Of a stretch of DNA of 42,275 nt, positions 1 through 42,275 are shown piece after piece; within the stretch, counting starts at the first letter, position 1, and every line of letters starts with the position of its first letter. The translations under genes and the position numbers were made by a program. The notes under the pieces were generated by a model. The model searched no databases and was not told the origin of the DNA. It worked only from the letters and a program-made list of their open reading frames with translations. Source of the DNA: Sphingomonadaceae bacterium (GTDB lineage: Bacteria > Pseudomonadota > Alphaproteobacteria > Sphingomonadales > Sphingomonadaceae); contig JAECRT010000004.1 in assembly GCA_016000085.1 (NCBI GenBank), positions 39,168 to 81,442 of the forward strand, written 5' to 3'.

Positions 1-387
1 CAGCGACGCGCCGATCGCGGGCCGCCCGATACGCTCCCCCAGCAGCAGCGCGGCAAGGTAGAGGGCGATCAGCGGGGCGATGAAGGACAAGGCGATCGCT
101 TCGGCCAGCGGCATCCGCAGCAGCGCCCAGAAGAACAATCCAGCCATCACCGCAACGACACTGCCGCGCAAGATGTGGAGGCGCAGCACGGCGCGCGAGG
201 GCCAGCGCTGGCGGGTGAACAGCATCAGGATCAGACCCAGGACCGTACCGGCCACTGCGCGCCAGAGCAGCGCATTATAGACGCCGATGGACAGGCTCAG
301 CCCCTTCATCGCGGCGTCCATGACGGAAAACAGCGCTACGCCCACACAGCAGACGGCAAAGGGAATGGCGGCGGAGGCGCGAGTCAT
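1..387 (-). CDS. EamA/DMT-family transporter, partial (N-terminal part)
   Basis: The reading frame starts at an ATG at 387 and runs off the left edge of the window without a stop, giving 129 codons of the N-terminal part. The translation is very hydrophobic, with about four candidate membrane helices. It contains the pattern seen in drug/metabolite-transporter (EamA) proteins: an early 'SVMDAAMKGL' helix and, further on, 'PLAEAIALSFIAPLIALYLAALLLGE', given here only as the segment around residues 93-118. Family members are inner-membrane exporters of small metabolites; the substrate cannot be told from sequence. The start lies 13 bases after the stop of the secreted protein upstream, so it is probably the last gene read so far of an ispG-unknown-EamA transcript. 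The family call is fairly secure; function beyond that is unknown. Confidence 0.75.
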   Translation of the reverse strand, partial: MTRASAAIPFAVCCVGVALFSVMDAAMKGLSLSIGVYNALLWRAVAGTVLGLILMLFTRQRWPSRAVLRLHILRGSVVAVMAGLFFWALLRMPLAEAIALSFIAPLIALYLAALLLGERIGRPAIGASL

Positions 388-400
388 GGGCCGGGCGGAT

Positions 401-1027
401 TCAGAGCGGCTGGCCGTTCTTGTCCAGCAGTTCGATACTGTAGGAACAGCCGTAGAGCGTCTTGCCCGGATGCGTCGTCACGTTGGAGATGGTGCGGGTG
501 ATCTTCGTATGCACGCCAAAGCTCGCCCCCTCTTCTGGCTGTTCGACCACATCAACGATAACCCGTTCGCCCATAAATTTGCGAAACTTGATCTCCGCCT
601 CGACCTGCGCGCGCGTGGCCCGACCCGAAGCGACCAGTTCGGCGATCAGCGGTTCAGGGTCGAGCGCGTTTTCGACCTCCTCTTCACGGGCGATGACGGC
701 CGGATCAGGCATGTCGAGAATGGCGATGATCGCGTTGGCGGTGAAACCGATCCGCCGGGTGCTATGCGTGCCCGTCACCAGAATCGGCTCACGCAGTTCA
801 TATTCGTTCATGAAGACGTTGCCGGATTCGACTTTCTTCCAGCCCCGCTTTTCCGCGATACTATCTTCGCCCCCGATCGCCATGGCAAAGCCGTTATAGG
901 TGGGCGCATCGATGTGACAGTTGATCGCGTCGATCTCACTGATCGCGTTCGGGTCGAAATCCACGTCTTCGGCAGCGTGGAGGGGTGCAGCAGCCAACAG
1001 CGCGCACAGGACAGGCCAATATTTCAT
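401..1027 (-). CDS. exported protein of unknown function
   Basis: This 208-residue protein begins with a clear signal peptide: MKYWPVLC, a hydrophobic stretch, then cleavage likely after 'APLHA'. An in-frame ATG at 1039 is an alternative start; the frame is open further to 1099. The mature part is acidic and carries two cysteines (in 'INCHID' near the N-terminus and 'YGCSY' near the C-terminus) that could form a disulfide in the periplasm. The middle (around 'DPEPLIAELVASGRATRAQVEAEIKF') is predicted helical. I do not recognise a family. It sits 90 bases after ispG and 13 bases before the EamA transporter on the same strand, so the three are probably co-transcribed. No catalytic motif is visible. 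Confidence 0.7.
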   Translation of the reverse strand: MKYWPVLCALLAAAPLHAAEDVDFDPNAISEIDAINCHIDAPTYNGFAMAIGGEDSIAEKRGWKKVESGNVFMNEYELREPILVTGTHSTRRIGFTANAIIAILDMPDPAVIAREEEVENALDPEPLIAELVASGRATRAQVEAEIKFRKFMGERVIVDVVEQPEEGASFGVHTKITRTISNVTTHPGKTLYGCSYSIELLDKNGQPL

Positions 1028-1117
1028 TGCCGACGGCATAAGCCCAATCCGATGGAGCGGCAAACCGTTATCACCCGCCCGAATGCCGCGTGAGTTCACC
1101 GCTTTACCACCGTTGCG

Positions 1118-2281
1118 TCACTCGGCGGCCTCCGCCGCCTGTCCCGCATCCGTGCTTTCCGCTTCGAGCTTGGCGGCCTCGATCTCGGCCGCCTTCGCTT
1201 CGACCAGTTGCACGATATGGTCGACCATCGAGGCGTCCTGAATCGTGTGGTCGGTGACGCCCGACAGATAGACCATATGCTTGCCATTGCCGCCGCCGGT
1301 CAGGCCGATGTCGGTTTCGCGCGCTTCGCCGGGACCATTGACGACGCAGCCCAATATCGAGAGCGAGAGCGGCGTCTGGACATGCTGGAGCCGTTCTTCG
1401 AGCGCCTGTACGGTGCGGATGACGTCGAAACCCTGGCGCGCGCAGGACGGGCAGGAAATGACTTTCACCCCGCGGGTGCGGATGCCCAGCGATTTCAATA
1501 TCTCATAGCCGACCCGCACTTCTTCTTCGGGTTCGGCGGACAGCGAGACGCGGATCGTATCGCCGATCCCGGCCCAGAGCAGGTTGCCCATGCCGATCGC
1601 GCTCTTGACCGTGCCGCCGATCAGGCCGCCCGCTTCGGTGATGCCCAGATGCAGCGGGCAATCGACCGCTTCGGCCAGTTGCATATAGGCCGCGACCGCG
1701 AGGAATACGTCGCTGGCCTTTACCGCGACCTTATATTCGTGGAAATCCTGATCCTGAAGCAGCTTGATATGGTCGAGTGCGCTTTCGACCAGCGCCTCCG
1801 GGCAGGGTTCGCCATATTTTTCGAGCAGGTCTTTTTCGAGGCTGCCTGCATTCACGCCGATGCGGATCGAACAGCCATTGGCCTTGGCCGCGTCCACCAC
1901 TTCCTTGACCCGCTTGGCGGACCCGATGTTACCGGGATTGATCCGCAGGCAAGCCGCGCCCGCGTCGGCCGCTTCGAGCGCACGCTTATAATGGAAATGA
2001 ATGTCCGCGACGATCGGCACGCGAGCGGCGCGGACGATCTGTTTGAGGGCTGCCGTCGATTCTTCGTCCGGGCAAGACACGCGGATGATATCGACGCCCG
2101 CATCCTCGCACCGGCGGATCTGGTCGATCGTCGCCCGCACGTCATGGGTCAGCGTATTGGTCATGGTCTGGACCGTGACCGGCGCGTCGCCGCCTACGGG
2201 CACATTGCCAACCATGATCTGGCGGCTGCGGCGACGGGCTATGTCGCGCCAGGGACGCAGGCCGGGATTATGGTCGGACAT
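1118..2281 (-). CDS. ispG: 4-hydroxy-3-methylbut-2-enyl diphosphate synthase (flavodoxin), IspG/GcpE
   Basis: IspG carries out the sixth step of the MEP isoprenoid pathway, reductively opening the cyclic diphosphate MEcPP to HMBPP with a [4Fe-4S] cluster. The 387-residue product starts at [11 protein letters not shown] (ATG 2281); an upstream in-frame start at 2320 would add 13 residues that look unlike the family. The N-terminal TIM-barrel part is typical ('[12 protein letters not shown]', 'RVSCPDEES'). The cluster ligands are visible: Cys277 and Cys280 in 'SCPSC', Cys312 in '[10 protein letters not shown]', and the fourth ligand Glu319. The last 35 or so residues are a charged Ala/Glu-rich tail, a common variable extension. 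It appears to lead a minus-strand transcript continuing into the exported unknown protein. Confidence 0.97.
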
Positions 2282-2332
2282 GAAATAGAGGCTCCGTTGG
2301 TACGAAGCCCCTATAGTCATTCCGAGGCGCGG

Positions 2333-3634
2333 TTAGAAGCGCAAGGTTAGCGATGCGGCGACCTGATCGGCATTACCGCTGGTTTGGGCCAGCGTAGTCG
2401 CCGTCACGGTGGCGGGCGCGGGGAAATAGCTGTCCGGGCGGATGATGTTCGCCTTTTCCACGAAGGTGTGGGCATAGCTGACGTTCAGCGCCATCGCCTG
2501 CGAGAGATTCCACGTCGCGCCGCCGGTCAGCCAGACGCGATCGCCGTCGGGCACGCGCGTGGTCAGATGCTGGGGGTTGGTCGGCGTGCGGTCGAACATC
2601 GTGCCGGCGCGCAGGGTCAGCTTGTCGTTGACGTCATATTCGCCGCCTGCGCTGAAGCTGAAGCTGTCGCGATAGTCGAGTTCCTTGACCGAAGGCGTGC
2701 CGACCGCCGGGGTGATGGCGATCGATTTGAAGCGCGACCAGTTGTACCAGCGTCCGGTCAGCATCGCGCGCAGCTTGGGCGTCAGGCTGTGCATCATGGA
2801 TATGGTGACGATGTCGGGCAGGTTCAGCGGCGCGGTGGCGTCGACCGATGCGTTGGCGCCGGCGAGCGGCCCCAGCAGACCGGAGATGGCCTGCGTCCCC
2901 TGAAGCTTGTGATCGATCGCCGAGCGGTAATGCACGCCGAAATTGGTCTTGCCCGTGGTGTAGAAGACGCCCGCGTTCCAGCCCACCGACCAGTCGTCAC
3001 CCTTGACCGAGGCATGGCCGTCGGCGAGCAGCGGCGAAAGCTGCGGCAACGCGTTGGTCAGCGTGACCTTGACATATTGCACGTCGACGCCGCCGCCGAT
3101 CGACAGATTGTCGGTCAACTTATAGGCAGCGGACGGCTGGATATTATAGGTTTTGAGGTCGGTGTAGAGCGAGTCATAGCGACCGAAGAAACCGTCATCA
3201 TATTCCAGCTTCAGACCGAAAGGTGCATTGACCCCGATGCCGACCCACAGCCGGTCACTGACCTGCCCGGTCGCGTAGAAGCTGGGAATGGGGATGACGC
3301 TGTCGAACGGATTGCCGCCGTCATTGCCGGTCACGGGCACGCGGGTCGGCACGCCGGGAATGGAGCGGTTGCTGCCACGATTGCTCTGACGCGCCGACGC
3401 CTTTAGCGCGACGCCACCGATCGAGGTCTGAATACCCGACAATTGCGTCATCGCCGCCGGATTGAAATAGACGGTCGAGGGATCATCCCCGGCGGCGGCC
3501 CCGCCCGACAATGCGCGGCCGGTTTCCTTGGGCGATTGTTCCTGGAGGTAGAAGCCCCCCGCCAATGCGGGCAGCGGCGCGGCCATTGCGCCGGCAAACA
3601 GGAAAAGGCTGGGGATATGACGGGTCGGGAGCAT
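2333..3634 (-). CDS. FadL/OmpP1/TodX-family outer-membrane transport protein
   Basis: The 433-residue protein has a signal peptide ending 'PALA', after which the mature chain begins GGFYLQEQS. Members of the FadL family are 14-stranded outer-membrane barrels with an N-terminal plug that take up long-chain fatty acids or other hydrophobic compounds. Here the plug motif region includes 'STVYFNPAAMTQL', the usual FadL 'NPA' signature, and the chain ends in 'LTLRF' with the terminal Phe of outer-membrane barrels. Repeated 'WNLS', 'YNWSRF' and 'AHTF' strands fit a barrel. It is probably transcribed alone: ispG starts 52 bases downstream but a long upstream gap separates it from the phosphomutase gene. 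The substrate (fatty acid or aromatic hydrocarbon) cannot be decided; a 10-bp palindrome lies about 90 bases upstream of the start. Confidence 0.92.
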   Translation of the reverse strand: MLPTRHIPSLFLFAGAMAAPLPALAGGFYLQEQSPKETGRALSGGAAAGDDPSTVYFNPAAMTQLSGIQTSIGGVALKASARQSNRGSNRSIPGVPTRVPVTGNDGGNPFDSVIPIPSFYATGQVSDRLWVGIGVNAPFGLKLEYDDGFFGRYDSLYTDLKTYNIQPSAAYKLTDNLSIGGGVDVQYVKVTLTNALPQLSPLLADGHASVKGDDWSVGWNAGVFYTTGKTNFGVHYRSAIDHKLQGTQAISGLLGPLAGANASVDATAPLNLPDIVTISMMHSLTPKLRAMLTGRWYNWSRFKSIAITPAVGTPSVKELDYRDSFSFSAGGEYDVNDKLTLRAGTMFDRTPTNPQHLTTRVPDGDRVWLTGGATWNLSQAMALNVSYAHTFVEKANIIRPDSYFPAPATVTATTLAQTSGNADQVAASLTLRF

Positions 3635-4029
3635 GGCAATCCTCTACTGTCGACTGTTCTGACCGGGGTTGGGCGCGGTTCCAACGCGCAAGCCGGGCTT
3701 GTGATGCAAGCGTCGCTTACCAAAACTATAGTTAACTTCCAGTGTCACGCGGCGGAAATGCGTCAGATTTGTCGACGCGCCTCCCGATGAAGCATGGCGG
3801 ACGTTACGGCAGGAAAGGCAAATTCAGCTCGTCGCAAAAGCAAAAAAAAGCCGCCCCGAGGGACGGCCTTGAAGTTTTAGGAGAGGATGCCTGAAAGGCG
3901 AGTTCCTTTTGCGGTGCAGCGCAGATTGTCGCAAATGCGAAATATCGAGATATGATTGCGTTTTCTGCAATCGTTACCGGAACATTCGCTTTCCGTAAGG
4001 GAAAGTTGCAAATAAAAATGATACCGATA
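3635..4029. other. 395-bp gap holding the FadL-gene promoter region and a minus-strand terminator
   Basis: This stretch has no gene I trust. The part near 3635-3740 should carry the minus-strand promoter of the FadL-type gene and includes the perfect palindrome AACTATAGTT at 3724-3733. The part at 3842-3870 is a rho-independent terminator on the minus strand, and 3880-4029 is the AT-richer stretch between it and the phosphomutase stop. That AT-rich stretch may be only the 3' untranslated region or may encode a small RNA. A 79-codon open frame (3804-4043 minus) runs through the terminator and is rejected as a gene. Confidence 0.6.
3842..3870 (-). terminator. rho-independent terminator (minus strand)
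   Basis: Read on the minus strand, GCCGTCC and GGGCGGC pair around a four-base CTCG loop (one G-U pair) and are followed directly by eight T residues. AAG before the stem can pair with the first Ts. It lies 160 bases after the stop of the phosphomutase gene, so it ends either that transcript or a separate small RNA starting in the gap. Confidence 0.85.
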
Positions 4030-5436
4030 TCAGGATTTTTCAATTTCGCGGGTGCGGTCTTCGGACGGATTGGGACGAATCACCCCTGATTCGGCCAATT
4101 GTGCGTCGATCGCGGCAACCAGTTCAGCCAGACCCTCTGAATCATGCGATTCGGCGCGGGCGACCAGCGCCGCCTGGGTATGGGATGCACGCAGCAGCCA
4201 CCAGCCCGCCGCACAGCTGACGCGCACCCCGTCGAGATCGTTCACGACCGCGCCCAATGTACGCAACCGCAGCGCGATTTCGTCGACGACGGCGAATTTG
4301 CGATCCTCCACCACGGGAAAGCGCCATTCCGGCGTGCTGATCGCGGCGGGAATGGCGGCGTGCAGATCGGCCAGGCTTTGCCCGGCGGCCGTGACCGTGC
4401 GGATCAGGCGCAGGGCAGCATACAGCCCATCGTCAAAACCGTCATAATCGTCCGCGAAGAAGAGGTGACCGGTCATCTCGCCCGCCAATGGGCTGCCAAT
4501 CTGCTTCATTCTGGACTTGATATGGCTGTGGCCGCTTTTCCACATGTCAGGTCGGCCACCCAGCGCCGCGATATGATCGAACACCGCCTGACTGACCTTC
4601 ACATCGCCCACAATCCGCGCGCCGGGCCGCTTTTTGAGCACATCGCGGGCAAACAGGCCCAGCAGACGGTCGCCCGGGATCGTTCGCCCCTGCCCGTCCA
4701 CCACACCGATCCGGTCAGCATCGCCATCGAAAGCCACACCGAAATCGAGCTGCTTATCGCGGACGAGCGCGCGCAGATCATCCAGATTAGCCTCTACGGA
4801 GGGATCGGGATGATGGTTGGGGAAATTGCCGTCCATATCGGTGAAGAGACAATGATGCTCACCCGGCAGGCGCTGGACGAGCTTTGCAACCACCGGACCG
4901 CCCGCGCCATTGCCCGCATCCCAGCCGATGCGAAAGGCCGCGCCATCGAAATCGCGCAGCAGCCGGTCGACATAATGATCCATGATGTCGATGGTTTCGA
5001 CCCGGCCTGTGCCCTCTTCCCAATCCCCCGCCGCCGCCATCACGCCGAGTTGCTGGATCGCCTCGCCAAAAAAGGGCGCGTGGCGATGCACCAGCTTGAA
5101 GCCGTTGTGATCGCGGGGATTATGGCTGCCGGTTATCTGCACGGCGCCATCGACCTGGCCGACCGCCTCGGCATGGTAGAGCATCGGGGTCGGCCCCGCG
5201 CCAATGCGCAGCACATCCACGCCGCTGGCGACCAGACCCTCGACCAGGGCCGCTTCGAGCATGGGCGAACTCAGCCGTCCGTCATAGCCGACCGCGATCC
5301 GTGACCCGCCTGCCCGCACGATGATGGTGCCGAAGCTGCGGCCAAGGGCATAGGCGTCAGGCGCTTGCAACGTTTCGCCGACGATGCCGCGCATGTCATA
5401 TTCGCGCAGCAAGGTCGGATCGAAACGATGGCTCAT
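4030..5436 (-). CDS. phosphomannomutase/phosphoglucomutase
   Basis: This 468-residue alpha-D-phosphohexomutase interconverts mannose-6-P/mannose-1-P or glucose-6-P/glucose-1-P, feeding exopolysaccharide, LPS and storage-glucan synthesis. The active-site phosphoserine loop 'TGSHNPRDHNG' has Ser104. The magnesium loop 'FDGDADRIG' has Asp237, Asp239 and Asp241. The sugar-binding loop 'GEMTGHLFF' and a C-terminal phosphate-binding domain are present in the expected order. Length matches the AlgC/ManB class. The start (MSHRFDPTLLREYDMRG) is typical. Its ATG overlaps the stop of the J-domain gene upstream in an ATGA arrangement, so the two are translationally coupled. Substrate preference between mannose and glucose phosphates is not readable here. 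Confidence 0.93.
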   Translation of the reverse strand: MSHRFDPTLLREYDMRGIVGETLQAPDAYALGRSFGTIIVRAGGSRIAVGYDGRLSSPMLEAALVEGLVASGVDVLRIGAGPTPMLYHAEAVGQVDGAVQITGSHNPRDHNGFKLVHRHAPFFGEAIQQLGVMAAAGDWEEGTGRVETIDIMDHYVDRLLRDFDGAAFRIGWDAGNGAGGPVVAKLVQRLPGEHHCLFTDMDGNFPNHHPDPSVEANLDDLRALVRDKQLDFGVAFDGDADRIGVVDGQGRTIPGDRLLGLFARDVLKKRPGARIVGDVKVSQAVFDHIAALGGRPDMWKSGHSHIKSRMKQIGSPLAGEMTGHLFFADDYDGFDDGLYAALRLIRTVTAAGQSLADLHAAIPAAISTPEWRFPVVEDRKFAVVDEIALRLRTLGAVVNDLDGVRVSCAAGWWLLRASHTQAALVARAESHDSEGLAELVAAIDAQLAESGVIRPNPSEDRTREIEKS

Positions 5437-5858
5437 CCCTCTGGCCGGTCGGCCAGCAACAGGTCGCGCGCAGCGTTGATCTGTGCGGCCAATGCTTCGG
5501 TACCGCCCTTGTCGGGATGGACCGATGCGATCAGGCGGCGATGCGCGGCGCGGATGGCGTCGGGATCAGCATCGGGCGACAGGCCCAGCAAGGCGCGGGC
5601 CTGTGCGACATCGTCCCGCCGGGGTGCTTTGGGCGCGGGCCTGGCACGCTTGCCGCGCAGCTTGCCCTGTCCCGCGAAGAACAGCGCTGCACCGATCAGC
5701 AGCGGCGCACCGACCACCGGCTTGCCCTTGGCCGCGAGCACTGCGCCCACAAGCGCTGCGCCGAGCGCCATGCCATCTTTCGCCGTCATGCGTTGCAGCC
5801 TTCCCGTCCAGATCAGCCAGCCCGCAAGGCCGACCAGCAAAAGCGCGAGCCAGCCCAT
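5433..5858 (-). CDS. membrane-anchored J-domain protein
   Basis: The 141-residue protein has two hydrophobic segments near the N-terminus (about residues 2-16 and 29-62) and a C-terminal J domain (about residues 82-138). That domain contains the diagnostic 'HPDKGG' loop that stimulates the ATPase of DnaK. The Gly/Phe-rich and zinc-finger regions of full-length DnaJ are absent, so this is a type III (DnaJ-like, TIM14-like) co-chaperone probably held at the inner membrane. Its stop overlaps the start of the phosphomutase gene by four bases, and its ATG lies at the stop of mipZ, so it sits in a mipZ - J protein - phosphomutase operon. The client is unknown; the pairing with a sugar mutase may be only positional. 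Confidence 0.85.
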   Translation of the reverse strand: MGWLALLLVGLAGWLIWTGRLQRMTAKDGMALGAALVGAVLAAKGKPVVGAPLLIGAALFFAGQGKLRGKRARPAPKAPRRDDVAQARALLGLSPDADPDAIRAAHRRLIASVHPDKGGTEALAAQINAARDLLLADRPEG

Positions 5859-6658
5859 CAGGCCGCGCCGATCATGTCCATCGATGCGACGCCGGGACGT
5901 TCGGGCAAAGCGAGGCCCGACACCATTTCGCGCAATTCCTGGCGCGCGGCGATGTGGCTGACGCCCAGTTCGCCCAGATGACCCTTGTCGAGCAGAGTGA
6001 GGCCCGAGGGGAAGAGTTCGCGGAAGATCACACGCTCCGACAGGCCGGGGATGACGCGGAAACCGACCCGGCGGGACAATTCCATCAGCGCGTCGCCGAC
6101 CCGCTTCTTGTTGCGCGCGTCCTGATGCTGGACGCGGTTGCGCAGCACGACCCAGTCGATCGACACGCCATCGGCCTTGGCCCTGGTCTTGCGTGCTTCG
6201 AAGATGAGTTCGGAATAGAAGGACAGGCGGCGCACCTTAAAGGTTTCCGCATCGACCTGACCGATGAGGTCGAAATCGACGAAACTGTCGTTCATCGGCG
6301 TGACCAGCGTGTTGGCGCGCGCGGCCATGTGGCGAGCGAAATCATCGTCGCGACCGGGCGTGTCGACGATCAGGAAATCCTTGTCTTCAGACAGGGCGGC
6401 GACTTCGGATTCCAGCGCCTCCGTCGTATCGCCCTTGAGCACCGAAAAGGCGGGCGCGGGCAGATCGACAGTCCGGCGGCGGGCGGTTTCTGCGCGATTT
6501 TCAAGATAGCGGGTGACGGTGCGCTGACGGGGATCGAGATCGATTATCCCGACCCTGTGGCCCAGCATGGTCAGCGCAATTGCCGTGTGGACGGCCGTTG
6601 TCGATTTGCCGGTGCCGCCCTTTTCATTGGCGAAGACGATGAGATGCGGATTCGCCAT
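5858..6658 (-). CDS. mipZ: MipZ, division-plane positioning ATPase
   Basis: MipZ is a ParA/MinD-type ATPase. In alphaproteobacteria it binds ParB at the origin-proximal parS sites, forms a gradient away from the poles and blocks FtsZ assembly except at midcell. The 266-residue product starts at MANPHLIVFANEKGG (ATG 6658). It shows the deviant Walker A 'KGGTGKST' (signature Lys13, P-loop Lys18), the 'IIDLDPRQRTVTRYLENR' motif, the Walker B-like 'LIVDTPG', and 'VTPMNDSFVDFDLIG' and 'IYRELFP'-like 'IFRELFPSGLTLLD', all characteristic of MipZ rather than ParA. The open frame extends far upstream, but that part is only the antisense of panC. It heads the operon with the J-domain gene. It lies about 2.8 kb from the probable origin. 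Confidence 0.95.
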   Translation of the reverse strand: MANPHLIVFANEKGGTGKSTTAVHTAIALTMLGHRVGIIDLDPRQRTVTRYLENRAETARRRTVDLPAPAFSVLKGDTTEALESEVAALSEDKDFLIVDTPGRDDDFARHMAARANTLVTPMNDSFVDFDLIGQVDAETFKVRRLSFYSELIFEARKTRAKADGVSIDWVVLRNRVQHQDARNKKRVGDALMELSRRVGFRVIPGLSERVIFRELFPSGLTLLDKGHLGELGVSHIAARQELREMVSGLALPERPGVASMDMIGAA

Positions 6659-6733
6659 CGGACCCTGAAACCCCGTTGATTGTCGTAATGATTCTTGACG
6701 GTCGCTCGAACACAGTCCTAGCAGGACGTCATA

Positions 6734-7612
6734 ATGATCCCTGCCCTTATCGGAGCGTTTCCTCCCGTGCAAACCCTGCGTGACCTGCCCGCCCTGCGCA
6801 CCGCAATCGATGCGTTGAAACGCGACGGAAAGCCACTGGCGCTGGTGCCCACCATGGGGGCGCTGCATGACGGGCATATGGCGTTGGTGGAGGAAGCCCG
6901 GCGCGGCGGGCGCCATGTCGTCGTGTCGATCTTCGTCAATCCCAAGCAGTTTGGCGAGCATGAAGATCTGGACGCCTATCCCCGGCGCGAGGCGAAGGAC
7001 GCCCAGATGCTGACGGCGGCGGGGGTCGACATATTGTGGGCGCCGGGCGTGGAGGTCATGTACCCGGCGGGCTTTGCGACCAATATCAGCGTGTCGGGCG
7101 TCAGCGAGGGATTGGACGGCGCAGCGCGGCCGGGCCATTTCGATGGCGTCGCAACGGTCGTCACCAAGCTGTTCAACCAGGTTCGGCCCAACGTCGCCAT
7201 CTTTGGCGAAAAGGATTATCAGCAACTGGCGGTCATTCGCCGCATGGTCGCCGATCTGGACCTGCCGATCGAGATTATCGGGCTGGAGACGCAGCGGGCC
7301 GAGGATGGCCTCGCCCTGTCCTCTCGCAACGCCTATCTGAGCGAGGCGGAACGGCACGAAGCGGTCGCCCTGCCCCGCGCGCTGGGCGAAGCGAAGCGCC
7401 AGATGGAAAAGGGTGCAAGCGTGGAGGCGGCTATCGCCAAGGCGATCGCGACGCTGACCCACCATGGCTTTGATCCGATCGACTATGTGACGCTGTGCGA
7501 CGCGGCGACTCTGGCGCCGATGAGCGTGCTGGATCGCCCGGCCCGTTTGTTGGGCGCGGCGAAGCTGGGGACCACGCGACTGATCGACAATATCGCGGTG
7601 GACCCCGCTTAA
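6734..7612 (+). CDS. panC: pantoate--beta-alanine ligase
   Basis: PanC condenses pantoate and beta-alanine with ATP hydrolysis to AMP, giving pantothenate, the precursor of coenzyme A. The 292-residue protein has the nucleotidyltransferase signature 'PTMGALHDGH' (HxGH type), the 'IFVNPKQFG' motif, 'FGEKDYQQLAVIRRMV' and 'SSRNAYL', in the expected order and spacing. The ATG at 6734 follows an AGGA sequence; an internal GTG 36 bases later could also be used because the family consensus begins near 'VQTLRDLPALR'. It is the only plus-strand gene left of the probable origin and diverges from mipZ across a 75-base gap. Further along, coaE acts later in the same CoA pathway. Confidence 0.96.
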   Translation: MIPALIGAFPPVQTLRDLPALRTAIDALKRDGKPLALVPTMGALHDGHMALVEEARRGGRHVVVSIFVNPKQFGEHEDLDAYPRREAKDAQMLTAAGVDILWAPGVEVMYPAGFATNISVSGVSEGLDGAARPGHFDGVATVVTKLFNQVRPNVAIFGEKDYQQLAVIRRMVADLDLPIEIIGLETQRAEDGLALSSRNAYLSEAERHEAVALPRALGEAKRQMEKGASVEAAIAKAIATLTHHGFDPIDYVTLCDAATLAPMSVLDRPARLLGAAKLGTTRLIDNIAVDPA

Positions 7613-7772
7613 ATTGCGCGCGATTGCCTAACCCGCAATCGCCGCCGATCGGTTCGAAGTCGGCTTAACTTCGCACATTTCCCGGTAATCTTGAAATTTT
7701 GTTGCGCGGATCTTGTCCGCGCAAACGGGCGGCTTGCGCCTTGTAGCGTGGTCCCCCGCTGTAGGACAGCGA
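7613..7772. other. intergenic with two perfect hairpins between convergent panC and hemJ
   Basis: The 160-bp gap between two converging genes holds two perfect inverted repeats: GCGATTGC/GCAATCGC at 7620-7642 with a 7-base loop, and TTGCGCGGA/TCCGCGCAA at 7702-7724 with a 5-base loop. Neither is followed by a T-run on either strand, so they are at best weak or rho-assisted ends of the two transcripts. Confidence 0.55.
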
Positions 7773-8213
7773 TCAGAAAGGCTGGACGATCACCGCGATC
7801 ACGATCACCGCTGCGGCGATGCCCGGGATTTCGTTGAGCAGGCGCAGCTTTCGATCGGTCATGGGCCGCTGACCCTTGGCCAGCTTTTTCGCGTAGCTTA
7901 CGGTCCAGCCATGATAGCCCGACAGGCCCAGCACGAAGAGCAGTTTGAGGTGGAACCAGCCGAAATGCCACGCGCCGATCTGCACCATCAGCATCAGGCC
8001 GAAAACCCAGACAAGGACGAGCGACGGGTTGAGGATGATCTTGATGAGCCGCCGTTCCCGGTCGATCCACTTGCGATCCTCGTCCGATCCGGGCGCACAT
8101 TCCTGATGATAGATGAAGAAACGCGGAACCATGAACAGCCCGGCCATCAGGAAGATGACGAAAATGACATGGGCCGCCTTCACCCACGGATAGGCTGCGC
8201 CGAGCCATTCCAT
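7773..8213 (-). CDS. hemJ: protoporphyrinogen IX oxidase, HemJ family
   Basis: HemJ is the heme-containing inner-membrane protein that oxidises protoporphyrinogen IX to protoporphyrin IX in bacteria lacking HemG/HemY. The 146-residue product shows four hydrophobic helices. Conserved blocks are 'WVKAAHVIFVIFLMAGLFMVPR' near the N-terminus (carrying the conserved early histidine), 'FFIYH', and 'GWFHLKLLFVLGLSGYHG' in the middle with the conserved lysine. The ATG overlaps the hemE stop as TAATG, so translation is coupled to hemE; both enzymes act in the same pathway. The ending '...IVQPF' is typical. Older annotations use CopD-like or UPF0093. Confidence 0.93.
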   Translation of the reverse strand: MEWLGAAYPWVKAAHVIFVIFLMAGLFMVPRFFIYHQECAPGSDEDRKWIDRERRLIKIILNPSLVLVWVFGLMLMVQIGAWHFGWFHLKLLFVLGLSGYHGWTVSYAKKLAKGQRPMTDRKLRLLNEIPGIAAAVIVIAVIVQPF

Positions 8214-9274
8214 TACATGCTCTCCCCGTTGCGGACATAGGCGATCAGCGCTTCGACATGCGCGATCGGCGTGTCGGGCAGGATGCCATGGCCCAGATTA
8301 AGGATATGGGGGCGCCCGGCAAAGGCGGCGCGGATATTGTCCACGGCCCGTTCCACCGCCTGTCCCCCGGCGATCAACGCCAGCGGATCGAGATTGCCCT
8401 GCACCGGCAGGCCGGCGGGTAGCGCCGCATTGGCCCAGTGCGGATCGACCGTTTCATCCACGCCAATGGCGTCAACGCCGGTGCCGACCGCATAATCGGG
8501 CAGCTTTGCGCCCGCGCCCTTGGGAAAGCCGATGATCGGAATATGCGGGTGGAGCGCCTTCAATTTGCGGACGATGGCGGCGTTGGGGGCAATCACCCAG
8601 CGTTCGAACTGGAGCGGAGCGAGGCTGCCGGCCCAGCTGTCGAACAGCTGCACCGCTTCCACGCCCGCCTGAATCTGGCCCGACAGATAGATGACGGTGG
8701 CGTCGACAATGGCGTCGATCAGCGCGCCGAAGCGGGCCGGGTCGCCATAAGCGAGGCGACGGGCCGCGCCCTGGTCCTTGCTGCCCTGTCCCGCGACCAT
8801 ATAGGTCGCGATGGTCCAGGGACTGCCTGCAAAGCCCAGGAAGGTCACGGAGGGGTCTAGCGCGGCCTTCACCTGCCGCACGGTTTCATAGACCGCATCG
8901 AACCGGCTGAAGTCCGGCGTGAGCGCCGACAGATCGGTCTCGGCGAGAATAGGGGAGAGGCGGGGGCCTTCGCCGGTTTCGAACCACAGATGCTGACCCA
9001 TCGCATAAGGAACGATGAGAATGTCGGAAAAGAGGATCGCGCCGTCGAAGCCGAAGCGGCGCAGCGGTTGCAGAGTCACTTCCGCGGCGGCCGGGCTGTC
9101 ATAGACCAGTTCCAGGAACCCGCCCTTGTCGGCGCGCAAGGCGCGATATTCGGGCAGATAACGGCCCGCCTGGCGCATCAGCCACATGGGCGGCACGGCG
9201 GGTCGATCACCCCCCAGGACGGCGAGCAGGGGCTTGGCGGACGGGTCGCCGGACAGGATCTCGGAAGCCTTCAT
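8213..9274 (-). CDS. hemE: uroporphyrinogen decarboxylase
   Basis: HemE removes four carboxyl groups from uroporphyrinogen III to give coproporphyrinogen III in heme synthesis. The 353-residue protein has the family signature 'PPMWLMRQAGRYLPEYR' near residue 30, 'FGFDGAILFSDIL' with the catalytic Asp, 'GFAGSPWTIATYMVAG', 'VQLFDSWAG', and 'NLGHGILPDTP' near the C-terminus. Its promoter must lie in the probable origin region directly upstream (9275 onward). It is followed by hemJ in a two-gene heme operon. In Caulobacter, hemE also borders the chromosome origin and reads away from it, as here. Confidence 0.97.
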   Translation of the reverse strand: MKASEILSGDPSAKPLLAVLGGDRPAVPPMWLMRQAGRYLPEYRALRADKGGFLELVYDSPAAAEVTLQPLRRFGFDGAILFSDILIVPYAMGQHLWFETGEGPRLSPILAETDLSALTPDFSRFDAVYETVRQVKAALDPSVTFLGFAGSPWTIATYMVAGQGSKDQGAARRLAYGDPARFGALIDAIVDATVIYLSGQIQAGVEAVQLFDSWAGSLAPLQFERWVIAPNAAIVRKLKALHPHIPIIGFPKGAGAKLPDYAVGTGVDAIGVDETVDPHWANAALPAGLPVQGNLDPLALIAGGQAVERAVDNIRAAFAGRPHILNLGHGILPDTPIAHVEALIAYVRNGESM

Positions 9275-9561
9275 CTTATACTCTTAATTTTAGATTCAAG
9301 ATTGATGGAGATAGTAGGGGGCGCTGGGAGCGGGGTTTATGCGTTGCGCCCGGATTTGCCAACAGCTTGACTCCCTTGATGCCGCGTTTGCCGTCCGAGT
9401 CAGTCGAACTATCCCCGTTATCCACAGGCTGTGGACGAAAATGACGGTCTGTTTGCGGGCTGTGGATAAGATTCCCGGTAGCGTGGAGCGACGGAAAGCC
9501 GCGATTTTATCCCCAATTCCATCCTTGCTTTATCCACAGCCTCCCCACAGAGATATACGGC
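9275..9561. other. probable chromosomal replication origin (oriC) between hemE and the DUF299 gene
   Basis: The sequence shows three perfect DnaA boxes TTATCCACA: plus strand 9418-9426, minus strand 9461-9469, plus strand 9530-9538. There is also a one-mismatch box TTATCCCCA at 9507-9515 and a weaker one at 9430-9438 (minus). An AT-rich block at 9274-9318 could be the unwinding element. GANTC sites, the target of the cell-cycle methylase CcrM, occur at 9293, 9369, 9397 and 9470, with another at 9592 inside the next gene. It is known that the Caulobacter origin lies between hemE and the DUF299 gene. Most genes transcribe away from this point on both sides. No gene is present here. The hemE promoter probably overlaps it. 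Confidence 0.85.
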
Positions 9562-10389
9562 ATGGCGCGCATTCATCTTCACCTACTTTCGGACTCCACC
9601 GGCGAAACGCTGGAGAATATCGCCAAGGCGGCGATCGGTCTGTTCGAAAATGTGGAGGCGATCCGGCATTTCTGGCCGATGGTGCGATCCGAACTGCATC
9701 TGGACCGGATCATGGAGGAAATCGCCGCCAATCCGGGGCTGGTGCTGTTCACGCTGACCAACCATCCGCTGCGCAAGCGGCTGGAGACGCGGTGCCGGGC
9801 GCTGGGTCTGCCCCATGTCGCGGCGCTCGATAGCGTGGCGGACGCGCTGTCCAATATATTGGGGCAGGAAACACGGACCCGGCCGGGGCGCAAACATATA
9901 TTGGATGAAGCCTATTTCGCCCGGATCGAGGCGATCCAGTTCACCATCGCCCATGATGACGGGGTGGGGCATGAAAATTGGGAAGAGGCCGACATCGTGC
10001 TGGCGGGCGTATCGCGCGCGTCCAAGACACCGACCTCCATCTATCTGGCCAATCGCGGCTATAAGACCGCCAACATGCCGCTGGTGCCGGAATCGCCGCC
10101 GCCGCGCAGCCTGTACAGCCTCAAGCATCCGATGGTCGTGGGGCTGACGGTCAGTCCCGACCGCCTGATCCAGATCCGGCGCAACCGGCTGCTCTCGCTC
10201 AACCAGGCGCCCGAAACAGCCTATGTCGACAATGAGAAGGTCCAGGCGGAACTGGCCTTTGCCCGGCGGATGTTCGCCGACAACGGCTGGCCGGTGATCG
10301 ACATGACGCGCCGATCGATCGAGGAAGCGGCCGCCGCGATCATCAACCTGTTCAATGACCGGGAACTGGCCGAAGGAGAAGGTGCATGA
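9562..10389 (+). CDS. pyruvate, phosphate dikinase / PEP synthase regulatory protein (DUF299 kinase-pyrophosphorylase)
   Basis: This 275-residue protein belongs to the DUF299 (PPDK/PpsR regulatory protein) family. Members phosphorylate pyruvate phosphate dikinase or PEP synthase on threonine with ADP and also remove that phosphate by pyrophosphorolysis. Characteristic blocks are the start 'HLHLLSDSTGETLENIAKAA', the P-loop-like 'GVSRASKTPTSIYLANRG' in the middle, 'NMPLVPE', 'VGLTVSP' and 'DMTRRSIEEAAAAI' near the C-terminus. The first gene right of the probable oriC, it overlaps maf by four bases (ATGA). No PPDK or PEP synthase gene is in the window, so its target is inferred only from the family. 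The start follows a purine-rich CACAGAGA stretch. Confidence 0.93.
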   Translation: MARIHLHLLSDSTGETLENIAKAAIGLFENVEAIRHFWPMVRSELHLDRIMEEIAANPGLVLFTLTNHPLRKRLETRCRALGLPHVAALDSVADALSNILGQETRTRPGRKHILDEAYFARIEAIQFTIAHDDGVGHENWEEADIVLAGVSRASKTPTSIYLANRGYKTANMPLVPESPPPRSLYSLKHPMVVGLTVSPDRLIQIRRNRLLSLNQAPETAYVDNEKVQAELAFARRMFADNGWPVIDMTRRSIEEAAAAIINLFNDRELAEGEGA

Positions 10390-10991
10390 TCGTGCTGGCG
10401 TCGCAGAGCGCGAGCCGGCGGGCGATGCTGAGCGCGGCCGGCGTGCCGTTCGAGGTGCTGTCGCCTGGCGTGGATGAGGAAGCGGCGAAAGAGGCTTTGC
10501 GCGGCGATGGGCTGGACGCGCGGGCATTGGCCGATGCGCTGGCGGAATTGAAGGCGCTCAAAGTGTCGCGCCGAGTGCCGGGCGCGCTGGTGCTGGGATG
10601 CGACCAGACATTGAGTATCGGCGAAGGCGACGATCGCGGCGAAATGATCGACAAGGCAGTGGACCGGGCCGATGCGGCGCGCATCCTGCGGCTGTTGTCG
10701 GGGCGGGTGCATCATCTGCACAGTGCGGCGGTGATCGTGCTGAACGGCGAGCCGATCTGGCGGCATGTCGAGCGGGTACGGATGACGGTGCGGACGCTGA
10801 GCGACGCCTTTATCACATCCTATCTGGATGGCGACTGGGACGCATTGCGCTGGTGCGTGGGTTGTTACCGGATCGAGGGGCCGGGCGCGCAGCTGTTCGC
10901 CAAGGTCGAGGGCAGCCAGTTCGCGATTCAAGGGCTGCCGCTATTGCCGCTGCTTGACTTTCTGCGCGTGCGGGGCGTTTTGACAGCATGA
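10386..10991 (+). CDS. maf: Maf-family nucleoside triphosphate pyrophosphatase
   Basis: Maf proteins hydrolyse non-canonical or modified nucleotides (dTTP/UTP, m7GTP, pseudo-UTP) to monophosphates and are linked to division arrest. The 201-residue product begins with the family signature 'IVLASQSASRRAML' (S-x-S-x-R). Family blocks corresponding to 'LGADT' and 'DKP' read here as 'LGCDQTL' and 'MIDKAVDR', so the usual Ala-Asp-Thr is changed although the catalytic Asp is kept. The later 'CVGCYRIEGPGAQLFAKVEGS' matches the Maf C-terminal loop. It overlaps the genes on both sides by four bases, inside the DUF299-maf-aroE-coaE run. The exact nucleotide substrate cannot be inferred. Confidence 0.9.
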   Translation: MIVLASQSASRRAMLSAAGVPFEVLSPGVDEEAAKEALRGDGLDARALADALAELKALKVSRRVPGALVLGCDQTLSIGEGDDRGEMIDKAVDRADAARILRLLSGRVHHLHSAAVIVLNGEPIWRHVERVRMTVRTLSDAFITSYLDGDWDALRWCVGCYRIEGPGAQLFAKVEGSQFAIQGLPLLPLLDFLRVRGVLTA

Positions 10992-11812
10992 CCGACCAAC
11001 TCCCCTATGCCGAAGTGATCGGCGATCCGATCGCGCACAGCAAATCGCCCCTGATTCACAATTTCTGGCTGAAAGCGCTGGATATCGAGGCGGAATATAA
11101 GAAGACCCATGTGACGCCGGAGGGGCTGGCCGCCTATTTCCTGCAGCGGCGGGCGGACCCGGACTGGCTGGGATGCAATGTCACCATCCCGCACAAGATT
11201 GCGGTGATGGATTATACCGACGATCCGGGCGGGGTGCGCGAGCGGATCGGGGCGATGAACACGATCGCGTCGGAAACGGGCGGGCCGCTGATCGGCACCA
11301 ATACCGATGCGGGTGGCTTCCTGCAGCCGTTGTTGCGGGACAAGTGGAAGGGGCAGAGCGCCGTCCTGGTCGGCGCGGGCGGCGCGGCGCGGGCGATCCT
11401 GTTCGCGCTGACCAGCCTGGGCGTGCCGGACATCACCATCATGGCGCGCGATAGCGCCAAGGGGCAGGCGCTGCTGGACCGAGCCGGGGTGCAGGGGCGG
11501 GTGATCGGCATGGGCGATGCGCTGCCCGCCGCCGATATGCTGGTCAATTCGACGTCGCTGGGCATGGTGGGACAGCCTTTGCTGGAGCTGGACCTGACGC
11601 CGTTGCCCGAAAGCGCGACCGTATATGACATCGTTTATGCACCGCTGGAAACCGGGCTGCTCAAAGCGGCGCGGGCGCGGGGGCTGACCGCGCTGGATGG
11701 GCTGGAAATGTTGATCGGGCAGGCGGCGTTGGCGTTCGATATCTTTTTCGATGCGGAAGCGCCGCGGGACCGGGACGCGGAACTGCGTGCATTGCTGACC
11801 GCTGCCGATTGA
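10988..11812 (+). CDS. aroE: shikimate dehydrogenase
   Basis: AroE reduces 3-dehydroshikimate to shikimate with NADPH in aromatic amino-acid synthesis. The 274-residue protein has the substrate-binding start 'VIGDPIAHSKSPLIHN', the catalytic lysine in 'NVTIPHK', the paired aspartate in 'GTNTDAGGF', the NADP Rossmann loop 'LVGAGGAARAI', and the 'NSTSLGM' and 'DGLEMLIGQAALAF' blocks. All are in normal order and length. Its ATG overlaps the maf stop, and its TGA overlaps the coaE start (TGATG), so this is part of one translationally coupled operon starting at the DUF299 gene. Confidence 0.96.
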   Translation: MTDQLPYAEVIGDPIAHSKSPLIHNFWLKALDIEAEYKKTHVTPEGLAAYFLQRRADPDWLGCNVTIPHKIAVMDYTDDPGGVRERIGAMNTIASETGGPLIGTNTDAGGFLQPLLRDKWKGQSAVLVGAGGAARAILFALTSLGVPDITIMARDSAKGQALLDRAGVQGRVIGMGDALPAADMLVNSTSLGMVGQPLLELDLTPLPESATVYDIVYAPLETGLLKAARARGLTALDGLEMLIGQAALAFDIFFDAEAPRDRDAELRALLTAAD

Positions 11813-12405
11813 TGCGGATCTACGGTCTGACCGGCTCCATTGGCATGGGCAAGTCGGCGGTAGCGGCGATGTTCCGGCGCGAAGGCGTGCCGTTGTTCGA
11901 TGCCGATGCGGAGGTTCATCGCTTGCAGGGACCGGGCGGCGTGCTGTTGCCCGCGATCGAGGCGCGCTTTCCTGGCACGACCGGCGCGCGCGGCGTCGAT
12001 CGCGCGAAGCTGGGCGCGGCGGTATTTGGTGATCCGCACGCGCGGCGGGCATTGGAGGCGATCGTCCATCCAGCCGTACGGGCGGCGCGCGCCGCTTTCC
12101 TGCGGCGGCATCGGGCGCGCAACTTCGTGATCCTCGACATTCCGCTGCTGTTCGAAACGGGTGGGCAGACGGGGCTGGCTGGCGTGATCGTCGTCAGCGC
12201 GCCGGCCTGGAAACAGCGCAAGCGCGTGCTGGCCCGGCCGGGCATGACGGCGGCGAAATTCCGCCAGATCCTGCGCCTGCAAACGCCCGATGCGGAAAAA
12301 CGCCGTCGCGCCGATCATATTATCGATACGGGCACGACATTCACCGCCACCCGCGCACAAGTCAGCCGTCTGGTCGCTTGCCTTGGCGCGCAGACAGGCA
12401 GATAA
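11812..12405 (+). CDS. coaE: dephospho-CoA kinase
   Basis: CoaE phosphorylates the 3'-hydroxyl of dephospho-CoA, the last step of CoA synthesis. The 197-residue protein starts 'MRIYGLTGSIGMGKS' with the P-loop GSIGMGKS, followed by 'DADAEVHRL', 'LEAIVHPAV' and 'ILDIPLLFETG', the usual lid and substrate blocks. The ATG (11812) overlaps the aroE TGA; a TTG three bases earlier is in frame but unlikely. Codon and base composition match the neighbours. It is followed by dnaQ after only 20 bases, as in many alphaproteobacteria. Confidence 0.95.
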   Translation: MRIYGLTGSIGMGKSAVAAMFRREGVPLFDADAEVHRLQGPGGVLLPAIEARFPGTTGARGVDRAKLGAAVFGDPHARRALEAIVHPAVRAARAAFLRRHRARNFVILDIPLLFETGGQTGLAGVIVVSAPAWKQRKRVLARPGMTAAKFRQILRLQTPDAEKRRRADHIIDTGTTFTATRAQVSRLVACLGAQTGR

Positions 12406-12425
12406 GGGTTGGCCCAAGAGTCGAT

Positions 12426-13139
12426 ATGAAGAGGGCAATGCGCGAGATTATTTTCGATACCGAAACGACAGGCTTCGATCCGGCATCCGGTGACAGGATG
12501 GTCGAGATCGGCTGTATCGAACTCATTAACCGCGTGCCGAGCGGCCGCACCTTTCACGCATATTATAATCCCCAGCGCGACATGCCCGCCGCTGCCGAAG
12601 CGGTGCATGGGTTGTCGAGCCAGTTTCTGCGCGACAAGCCGCTGTTCGTCAGCGGTGTGGAGGAGTTACTCGCCTTTCTGGAGGACAGCCCGCTGGTCGC
12701 GCATAATGCGCGGTTCGACTTTGGTTTCCTCAATCATGAATTGCGCCTGTGCGCCCGGCCCGACGTGTCGCTCGATCGGATGATCGACACGGTGGCGATC
12801 GCGCGGACGCTGCATCCCGGCGCCAAGCACAGCCTGGACGCGCTGTGCACCCGTTACGGCATCGACCGCAGCCATCGCGTCAAGCATGGCGCGCTGCTCG
12901 ACGCGGAACTGTTGGCGCAACTCTATATCGAACTGACCGGAGGCCGCCAGATCGGCCTGGGTCTTGCACGGGAGGAAGAGAAAGCCGGTATCGGGATGGA
13001 ACTTGCGGCATCCGCCATAGTTCGCCCCGTTCGTCCTGCGCGCGTTTTCGAACCCAGCGCAGAGGAGCTGGAACGGCATGCCAGGTTCATCGCGACCCTG
13101 GAAAAGCCGCTCTGGCTGGAGGAGGCGCAGCCGGGCTGA
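12426..13139 (+). CDS. dnaQ: DNA polymerase III epsilon subunit (proofreading 3'-5' exonuclease)
   Basis: DnaQ proofreads for the replicative polymerase. The 237-residue product has all DEDDh exonuclease motifs: Exo I 'FDTETTGFDP' at the start, Exo II 'VAHNARFDFGFLN' in the middle, and Exo IIIe 'HGALLDAELLAQLY' with the catalytic His. The C-terminal third, which binds the alpha subunit, is variable and Pro/Arg-rich here. The start could be ATG 12426 (MKRAMREI) or ATG 12438 (MREI). The latter fits family N-termini, but a GAGGG only two bases before it is too close for a normal ribosome site. It ends the operon that starts at the DUF299 gene. Confidence 0.95.
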   Translation: MKRAMREIIFDTETTGFDPASGDRMVEIGCIELINRVPSGRTFHAYYNPQRDMPAAAEAVHGLSSQFLRDKPLFVSGVEELLAFLEDSPLVAHNARFDFGFLNHELRLCARPDVSLDRMIDTVAIARTLHPGAKHSLDALCTRYGIDRSHRVKHGALLDAELLAQLYIELTGGRQIGLGLAREEEKAGIGMELAASAIVRPVRPARVFEPSAEELERHARFIATLEKPLWLEEAQPG

Positions 13140-13213
13140 AAAGTCCGCGTCCGTGCCTCCTTGGTCATCCGGGCTTCAGTCCTTGGCGCCCGGCAAGAAT
13201 AAGGAGAAGGCAT

Positions 13214-13819
13214 ATGGATATTCGTGTTTCCGGGCACCAGGTCGAAACGGGCGAAGCGCTCAAGGAGCATGTCGCGACCCGCATGGAGGCCATAGCCGAG
13301 AAATATTTTGCTCGCACGATTTCCGCCCAGGTGACCTTCCGCAAGGCGCCACACGGCGCTTTCCACTGCGATATCGTGTGCCATGTCATGACCGGCCTGA
13401 TCCTGAAGGGCGCGGGCGAAGCGCAGGAGGCTCATCCCGGTTTCGATCAGGCGGCCGAGCGGATCGAGAAGCAGTTGCGCCGCTATATGCGCCGTCTGAA
13501 GGATCGCCACGCCCAGTCTGCCGCTGCCGAGGCGCAGCGCGCCAATGGCTATAGCGTCGATGATATCGATGGCGCAGGCTATACCATCTTCGCCGCCGCG
13601 ATCGACCAGGAAGAAGAAGCGGTCGACGCACCCCTGATCGTGGCGGAAACGCGGGTCGACATTCCCGAAGCGAGCGTGTCGGACGCGGTCATGATGCTGG
13701 ACCTGCGCAACACCAACGCGCTGTTGTTCGTGAATGCGGGAACGGCGGCCTATAATATGGTCTATCGCCGCCATGACGGGACGATCGGCTGGGTCGAGCC
13801 GCGCCTTCAGGCAAGCTGA
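13214..13819 (+). CDS. hpf: ribosome hibernation-promoting factor, long form (HPF/RaiA family)
   Basis: Long HPF binds the decoding centre and joins 70S ribosomes into inactive 100S dimers in slow growth. The 201-residue protein begins MDIRVSGHQVETGEALKEHV, with the S30AE domain in the first 110 residues and the C-terminal dimerisation domain (about residues 145-200) including 'PMMLDLRNT'-like 'AVMMLDLRNTNALLFVN' and 'YNMVYRRHDGTIGWVEP'. The strong AAGGAG at 13201 sets the ATG at 13214; an open frame further upstream is only the overlap with dnaQ. ptsN follows 130 bases downstream, a common pairing in proteobacteria, although the usual rpoN upstream is not here. Confidence 0.95.
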   Translation: MDIRVSGHQVETGEALKEHVATRMEAIAEKYFARTISAQVTFRKAPHGAFHCDIVCHVMTGLILKGAGEAQEAHPGFDQAAERIEKQLRRYMRRLKDRHAQSAAAEAQRANGYSVDDIDGAGYTIFAAAIDQEEEAVDAPLIVAETRVDIPEASVSDAVMMLDLRNTNALLFVNAGTAAYNMVYRRHDGTIGWVEPRLQAS

Positions 13820-13949
13820 GTCCCCGTTAGACAGCCGGGCCGCCTGTTGACCTGAAGGTGCAGGCGGCCTATGGCGCCGGGCTTTGGTATCCCCAAGCAT
13901 CGCGCATGATATATACGGCAAGGCGCGGCTTGGCCGGTTCGGATAGATC
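13820..13949. other. hpf-ptsN intergenic hairpin
   Basis: The 130-bp gap holds a perfect 9-bp inverted repeat, GGCCGCCTG at 13838-13846 and CAGGCGGCC at 13861-13869, with a 14-base loop. There is no T-run after it. It may stabilise the 3' end of hpf mRNA or dampen read-through into ptsN. Confidence 0.45.
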
Positions 13950-14417
13950 ATGGTTGATTTCCACGACATCGTTTCGCCTGACGCCCTCGCAACGGGCATG
14001 TCGGCGAACGGTAAGAAACAGTTGTTCCAGAAGATCGGGGCGCTCGCAGCAACCGCCTATGGACTGGATGTCGACAGTGTCGCCGACGCTTTGTTCGAGC
14101 GCGAGCGACTGGGGTCGACCGGCTTTGGTGGCGGCGTAGCCATTCCCCATGCGAAAATTGCCGGGCTGGATCGCATGTGTGGCGTGGTGGTGCTGCTGAA
14201 CCCGGCGGCTCCGTTCGATGCCGTGGACGATGTGCCGGTCGACATCGTGTTCGCCCTGCTGTCGCCGGTCGACAGTGGCGCGGAGCATCTCAAGACTTTG
14301 GCGCGCGTGTCGCGTTACCTGCGCGACGATGCGCAGGTTGCCCGGTTGCGGGGCGCCAAGGCGACCGCGGCGCTTCATGCGCTGCTTGCAGGCGGCGGGA
14401 CGCGTGACGCAGCCTGA
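13950..14417 (+). CDS. ptsN: nitrogen-type PTS EIIA component (EIIA-Ntr)
   Basis: PtsN is the end acceptor of the regulatory PTS-Ntr phosphorelay (EI-Ntr, NPr, EIIA-Ntr), controlling potassium uptake, nitrogen responses and sometimes stringent signalling. The 155-residue protein has the phospho-His block 'GFGGGVAIPHAKI', with the family 'PHAK' histidine, 'FERERLGSTG' before it, and the 'DIVFALLSPVDSGAEHLKTLARVSRYLRD' region, all diagnostic. The ATG at 13950 follows a weak GGATAGATC stretch. The next gene starts within two bases of its stop. The rest of the relay is not in this window. Confidence 0.93.
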   Translation: MVDFHDIVSPDALATGMSANGKKQLFQKIGALAATAYGLDVDSVADALFERERLGSTGFGGGVAIPHAKIAGLDRMCGVVVLLNPAAPFDAVDDVPVDIVFALLSPVDSGAEHLKTLARVSRYLRDDAQVARLRGAKATAALHALLAGGGTRDAA

Positions 14418-14418
14418 C

Positions 14419-14871
14419 ATGCCGCCAGCCAGCGGCGAAACCGCGCATTTCCGTGCGCTGGAGACGCTGTACGGGTCCGCGCCGATCAATCGGCTGTTCC
14501 GATCGACGCTGTCGATCCCCGAAGCAGGCCGGTCGATCATCGATTTCGATGTCGATGAAAGCCAGTTTCACGCGGCGGGCGCGGTGCATGGCACCGTCTA
14601 TTTCAAGATGCTCGACGATGCCGCCTTTTATGCGGCGAACAGCCTGGTGAGCGATCGCTTTTTGCTGACCACGGCGTTCAACCTACTGTTCACCCGACCG
14701 ATCGGGCCGGGCCGTATCCGGGCGGAGGGCCGCTGGATCAGTGGCAAGCGGCGCGTCTATGTCGCCGAAGCCAGTTTGATCGATTCGGACGGCGAGGAAG
14801 TCGGGCGAGGCACCGGCACCTTCATGCGATCGCAATTTTCTCTCTCATCGCTGCCGGGATATCGTGGCTGA
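14419..14871 (+). CDS. PaaI/hotdog-fold thioesterase-like protein
   Basis: The 150-residue product has a single hotdog fold typical of PaaI/YiiD acyl-CoA thioesterases. A helix region 'HGTVYFKMLDDAAFYAANS' follows a beta strand and is equivalent to the 'HGG..FxLaDxA' motif with its acid residue; then come strands such as 'FNLLFTRPIGPGRIRAEGRW' and 'VYVAEASLID'. The substrate is unknown. ATG 14419 lies one base after the ptsN stop; a GTG at 14404 inside ptsN is an alternative. It overlaps the DUF1491 gene by eight bases. Family is well supported, enzyme activity is inferred. Confidence 0.8.
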   Translation: MPPASGETAHFRALETLYGSAPINRLFRSTLSIPEAGRSIIDFDVDESQFHAAGAVHGTVYFKMLDDAAFYAANSLVSDRFLLTTAFNLLFTRPIGPGRIRAEGRWISGKRRVYVAEASLIDSDGEEVGRGTGTFMRSQFSLSSLPGYRG

Positions 14872-15214
14872 TTATGACGACAGCGCGCGGCTGACCAGCG
14901 CCATGCTGGTGGGGGCGCTGGTACGGCGGGCGTCTGCGGCTGGCGGCTTTGCCATGATCCTGGTCAAGGGCGATGCGACCAGCGGCGTGATATTGGTGCA
15001 AGCGGTTGAAAAAGGACGGGAAACTGGACTTTTTGAACGTGTATCGAACTTTGCCGGAGGTCATGCGTTGATGCGCTGTGGACCTGCCCCGGAGGATGGT
15101 GCGGAGTCGCTCGCGCTATATATAGCGCGCCGCCGCAAGTCGGACCCCGACCTGTGGATAATTGAACTCGACATCCCGGAAGCGGAACGGTTTGCCGCTG
15201 AATCCCTGTGCTGA
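14864..15214 (+). CDS. DUF1491 family protein
   Basis: The 116-residue protein matches the alphaproteobacterial DUF1491 family. It has an N-terminal 'LTSAMLVGALVRRASAAGGFAMILVKGD' block, a central 'SGVILVQ' strand and a C-terminal 'DPDLWIIELDIPEAERF' block. Function is not known. Translation starts at GTG 14864 inside the end of the thioesterase gene, so the two are coupled. It is soluble and has no visible catalytic motif. It closes the hpf-ptsN-thioesterase-DUF1491 run. Confidence 0.8.
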   Translation: MADYDDSARLTSAMLVGALVRRASAAGGFAMILVKGDATSGVILVQAVEKGRETGLFERVSNFAGGHALMRCGPAPEDGAESLALYIARRRKSDPDLWIIELDIPEAERFAAESLC

Positions 15215-15389
15215 TCGTTGACATGGTGGAACGGCCCGTGCATTTGGCCGCCGTCGCTGAACGCGCAGGTTGCCACATTCGCCCAAGGGGGGCGGGCGGG
15301 GTAAACACGCAGACGGGGGGCGGCCGAACGTCAGAGAATATGTGTTAAAGCGACGTTTCCGGCCAAGAACCGCATGATTTTGAGCCGTA

Positions 15390-16061
15390 ATGAGTTTCCG
15401 TTTAAGAGCTGCGATAATCGCGGCATTGGCTATGTCCGCTACGGCGGCGGTCACAGCTTCCGACATGTCGATCGCTGGTGAGTCGATCCATTCGGCAGTA
15501 TCCCTTCCGGGGAACAATGCGCTGAACGCAGCGCCTTCGGCCGGCAACAAGCCCGCCGTCATCTTTGCAGCGCCGCGTGAAGTCACGCAGCCGCTCGTAT
15601 CGGCAGCCGCTGCCGATGCTTCGTCTTTTTCCTCTTCCGACAGCCAGGCCGACAGCCTCGTTGCTCTGGTCGACGCCCATGGCGCACCTGAACAGCTCGA
15701 CGGCGACATGCATTGCCTGGCCGGCGCAGTCTATTTCGAATCCAAGGGCGAAAGCCTGGAAGGCCAGCTGGCCGTCGCACGTGTCATCATCAATCGCGCC
15801 AAGTCTGGCCGTTTCGCCAGCAGCCTGTGCGGTGTCGTTTATCAGCCCAGCCAGTTCAGCTTCGTGCGCGGTGGCACCATGCCGTCGATCCGCACCGAAG
15901 GCAGCAGCTGGCGCGAAGCCGTCGCCATCGCCCAGATTGCGATGGAAGACAGCTGGGACAGCAGTGCCGAAGGCGCGCTGTTCTTCCACGCCCGTCGCGT
16001 CTCGCCGGGTTGGGGCAAGGCCAAGCTGGCGTCGATCGACAATCATATCTTTTATCGCTGA
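15390..16061 (+). CDS. SleB-type cell wall hydrolase (Hydrolase_2)
   Basis: The 223-residue exported protein has a signal peptide (about the first 23 residues), a low-complexity Ser/Ala linker to about residue 105, and a C-terminal SleB/CwlJ-like domain. Diagnostic blocks are 'LAGAVYFESKGESLEGQLAVARVIINR' with the catalytic-type Glu in 'YFESKGE', 'CGVVYQPSQFSFV', and 'ALFFHA...PGWGK'. In Bacillus these enzymes degrade spore cortex; in alphaproteobacteria they are thought to be periplasmic lytic enzymes. A strong terminator follows at 16120. The 175-bp gap before it probably holds its own promoter. Confidence 0.88.
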   Translation: MSFRLRAAIIAALAMSATAAVTASDMSIAGESIHSAVSLPGNNALNAAPSAGNKPAVIFAAPREVTQPLVSAAAADASSFSSSDSQADSLVALVDAHGAPEQLDGDMHCLAGAVYFESKGESLEGQLAVARVIINRAKSGRFASSLCGVVYQPSQFSFVRGGTMPSIRTEGSSWREAVAIAQIAMEDSWDSSAEGALFFHARRVSPGWGKAKLASIDNHIFYR

Positions 16062-16119
16062 GTGAGCGTTGGTGGATGCGCGCAGGCGCGTTCGCCCGGT
16101 TCCAGCCCAGATCGAAGAC

Positions 16120-16155
16120 GGCCGGTTCGGATCATCCGAATCGGCCTTTTCTTTT
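16120..16155 (+). terminator. rho-independent terminator after the SleB-type gene
   Basis: GGCCGGTTCGGAT (16120-16132) and ATCCGAATCGGCC (16134-16146) form a long stem (one G-U pair) followed by TTTTCTTTT. It lies 58 bases after the SleB-type stop and 28 bases before the mmcB start, so the mmcB promoter must overlap it or sit inside it unless mmcB is transcribed by read-through. Confidence 0.88.
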
Positions 16156-16182
16156 GTTCCCCACTTGTTCTATGATCGGTCG

Positions 16183-16677
16183 ATGAGTAGCGCCCCGATA
16201 GAGACCTGTTCACCCCTGACCGACGGCACCGCGCAGGCCGTAGCGCGCGGTACGCTGCGCCTTTTCTATCGCCATGACATGAGCGGAATTCTGGAAGTGC
16301 CGCTGCCCAACGGCCGCCGCGCCGACATCATGGCGATCGACGGAGCCGGGCGGCTGACCATCGTGGAAATCAAGTGCAGCCGCGCCGACCTGTTGGGCGA
16401 CATGAAATGGCCGGATTATTTCGATTATTGCGACCGCTATTTCTGGGCGGTGCCGATGGGGTTCGACCTCAGCCTGTTCGATAGCGAGGCGCTGTGGCCC
16501 GCCCGTACCGGGCTGATCGTGGCGGATCAATATGACGCCGAACTGGTGCGCCCCGCGCCGGTGGAGCCGCTGGCGGCGGCACGGCGCAAGGCGGAAACGC
16601 TACGCTTCGCCCGCCGCGCGGCCCGCCGTCTGACGGCGCTGGCCGACCCGGAGCATGTGGCGGAACTGGGGTGGTGA
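16183..16677 (+). CDS. mmcB: MmcB-family DNA repair protein
   Basis: MmcB is a LexA-regulated nuclease-fold protein found in Caulobacter by its role in mitomycin C and UV tolerance. This 164-residue product has the PD-(D/E)xK-like core 'GRRADIMAIDGAGRLTIVEIKCSRADLLGDMKWPDY', where the acid and 'EIK' residues are visible, followed by 'DYCDRYFWAVP' and 'TGLIVAD'. Start ATG 16183 (MSSAPIE) is chosen because upstream codons cross the terminator. I did not find an evident SOS box before it. The gene ends 80 bases before the YdeI-like gene. Confidence 0.88.
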   Translation: MSSAPIETCSPLTDGTAQAVARGTLRLFYRHDMSGILEVPLPNGRRADIMAIDGAGRLTIVEIKCSRADLLGDMKWPDYFDYCDRYFWAVPMGFDLSLFDSEALWPARTGLIVADQYDAELVRPAPVEPLAAARRKAETLRFARRAARRLTALADPEHVAELGW

Positions 16678-16757
16678 GGTCAAAGGCGCACGTCTTTTGA
16701 CATTTGCCGATCCGATTGCCAGTTTTGCGTCAGACCGATCTGGCTGGAGTATCTTGC

Positions 16758-17063
16758 ATGACGGATGGCTTTCTGCACGGAACCGTTCACCGGGCGCCGG
16801 ATGACTTGCAGGCAGCAATAGCGGCCGATCCGGCTGTCCTGGCGCTGTGGCAGACGCTGACGCCGCTAGGCCGAAACGAATTCATCTGCTGGATCGAGGA
16901 TGCCAAGCAGGCCGCGACGCGGGCCCGCCGCATCGCGCGCAGTTGCGAGGAGATGCTGGAGGGGAAGAAGCGGCCCTGTTGCTGGGCGGGATGCATCCAC
17001 CGCACCGACAAGGCGCCGGGCAAATGGCAGCAGGCGGTCTTGATCGACAAGAAAAAGCGTTAA
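16758..17063 (+). CDS. YdeI/OmpD-associated-like small protein
   Basis: The 101-residue product resembles the C-terminal helical part of YdeI/OmpD-associated (bacteriocin-protection) proteins: 'DDLQAAIAADPAVLALWQTLTPLGRNEFICWIEDAKQAATRARRI' is the usual pattern for these, in which a helix-turn-helix-like 'A...RNEfi.WI..AK...TRarRI' block is conserved. Four Cys-containing residues and a basic C-terminus follow ('CCWAGCIH'). Function of the family is poorly known. Its stop overlaps the stop of the ankyrin gene coming from the other strand (17060-17063). ATG 16758 is preferred over an earlier in-frame start at 16704. Confidence 0.72.
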   Translation: MTDGFLHGTVHRAPDDLQAAIAADPAVLALWQTLTPLGRNEFICWIEDAKQAATRARRIARSCEEMLEGKKRPCCWAGCIHRTDKAPGKWQQAVLIDKKKR

Positions 17064-17674
17064 AATACTGGTCCTTGTACTGGCCCCTTGGGGGTGGTGC
17101 TGGCCTTGGCGGCGGCGAGGGCGTCGACCAGGCCGGGGGTGCGGTTGTCGCGATCGGCATAGTCGCGGGCGGACATGCCCGCGATGCTGTCACGGCGGTC
17201 GGGGTTCGCGCCCTGGGCCACGAGCAGGCGCACAAGGGCCACGTCGCGCAACTGCACCGCGCGGATCAGCGGGGTTTCGCCGCTGCCATTGACCTTGTCC
17301 ACCTGTGCGCCATTGGCGAGCAGGGTCCGTACCCCTTCTTCGAAGCGGCCCTGTACGGCGGCCATCAGGGGGGTATTACCATTATTGTCGGCGAGATTGG
17401 GATTGGCGCCCTTGGCCAGCATGAAGCTGAGCCAGGTTGGGTCGCGGCGGGCGATGACGATGTGCAAGGCGCTTTCGCCGGTCGATACGTCGCGGCTGTT
17501 GACCACGGTCGATCCGGGCTTTTGCAGCAGGTCGGTGGCTTTTTCCCCGTCCTTGTCCTTCACGGCCTTGAGGAAATTATAATTGTCCGAAAACTGGGCC
17601 TGCGCCGCCGTGGGGATCAGCAGCGCGAGCGCCAACGGAGCCAACCATGCGGAAACCTTCACCTTCTTCATCAC
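17060..17674 (-). CDS. exported ankyrin-repeat protein
   Basis: The 204-residue protein has a signal peptide (cleavage likely after 'AAQA') and three to four ankyrin repeats between about residues 60 and 180. Repeats include 'GESALHIVIARRDPTWLSFMLAKGANPN', 'GNTPLMAAVQGRFEEGVRTLLANGAQVD' and 'GETPLIRAVQLRDVALVRLLVAQGANPD'-type units, each 33 residues. Ankyrin repeats bind proteins; an exported one in the periplasm is usually of unknown partner, sometimes guarding catalase or toxin immunity. It diverges from the SCO1 gene across about 50 bases and converges with the YdeI-like gene. A second ATG three bases on is equally possible. Confidence 0.85.
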   Translation of the reverse strand: MMKKVKVSAWLAPLALALLIPTAAQAQFSDNYNFLKAVKDKDGEKATDLLQKPGSTVVNSRDVSTGESALHIVIARRDPTWLSFMLAKGANPNLADNNGNTPLMAAVQGRFEEGVRTLLANGAQVDKVNGSGETPLIRAVQLRDVALVRLLVAQGANPDRRDSIAGMSARDYADRDNRTPGLVDALAAAKASTTPKGPVQGPVF

Positions 17675-17727
17675 ACGCCCCGTTATATTTGCAAATTACG
17701 TCCTAGCAGGGCATGGCTGGCGGCACC

Positions 17728-18366
17728 ATGAACAAAGCGACGATCCTGCTCGCCGTGCCACTGCTGGCCCTGCTTCAAGCCTGTAATATGGGGGGCGGCG
17801 GCAACGCATCAAGCGGTGACAGCGTGCAGGGCGAATTGGCCGGCGCGCGGATCGGCGCGCCCTTCACCCTGACCAATCAGGATGGCAAGCCGACGCAATG
17901 GGACGATTTTAAGGGCCAGTACCGGCTCGTCTATTTCGGCTATACCTATTGTCCGGATGTCTGCCCGGTCGACCTGCAACGCATCATGCAGGCCTTTGCC
18001 CGGTTCGAGAAGGACAAGCCCGCACTGGCAGCCAAGGTGCAGCCGATGCTGATCAGCGTCGATCCGGTGCGGGATACGCCCGCCGTGCTGAAAACCTATG
18101 TCGCAGCGTTCCACCCGCGCCTGATCGGCCTGACCGGCACGCCGGAACAGATCGCCAAGGTGGCGAAGGACTTCGTCGTGATCTATAATGCGGAAGGCAA
18201 AGCGGGGGCGAGCGACTATCTGGTCAGCCACAGCCGCACGCCTTATCTGTTCGATGGCGATGGAAAGCCCGTGGCGTTGGTGCCGGTGGACGATCCGGGG
18301 ACGCCGGACGTTGACGAGGGCGCACCCGACGCGGTGCTGGCCTTCCTTGAAAAATGGGTCAAGTGA
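17728..18366 (+). CDS. SCO1/SenC-family copper chaperone lipoprotein
   Basis: SCO proteins deliver copper to, or reduce cysteines of, the CuA centre of cytochrome c oxidase. The 212-residue product has a lipoprotein signal with lipobox 'LLQAC' (Cys19), a short Gly/Ser linker and a thioredoxin fold. The copper ligands are the CxxxC in 'YCPDVCP' and the conserved histidine in 'LVSHSRTPYLFD'. 'ISVDPVRDTP' is also typical. Start ATG 17728 (MNKATILL) puts the lipobox at the usual distance; ATG 17713 would lengthen it. YcgN follows after three bases. No cytochrome oxidase genes are in the window. Confidence 0.92.
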   Translation: MNKATILLAVPLLALLQACNMGGGGNASSGDSVQGELAGARIGAPFTLTNQDGKPTQWDDFKGQYRLVYFGYTYCPDVCPVDLQRIMQAFARFEKDKPALAAKVQPMLISVDPVRDTPAVLKTYVAAFHPRLIGLTGTPEQIAKVAKDFVVIYNAEGKAGASDYLVSHSRTPYLFDGDGKPVALVPVDDPGTPDVDEGAPDAVLAFLEKWVK

Positions 18367-18369
18367 CGG

Positions 18370-18795
18370 TTGGACTTCTGGGAAAAGCCGCTCGACAGGC
18401 TGGACCGTGCCGAATGGGAAGCTCTGTGCGACGGATGCGGCAAATGCTGCCTGCATAAGGCTGAAGATGAGGATACGGGGCGGATCTATCCGACCAACGT
18501 CGCCTGCCGCCTGCTCGACCGGCAGAGCGGGCAATGCACCAATTACAAGGACCGGCGCAAATTCGTGCCCGATTGCGTGCGGCTGACCCCGGCGAAGGTC
18601 AAGCAGATCAGCTGGTTGCCGCGAACCTGCGCCTATCGGCTGCGGGAAGAAGGGTTGCCGTTGCCGGAGTGGCATTATCTGGTGTGTGGCGACCGGGAAG
18701 CGGTGCATCGCGCGAAGGAATCGGTGCGCGGCTGGACCGTGGCGGAAGCCGAGGCGGGCGATCTGGAAAATCATCTTGTCGACCGGGACATCTGA
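18370..18795 (+). CDS. YcgN-family cysteine cluster protein (UPF0260)
   Basis: The 141-residue product is a member of the YcgN/UPF0260 family of small cysteine-rich proteins, probably metal-binding (zinc or iron-sulfur). Visible are 'CDGCGKCCLH' near residue 20, then single cysteines in 'NVACRLLD', 'GQCTNY', 'PDCVRLTP', 'RTCAYRL' and 'LVCGD', the normal set. The function is unknown. Translation begins at a TTG (18370) four bases after the SCO1 stop because the family start 'FWEKPLDRL' is there and no ATG is in frame. The YgjP-type gene follows with overlap. Confidence 0.87.
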   Translation: MDFWEKPLDRLDRAEWEALCDGCGKCCLHKAEDEDTGRIYPTNVACRLLDRQSGQCTNYKDRRKFVPDCVRLTPAKVKQISWLPRTCAYRLREEGLPLPEWHYLVCGDREAVHRAKESVRGWTVAEAEAGDLENHLVDRDI

Positions 18796-19486
18796 ACCCG
18801 CGATCCTGATCGATGGCGTCGCCATGCCGGTGCGGGTGCGCCGGTCGGCGCGGGCGCGGGCGTATAAGCTGACGATCGACGGGACGCGCGGCGAATTGCG
18901 GCTGTCGCTGCCTGCGCGGGCGAACCTGAAACGGGCGCTAGGCTGGGCGCAGGAGCATGAGGGCTGGGTGCGGGAGCAACTGGCGCAGCAGCCCGTCGTC
19001 ACCCGGTTGGAGGATGGCGCGGTCTTTCCGTTGGAAGGCCGGGACGTGCGGATTTGCTGGATGGCGGGCGCGACGCGGACGATTCGGCTGGAGCAGGACC
19101 GGCTGGTGGTGGGCGGGGCGGCGGAATCGGTCAGCGCGCGGGTGCTGCGCTGGCTCAAGCTGCGCGCCAGGGCCGTGCTGGAGACGGAAAGCCACGAACT
19201 GGCGCGGGAGCATGGGTTGATCGTCGCATCGGTCGGCGTGGGCGATACGCGTAGCCGCTGGGGCAGTTGCGCGTCGTCGGGCGCGATCCGCTACAGTTGG
19301 CGGCTGATCCTTGCTCCGCCCTATGTGCGGCGATCGACGGTGGCGCATGAACTGGCGCATCTGCTGCACATGGATCATAGCGCGGCCTTTCACGCGGCGC
19401 ATGCGCGGATATATGGGGCGGACCCGAAACCCGCGCGCGCCTGGTTAAAGGCCCATGGCGCCGGATTGCACCGCTACACGGCCTGA
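18776..19486 (+). CDS. YgjP/SprT-like zinc metalloprotease (DUF45)
   Basis: The product (about 236 residues) contains the DUF45/YgjP domain: 'VRVRRSARARAYKLTIDGTRGELRLSLP' at the N-terminus, 'SRWGSCASSGAIRYSWRLILAPP', then the zinc motif 'VAHELAHLLHMDHSAAF', where HExxH plus a later His bind zinc, and 'ARAWLKAHG' at the end. Substrate is unknown. The start is uncertain: TTG 18776 inside ycgN's end, or ATG 18824; the domain starts near both. The coupling to ycgN suggests joint transcription with SCO1. Minus-strand trhO converges with it, with only two bases between stops. Confidence 0.88.
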   Translation: MSTGTSEPAILIDGVAMPVRVRRSARARAYKLTIDGTRGELRLSLPARANLKRALGWAQEHEGWVREQLAQQPVVTRLEDGAVFPLEGRDVRICWMAGATRTIRLEQDRLVVGGAAESVSARVLRWLKLRARAVLETESHELAREHGLIVASVGVGDTRSRWGSCASSGAIRYSWRLILAPPYVRRSTVAHELAHLLHMDHSAAFHAAHARIYGADPKPARAWLKAHGAGLHRYTA

Positions 19487-19488
19487 GT

Positions 19489-20298
19489 TCAGGCGGGGCA
19501 GTCATGCTCCGCGTCGCTGCGGTGGGCGAGGCCGCATTGCTGGCACACGACATGGCCGCCCGGTTTCAGCCCATGGCCGACCGCGACCCGTTCGTCGAAG
19601 ACATAGCAGTCGCCCTGCCAGCGGCTGTCGGCTTCCGGCATATCCTCCAGATAGCGCAATATGCCGCCACGCAGATGATAGACATCGTCGAAGCCGCGGG
19701 CCTTGACCAGCGCGGTGGACTTTTCGCAGCGAATGCCGCCGGTGCAGAACATGGCGATCTTTGGCGTGCGACCCTGTTCGCGCAAATTGGCGGCGAAGGC
19801 GTCGAACCAGGCGGGAAAGTCGCGGAACGACCGCGTGCCGGGGTCGATCGCGCGTTCGAACGTGCCGACCGCCACTTCATAGGCGTTGCGCGTGTCGATC
19901 AGGATCGTGTCGGGATCGGCGATCAGGGCGTTCCATGCCACCGGGTCGAGATGGGTGCCCGCCGCATGGGCGGGGTTAAGGTCGCCTGCGCCCAGCGTGA
20001 CGATTTCCGCCTTCACCTTCACTTTCATCCGGGCGAAAGGCGCGGCGGCCGCCTGGGAATATTTGACGTCGAGATCGGCGCAGCCGGGCAGCGCGCGGAT
20101 GTGCGCAACGAGCGTGGCGATAGCGGAGGCGCTGCCCGCGACCGTGCCGTTAATGCCTTCATGCGCCAGGATCAGCGTGCCGCAGGTGCCAAGGTCGGCG
20201 CACAGGGCGCGCAGATCGGCCGCGCAGGTGGCGGGATCGGCAAAGGGCGCGAAGCGATAGAGGGCGGCGACAGTGAAGGCAGAAGCGGTTGCAGGCAT
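19489..20298 (-). CDS. trhO: tRNA uridine(34) hydroxylase, rhodanese family (TrhO/YceA)
   Basis: TrhO uses oxygen to make 5-hydroxyuridine at position 34 of tRNA. The 269-residue product has the N-terminal acylphosphatase-like domain ('EGINGTVAGS'), then a rhodanese domain with 'ILIDTRNAYEVAVGTFERAIDP' and the active-site cysteine block 'MFCTGGIRCEKSTAL', and 'GFDDVYHLRGGILRYLE'. A C-terminal short Cys cluster 'CQQCGLAH...DC' could bind metal. ATG 20298 (MPATASAF) is preferred; the frame is open 30 bases further upstream. It diverges from pdeM with a short CCACTTGAAAGTGG palindrome between (20325-20338). Confidence 0.92.
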   Translation of the reverse strand: MPATASAFTVAALYRFAPFADPATCAADLRALCADLGTCGTLILAHEGINGTVAGSASAIATLVAHIRALPGCADLDVKYSQAAAAPFARMKVKVKAEIVTLGAGDLNPAHAAGTHLDPVAWNALIADPDTILIDTRNAYEVAVGTFERAIDPGTRSFRDFPAWFDAFAANLREQGRTPKIAMFCTGGIRCEKSTALVKARGFDDVYHLRGGILRYLEDMPEADSRWQGDCYVFDERVAVGHGLKPGGHVVCQQCGLAHRSDAEHDCPA

Positions 20299-20363
20299 GG
20301 CCGCGCCTATAGGCGTTCGGGCCGCCACTTGAAAGTGGGCCGCCGACGGCGCATAGCCGGGTC

Positions 20364-21023
20364 ATGGTTCCCCTTTCGTTCGCGGGTCACGATTTTCTGG
20401 CGCTACCAGAGGCGGCGTTGTTCTGGCCCGCGCGATCCGCGCTGCTGGTCGCGGACCTGCATTTCGAGAAGGCGAGCTGGTTCGGGCGTTTTGGCCAGTT
20501 CCTGCCGCCCCATGATAGCTTGGCGACGTTGGATGTGATCGAAATGCTGGTCGAGCGGACCGGCGCGCGGGCGCTGTGGTCGCTGGGCGACAGTTTCCAC
20601 GATGCCGATGGCGCGGCGCGGTTGGACCGGCGCGCGCGCGACAAGCTCGATTCCCTTACCGAACGGCTGGAATGGACCTGGATAACCGGGAACCATGACG
20701 TCGGCATGGGCGTCATGCCGGGCGGACGGAGAGTGGCGGAAGCCGAGCTGGACGGAATATGGTTGCGCCATGAAGCGGAACCGCGCGATTCCCGACCCGA
20801 AATATCCGGCCACTTCCATCCCAAGTTTCGACTGTCGCTGCGCGGGCGCCATGTGTCGCGCCGCTGCTTCGTGGGATCACCGACGAAGCTGATTCTGCCT
20901 GCGCTGGGTGCCCTGACAGGAGGGCTGGATGCCGGGCATGGAGAAATTCGACGCGCGGTTGGACCTGGCGCGGCCGCTCTGGTGCCGGTCGCGGACCGTA
21001 TGTTGCGCTTTCCGTTACCGTAA
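20364..21023 (+). CDS. pdeM: ligase-associated DNA damage response endonuclease-like metallophosphoesterase, PdeM
   Basis: The 219-residue protein is a calcineurin-like phosphoesterase of the PdeM type, named for being part of a cluster with a DNA ligase, an exonuclease and a helicase in DNA repair. Metal-binding motifs in order: 'LLVADLHFEKASWF', 'LGDSFHDADG' , 'WITGNHDVGM', 'SGHFHPKFRL'. The length fits the family. Here the ligase, exonuclease and Lhr-like helicase are not next to it, so it is an orphan and its repair role is inferred from the family only. The stop codon lies in a hairpin (21009-21039). Start ATG 20364. Confidence 0.85.
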   Translation: MVPLSFAGHDFLALPEAALFWPARSALLVADLHFEKASWFGRFGQFLPPHDSLATLDVIEMLVERTGARALWSLGDSFHDADGAARLDRRARDKLDSLTERLEWTWITGNHDVGMGVMPGGRRVAEAELDGIWLRHEAEPRDSRPEISGHFHPKFRLSLRGRHVSRRCFVGSPTKLILPALGALTGGLDAGHGEIRRAVGPGAAALVPVADRMLRFPLP

Positions 21024-21212
21024 AGAAACGTTACGGAAACCGGAAATTTACCCGTTGCGGATATACCACAGGGTATGAAGATCATGTCGTCTCATCGCGT
21101 ACAAGGCGCGGAAATGCTGGGCTCTCTTGCGTTGAGCCTGCTGTGGCAGCATAATCACCCACGGTTTCCGACACAGAAAAAATCTGTGCGGACCAGGAGA
21201 GGATCAACCAGA
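21024..21212 (+). promoter_or_regulatory. leader of the TonB-receptor gene with two hairpins
   Basis: The 189-bp upstream stretch holds an inverted repeat TTTCCGT/ACGGAAA (21009-21039, overlapping the pdeM stop). Just before the ribosome site it has a hairpin CCG-CACAG/CTGTG-CGG at 21168-21191 with an A-rich loop. The Shine-Dalgarno AGGAGAGG begins at 21195 and the ATG is 21213. The lower hairpin is close enough to influence ribosome access. No known riboswitch is recognised. Confidence 0.4.
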
Positions 21213-24023
21213 ATGACTAGCAAGAAGCTTTGGCTGACGACCGCCGCCGGGATCGCACTGGCTATGGGCACGACTACCGTACAGGCGCAGGAGGCCGTTG
21301 GGCCGACCACGCCGCAGGAGGCTCCTGCTGACGATGGAGCCAACATCATCGTTACCGCCACCCGCCGCGCCAGCCCGCTGTCCGATGTGCCGATCGCGGT
21401 GTCGGCGGTGAGCGCGCAGGCGATGCAAAATAGCGGGGCGAGCGATATTCGCACCCTCAACCAGCTGGCACCGTCGCTGCTCGTATCGTCGACCGGTTCG
21501 GAAGCCAATGCGTCGGCCCGTATTCGTGGCATCGGCACGGTGGGCGACAATCCAGGTCTGGAAAGCTCGGTCGCGGTCTTCATCGACGGCGTCTATCGCT
21601 CGCGCACCGGGGCGGGCCTCAACGAACTGGGCGAAGTCGAGCGGGTGGAAGTGCTGCGCGGGCCGCAAGGAACGCTGTTCGGTCGCAATGCGTCGGCTGG
21701 CCTTATCAACATCATCAGCAAGGCGCCGGAGTTCACCTTTGGCGCCAAGGGTGAAGTCACTTACGGCAATTATGACTATTGGCGGCTGTCGGGCCGAGTG
21801 ACCGGGCCGATCGCCGATGGCGTCGCGCTGAGCCTGGACGGCGTATGGTCGAAACGGGACGGATTTTACAAGCTGCTGGATACGGCAGGCAACACGGTCG
21901 GCGATACCAATGACCGCAACCGTTACTTTCTGCGCGGGCAGGCGTTGATCGAGCCGAACGACGCGCTCTCCATTCGCCTGATCGGTGATTATACCAATCG
22001 CGATGAAAGCTGCTGCGGCGCGGCCTATACCGAAACGCGCGAGCGGCGTCCGGTGGCAGGCGGGGGCTATAGCGTGGCCCCGTTCAACCGCATTGCTGCG
22101 ATATTGGCCGGACAGGGCGGGGTGTTTGCCGCTGACCCCTATGACCGTGAACTGACCATCACGCCGGGCCGGGATTATGTGAGCAAGCTCAAGGACTGGG
22201 GCGTTTCGGGCGAGGTCAATTATGATCTGGGCGAGGCGAAGCTGACCAGCATCACCGCCTATCGCGACTATAAGTCGCGGGATTATGGCGATTATGACTA
22301 TAACCGCGCGGATCTGCTCTATCGCGATCCCAACACCTTCCGCCAGTTCAAGACATTCACCCAGGAATTGCGGGCGCAGGGATCGGCCTTTGGCGGGAAG
22401 CTCGATTGGCTGGTTGGTGGCTATTACGCCAATGAGAAGCTGACGTTGGAGGATAATATCCGTTTCGGCGCGGACTATGGGCGCTTTGCGGCCTGTCGCC
22501 TGATGGCCGGTTCGGGCGTGAACAGCAATTTCACTGCTCCCCAGCTGGCGGCGTGCGGCAGTGGACTGGCGACCCAGCCGCTGATTACGGGCACGCAGGC
22601 GAATCTCAATGCCGGGCTGACCGCAGCGTTGATCGGGCGCGGGGTGCTTCCGGCGGTTGCGGCGGCGCAGGCCGGGGCCATTTCCACCGGGTTGGGCAAC
22701 GGACTGCGCGCACTGGCGGCGATCCCGTCGGGTACGGGCGATGAAGCCTCGCAATATTTTCAGAAGAGCAAGAACTGGGCGCTTTTCACCCATAATATCA
22801 TTCATGTAACCAATCGGCTCGATCTGACGGTGGGCGTGCGCTATACCCGCGAAACCAAGCGCTTTTCCGCTGATCTCAACAATAATAACGCGACCTGCGC
22901 GGCGCTTCAGTCTTCGGCCCTGCCGGGGATCGCGACCAATCCGGCGCTCGGCAGCGCGGCTGCGCTGGCGGGCGGCATATTGACGCTGGGCTGCCTGGGC
23001 AACGCGTCCACCACGCTCAATGCGCTCAATCTGAACGACAAGATGACCGATGGCGAATTTTCCGGGACGGGTGTGCTGTCGTGGAAGGCGACCGACGATC
23101 TGCTGCTCTATGGCAGCTATTCGAAGGGCTATAAGGCGGGCGGCTATAATCTCGACCGGTTCGAGTTGGGATCGACCGGCCTGAACGCCGTCCCCGCCGT
23201 CTTTTCGCCGCGCAGCGATGCCGACGCGGCGAGCCTGCGCTTTGCCGCGGAAAAGGTGGATGCGTTCGAAGTGGGGCTGAAATACAGCCAGCCCAAATGG
23301 AGCGCGAACATCGCCGCCTTCCGGCAGGAGTTCAAGAATTTCCAGCTGAATACGTTCAACGGCACCAGCTTCGTCGTGCAGAACATCAATGGTTGTGACG
23401 GCGCGTTGAGCGCCGCGCGGACCTGCGCATCGGGCGATGTCGCGCCGGGCCTCATCAGCCAGGGCGTGGAACTGGAAATGTCGGCAACGCCCGCGCGCAA
23501 CTTCCGCGTGACGGGCGGATTCACCTGGGCGCGGGCGAAATTCGCCAACCGGCTGGTCGGCAGCAGCGACGGCAGCGTGCCGCTCGACCCGGCATTGTTC
23601 CTGCTGCCCGGTTCGATCAACAGCAATGCGCCGCAAGCCGTGACGACGGCCAGCGTCGCGTGGACGCCGGACATCGGCACGGGCGGGCTGTCGGCGCTCT
23701 TCTACGTCGATGGGCGTATGACCAGCGGCTATGATACCGGATCGGACCTGTTCCCCGAAAAATATCAGGACGGCTACGCGATCTTCAACGCCCGTGTAGG
23801 TATTCGCGGGCCGAACCAGCGCTGGGCGGTGGAATTCTGGGGTCAGAATATCTTCAACCAGGATTATACGCAGGTTTCGTTCAGCAGCCCGCTGCAATCG
23901 AGTAGCCCGGCGACATCGACCACCGGGCAGTTCGCGCAGGGCGGTGTGATGGCGAACCAGCTCATCTCCTCCTATCTGGCCGAGCCGCGCACCTATGGGG
24001 TCACGCTGCGCGGATCGTTCTAA
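21213..24023 (+). CDS. TonB-dependent receptor
   Basis: The 936-residue outer-membrane receptor has a signal peptide (to 'TVQAQ'), then an N-terminal TonB-box-like region 'NIIVTATRR', a plug domain with 'VPIAVSAVSAQAMQ', 'SARIRGIGT', 'SSVAVFIDGVYRSR' and 'VERVEVLRGPQGTLFGRNASAGLINIISKAP', and a long beta-barrel. It ends with 'PRTYGVTLRGSF', the usual terminal strand and Phe. Several loops contain pairs of cysteines ('CRLMAG'...'AACGSG'; 'NATCAAL'...'LGCLGN'; 'GCDGAL'...'TCASGD'), suggesting disulfide-stabilised extracellular loops. Energy for uptake comes from TonB-ExbBD; the ligand (siderophore, sugar, plant polymer, aromatic) is not readable. A strong terminator follows, so it is likely transcribed alone. 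Ribosome site AGGAGAGG supports the start. Confidence 0.93.
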   Translation: MTSKKLWLTTAAGIALAMGTTTVQAQEAVGPTTPQEAPADDGANIIVTATRRASPLSDVPIAVSAVSAQAMQNSGASDIRTLNQLAPSLLVSSTGSEANASARIRGIGTVGDNPGLESSVAVFIDGVYRSRTGAGLNELGEVERVEVLRGPQGTLFGRNASAGLINIISKAPEFTFGAKGEVTYGNYDYWRLSGRVTGPIADGVALSLDGVWSKRDGFYKLLDTAGNTVGDTNDRNRYFLRGQALIEPNDALSIRLIGDYTNRDESCCGAAYTETRERRPVAGGGYSVAPFNRIAAILAGQGGVFAADPYDRELTITPGRDYVSKLKDWGVSGEVNYDLGEAKLTSITAYRDYKSRDYGDYDYNRADLLYRDPNTFRQFKTFTQELRAQGSAFGGKLDWLVGGYYANEKLTLEDNIRFGADYGRFAACRLMAGSGVNSNFTAPQLAACGSGLATQPLITGTQANLNAGLTAALIGRGVLPAVAAAQAGAISTGLGNGLRALAAIPSGTGDEASQYFQKSKNWALFTHNIIHVTNRLDLTVGVRYTRETKRFSADLNNNNATCAALQSSALPGIATNPALGSAAALAGGILTLGCLGNASTTLNALNLNDKMTDGEFSGTGVLSWKATDDLLLYGSYSKGYKAGGYNLDRFELGSTGLNAVPAVFSPRSDADAASLRFAAEKVDAFEVGLKYSQPKWSANIAAFRQEFKNFQLNTFNGTSFVVQNINGCDGALSAARTCASGDVAPGLISQGVELEMSATPARNFRVTGGFTWARAKFANRLVGSSDGSVPLDPALFLLPGSINSNAPQAVTTASVAWTPDIGTGGLSALFYVDGRMTSGYDTGSDLFPEKYQDGYAIFNARVGIRGPNQRWAVEFWGQNIFNQDYTQVSFSSPLQSSSPATSTTGQFAQGGVMANQLISSYLAEPRTYGVTLRGSF

Positions 24024-24034
24024 GCGGCTCATAG

Positions 24035-24075
24035 AAAAAAGGCCCGCCCTGCGTCATGCGGGGCGGGCCTTTTTC
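24035..24075. terminator. bidirectional rho-independent terminator
   Basis: GGCCCGCCC (24041-24049) and GGGCGGGCC (24061-24069) form a perfect 9-bp stem around an 11-base loop (itself able to pair GCGTCATGC). It is preceded by A residues and followed by TTTTT, so it can end both the TonB-receptor transcript (plus) and the YggS transcript (minus), which converge here. Confidence 0.92.
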
Positions 24076-24091
24076 ATGGCGGCGGCGCGGC

Positions 24092-24826
24092 TTAGCGTCC
24101 GGGTGTGTTGCGGATCATGCCCCGGCCGCTGGCCGGCACAGGGCGGGCGGGCGTGGGCCGTTCGCCGAACAGCGCGGTGCCGATGCGCACGTCGGTTGCG
24201 CCCAGCATGATCGCGGTTTCATAGTCGCTCGACATGCCCATGGAGAGCCGGTCCAGCCCTTCTTCCCGCGCCATTTTGGCGAGCAGCGCGAAATAGGGAG
24301 TGGGCTCCACATCGGCGGGGGGCACGCACATCAGGCCGAGCAGCGGGATGTCCGCTGCGCGCGTCGCGGCAATCAGGGCCGGGACATCGGCAATGGCGCA
24401 ACCGCCCTTTTGCGCCTCCGCCCCGATATTGACCTGAATATAGCAAGGAATGCGCTTGCCCGCTGTGTCCATGGCTTTGACGAGCGCGGTCAGCAGCGAG
24501 GGGCGGTCGAGGCCATGGATCGCATCGAACAGGGCGACGGCTTCGGCGGCTTTGTTCGATTGCAACTGGCCGACCAGATGCAGGGCGATGTCGGGATATT
24601 CGTCACGCAGGGCGGGCCATTTGTCCTGGCTTTCCTGCACCCGATTTTCGCCGAAGACGCGCTGGCCCGCAGCAATCAGCGGGCGGATGGCGTCGGCCTC
24701 CTGCGTCTTGGACACGGCGATCAGGGTGACGGCATCGGCATCGCGATCGGTCAGGTGGGCAGCGCGGCTGATGGCATCCTCTATGGTGGCGAGGCGGCGG
24801 GCGGCTTCTTCAGTGTCGGTCGTCAT
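24092..24826 (-). CDS. YggS/PLPBP-family pyridoxal-phosphate homeostasis protein
   Basis: This family binds pyridoxal 5'-phosphate without known enzyme activity and keeps vitamin B6 and amino/keto acid pools balanced. The 244-residue product folds as a TIM-barrel like the N-terminal domain of alanine racemase. The PLP lysine is in 'LIAVSKTQEADAI'. Further blocks 'FGENRVQESQDKWP', 'LHLVGQLQSNKA', 'VNIGAEAQKGG', 'GLMCVPP', 'LSMGMSSDYETAIMLGATDVRIGTALFGER' are the usual conserved set. ATG 24826. It diverges from the ThiE-like gene over 23 bases. Confidence 0.95.
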   Translation of the reverse strand: MTTDTEEAARRLATIEDAISRAAHLTDRDADAVTLIAVSKTQEADAIRPLIAAGQRVFGENRVQESQDKWPALRDEYPDIALHLVGQLQSNKAAEAVALFDAIHGLDRPSLLTALVKAMDTAGKRIPCYIQVNIGAEAQKGGCAIADVPALIAATRAADIPLLGLMCVPPADVEPTPYFALLAKMAREEGLDRLSMGMSSDYETAIMLGATDVRIGTALFGERPTPARPVPASGRGMIRNTPGR

Positions 24827-24849
24827 GCGGGCTGCTATAGGGCAGGGCG

Positions 24850-25428
24850 ATGACCCGCCGCCACCGCAAAAAATTGCCGCATCTGTGGCTGATGACCGAC
24901 GAACGGATCGGCGAGGCGGCGTTGCTGGCGGCGGCGGCGCGGCTGCCCAAGGGGAAAGGCGGGATTGTCTTTCGCCATTACCGGACCGAATCGCGCGCGC
25001 GCCGGGCCTTGTTCGAGGCGCTGCGGCTGATCGCCCGGCGGCGGCGGCTGGTGCTCATCCTGGCGGGTGATGCACGGACGGCGGCGGCCTGGGCAGCGGA
25101 TGGCTGGCACGGGCGCGACGCGCGCAGGGCGGGGCCGATCGGGGCGCGGGCGATGCTGCACAGCGCGCCGGCGCATGATGCGCGGGAGATGATGGCGGCG
25201 GGGCGGGGCGGGGCGGACCTGGTTTTCCTGTCGCCTTTATTTGCGACCCGATCCCATCCCGGCGCACCGAGTCTGGGCCGTGTTCGCTTCGCGGCGCTGG
25301 CGAGACAGGCGCAGATGCCGGTTATGGCGCTGGGCGGGGTGACGCAGGGGGATTTGCATGGGCTGCGCACGATCGGCGCGGACGGATGGGGCGCGATCGA
25401 CGGGCTGGTTGATGGGGGCAGGGGGTGA
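24850..25428 (+). CDS. thiamine-phosphate-synthase-like (ThiE/TenI fold) protein, degenerate motifs
   Basis: The 192-residue product follows ThiE/TenI layout: 'LPHLWLMTDERIG' start, a strand 'GGIVFRHYR' where ThiE has 'QLR.K', 'LILAGDA' where ThiE has the 'VND' motif, 'GWHGRD' where ThiE has 'HLGQ(E/D)D', a 'LHSAPAHD' equivalent of the 'S.H' loop, 'ADLVFLSPLFATRSHPGA' and 'MALGGVT'. The fold is plausible, but the Gln of QLR, the Asn of ND and the LGQ block are altered, so synthesis of thiamine phosphate by this protein is doubtful. It may be a TenI-like or non-enzymatic paralogue. It is Arg/Ala-rich and diverges from yggS. Start ATG 24850. Confidence 0.75.
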   Translation: MTRRHRKKLPHLWLMTDERIGEAALLAAAARLPKGKGGIVFRHYRTESRARRALFEALRLIARRRRLVLILAGDARTAAAWAADGWHGRDARRAGPIGARAMLHSAPAHDAREMMAAGRGGADLVFLSPLFATRSHPGAPSLGRVRFAALARQAQMPVMALGGVTQGDLHGLRTIGADGWGAIDGLVDGGRG

Positions 25429-25509
25429 TGGGATTTGGGTGGATTCGAGACGGTCGGGTTGCAGCCATAGACTCTAGAAAGCCAACACCGAACCCTTTAG
25501 AAAGCCGGT

Positions 25510-25740
25510 ATGGCGGATCGTGATCGATGGATACTCCACATTAAAGAATTGCGTGAGAAGCGCAGCATCGGCATTCTCGACGCTGAGCGCCTCGCCTTGA
25601 CCGACCCACAATGGCGACGCTGGTTGGAGCGTCAGATCAACAATGATGATCGATGCCGCCGGATGGCACTTAGCCATATTCGGCATAACCGCGAAATGGC
25701 ACTGATTGCGAGACAGGGTGATCGCCTCGTTATCCGATAG
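25510..25740 (+). CDS. small hypothetical protein
   Basis: A 76-residue reading frame with ATG start and stop within the accessory-looking stretch. The product is basic and soluble: 'MADRDRWILHIKELREKRSI' then 'DPQWRRWLERQINNDDRCRRMA' and ending 'RQGDRLVIR'. It is predicted largely helical with no membrane segment or known motif. No ribosome site of note, and the codon choice is more mixed than in the neighbours. It may be real or a chance frame; I lean to real because no long frame overlaps it on the other strand except a shorter reverse shadow. Confidence 0.4.
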   Translation: MADRDRWILHIKELREKRSIGILDAERLALTDPQWRRWLERQINNDDRCRRMALSHIRHNREMALIARQGDRLVIR

Positions 25741-25815
25741 GGGTGGATTGCGGACTGTCTGCTGTCGAGCGGGGGTGTGGTGGCAAGCTGACGTAATTCG
25801 CTATAGGTCCGTCCC

Positions 25816-25974
25816 ATGACGAAACCATGGATCATCACGCTTTGGGTCTTCACAATCGCTTTGGCGGGCTGGTTGTTGTTCGACGGTCAGCGCCTAGCCG
25901 CAGCGGGTGTGATGGGAACGGCATTATTTTGGGAGGCAATCCATCGCCTGTTCGGCACAAGGGATGCCGAGTAA
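25816..25974 (+). CDS. small putative membrane protein (52 aa)
   Basis: A short frame encodes 52 residues beginning 'MTKPWIITLWVFTIALAGWLLF', one clear membrane helix with a positive start, a short loop 'DGQRLAAAG', then a second hydrophobic part 'VMGTALFWEAIHRLFGTRDAE'. This amphipathic two-segment layout with a charged C-terminus is common for small membrane proteins. It is not recognised. The start lacks a strong ribosome site (GGTCCGTCCC precedes). Its clean hydrophobic pattern favours a real gene over chance. Confidence 0.45.
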   Translation: MTKPWIITLWVFTIALAGWLLFDGQRLAAAGVMGTALFWEAIHRLFGTRDAE

Positions 25975-26037
25975 GAGCTTTTTTGCGGCATCTAGGGGTG
26001 GCGTTGCAGAAGCCGGTCGTTGCGCTATGGTATTTTG

Positions 26038-26328
26038 GTGAAAGCAGCGAACATTCTAGCAGGCTTAGCCACCTTCCTATGGTTTGCGTTGGCACTGCTT
26101 GGGCGGGAAGGTGTGAACGGCATCGTCGCTCAAAATGCGCCCGGCTATCCGAACATGGGGCAAATCAACCTTTACATTGTATATCCGCTATATGTCGTTC
26201 TGGCGCTTCTTTCGTGTCCGGGCGTTTGCAATGCTTTCCGGCGCTGTCCATTAGTGCTCGGACTAGCTTCCGGGGCGTCATTACTCATAATATTTCCTTA
26301 CCTAGCGGTTTGGGGAGGCGGGGTCTGA
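26038..26328 (+). CDS. small hypothetical membrane protein (96 aa)
   Basis: The frame encodes about 96 residues from a GTG at 26038 (a TTG at 26020 would add six). It has three hydrophobic segments: 'ILAGLATFLWFALALL', 'INLYIVYPLYVVLALLSC' and 'LVLGLASGASLLIIFPYLAVWG', separated by short polar loops. No family is recognised. Codon use is less GC-rich than in the surrounding genes, fitting acquired DNA. It follows the 52-residue membrane protein by 63 bases on the same strand, so the two could be expressed together. Confidence 0.5.
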   Translation: MKAANILAGLATFLWFALALLGREGVNGIVAQNAPGYPNMGQINLYIVYPLYVVLALLSCPGVCNAFRRCPLVLGLASGASLLIIFPYLAVWGGGV

Positions 26329-26442
26329 CAGGGTCCGCTATTGAGCGGTAATGATAGCATCTTAAATGCCGAAAAATGGTCGGTACCCTCCTTTCATCCA
26401 TTCTTTCTGACGATCACGCGAACGCGACCGTTGCGAGAATGG

Positions 26443-26461
26443 TCCCGGATCAAGTCCGGGA
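26443..26461. repeat. short palindromic intergenic repeat
   Basis: TCCCGGA and TCCGGGA form a perfect 7-bp hairpin around TCAAG. I recall the sequence 'GTCCCGGATCAAGTCCGGGATGA' as a recurring intergenic element in sphingomonad genomes; this is from memory and could not be searched. Only one copy is seen in the window. Confidence 0.5.
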
Positions 26462-26607
26462 TGATGACGTAGCGGTGGGGGAGTGACTTTGGAGACGCCA
26501 AGTCGCGGCGCAGGACGGCGGTTTTGACCGTTTCGCTCCGAACAGCGCGAAGCATATGCGGCATCCGCGCGGCGATAGCGCTTGCTCTTACCGGTCGTTC
26601 AGGACGA

Positions 26608-27336
26608 TCAGAATTTGAAGATGGTGCCCAGATAGACGGCCTGGCTGTCCTGCCGGTCGTCGGTCATCGGTGTCAGGCGACCTGCCACATTATTATTGTA
26701 GCGTACGCCAGCGGTGACGTTCAGGTTGCGCGTCAGCGAATAGGAACTGGCGAGATCCAGCGAATAATCCTTGTCCGCCGAAGGGTTGCGCACGCTCGCT
26801 GCGGCTTCGCGACGTGGTTCGATCACCATTTTCGTGCTGAAGCGGTCCTTGCGGCCATCATCCAGCGAGAAATTCTTCGCGTCGACCATGGTTTCGACCG
26901 GCACGGGGTCCAGTGCCTTGCGGCCTACCGCGTCGGGCAGGGCGAACTTGCGCCAGCCATGCGCGCCATTCAGGCTGAAGGCGACCGGCGCGATATCGAC
27001 GGGCGCGAGCGTCCGGCTGTTGACAGGCCGATCATTGCTGCTGGCCCGGATCATCACCGTGATCGCGCGCTGGCCGCTCAGTGAACCGCTGGTCGGCGTG
27101 AATCGGAAACCCTGACGGCTGGCCGATGCCGCGATCTTCGCATAGGCTGCGGCAAGGCTGGGATCTTTGGTCGTGGGCGTGAAGGAGGAGATGCTGCCAA
27201 GCGCGTCGAGCGAAACAGGCGTTGCGCTACGCAGGCGCATCATGTCGGTCGCGGCGCCGATCGCGGGAGACAGCATGAAGCCAGCTACGGCAACCGCCGC
27301 GCCCGCCAATGCCAGATGTCCCCGTTGTAAGCCCAT
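26608..27336 (-). CDS. exported/outer-membrane protein of unknown function
   Basis: The 242-residue product (start MGLQRGHLALAG, ATG 27336) has a signal peptide ending around 'AIGAA'. The middle region includes 'TPVSLDALGSISSFTPTTKDPSLAAAYAKIAA' and a repeated strand pattern. The C-terminus ('YSLDLASSYSLTRNLNVTAGVRYNNN...QDSQAVYLGTIFKF') has alternating hydrophobic residues and a terminal Phe, as in outer-membrane proteins that BamA recognises. It is too short for a large barrel, so the C-terminal third may be a small barrel or a wall-attached domain. No family is recognised. An upstream in-frame start (27378 region) is possible. It diverges from the DUF3576 lipoprotein gene. Confidence 0.65.
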   Translation of the reverse strand: MGLQRGHLALAGAAVAVAGFMLSPAIGAATDMMRLRSATPVSLDALGSISSFTPTTKDPSLAAAYAKIAASASRQGFRFTPTSGSLSGQRAITVMIRASSNDRPVNSRTLAPVDIAPVAFSLNGAHGWRKFALPDAVGRKALDPVPVETMVDAKNFSLDDGRKDRFSTKMVIEPRREAAASVRNPSADKDYSLDLASSYSLTRNLNVTAGVRYNNNVAGRLTPMTDDRQDSQAVYLGTIFKF

Positions 27337-27568
27337 GACTCGATTCTTTTCCCCACTGATATGATTGCTTAACGCATTACACATGCGGAGTCCCCCATGG
27401 CTAGTGCTTGGCGACCCTTTTTGTCTGAGTGTTGCACAGAGTACACAGACTCCGTCGCCCGCCGGACGGCGCGTCCGCCGCATGACGCCCGCCGCCCCCT
27501 TGCTCCTTGGCGCGGGTCCACTATAGAAGCCATGCGTTTTTTCGTCTTTTTCAGCTAGGACATGCCTG

Positions 27569-28018
27569 ATGGCCAGCCGCCTTATTCGTTCCGTTTCCGC
27601 CGGCCTGCTGCTGGCCGCGATCCTGCCGCTTGCCGCCTGTGGTGGTGGTGAGAAGGGCCGGCCCAAGGCGGATCTGGCCGCGTCGAAGGTCACGACCATC
27701 GGCGTCAACGCCTATCTGTGGCGCGCCAGCCTCGATACTTTGTCGTTCATGCCGATGGTGCAGACCGACTCCAATGGCGGCGTGATCGTCACCGACTGGT
27801 ATGCCAACCCCAACAGCCCCAATGAGCGGATGAAGCTGACCGTATCGATTCTGGACCAGGATCTGCGCGCCGATGCGCTGCGCGTTGCGGCCAGCCGTCA
27901 GGTCAGCCAGGGCGGCCAGTGGGTCGATGCGCCGGTGCAGGCCGCCACGGTGCAGAAGCTGGAGGAAATCATCCTCACCAAGGCGCGCGACCTGCGCCGC
28001 ACGGCGATTGCTGGCTGA
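27569..28018 (+). CDS. DUF3576 lipoprotein
   Basis: The 149-residue product has a lipoprotein signal with lipobox 'LAAC' and a Gly-rich start 'GGGEKGRP'. The DUF3576 domain is seen from 'IGVNAYLWRASLDTLSFMPMVQTDSNGGVIVTDWY' through 'ERMKLTVSILDQDLRADALRVAASRQ' to 'LEEIILTKARDLRRTAI'. Function is unknown, but the family is generally next to leuS and lptE in alphaproteobacteria, as here, which suggests an envelope role linked to LPS export. A rho-independent terminator follows, 10 bases after its stop. Confidence 0.9.
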   Translation: MASRLIRSVSAGLLLAAILPLAACGGGEKGRPKADLAASKVTTIGVNAYLWRASLDTLSFMPMVQTDSNGGVIVTDWYANPNSPNERMKLTVSILDQDLRADALRVAASRQVSQGGQWVDAPVQAATVQKLEEIILTKARDLRRTAIAG

Positions 28019-28028
28019 CGCCATCGGT

Positions 28029-28057
28029 GGGGCACGCAGCCGCGCTGCCCCTTTTTT
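28029..28057 (+). terminator. rho-independent terminator between DUF3576 and leuS
   Basis: GGGGCA (28029-28034) pairs with TGCCCC (28046-28051) around an 11-base loop and is followed by six T residues. It lies 10 bases after the DUF3576 stop and about 58 bases before the leuS start, so leuS probably has its own promoter or depends on partial read-through. Confidence 0.8.
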
Positions 28058-28115
28058 CAGGATCATCGGGGCTGGGTCTGACAAGGCCCAGCCTGCACGC
28101 ATTTAAGGACATGAC

Positions 28116-30629
28116 ATGCAGAGGCGCTTCAACCCGCTAGAGGCCGACGCCCGCTGGCAGGGTGTGTGGGACGAGAAGCAGAGCTTCAAGGCTAGCGACA
28201 CGAGCGACAAGCCACGCAGTTATGTGCTGGAGATGTTTCCCTATCCATCGGGGCGCATCCATATCGGCCATGTCCGTAACTATTCGATGGGGGACGTGCT
28301 GGCGCGATTCCGCCGGATGACGGGCCACGAAGTGCTTCACCCGATGGGGTGGGACGCCTTTGGTATGCCGGCCGAAAATGCGGCGATGGAAAAGAAGGTG
28401 CATCCGGGCGAATGGACGCGCTCGAACATCGCGAACATGCGCGCGCAGTTGAAGAAGCTGGGCTTCGCGATCGACTGGAGCCGCGAACTGGCGACGTGCG
28501 AGCCGGACTATTACGGCCATGAACAGGCGCTGTTCCTGGACATGCTGGAAGCGGGCCTGGTCTATCGCAAGGAAAGCGCGGTCAATTGGGACCCGGTCGA
28601 CATGACCGTGCTGGCCAATGAGCAGGTGATCGATGGCAAGGGTTGGCGATCCGGTGCGCCGGTCGAGAAGCGCAAGCTGTCCCAATGGTTCCTCAAGATC
28701 ACGCAATTTGCCGACGATCTGCTGGAGGGGCTGAAGGGTCTGGACCAGTGGCCCGACAAGGTGCGCACGATGCAGGAAAACTGGATCGGCAAATCGGTGG
28801 GCCTGCAATTCCGCTTCAAGCCGGTGGCGCCGTTCGACAGCGAGATCGAGGTCTATTCGACCCGGCCCGATACGATTTTCGGGGCCAGCTTCGTCGCGAT
28901 CGCGGCGGATCATCCGATTGCGCAGCAGGTCGCGGCGGGGAATGCGGAGGCGCAAGCCTTCATCGCGCTGTGCAAGGAAGGCGGCACGACCGCGGCAGAA
29001 CTGGAAACGGCGGAAAAGCTGGGCTTTGATACCGGCCTGACCGTCGCGCATCCGTTCGACCCGGATTGGCATCTGCCCGTTTTCATCGCCAATTTCGTGC
29101 TGATGGATTATGGCACGGGCGCGGTCATGGGCGTGCCTGCGCACGACCAGCGCGACCTCGACTTCGCGCGCAAATATATGCTTGCCGTGGAGCGCGTGGT
29201 GGCAGCCGACGGGGATGAGGCCAAGCCCATCCATGACGAGGCCTATGTAGGACCGGGCCGCCTGGTCAACAGCCGCTTCCTCGACGGCATGAGCGTGGAG
29301 GACGGCAAGGCGGCCGTCATCGCGCGTGCGCAGGGCGAAGGCTGGGGCGAGGGCAAGACCGTGTTCCGCCTGCGCGACTGGGGCGTGTCGCGCCAGCGTT
29401 ACTGGGGCACGCCGATTCCGGTGATCCATTGCGAAAGCTGTGGCCCGGTGCCGGTGCCCAAGGCGCAACTGCCGATCGTGCTGCCCGAAGACATCACGTT
29501 CGATGTGCCCGGCAATCCGCTGGATCGCCACCCGACCTGGAAGCATGTGGATTGCCCGTCCTGCGGCAAGGCGGCGGTGCGGGAAACCGACACGCTCGAC
29601 ACGTTCGCGGATTCAAGCTGGTATTTCATCCGCTTCGCCAGCCAGCCCAAGGACAGGCCGTTCGACCGGGAAACCGTCGAAAAATGGCTGCCGGTGGGGC
29701 AATATATTGGCGGCGTGGAACATGCGATCCTGCATCTCCTCTATGCGCGATTCTGGACGCGGGCGTTGCAGCATATGGGGCAACTGGGCTTTGCCGAGCC
29801 GTTCACCGGCCTGTTCACGCAAGGCATGGTGACGCACGAGACGTACAAGTCGCCTGAAGGCGCATGGCTGGCGCCGCAGGATGTGGAAAAGCAGGGCGAC
29901 TCCATCGTCATGGTCGACACAGGCGCGCCGGTGACGGTCGGCCGCGTCGAGAAAATGTCCAAGTCCAAGAAGAATGTCGTCGATCCCGATGACATCATCG
30001 CCCAATATGGCGCGGACGCGGTGCGCTGGTTCATGCTGTCGGACAGCCCGCCGGAACGCGACCTGCCCTGGACCGAAAGCGGCATCGAAGGATCGTGGCG
30101 GTTCGTCAATCGCCTGTGGCGTCTGTTCGGGCAGATCGAAGCGGGCGCTGAAGGGGCGGACAAGCCGCTCGACCGCAAGCTGCACCAGACGATCGACGGC
30201 ATCGCGAAGGATATCGAGGCGCTGTCCTTCAACAAGGCGGTCGCCAAGATTTACGAACTGGCCAATGCGGTGGAAAAGGCTGCGCCGTCGGCTTCGCGCA
30301 ATGGTGCCATCCGTGCGCTCGCGCTGTTGGTCGCGCCGATGACGCCACATCTGGCCGAGGAAGCGTGGGCGGACATGGGCGAAACCGGCCTGATCGCCGA
30401 TGCGCCCTGGCCGACGGTCGATCCGGCCTTGCTGGTCGACGATGAAGTGACGATCGCCTGTCAGGTGATGGGCAAGTTGCGCGACACGATCACCGTGCCG
30501 AACGGTACGGCGAAAGATGAACTGGAGCGACTGGCGCTGGCCGCGCCCAATGTGGTGCGGATATTGGACGGCGCGACGCCCAAGAAGATCATCGTGGTGC
30601 CGGATCGCCTGGTCAATCTGGTTATCTAA
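28116..30629 (+). CDS. leuS: leucyl-tRNA synthetase
   Basis: LeuS charges tRNA-Leu. The 837-residue class I enzyme has the HIGH motif in '[15 protein letters not shown]' near residue 45, an editing (CP1) domain in the middle including '[15 protein letters not shown]' and '[21 protein letters not shown]', a zinc-like cysteine set '[10 protein letters not shown]' and 'CPSCGKAA', and the KMSKS loop '[14 protein letters not shown]' near residue 615. The anticodon-binding C-terminus ends '[10 protein letters not shown]'. AAGGAC before the ATG supports the start. It is followed by a REP-like inverted repeat and lptE. Confidence 0.98.
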
Positions 30630-30635
30630 CAACAT

Positions 30636-30714
30636 CCGTTCGGGCTGAGCCTGTCGAAGCTCCGCACTTTTCTTCGAAAGCAGGAAAGCCCTTCGACAGG
30701 CTCAGGGCGAACGG
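30636..30714. repeat. REP-like inverted repeat pair between leuS and lptE
   Basis: Arms CCGTTCGGGCTGAGCCTG... (30636-30659) and its inverted near-copy (30691-30714) are 24 bp long with two mismatches, separated by 31 bases. The sequence 'CGTTCGGGCTGAGCCTGTCGAAG' is a pattern I recall as widespread between genes in sphingomonads and xanthomonads. As RNA the two arms can form a long hairpin. The right arm ends 13 bases before the lptE start. There is no T-run. Confidence 0.82.
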
Positions 30715-30727
30715 TTATGGATGTCGC

Positions 30728-31228
30728 ATGAAGTCTTGGCCTCTCTCCCTCATCGCTCTTGTGTCCCTGTCCGGCTGCGGCTTGCGCCCGGTCTATGGCG
30801 GGGGAAGCCATGGCGCGGTGGCGCAGGCGCTCGGCAATGTCGAAGTCGCGCCGATCGAGGGAAAAAACGGCTGGTTGATGCACAATGCGCTCGACGACCG
30901 ATTGGCGGCAATGCGGGGTGGCACTGGCCCGCGCTATCGGCTGGTGGTGAAGCTGGACGACCAGATCAGCGGTTTCGGTTTGCGTGCCGACGCGGCCATT
31001 ACCCGCGAACGGCGGACGCTGCGCGCGCGCTATCAACTCATCGATGAAGCGACCGGCGCACAATTGCTGGACGATACTGCCGGGTCCGATGCGGGCATCG
31101 ACGTGACCTCCAGCGAATATGCCACGATCGCGGCGGAAGACACGGCGCTGGAACGGCTGTCGCAAACGGTTGCGGACCAGATCGTCACCCGGCTCGCGCT
31201 GTTTTCGCGCAAGGGCGCCAATCCTTGA
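30728..31228 (+). CDS. lptE: LPS-assembly lipoprotein LptE
   Basis: LptE is the outer-membrane lipoprotein that plugs the LptD barrel and helps insert lipopolysaccharide. The 166-residue product has a lipobox 'SLSGC' (Cys17) and 'GLRPVYGG' directly after it, the hallmark of alphaproteobacterial LptE, then a compact alpha/beta domain. Its stop TGA overlaps the TTG start of holA. The ATG follows the REP-like repeat closely with no clear ribosome site, so translation may depend on the leader structure. The leuS-lptE-holA order is conserved in related bacteria. Confidence 0.9.
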   Translation: MKSWPLSLIALVSLSGCGLRPVYGGGSHGAVAQALGNVEVAPIEGKNGWLMHNALDDRLAAMRGGTGPRYRLVVKLDDQISGFGLRADAAITRERRTLRARYQLIDEATGAQLLDDTAGSDAGIDVTSSEYATIAAEDTALERLSQTVADQIVTRLALFSRKGANP

Positions 31229-32253
31229 AAGCCAATCGCGGCCAGATGGAAAGGGCGCTCGACGCGCCGCCTGCCGATGTCCGCTTCTTCCTGCTCTACG
31301 GCCCCGATGAGGCGGGGAGTCAGGCGCTGGCCAAACGGCTGGAGCGGGCGATGGGGCCACAGGCAGAGCGGATCGATCTGGACGGCGCGGCGCTACGCGA
31401 TGATCCGGCGCGACTGGCCGATGAAGCGGCGTCCTTTTCCATGTTCGGCGACCGGCGCTGGGTGCGTATCAGCGGCATGGGCGAGGAATCGGTCCCCGCG
31501 CTGACCGCCCTGCTGGAAGCATCCGTCGCCGGTAATCCGGTGATCGCGGTGGCAGGCGCGCTCAAGGCGACGTCGAAGCTGGTCAAGCTGGCGCTCGACC
31601 ATAAAAGCGTGCTGGCGTGCATCTCTTACCAGCCCGACGCGCGGGAGGCGGAGCAGATTGCCGTGGGTATAGCGCGCGACGGAGGGTTGCGGTTGTCCTC
31701 CGATCTGGCGCGGCGGATCGTCGATCTGGCCAATGGCGACCGGGCGTTGATGGCGGGGGAGGTGGAGAAGCTGATCCTGTATCTCGACGCCGCGCCCGAC
31801 CGGCCGCGCGAAGCGACGGCGGAGGCACTGGATGCGCTGTCCGCCGACAATCCCGACACGGAAGTCGCGCCGCTGGTCAATGCGGTGCTGGGCGGCGATC
31901 TGGTCGCCATGCATCGTGAACTGACGAGTCTGGCGGAAACCGGCACGGCGATGGCGTCGGTCATCCGCCCGCTGCTGAGTCGTGCGATGCTGGTCGCCAA
32001 TATCCGCACCGAGTTTGAAAGCAGCGGACGGTTGGACGCGGCGGTCGAGGCGGCGGGCAAGGCGGTGTTCTGGAAGGAAAAGGGGCTGGTGTCGCGCCAG
32101 GTCCGGTTGTGGGACAGCGGCGGCATCGCCCGCGTGCTCCAGCGCTTGCTGGAAGCGGAGCGGGCGACCCGTTCCGGCCGGGGTCTGGGCGACCTGATGG
32201 TCCGCCACGAGTTGCTGGCAATAACGCGACAGGCGGCGCGGGAGCGGGCTTGA
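31225..32253 (+). CDS. holA: DNA polymerase III delta subunit
   Basis: HolA is the clamp-loader delta subunit that opens the beta clamp. The 342-residue product has the expected N-terminal '[19 protein letters not shown]' region (AAA+ like without a P-loop), '[23 protein letters not shown]', '[30 protein letters not shown]', and a C-terminal helical collar with '[16 protein letters not shown]'. Start is TTG 31225 overlapping the lptE TGA, since no ATG fits. msrB follows after 31 bases. Together with dnaQ this puts two Pol III holoenzyme genes in the window. Confidence 0.92.
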
Positions 32254-32284
32254 TCGACACTCAACCGGAGGTCATATTGCGCTT

Positions 32285-32689
32285 ATGGAAAAGATGAACC
32301 TGACGGATGCGGAATGGCGCGAGCGCCTGTCTCCCGAACAATATCATATGCTGCGCGAAGCGGGCACCGAGCGGGCCTTCACCGGCAAATATAACAGCAA
32401 CAAGGCGGACGGCGTCTATTTTTGCGCCGGGTGCGGCACGGAACTGTTCGATGCCGAGGAAAAATATGACAGCGGGTCGGGCTGGCCCAGCTTCACCGCG
32501 CCGGTGGATATCGACGCGGTCGATGAAATACGCGACTCCAGCCATGGCATGGTCCGCACCGAAGTGCGCTGCGCGACATGCGAAGGGCATCTGGGCCATG
32601 TTTTCCCCGACGGTCCGGGCGTCAACGGCCTGCGCTATTGCATGAACAGCGCATCGCTGAACTTCAAGCCGCGCGACGGGGAAGACTAG
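32285..32689 (+). CDS. msrB: peptide-methionine (R)-S-oxide reductase
   Basis: MsrB repairs methionine-R-sulfoxide in proteins. The 134-residue product has the structural zinc cysteines Cys47 and Cys50 ('CAGC') and Cys96 and Cys99 ('CATC'). The catalytic Cys119 is in '[11 protein letters not shown]', and 'SGSGWPSF' and '[12 protein letters not shown]' are present. Start ATG 32285; a second in-frame ATG lies three codons later. It belongs to the thioredoxin-dependent one-domain type. Confidence 0.96.
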
Positions 32690-32807
32690 TCCGTTCATCG
32701 CCGGTAAAGCGCGACTCTCCATGGAGACTACACGGCCATTTTTCCGGTTCACGCGCATGATTTGCGCTGGCCGGGGCCGGGATTAGCGCGTATCCGGGGC
32801 GGCACAA

Positions 32808-34901
32808 ATGGCAGGATCAGGCAAGAGCAAGGGTGCGCGGAGCCGCGCGAAGACATGGGCGCTGCGCGGGCTGAAGATCGGCCTCGCGGCGACGGTCGCA
32901 GGGCTGCTGGCCCTGGTGATCGCTGTGGTGATCGCGATGCAATCGCTGCCTGATTATGCCAGCCTGAAATCCTCCCCCAATGGCCAGATGATCCGGGTTC
33001 ATGCCGCCGATGGCAGCGTCATCGTGTCCCTGGGGCCGAGTTTTGGCCGCTGGATGGAATATGACCAGATTCCGCAGGTCATGGTCGACGCGATGGTGTC
33101 GACCGAGGACCGGCGCTTCTATCATCATCCCGGCGTCGACCCGATCGGCATGGCGCGCGCGGCCTGGGTGGCGGTCGAGCGGCGGGGCAGCGGGCGGCGC
33201 TGGCAGGGCGCATCGACCATCACCCAGCAGGTGACGCGCAACATCTTTCTGAACAACAGCTATAGCTGGGGCCGCAAGGCGCGGGAGATGATCCTGGCGA
33301 TGGCGCTGGAGCGGAAATTCTCCAAGCGACAGATCCTCGAACTCTATCTGAACAAGGTTTATTTCGGCGGCGGCGCCTATGGCATCGACGCGGCCAGCCG
33401 CAAATTTTTCGGTCATCCCGCCCAGTCGCTGAACCTGCCTGAAGCGGCGATCATCGCGGGCCTGGTGAAGGCGCCGTCCAGCTATTCCCCCACCGCCGAC
33501 GCAGAGGCGGCGATCGGGCGCGCGGGCGTCGTGCTGGACCTGATGCAGGATAATGGCGTCATCACCGCCGCGGAAAAAGCGGCTGCGGACATTCGCGATG
33601 TGAAGCTGGCGCCTGAACCGCCACAGAATAGCGTGCGCTACTTCACTGACTGGGCGCTGCCGCAGCTCGACGTGCTGATCGATGAGCCGAACGAGCCGCT
33701 GGAAGTCTATACCACGATCGATCTGGGCATGCAGAAGGCGGCGACGGCGGCGATTCAGGCCAATGTGCCGGCGGGTACGCAGGGCGCTCTGGTCAGCCTG
33801 GACCGCGACGGTGCGGTGCGGGCGATGGTCGGCGGTCTCGATTATGTGACGTCCAACTATAATCGTGCGACCACCGCCACGCGCCAGCCGGGATCGGCCT
33901 GGAAGGCTTTCGTCTATATGGCGGCGCTGGAGGCGGGCTATACCCCCGATACCGGCGTGACCGACGAGCCGGTCGACATCAACGGATGGAAACCGCGCAA
34001 CAGTTCGGGGCGGTTTTCCGGCGACATCGATATTCGCACCGCCTTTGCCTATTCGATCAATACGGTCGCGGCCAAGCTGGGCGTAGAGGTCGGTTTTCCG
34101 ACGGTGGCCGACATGGCGCGGCGCTTTGGCATCACCACGCCGGTCAATACGCACCCTTCCATGGTGCTGGGCACGTCGGATGTGCGGCTGATCGACATGA
34201 CGCGCGCCTTTGCGTCCATCGCGCGCAAAGGGATTGCGGTGACGCCCTATGGCATCACCAAGGTGACGACGGCGGACGGGCGGATGCTGTATGAGCATCA
34301 GGATGACACCAGCCGCGTGCTGGTCGCTCCCTGGGTAGCGGCAGGCATGACCGATCTGATGCAGACCGCGGTCAGCACCGGCACGGGCAAGGCTGCGCAG
34401 ATCGGCCGCCCGGTCGCGGGCAAGACCGGCACCACCAGCAGCAATAAGGACGGCTATTTCCTGGGCTTTTCCAGCGGCATCACCACCGGCGTATGGATGG
34501 GCCGGGACGATGCGCGCGCGGTCGGCGGCTTGCAGGGCGGCCGTGCGCCTGCCCATGCCTTCGCCGATTATATGAAGGTGGCGGTGGCCAAGCGCCCCGT
34601 GGAACAGTTTGAAACCGAAGTCACGCTGCCCGAATGGCAGCTGGAGCCGGACGATGAGGCCTATTATGGCAGCCCCGATGCGGGCACGGACGGGGGCATG
34701 ATGGTCGATGCGAACGGCCTGCCGATCGAGCGTGCCCGGCCCGAAGGATCGGACGCATCGGGCGATGGCGATCAGCAGCAGATGGAGGTCGATCCCGAAG
34801 ATCGCCCGCCGCCGCCCCGCATCGATCAGCAGTGGATCGACAATGTGCTGGGCCGCGATCGCCAGCGGCAGCAACCTCCGCCGACGCGGCCTACCCCCTA
34901 G
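32808..34901 (+). CDS. bifunctional class A penicillin-binding protein (PBP1A type)
   Basis: The 697-residue protein makes and crosslinks peptidoglycan. It has a basic cytoplasmic tail, one membrane helix at about residues 22-44, a GT51 glycosyltransferase domain with catalytic Glu100 in 'STEDRRFYHHPGVD' and the 'GASTITQQVTRN' motif, and a transpeptidase domain with the nucleophile Ser363 in 'PGSAWKAF' (SxxK), 'YSINT' (SxN, Ser416) and 'KTGTT' (Lys539). The C-terminal tail after about residue 630 is acidic and Pro/Gln-rich. It is shorter than classical PBP1A and lacks a long OB insertion. Its stop is three bases from that of the converging retropepsin-like gene. Confidence 0.95.
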   Translation: MAGSGKSKGARSRAKTWALRGLKIGLAATVAGLLALVIAVVIAMQSLPDYASLKSSPNGQMIRVHAADGSVIVSLGPSFGRWMEYDQIPQVMVDAMVSTEDRRFYHHPGVDPIGMARAAWVAVERRGSGRRWQGASTITQQVTRNIFLNNSYSWGRKAREMILAMALERKFSKRQILELYLNKVYFGGGAYGIDAASRKFFGHPAQSLNLPEAAIIAGLVKAPSSYSPTADAEAAIGRAGVVLDLMQDNGVITAAEKAAADIRDVKLAPEPPQNSVRYFTDWALPQLDVLIDEPNEPLEVYTTIDLGMQKAATAAIQANVPAGTQGALVSLDRDGAVRAMVGGLDYVTSNYNRATTATRQPGSAWKAFVYMAALEAGYTPDTGVTDEPVDINGWKPRNSSGRFSGDIDIRTAFAYSINTVAAKLGVEVGFPTVADMARRFGITTPVNTHPSMVLGTSDVRLIDMTRAFASIARKGIAVTPYGITKVTTADGRMLYEHQDDTSRVLVAPWVAAGMTDLMQTAVSTGTGKAAQIGRPVAGKTGTTSSNKDGYFLGFSSGITTGVWMGRDDARAVGGLQGGRAPAHAFADYMKVAVAKRPVEQFETEVTLPEWQLEPDDEAYYGSPDAGTDGGMMVDANGLPIERARPEGSDASGDGDQQQMEVDPEDRPPPPRIDQQWIDNVLGRDRQRQQPPPTRPTP

Positions 34902-34904
34902 GCG

Positions 34905-35897
34905 TTAACCCCGGGGATTGTCCTTCGCGGCGAAACGGGTGCGGTCGAGCGCGCCGGTGTCGGATAGCAGGAAGTCCACCTTGCCCCGGCCAAAGTCGAT
35001 CGCCACCCGATCGAAGATCCGCAACGCGCTGATCCCCAGCAGCAGGGCCGGTTTGTCCTGCATGCCCAGTTCGACAAAGGGGCTGGCGTCGGCGAACAGC
35101 ACCGGCACGTCGATCATGTTGACCCGGCCCATCCGCACCGATTTGATTCGTCCGACCTGGCCCGTCAACTGACCGCCGGTGACGCTGATGAGGCTGGCTT
35201 CGATCATGGCGGGCGCGCGTTTCTTTGCGATCAGCCGGTCGCGCAGCGCCAGATTGCCGACGCTGAAATTGGTGCCCGTGTCGAGAATGATGGCGACGCG
35301 CATGCCGTTGACTTCGGAATCGAGTAGAATCAGCTGGCCGCGCCGTCGCCGGGCCTGCACCACGATAGTATCGGGATCGACCGCCACCGGGTGGCGCGTG
35401 CTGCTGTCGCTGATTTCCATGCGGCCGGTGCGAAAGTTGAGCAGCACCCGCTTGGCATGCAGGCTGTCGAGGCCGAGCAGCCCCGGAGCGCCCAGATCAT
35501 CGCCCTCCAGCACGGGCGCTTCGATATCGTCGAGCATGTCGTCGCCAAAGCCCAGTCGCGGCACCGCGACGGTGGTGGCCTGGGACCGGCCGGTCATGCT
35601 GATGATCGTGACGGTGCTGCGTGTGGGCAGCGCGAGTCGCTCGGCCAGATCGCGGGCGATCACCGTGCGTTGCGATCCGGTGTCGATGATGAAGTTCCAC
35701 GGCCCCTTGCCATCGATATGGATCGGGATCGTCACGCGCTGATCGAGCGATGGGCCGGCCTGTACCAAGGCGGGCGGGACGGTGGGATCGAGCGTCACGG
35801 GATCAGCGGCAGGGATGGGCGGAGGCGCATCGCGCGCAGCAAGGGGCGCGCAGCCCAGCCCTAACGCAATCCCCAGCAAGACACGCAGGCGTGCCAT
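34905..35897 (-). CDS. exported tandem retropepsin-like aspartyl protease-fold protein
   Basis: The 330-residue product has a signal peptide (to about residue 21) and two retropepsin-like units in one chain. The first has 'FIIDTGSQRTVIA' (Asp72) and later 'GLLGLDSLHAKRVLLNFRTGRMEI'. The second has 'AIILDTGTNFSVGN' (Asp206) and 'LLLGISALRIFDRVAIDFGRGKVDFLL'. Retroviral-type proteases need two such Asp units; here both are in one polypeptide, giving a built-in pseudo-dimer similar in principle to pepsin. The family is common in Sphingomonadaceae as 'retropepsin-like aspartic protease'. Substrate unknown; the location is likely periplasmic. Start ATG 35897 is chosen over longer open frame upstream. 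It converges with the PBP gene. Confidence 0.85.
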   Translation of the reverse strand: MARLRVLLGIALGLGCAPLAARDAPPPIPAADPVTLDPTVPPALVQAGPSLDQRVTIPIHIDGKGPWNFIIDTGSQRTVIARDLAERLALPTRSTVTIISMTGRSQATTVAVPRLGFGDDMLDDIEAPVLEGDDLGAPGLLGLDSLHAKRVLLNFRTGRMEISDSSTRHPVAVDPDTIVVQARRRRGQLILLDSEVNGMRVAIILDTGTNFSVGNLALRDRLIAKKRAPAMIEASLISVTGGQLTGQVGRIKSVRMGRVNMIDVPVLFADASPFVELGMQDKPALLLGISALRIFDRVAIDFGRGKVDFLLSDTGALDRTRFAAKDNPRG

Positions 35898-36159
35898 ATC
35901 CTCTCGTCCTTCTTTATATGCCGTCTTATACCATGTCCCCGTGGGGCGGACCATCGCGATTACGCCATTGGGTTCGCCGGAGCGCCCTTTTCCGGGGATA
36001 TGGGACGCACTCCCGTCTTGACTTGGGTGGGGGCGGTTCGTTAAACGCCAAACAATTCCCCTCGCCCGTCCGGAGCGAGGCTTTCCCGGCGTTCTGACCG
36101 GGCATTTCTCCCAGCCTTTCCTGGCTCCCATCCTCTCTTCCTCATCGGACCGACTCGCA
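35898..36159 (+). promoter_or_regulatory. rho: rho promoter region and pyrimidine-rich leader
   Basis: A candidate promoter is TTGACT at 36018-36023 and, after 17 bases, TTAAAC at 36041-36046 (a poor -10). The following 110-base leader is rich in C and T, particularly 36098-36145 ('TTTCTCCCAGCCTTTCC' and 'CATCCTCTCTTCC'), and has no purine-rich ribosome site before the ATG at 36160. Rho in E. coli controls its own leader by premature termination; the C-rich, G-poor leader is compatible with the same here. The retropepsin promoter lies in the other direction near 35900-35960. Confidence 0.5.
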
Positions 36160-37416
36160 ATGCATCTCAAGGACCTCAAGAAACAGCCGCCCGCCGACCT
36201 CGTCACCATGGCGGAGGAACTGGGCGTCGAAGGCGCGTCGACCCTGCGCAAGCAGGATCTGATGTTCGCCATCCTCAAGGCCGAGGCGGAAAATGGCGAG
36301 CAGATCATGGGTGAGGGCACGATCGAAGTGCTTCAGGACGGCTTCGGCTTCCTGCGTAGCCCGGAAGCCAACTTCCTGGCCGGTCCCGACGACATCTATG
36401 TCTCGCCCAACCAGGTGCGCCGCTTTGGCCTGCGCACCGGCGATACGGTGGAAGGCGAAATCCGCGCGCCCAAGGATGGCGAGCGCTATTTTGCCCTGAC
36501 CAAGCTGAACACGGTCAATTTTGACGATCCCGATGTGGTCCGTCATCGCGTTAATTTCGACAATCTGACCCCGCTTTATCCCGATCGGAAGCTGTCGCTC
36601 GATACGCTCGACCCGACGGTCAAGGACAAGTCGGCCCGCGTCATCGACATCGTTTCGCCGCAGGGCATGGGTCAGCGTACGCTGATCGTCGCGCCGCCGC
36701 GTGTCGGTAAGACGGTGATGTTGCAGAACATCGCCAAGGCGATCACCGACAACCATCCCGAAGTCTTCCTGATCGTCCTGCTGATCGACGAGCGGCCGGA
36801 AGAAGTGACCGACATGCAGCGGTCGGTGCGCGGCGAGGTCGTATCGTCGACCTTCGACGAGCCGGCGACGCGCCACGTCCAGGTCGCCGAAATGGTGCTG
36901 GAAAAGGCCAAGCGCCTGGTGGAGCATAAGAAGGATGTGGTCATCCTGCTGGATTCGATCACCCGTCTGGGCCGCGCCTACAACACGGTGGTTCCTTCGT
37001 CCGGCAAGGTGCTGACCGGCGGTGTCGACGCCAACGCCCTGCAGCGCCCCAAGCGCTTCTTCGGCGCCGCGCGTAACATCGAGGAGGGCGGTTCGCTCTC
37101 GATCATTGCGACTGCGCTGATCGACACGGGCAGCCGCATGGACGAAGTCATTTTCGAAGAGTTCAAGGGCACCGGCAATTCGGAAATCGTGCTGGACCGC
37201 AAGGTTGCGGACAAGCGCATCTTCCCGGCGCTGGATGTCGGCAAGAGTGGTACCCGCAAGGAAGAGTTGCTGGTCGACAAGGCCAAGCTGTCCAAGATGT
37301 GGGTGCTGCGTCGTATCCTGATGCAGATGGGTACGATCGACGCGATGGAATTCCTGCTCGACAAGATGAAGGATTCCAAGACCAACGAGGACTTCTTCGA
37401 TTCCATGAATCAGTAA
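36160..37416 (+). CDS. rho: transcription termination factor Rho
   Basis: Rho is the hexameric RNA helicase that ends transcripts. The 418-residue product has the N-terminal helical cap '[23 protein letters not shown]', the cold-shock-like primary RNA-binding site '[18 protein letters not shown]', Walker A '[16 protein letters not shown]' , '[13 protein letters not shown]', Walker B '[16 protein letters not shown]' and the secondary-site Q loop '[18 protein letters not shown]'. All regions are typical and there is no large insertion. An inverted-repeat terminator follows. It stands alone between the retropepsin and TerC genes. Confidence 0.98.
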
Positions 37417-37457
37417 GGCTGGCACCGGCTTTGCCCGGCGTACCAGCGATGATGATC

Positions 37458-37498
37458 CGGGCGAGGCCGCTTATAGCAGCCTCGCCCGATTGCGTTTT
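37458..37498 (+). terminator. terminator after rho
   Basis: CGGGCGAGGC (37458-37467) and GCCTCGCCCG (37479-37488) form a perfect 10-bp stem with an 11-base loop, followed by ATTGCGTTTT, a weak T-tract. It lies about 42 bases after the rho stop. Confidence 0.75.
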
Positions 37499-37672
37499 CG
37501 GGCAGGTTGGTTCTGCGTTGGGGAACCGGGCCGTTACCCGTTGCTTTTGGTCATGCGGCGATTCGCAACCATCATGATGGATTTCGGCGCTCGGATCGCT
37601 ATGAGCAACCGTGAAGCCTGCCATATGATCGTCTGATCCGATGCCGCAGGTCCGCTATTTCGGAGATCCGCT

Positions 37673-38398
37673 TTGATCGACTTATTGATGGCCGCTAGCG
37701 CTGCCGCCGCACAAGGATTGGGCTCGCCCGCCGACATATGGGGGCATATTGTCAATGATTTCAGCAATATCGGCTCACCCAGCGCGTTGGCCGCCTTTGG
37801 CCAGGTGCTGATGATCGATATTTTGCTGGCCGGGGACAATGCCATCGTCGTCGGTGCGTTGGCCGCCGGATTGCCCACGGCGCAGCGGCAGAAGGTCATC
37901 CTGATCGGCATTATCGCCGCGCTGGTATTGCGTATCGCCTTTGCGTTGGTGGTGAGCCAGCTGATGCAGGTTGTCGGCCTGATTTTGGCAGGCGGGCTGC
38001 TGTTGCTGTGGGTCAGTTGGAAGATGTGGCGCGAACTGCATCCGGCCGGCGGTAGTGCGGGATCGCCGGAAGTCGACGGTGACGAAAATAGTGGCGTCCG
38101 CCCGGCCAAGAGTTTCGCCGCAGCCGCCTGGGCCGTGGCGCTGGCCGATGTCAGCATGAGCCTGGACAATGTGCTGGCCGTGGCGGGCGCGGCGCGCGAC
38201 CATCCGGGTATCCTCATCATCGGCCTGATCCTGTCGGTCGCGCTGATGGGCGTGGCTGCGAACCTCATTGCCAAATATATCGAGCGTTTCCGCTGGATCG
38301 CTTATGTCGGGCTTGCCGTGATCCTCTATGTTGCGGCCAAGATGATCTATGATGGCTTTGTGGATCATCAGGTCGGGATATTGACGCTGTTCGGCTGA
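37673..38398 (+). CDS. TerC-family integral membrane protein (YjbE type)
   Basis: The 241-residue inner-membrane protein has about seven helices. The two TerC motifs are visible: 'MIDILLAGDNAIVVGALA' near residue 50 and 'DVSMSLDNVLAVAGAARDHPG' near residue 165, where acidic residues are thought to bind metal (manganese export in better-known members). A charged loop 'HPAGGSAGSPEVDGDENSG' lies in the middle. Start is TTG 37673 (LIDLLMAAS), since the only nearby ATG (37688) would cut the first helix. I looked for the yybP-ykoY manganese riboswitch upstream and did not find a convincing match. It converges with qor across a strong terminator. Confidence 0.88.
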   Translation: MIDLLMAASAAAAQGLGSPADIWGHIVNDFSNIGSPSALAAFGQVLMIDILLAGDNAIVVGALAAGLPTAQRQKVILIGIIAALVLRIAFALVVSQLMQVVGLILAGGLLLLWVSWKMWRELHPAGGSAGSPEVDGDENSGVRPAKSFAAAAWAVALADVSMSLDNVLAVAGAARDHPGILIIGLILSVALMGVAANLIAKYIERFRWIAYVGLAVILYVAAKMIYDGFVDHQVGILTLFG

Positions 38399-38424
38399 CC
38401 GCGAACAGCCGGTGATGGACAAGC

Positions 38425-38464
38425 AAAGGGGGGCGGTTGTGCTGAACAATCGCCCCCCTTTTTT
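38425..38464. terminator. bidirectional rho-independent terminator
   Basis: AAAGGGGGGCGGTTGT and ACAATCGCCCCCCTTTTTT pair around a five-base GCTGA loop. A-tract before and T-tract after allow it to end the TerC transcript on the plus strand and the quinone oxidoreductase transcript on the minus strand. Confidence 0.93.
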
Positions 38465-38483
38465 ATTCGTCCGGCTTCTCGGC

Positions 38484-39467
38484 TCAAGGCAACAGGATGG
38501 TGCTGCCCGTCGTCTGCCGTGCCTCCAGCGCGCGATGCGCGTCGGCTGCTTCGCTCAGGGCGAAGCGCTGGCCGATGACGGCCCGCACCACGCCACGCTG
38601 CATGCGGTCGAACAGCCGACCGGCGGTGTGGGTCAGATCCTGTGGCGTCGCGGTATAATCATACAGCGTGGGCCGGGTGACGAAGAGCGATCCGCCTGTG
38701 CTCAGGGCCAGCAGGTTGACGGGCGGTACGGCGCCCGACGCATTGCCGAAGCTGACCATCATGCCGCGCCGCTTCAGGCAGGCGAGCGACGCGGTCCAGC
38801 TGTCCTTGCCGACGCCATCGAAGACAATATCGACGCCTTTGCCTGCGGTAATGGTACGCACGGCGGCCGGGAGATCGTCGAACGGGCCGAGCAGGCTGTA
38901 GTCGGCCTGCACCTGGGCGGCCTTGGCCGCAGAGCCGCAATGGGCAATCACGATGACGCCCTTGTCCCGCAGCCATGGCACCAGCACCGATCCGACACCA
39001 CCGGCCGCCGCGTGGACCAGTGCCGTCTGACCAGCGGCGAGGGGAATGATGTCTTCGGCCAGATAGCAGCTGGTCATGCCCTTGAGCATCATGGCGGCCG
39101 CATCTTCGCAGCTGATCGCTTCGGGGATTTTCACGGCCTTGTCCGCCGCGATAATACGATGGCTGGCATAAGCGCCAAAGCCGCCCGCGCTGCCCGCCTT
39201 GTCGCCTACGGCAAAGCCGGAAACACCCGCGCCAACCGCGATGACCCGGCCCGCGCTTTCAGAGCCGAGCGCAATGGGCAGGGGGGACTTATAAAGACCG
39301 GAGCGGAAATAGGTGTCGATGAAGTTGAGGCCGATGGCTTCCTGCGCGATCAATATCTCGCCATCACCCGGCTGGCCAGGATCGAAATCCTCCCGCTCGA
39401 TGACCTCCGGCCCGCCATGGGTGCGGGCGACCATCCGCCACGCACCCTGTGTCCCGTCGCCGTTCAT
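38484..39467 (-). CDS. quinone oxidoreductase-like zinc-free MDR enzyme
   Basis: The 327-residue product belongs to the medium-chain dehydrogenase superfamily, NADPH:quinone reductase branch. It has 'IGLNFIDTYFRSGLY', 'ALGSESAGRVIAVG', the nucleotide-binding loop 'HAAAGGVGSVL' and 'VDIVFDGVG', all characteristic, and lacks the catalytic and structural zinc cysteine sets of alcohol dehydrogenases. It reduces quinones by one or two electrons in the family; the true substrate is unknown. Its ATG overlaps the stop of the dienelactone hydrolase gene (TGATG), so the two are co-translated. Confidence 0.88.
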   Translation of the reverse strand: MNGDGTQGAWRMVARTHGGPEVIEREDFDPGQPGDGEILIAQEAIGLNFIDTYFRSGLYKSPLPIALGSESAGRVIAVGAGVSGFAVGDKAGSAGGFGAYASHRIIAADKAVKIPEAISCEDAAAMMLKGMTSCYLAEDIIPLAAGQTALVHAAAGGVGSVLVPWLRDKGVIVIAHCGSAAKAAQVQADYSLLGPFDDLPAAVRTITAGKGVDIVFDGVGKDSWTASLACLKRRGMMVSFGNASGAVPPVNLLALSTGGSLFVTRPTLYDYTATPQDLTHTAGRLFDRMQRGVVRAVIGQRFALSEAADAHRALEARQTTGSTILLP

Positions 39468-40171
39468 CAGGCGAGATGTTCGGCGAAGAAGGCGGCGGTG
39501 CGGCTGTCGGCGAGTTCCGCCGCATCCTCGTTCCGGCGCTTGCCCATTTCTGCCGCGAATCCATGGTCCAGCCCTGCATAGTCGTGCAGCGTGATATGGC
39601 GATTATCCTCCAGCCCGGCATGCATGGCGGCCTGCGCTTCTGGCGACACGAAGCCGTCGGCGGTAGGGATGTGCAGCATGGTGGGTTTGCCAATGGCATG
39701 TTGTTCGCCCAGCAGGCCGTCGATGCCAACGCCATAATAAGCGACGAATGCGTCGCCGTCGGTGCGGCAAGCGGCCATGAAGGCCAGTCGTCCGCCCAAG
39801 CAATAGCCCACCAGTCCAACCTTGCCAGTGCCGCCCATCGCGAGGCGGGCGGCCTTGATCGTGGCCTCCAGATCGCGAATGGCCTGATCCTGATTCAGTT
39901 TCTGCATATGGCCGATGGCGGCCTGGAAATCTTCCGGCACATCGGCGTCCAGCTCGATGTGGGGCTGTTCGCGCCAGAACAGGTCGGGCGCGTAGGCGAG
40001 ATAGCCCGCCTTCGCCCAGCTATCGCATTTGCGGCGAATGCCTTCGTTCACCCCGAAAATTTCCTGGATGACGACAATGGCCGCCGTTGCTTCGCCGCCA
40101 GCGGGCGTGGCGACATAGGCATCGAACTGTGCGTCGCCGCTCAAGGTAGGGATGGAGATGAAGTCGGCCAT
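39467..40171 (-). CDS. dienelactone hydrolase family protein
   Basis: The 234-residue alpha/beta hydrolase begins MADFISIPTLSGD (ATG 40171) after GGAAGGATC. The family nucleophile Cys is in 'LVGYCLGGRLAFMAA', the acid is expected near 'YYGVGIDGLLG' or just after, and the His is in 'YAGLDHGFA'. Motifs 'IVVIQEIFGVNEGIRRKCDSWAKAGYLAYAPDLFW' are characteristic. The classical enzyme opens dienelactone in chlorocatechol breakdown; many homologues have other roles. The coupling to a quinone reductase suggests joint use on electrophilic compounds, but that is inference. Confidence 0.88.
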   Translation of the reverse strand: MADFISIPTLSGDAQFDAYVATPAGGEATAAIVVIQEIFGVNEGIRRKCDSWAKAGYLAYAPDLFWREQPHIELDADVPEDFQAAIGHMQKLNQDQAIRDLEATIKAARLAMGGTGKVGLVGYCLGGRLAFMAACRTDGDAFVAYYGVGIDGLLGEQHAIGKPTMLHIPTADGFVSPEAQAAMHAGLEDNRHITLHDYAGLDHGFAAEMGKRRNEDAAELADSRTAAFFAEHLA

Positions 40172-40323
40172 GTCGAGAGATCCTTCCGCCTGTTGATTTG
40201 CCCCATATTGACCCGTCTGCATGACAGCACAACCATTGGGCCACCCAAAAAATTTGCCATTGTCGGTCCGTTTGCGGCATGACGGATAGCGAGCGATCAT
40301 TACCGACAAGGGAGGCCAGCGAT

Positions 40324-40572
40324 ATGAAGGTGAGCGTCGATGTGGATTGCACCCCGGCCGAAGCACGCGCCTTTCTGGGCCTGCCCGATGTGACCCCGAT
40401 CCATGACAAATATATCAAGACGGTGATCGACAGCTTTGAAGGTGTCGGCAACGTCGAGCAGATGGAAACGCTATTCAAAAGCTTCTCGCCCATGGGTGAT
40501 GCGGGCGTGCGGCTGTTCCAGCAGATGATGAACATCGGTCTGTCCGGCATGTCCGGCGGCGATAAGAAATAA
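40324..40572 (+). CDS. DUF6489 family protein
   Basis: The 82-residue product starts MKVSVDVDCTPAEARAFLGLPDVTPIHDKYIK (ATG 40324 after AAGGGAGGCC, a good ribosome site). It matches the DUF6489 family known from sphingomonads, of unknown function. It is predicted to have a short beta hairpin then helices and is Met/Gly-rich at the end ('MMNIGLSGMSGGDKK'). An earlier in-frame start at 40279 exists but lacks the site. It ends 16 bases before mnmE, so the two are probably co-transcribed. Confidence 0.8.
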   Translation: MKVSVDVDCTPAEARAFLGLPDVTPIHDKYIKTVIDSFEGVGNVEQMETLFKSFSPMGDAGVRLFQQMMNIGLSGMSGGDKK

Positions 40573-40588
40573 GGTAGCGCCGCTCGCT

Positions 40589-41872
40589 GTGACTGACACG
40601 ATCTTTGCGCTGTCGAGCGGCGCCCCCCCGGCAGGTATCGCCGTCATCCGAGTAAGCGGCCACGAGTCCGCCGCCGCGCTGCTGGCGTTGGCGGGGCGGT
40701 TGCCTGCGCCGCGTTTGGCCAGTCTGGCGCTTTTGTCCGATCCGCAAGATGGTGTGCCGCTCGACCGGGCCCTACTGTTGTGGCTGCCGGGTCCGGGGAC
40801 GGTGACCGGTGAGGATATGGTCGAGCTACATTGCCATGGCGGTCGTGCGGTGATCGCGGCGGTCGAAGCGGCGCTGGCGGCGATGCCGGGGTTACGTCGC
40901 GCGGAGGCGGGAGAGTTTACCCGGCGCGCTTTTGCCAATGGCAAGATGGACCTGAATGCGGTCGAGGGTCTGTCCGACCTGCTCGCCGCGGAAACCCAGC
41001 AACAGCGGCGCGCGGCGTTGATGATGGCGGAGGGGCACTTTTCCCAGCGCATCGATGGCTGGCGGCGCGACCTGCTTGACCTGTCGGCAATGGCGGAAGC
41101 GGCGCTCGATTTTTCCGATGAAGATGATGTGCCCGACGCGGCGATCGAGGCACGGATAGGTGATGGGATTGCGGCGCTGGCGCAGGATGTCGCTGCGGTG
41201 CTGGCCGCGCCCTCGGCCGAACGATTGCGCGACGGGGTGCGGGTGGTGCTGGCGGGACCGCCCAATGCCGGCAAGTCGACTTTGCTCAATGCCCTGGTCG
41301 GGCGCGAGGCGGCGATCGTGTCCGACATTGCCGGGACGACGCGCGACCGGATCGAGGTAGCGGCGGCGATCGGCGGCACGGCGTTCCTGTTCACCGATAC
41401 GGCCGGCCTGCGCGAGGGAAGCGCGGATGCGATCGAGGTGATCGGCATCGATCGGGCACGGGCGGCTGTCGCGGCGGCGGACGTCATCCTGTGGCTGGGC
41501 GATCCGATCGACCTCCCGCGCGAGGATGCCTTGCTGGTTGCGGCGCAATGCGATCGCGATGGCGGGGCAGGGCGTTCCGGTTTGCGCGTGTCGGCGCGGA
41601 CCGGCGAGGGCATGGATGCGCTGGTCGAAACGTTGCTGGCGCGGGCGGCCACATTGTTGCCGGGGGAAGGTGATTATGCGCTCCATGCGCGGCAGCGGCA
41701 GCGCACCGGAGAGATTTACGAATTTTTGCAGATGGCGGGGACGTCGTCCGATCTGCTCGTGATTGCTGAAGAACTGCGGCAGGCACGCCGGGCGATTGAT
41801 GCCCTGACCGGGCAGGCCGGGACGGAGAATATGCTCGACAGGCTGTTTTCGGGCTTCTGCATCGGGAAATAA
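40589..41872 (+). CDS. mnmE: tRNA modification GTPase MnmE
   Basis: MnmE and MnmG install the 5-(carboxymethyl)aminomethyl group on wobble uridines of tRNAs. The 427-residue protein starts at GTG 40589 (TDTIFALSSGAPPAGIAVIRVSG), has the N-terminal tetrahydrofolate domain, the G domain with P-loop 'GPPNAGKSTLLNA', 'GTTRDRIEV', 'DTAGLREG' and ends with the catalytic 'FCIGK'. The G4 base-recognition motif (NKxD) reads 'AQCD', so the Asn-Lys are replaced, and the domain is shorter than usual. Both points may be lineage features. mnmG follows after the parS-like site. Confidence 0.95.
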   Translation: MTDTIFALSSGAPPAGIAVIRVSGHESAAALLALAGRLPAPRLASLALLSDPQDGVPLDRALLLWLPGPGTVTGEDMVELHCHGGRAVIAAVEAALAAMPGLRRAEAGEFTRRAFANGKMDLNAVEGLSDLLAAETQQQRRAALMMAEGHFSQRIDGWRRDLLDLSAMAEAALDFSDEDDVPDAAIEARIGDGIAALAQDVAAVLAAPSAERLRDGVRVVLAGPPNAGKSTLLNALVGREAAIVSDIAGTTRDRIEVAAAIGGTAFLFTDTAGLREGSADAIEVIGIDRARAAVAAADVILWLGDPIDLPREDALLVAAQCDRDGGAGRSGLRVSARTGEGMDALVETLLARAATLLPGEGDYALHARQRQRTGEIYEFLQMAGTSSDLLVIAEELRQARRAIDALTGQAGTENMLDRLFSGFCIGK

Positions 41873-41877
41873 GCGGC

Positions 41878-41893
41878 TGTTCCACGTGGAACG
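41878..41893. other. parS-like ParB-binding site
   Basis: TGTTCCACGTGGAACG contains a perfect 14-bp palindrome GTTCCACGTGGAAC. It matches the bacterial parS consensus TGTTNCACGTGNAACA at all but the last base. It lies between mnmE and mnmG, the usual site in many alphaproteobacteria, about 32 kb from the probable oriC. The palindrome is followed by GCTTTT, so it could also help end mnmE mRNA. It is the only such site I see in the window. Confidence 0.82.
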
Positions 41894-41905
41894 CTTTTGA
41901 CCCCA

Positions 41906-41930
41906 ACCGCCCCTTTCTGATAAGGGCGGT
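41906..41930 (+). promoter_or_regulatory. hairpin immediately before the mnmG start
   Basis: ACCGCCC-CTT and AAGGGCGGT form a strong stem (one bulged C) ending three bases before the ATG of mnmG. The purine-rich GGGCGG that would serve as ribosome site lies within the stem, so the structure could reduce translation until it is opened. Confidence 0.55.
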
Positions 41931-41933
41931 GAC

Positions 41934-42275
41934 ATGCGAACAAGCTATGATGTGATCGTGGTCGGTGGTGGCCATGCCGGGTGCGAGGCGGCGGCCGCGG
42001 CGGCACGCAAGGGCGCGTCGGTCGCGTTGCTGACCTTTGAGCGAGCGACGGTAGGCGCCATGTCCTGCAACCCGGCGATCGGCGGATTGGGCAAGGGGCA
42101 TCTGGTGCGCGAAGTGGATGCGCTCGATGGCCTGATTGCGCGTGCAGCCGATGCTGCGGCAATCCATTATCGGATGCTCAACAGCAGCAAGGGTGCGGCG
42201 GTGCAGGGGCCGCGCGTGCAGGCCGACCGCAAATTATATCGGGCGGCAATTCACCAGATGCTCGATGCCCAATCG
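41934..42275 (+). CDS. mnmG: MnmG (GidA), partial N-terminal part
   Basis: This is the FAD-binding partner of MnmE in wobble-uridine modification. The 114 codons up to the window edge carry the FAD-binding '[23 protein letters not shown]', '[24 protein letters not shown]' and '[22 protein letters not shown]', all diagnostic for MnmG. The rest of the gene, and normally rsmG-parA-parB after it, lie beyond the window. ATG 41934 directly follows the hairpin. Confidence 0.97.

Follow-up and report, generated by a model that had tools for sequence, protein, structure and literature searches.

Probable chromosomal replication origin in the hemE/ppsR spacer of a Sphingobium-like bacterium

The closest described counterparts of the locus reported here are origins that lie beside hemE. 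In Caulobacter crescentus, the origin (Cori) was found experimentally in the hemE/DUF299 pair (PMC1914354), as the original prediction stated. For most Sphingomonadaceae, oriC is predicted close to hemE in DoriC, where conserved boxes have been described together with a putative unwinding element (PMC4741004, 2016); for Novosphingobium PP1Y, hemE and a dnaA gene are both described as neighbors of the origin (PMC4059872). In Sphingomonadales, proximity of dnaA to the origin is reportedly not conserved, and parAB might serve as an anchor (PMC8116508). Placement in the hemE spacer is thus not new but an already published expectation for Sphingomonadaceae, and the suggestion that it would be informative for another family was overstated (PMC4741004, PMC4059872).

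We analyzed a 42,275-nucleotide stretch (the window) of a 116-kb contig, C73, from a Sphingobium-like genome whose assembly comprises 3,230,385 bp in 89 contigs and is 83% complete. Synteny, a cluster of DnaA boxes that occurs once in the assembly and is shared by near relatives, an unstable AT-rich block, parS/parAB nearby, and a flip in octamer polarity all support what was predicted, namely, that the 287-bp spacer between hemE and ppsR is very probably the hemE-type origin of chromosomal replication (oriC); from these sequence features, we put the probability at about 93%. The locus resembles the origins of Sphingopyxis granuli TFA (PMC4741004) and Novosphingobium PP1Y (PMC4059872) and those in DoriC in its position near hemE, its DnaA boxes, and its family, and, like TFA, it has a putative unwinding element in a setting of conserved gene order (PMC4741004); unlike TFA and PP1Y, it belongs to a Sphingobium-like genome. 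With Cori it has in common the hemE and DUF299/COG1806 flanks, an AT-rich block, several DnaA sites (PMC1914354), and GANTC motifs (PMC3973325). Its features are as follows, in window positions.

8213 to 9274, minus strand: hemE (uroporphyrinogen decarboxylase), left boundary gene (PF01208, E 2.5e-110)
9275 to 9561, unstranded: candidate oriC, intergenic, 287 bp, between divergent hemE and ppsR
9277 to 9316, unstranded: AT-rich block beside the hemE start, candidate duplex unwinding element (stability scan)
9293 to 9297, unstranded: GANTC site 1, in 22/28 aligned Sphingobium-like spacers
9355 to 9373, plus strand: conserved element TTTGCCAACANNTTGACTC, with ≤2 mismatches in 55/81 spacers
9369 to 9373, unstranded: GANTC site 2, inside the TTTGCCAACANNTTGACTC element, in 27/28 aligned spacers
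9397 to 9401, unstranded: GANTC site 3, in 28/28 aligned spacers
9418 to 9426, plus strand: DnaA box 1, perfect TTATCCACA (exact motif match)
9430, minus strand: DnaA site with two mismatches (motif match)
9461 to 9469, minus strand: DnaA box 2, perfect TTATCCACA (exact motif match)
9470 to 9474, unstranded: GANTC site 4, adjoining DnaA box 2, in 20/28 aligned spacers
9507 to 9515, plus strand: DnaA box 3, one mismatch, TTATCCCCA (motif match)
9530 to 9538, plus strand: DnaA box 4, perfect TTATCCACA, perfect at the same place in 28/28 Sphingobium-like spacers
9562 to 10389, plus strand: ppsR/DUF299 (kinase-PPPase), right boundary gene (PF03618, E 1.2e-91; NF003742 above cutoff)
10386 to 13139, plus strand: maf-aroE-coaE-dnaQ, adjoining ppsR (family matches)
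41879 to 41892, unstranded: parS palindrome GTTCCACGTGGAAC, 32 kb right of the candidate origin, with parA and parB just past the window end

The hemE start codon reaches to 9274 and PpsR/DUF299 begins at 9562, so that positions 9275 to 9561 are intergenic; the interval proved as free of genes as predicted. The GC content of the spacer is 52.6%, compared with 57 to 68% in all 42 1-kb bins of the window. The three perfect boxes (two plus, one minus) and the one-mismatch box were recovered exactly, at 9418, 9461, and 9530 and at 9507, respectively; the perfect trio spans 121 bp, and the 265 bp first given holds when the AT-rich block is counted in. Most genes do read away from this point: of the ORFs chosen for scanning from the 139 listed in the window, 22 have an above-cutoff family match, and 20 of those point away from the spacer, the exceptions being panC (6734 to 7612, plus) and an aspartyl-protease gene (34905 to 36320, minus). 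A gene for the division-site regulator MipZ lies 2.6 kb from the candidate origin (5858 to 6667, minus). A 535-amino-acid ORF at 5858 to 7465 that would make MipZ a fusion protein was rejected as an artifact of the ORF list, its upstream part being antisense to panC.

The clustering of boxes exceeds chance. Nine DnaA boxes with ≤1 mismatch occur in the window, versus 3.33 expected, and none of 100 shuffles reached nine. Across the assembly there are eight perfect boxes: three in the spacer, one at window position 15153, and four singles on four other contigs; a reversed control pattern gave nine matches in the same assembly. The chance that any three of eight random sites would fall inside 121 bp has an upper bound of 2.4e-7, and the hemE/ppsR spacer holds the only trio of perfect boxes in this 83% complete assembly. 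One-mismatch boxes of the assembly were searched on C73, where no group of ≥3 boxes (≤1 mismatch, within 300 bp) was found outside the spacer. The same search over 20 chromosomes (C73, a 192-kb stretch of the relative G051, and 18 further relatives) found groups of three in the hemE/ppsR spacer only. Sixteen of the 18 relatives were covered from about −9 or −10 to +30 kb around the locus, and the other two, G008 and G011, from a contig start inside the spacer rightward; G011 shows no group. The further perfect box at 15153 to 15161 (minus) lies 5.6 kb right of ppsR, inside an open frame at 14864 to 15214, and is common to 6/80 named loci at about +5.6 kb, some loci being too short to show it; our guess is that coding constraint has kept it.

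To place the spacer among its relatives, we used the best 80 of at least 561 related loci, which with the window give 81 spacers. Divergent hemE and ppsR were present in all 80 of these loci from other genomes. The 81 spacers (24.6 kb) contain 113 perfect boxes, versus 11 in 1.58 Mb of flanks, i.e., 4.6 versus 0.007 per kb (∼660-fold); for one-mismatch boxes, the counts are 132 and 235. At least one perfect box occurs in 56/81 spacers, at least two in 39, and at least three in 16, and 25 have none; boxes near −144 and −101 recur among the Sphingobium-like spacers (n = 28). Spacers of six loci (L035, L056, L067, L070, L078, and L083) measure 383 to 943 bp, against the usual length of about 285 bp. 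Contig 1 of G011 opens with a perfect box that precedes ppsR by 32 bp; in G008, ppsR starts at base 173 of contig 1, so that this contig, too, begins inside the spacer; the depositors of both genomes thus appear to have set base one there. A class-wide sample of 144 genomes, including our own, gave a ppsR match in 99, of which the 29 best besides our own were examined. hemE was divergent within 294 to 866 bp in 26 of these loci and was not seen in the 3.8 kb fetched for the other 3, for which the box count covers the 800 bp that precede ppsR. A perfect box was present in 9/29 class loci, and ≥3 boxes with up to one mismatch were present in 10/29. Finding the gene pair in 26 loci and a perfect box in only 9 marks the pair as old and the strong box pattern as a trait of the nearer relatives.

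The AT-rich block, also noted at the outset, was confirmed: of the 42,236 40-mers in the window, the one that begins at 9277 has the lowest stability, and in 77/81 spacers the 40-mer of lowest stability is centered ≤60 bp from the hemE start. Just after the block, TAGTAG at 9312 to 9317 is a candidate DnaA-trio, a motif that we applied in what we take to be its usual form; it lies 101 bp from the nearest perfect box, and GATAG occurs in 18/28 Sphingobium-like spacers.

Besides the boxes, the spacer carries the 19-bp element TTTGCCAACANNTTGACTC. At ≤2 mismatches it is absent from 26/81 spacers and from all 81 flanks on both strands (one flank has a match with three), and its 17-base core has a single exact copy in each of 65 loci out of the 254 fetched, many being redundant views of the same origins. 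The element could be part of a leftward hemE promoter (TTGGCA, 17 bases, TAAACC); the promoter scan was silent at this sequence and found no sigma-70 promoter or terminator in 9150 to 9700, other promoter types lying outside its range, and there were no Rfam matches at 8000 to 17000. The genome has matches to GcrA and to the RAMA domain, the latter seen within the control set in Caulobacter alone and presumably as expected of CcrM. GANTC density is 16.2 per kb in the 28 Sphingobium-like spacers versus 1.9 in flanks and 12.8 versus 2.6 per kb in the other 53, counts that come from related spacers and not from independent sequences; in the window spacer taken alone, enrichment is mild (P = 0.022). 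Part of this density can be ascribed to the general GANTC excess in intergenic DNA of Alphaproteobacteria (PMC3973325).

We looked for three elements of the Caulobacter Cori: an IHF site, CtrA sites, and moderate G-box DnaA sites. By WATCAANNNNTTR, which we take to be a stricter IHF pattern, no site was found in any of the 81 spacers, the window's included. By the looser pattern WATCAN5WTR, taken like the CtrA patterns from PMC1914354, the window's spacer again has none and 6/81 spacers have a site; degenerate IHF sites may escape both patterns. Cori has five CtrA sites (PMC4468827), unlike our spacer, in which neither the strict nor the loose pattern matches. The strict site TTAA-N7-TTAA is absent from the whole window and from 76/81 spacers and present in 5, and the looser TTWWN7TTWW, also absent from the window's spacer, is present in 16/81; a CtrA-like sequence with one mismatch, TTAA-N7-TTCA, lies at 9284 to 9298. 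Of the 16 spacers with a loose site, 14 are among the 53 that do not belong to the Sphingobium-like group, where the density is 0.90 versus 0.25 per kb in flanks, which leaves room for CtrA control in other sphingomonads; AT-richness may lie behind this excess. The DnaA sites differ as well: Cori has moderate G-box and weak W-box sites (PMC4468827), unlike the three perfect boxes here, and the G-box TGATCCACA (T to G) is missing from the window's spacer and found in 3/81. Neither GANTC nor CtrA is mentioned in the main text of PMC4741004. We met no mention of TTTGCCAACANNTTGACTC in the parts of the origin literature consulted, a survey by subject and not by its letters that covered articles rather than the alignment file of PMC4741004.

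Markers of chromosome segregation lie on the same contig. All four matches in the assembly to the parS motif, which we used in the form that we assume to be standard, fall on C73 at 81046 to 97212, i.e., +32 to +49 kb from ppsR, in a region that also holds mnmE, mnmG, parA, and parB. In the 7 relatives counted (four further genomes were left out), 21/21 parS matches are on the same contig as ppsR, 24 to 50 kb away; a reversed parS control gave a single palindromic match apiece in two of the seven. The dnaA gene is on another contig, C79, unlike in Novosphingobium PP1Y, where a dnaA gene is described near the origin (PMC4059872). A dnaA-linked origin was rejected, as C79 has no perfect box in the perfect-match search of the assembly, and so was a parAB-linked origin, as no box cluster was found near parAB.

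Strand asymmetry gave a coarser picture. The original prediction had looked to a skew minimum at the locus and to the absence of a competing box cluster by dnaA or parA; no such cluster was found in the 83% complete assembly (perfect boxes on the dnaA contig, boxes with ≤1 mismatch by parAB), and the skew gave no clear answer. On C73, cumulative GC skew has no minimum at the locus, climbs on both sides, faster rightward, and is lowest at base 327. For G051 (a single contig; 40 evenly spaced 20-kb samples), splitting at the locus gives arm skews of +0.021 and −0.024, and the minimum of the best two-arm fit falls 382 kb away, with near-best positions at +382 to +483 kb that exclude the locus. 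With 21 samples each and more noise, G033 has its best-fit minimum 501 kb off (near-best, −509 to −29 kb), and G050 has its minimum 559 kb off (near-best, −925 to +902 kb). When the split is equal and set at the locus, its rank among 720 is 108 (G033), 39 (G050), and 55 (G051). GC skew was thus discarded as proof of an origin: it fails on C73 and is too noisy in the sampled relatives.

The octamer GGGNAGGG, which we take to be FtsK orienting (KOPS-like), was more informative. On C73, it occurs 1 time forward and 10 times reverse to the left of the locus and 11 and 2 times to the right, so that 21/24 copies are concordant; only 31 of 100,000 label shuffles did as well, and three similar octamers gave left-versus-right ratios of 1:4 and 4:4, 3:1 and 8:2, and 6:3 and 12:4. 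The best switch interval is window positions 7368 to 24840, which include the locus. In the sampled relatives, the arms have ratios of 49:6 and 6:40 (G033), 45:21 and 17:37 (G050), and 68:15 and 12:67 (G051), and in the 80 named loci, forward:reverse counts are 44:187 on the left and 48:98 on the right. When up to 20 chromosomes are combined (each bin drawing on 11 to 20), the forward:reverse counts are 5:0 (−10 to −6 kb), 5:24 (−6 to −2 kb), 4:17 (−2 to +2 kb), 1:18 (+2 to +10 kb), 50:14 (+10 to +22 kb), and 19:25 (+22 to +30 kb). The octamer is therefore good for telling arms apart and was rejected as a fine map, the pooled switch being shifted at least 10 kb rightward; together with the skew results, this shift means that asymmetry locates the origin to within tens of kilobases and not to the spacer.

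An origin some 10 to 50 kb rightward of the spacer, close to mnmE-mnmG-parAB and parS, would match the arrangement in many other bacteria, and the shift of the pooled switch speaks for it. Three relatives (G033, G047, and G001) have no forward GGGNAGGG up to +30 kb, and parS and parAB lie at 81 to 84.6 kb of C73. We nevertheless hold it to be highly improbable, the least likely of the readings considered, since no group of ≥3 boxes turned up outside the hemE spacer on C73 or in the relatives (with a reach of +30 kb) and since parS is usually near the origin rather than at it, parAB anchoring it in Alphaproteobacteria (PMC4468827, PMC8116508). Scarcely more probable is that the spacer is a DnaA-regulated divergent hemE/ppsR promoter region whose boxes serve transcription. 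DnaA is also a transcription factor, with boxes in many Caulobacter promoters (PMC4468827), and the spacer must in any case house two divergent promoters. A role in transcription alone is difficult to reconcile with the only perfect-box cluster of the assembly, with no rival cluster found nearby, or with the same gene pair flanking the experimentally found origin of Caulobacter; an AT-rich block and the proximity of parS would be unexpected for a mere promoter, and the scan, which did not cover other promoter types, showed no sigma-70-like one.

If the spacer is oriC, ATP-DnaA would assemble on the box array at 9418 to 9538, and strain would open the AT-rich block at about 9275 to 9316 beside the hemE start, where the helicase would be loaded. 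Two forks would depart in opposite directions, one via hemE-hemJ and the other via ppsR-maf-aroE-coaE-dnaQ, and the parS/parAB segment 32 kb rightward would be copied early and then segregated. The four GANTC sites, fully methylated before fork passage and hemimethylated after it, may give a once-per-cycle signal via CcrM/GcrA. A bolder idea, which we regard as rather unlikely and offer tentatively from the motif pattern, is that TTTGCCAACANNTTGACTC, fused to one GANTC among further conserved GANTC sites, forms a lineage-specific control module that replaces the CtrA control of Caulobacter and couples firing, or hemE transcription via the unwinding element, to CcrM methylation, perhaps through a dedicated binding protein.

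Perfect DnaA boxes elsewhere in the relatives form a pattern of their own. Five of 61 genus genomes (G016, G018, G022, G030, and G051) contain 44 to 54 of them, compared with 5 to 24 in the other 56. In the three with full box lists, boxes outside oriC fall mostly within the 40% of the main contig nearest oriC (35/40 in G051, 39/42 in G030, and 43/48 in G022); the reversed control has a mild bias to the same 40% too (10/13, 12/18, and 10/14, respectively). Loci of box-rich genomes include a GH115 gene with four perfect boxes in a 311-bp stretch (e.g., L094, 14448 to 14758; L141, 12827 to 16416), and these genomes look as if they carry origin-proximal DnaA titration sites. Tandem perfect boxes 10 bp apart occur away from oriC (G050:C1:1508178, G011:C1:2058484, G059:C1:1039245, G051:C1:1893208, and others) and possibly mark a DnaA-controlled promoter.

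With the spacer as the probable oriC, this contig and its relatives gain a fixed base zero, against which strand and gene dosage can be interpreted. The TTTGCCAACANNTTGACTC element and the GANTC set offer a concrete starting point, open to test, for asking how control may work at an origin that lacks CtrA consensus sites.
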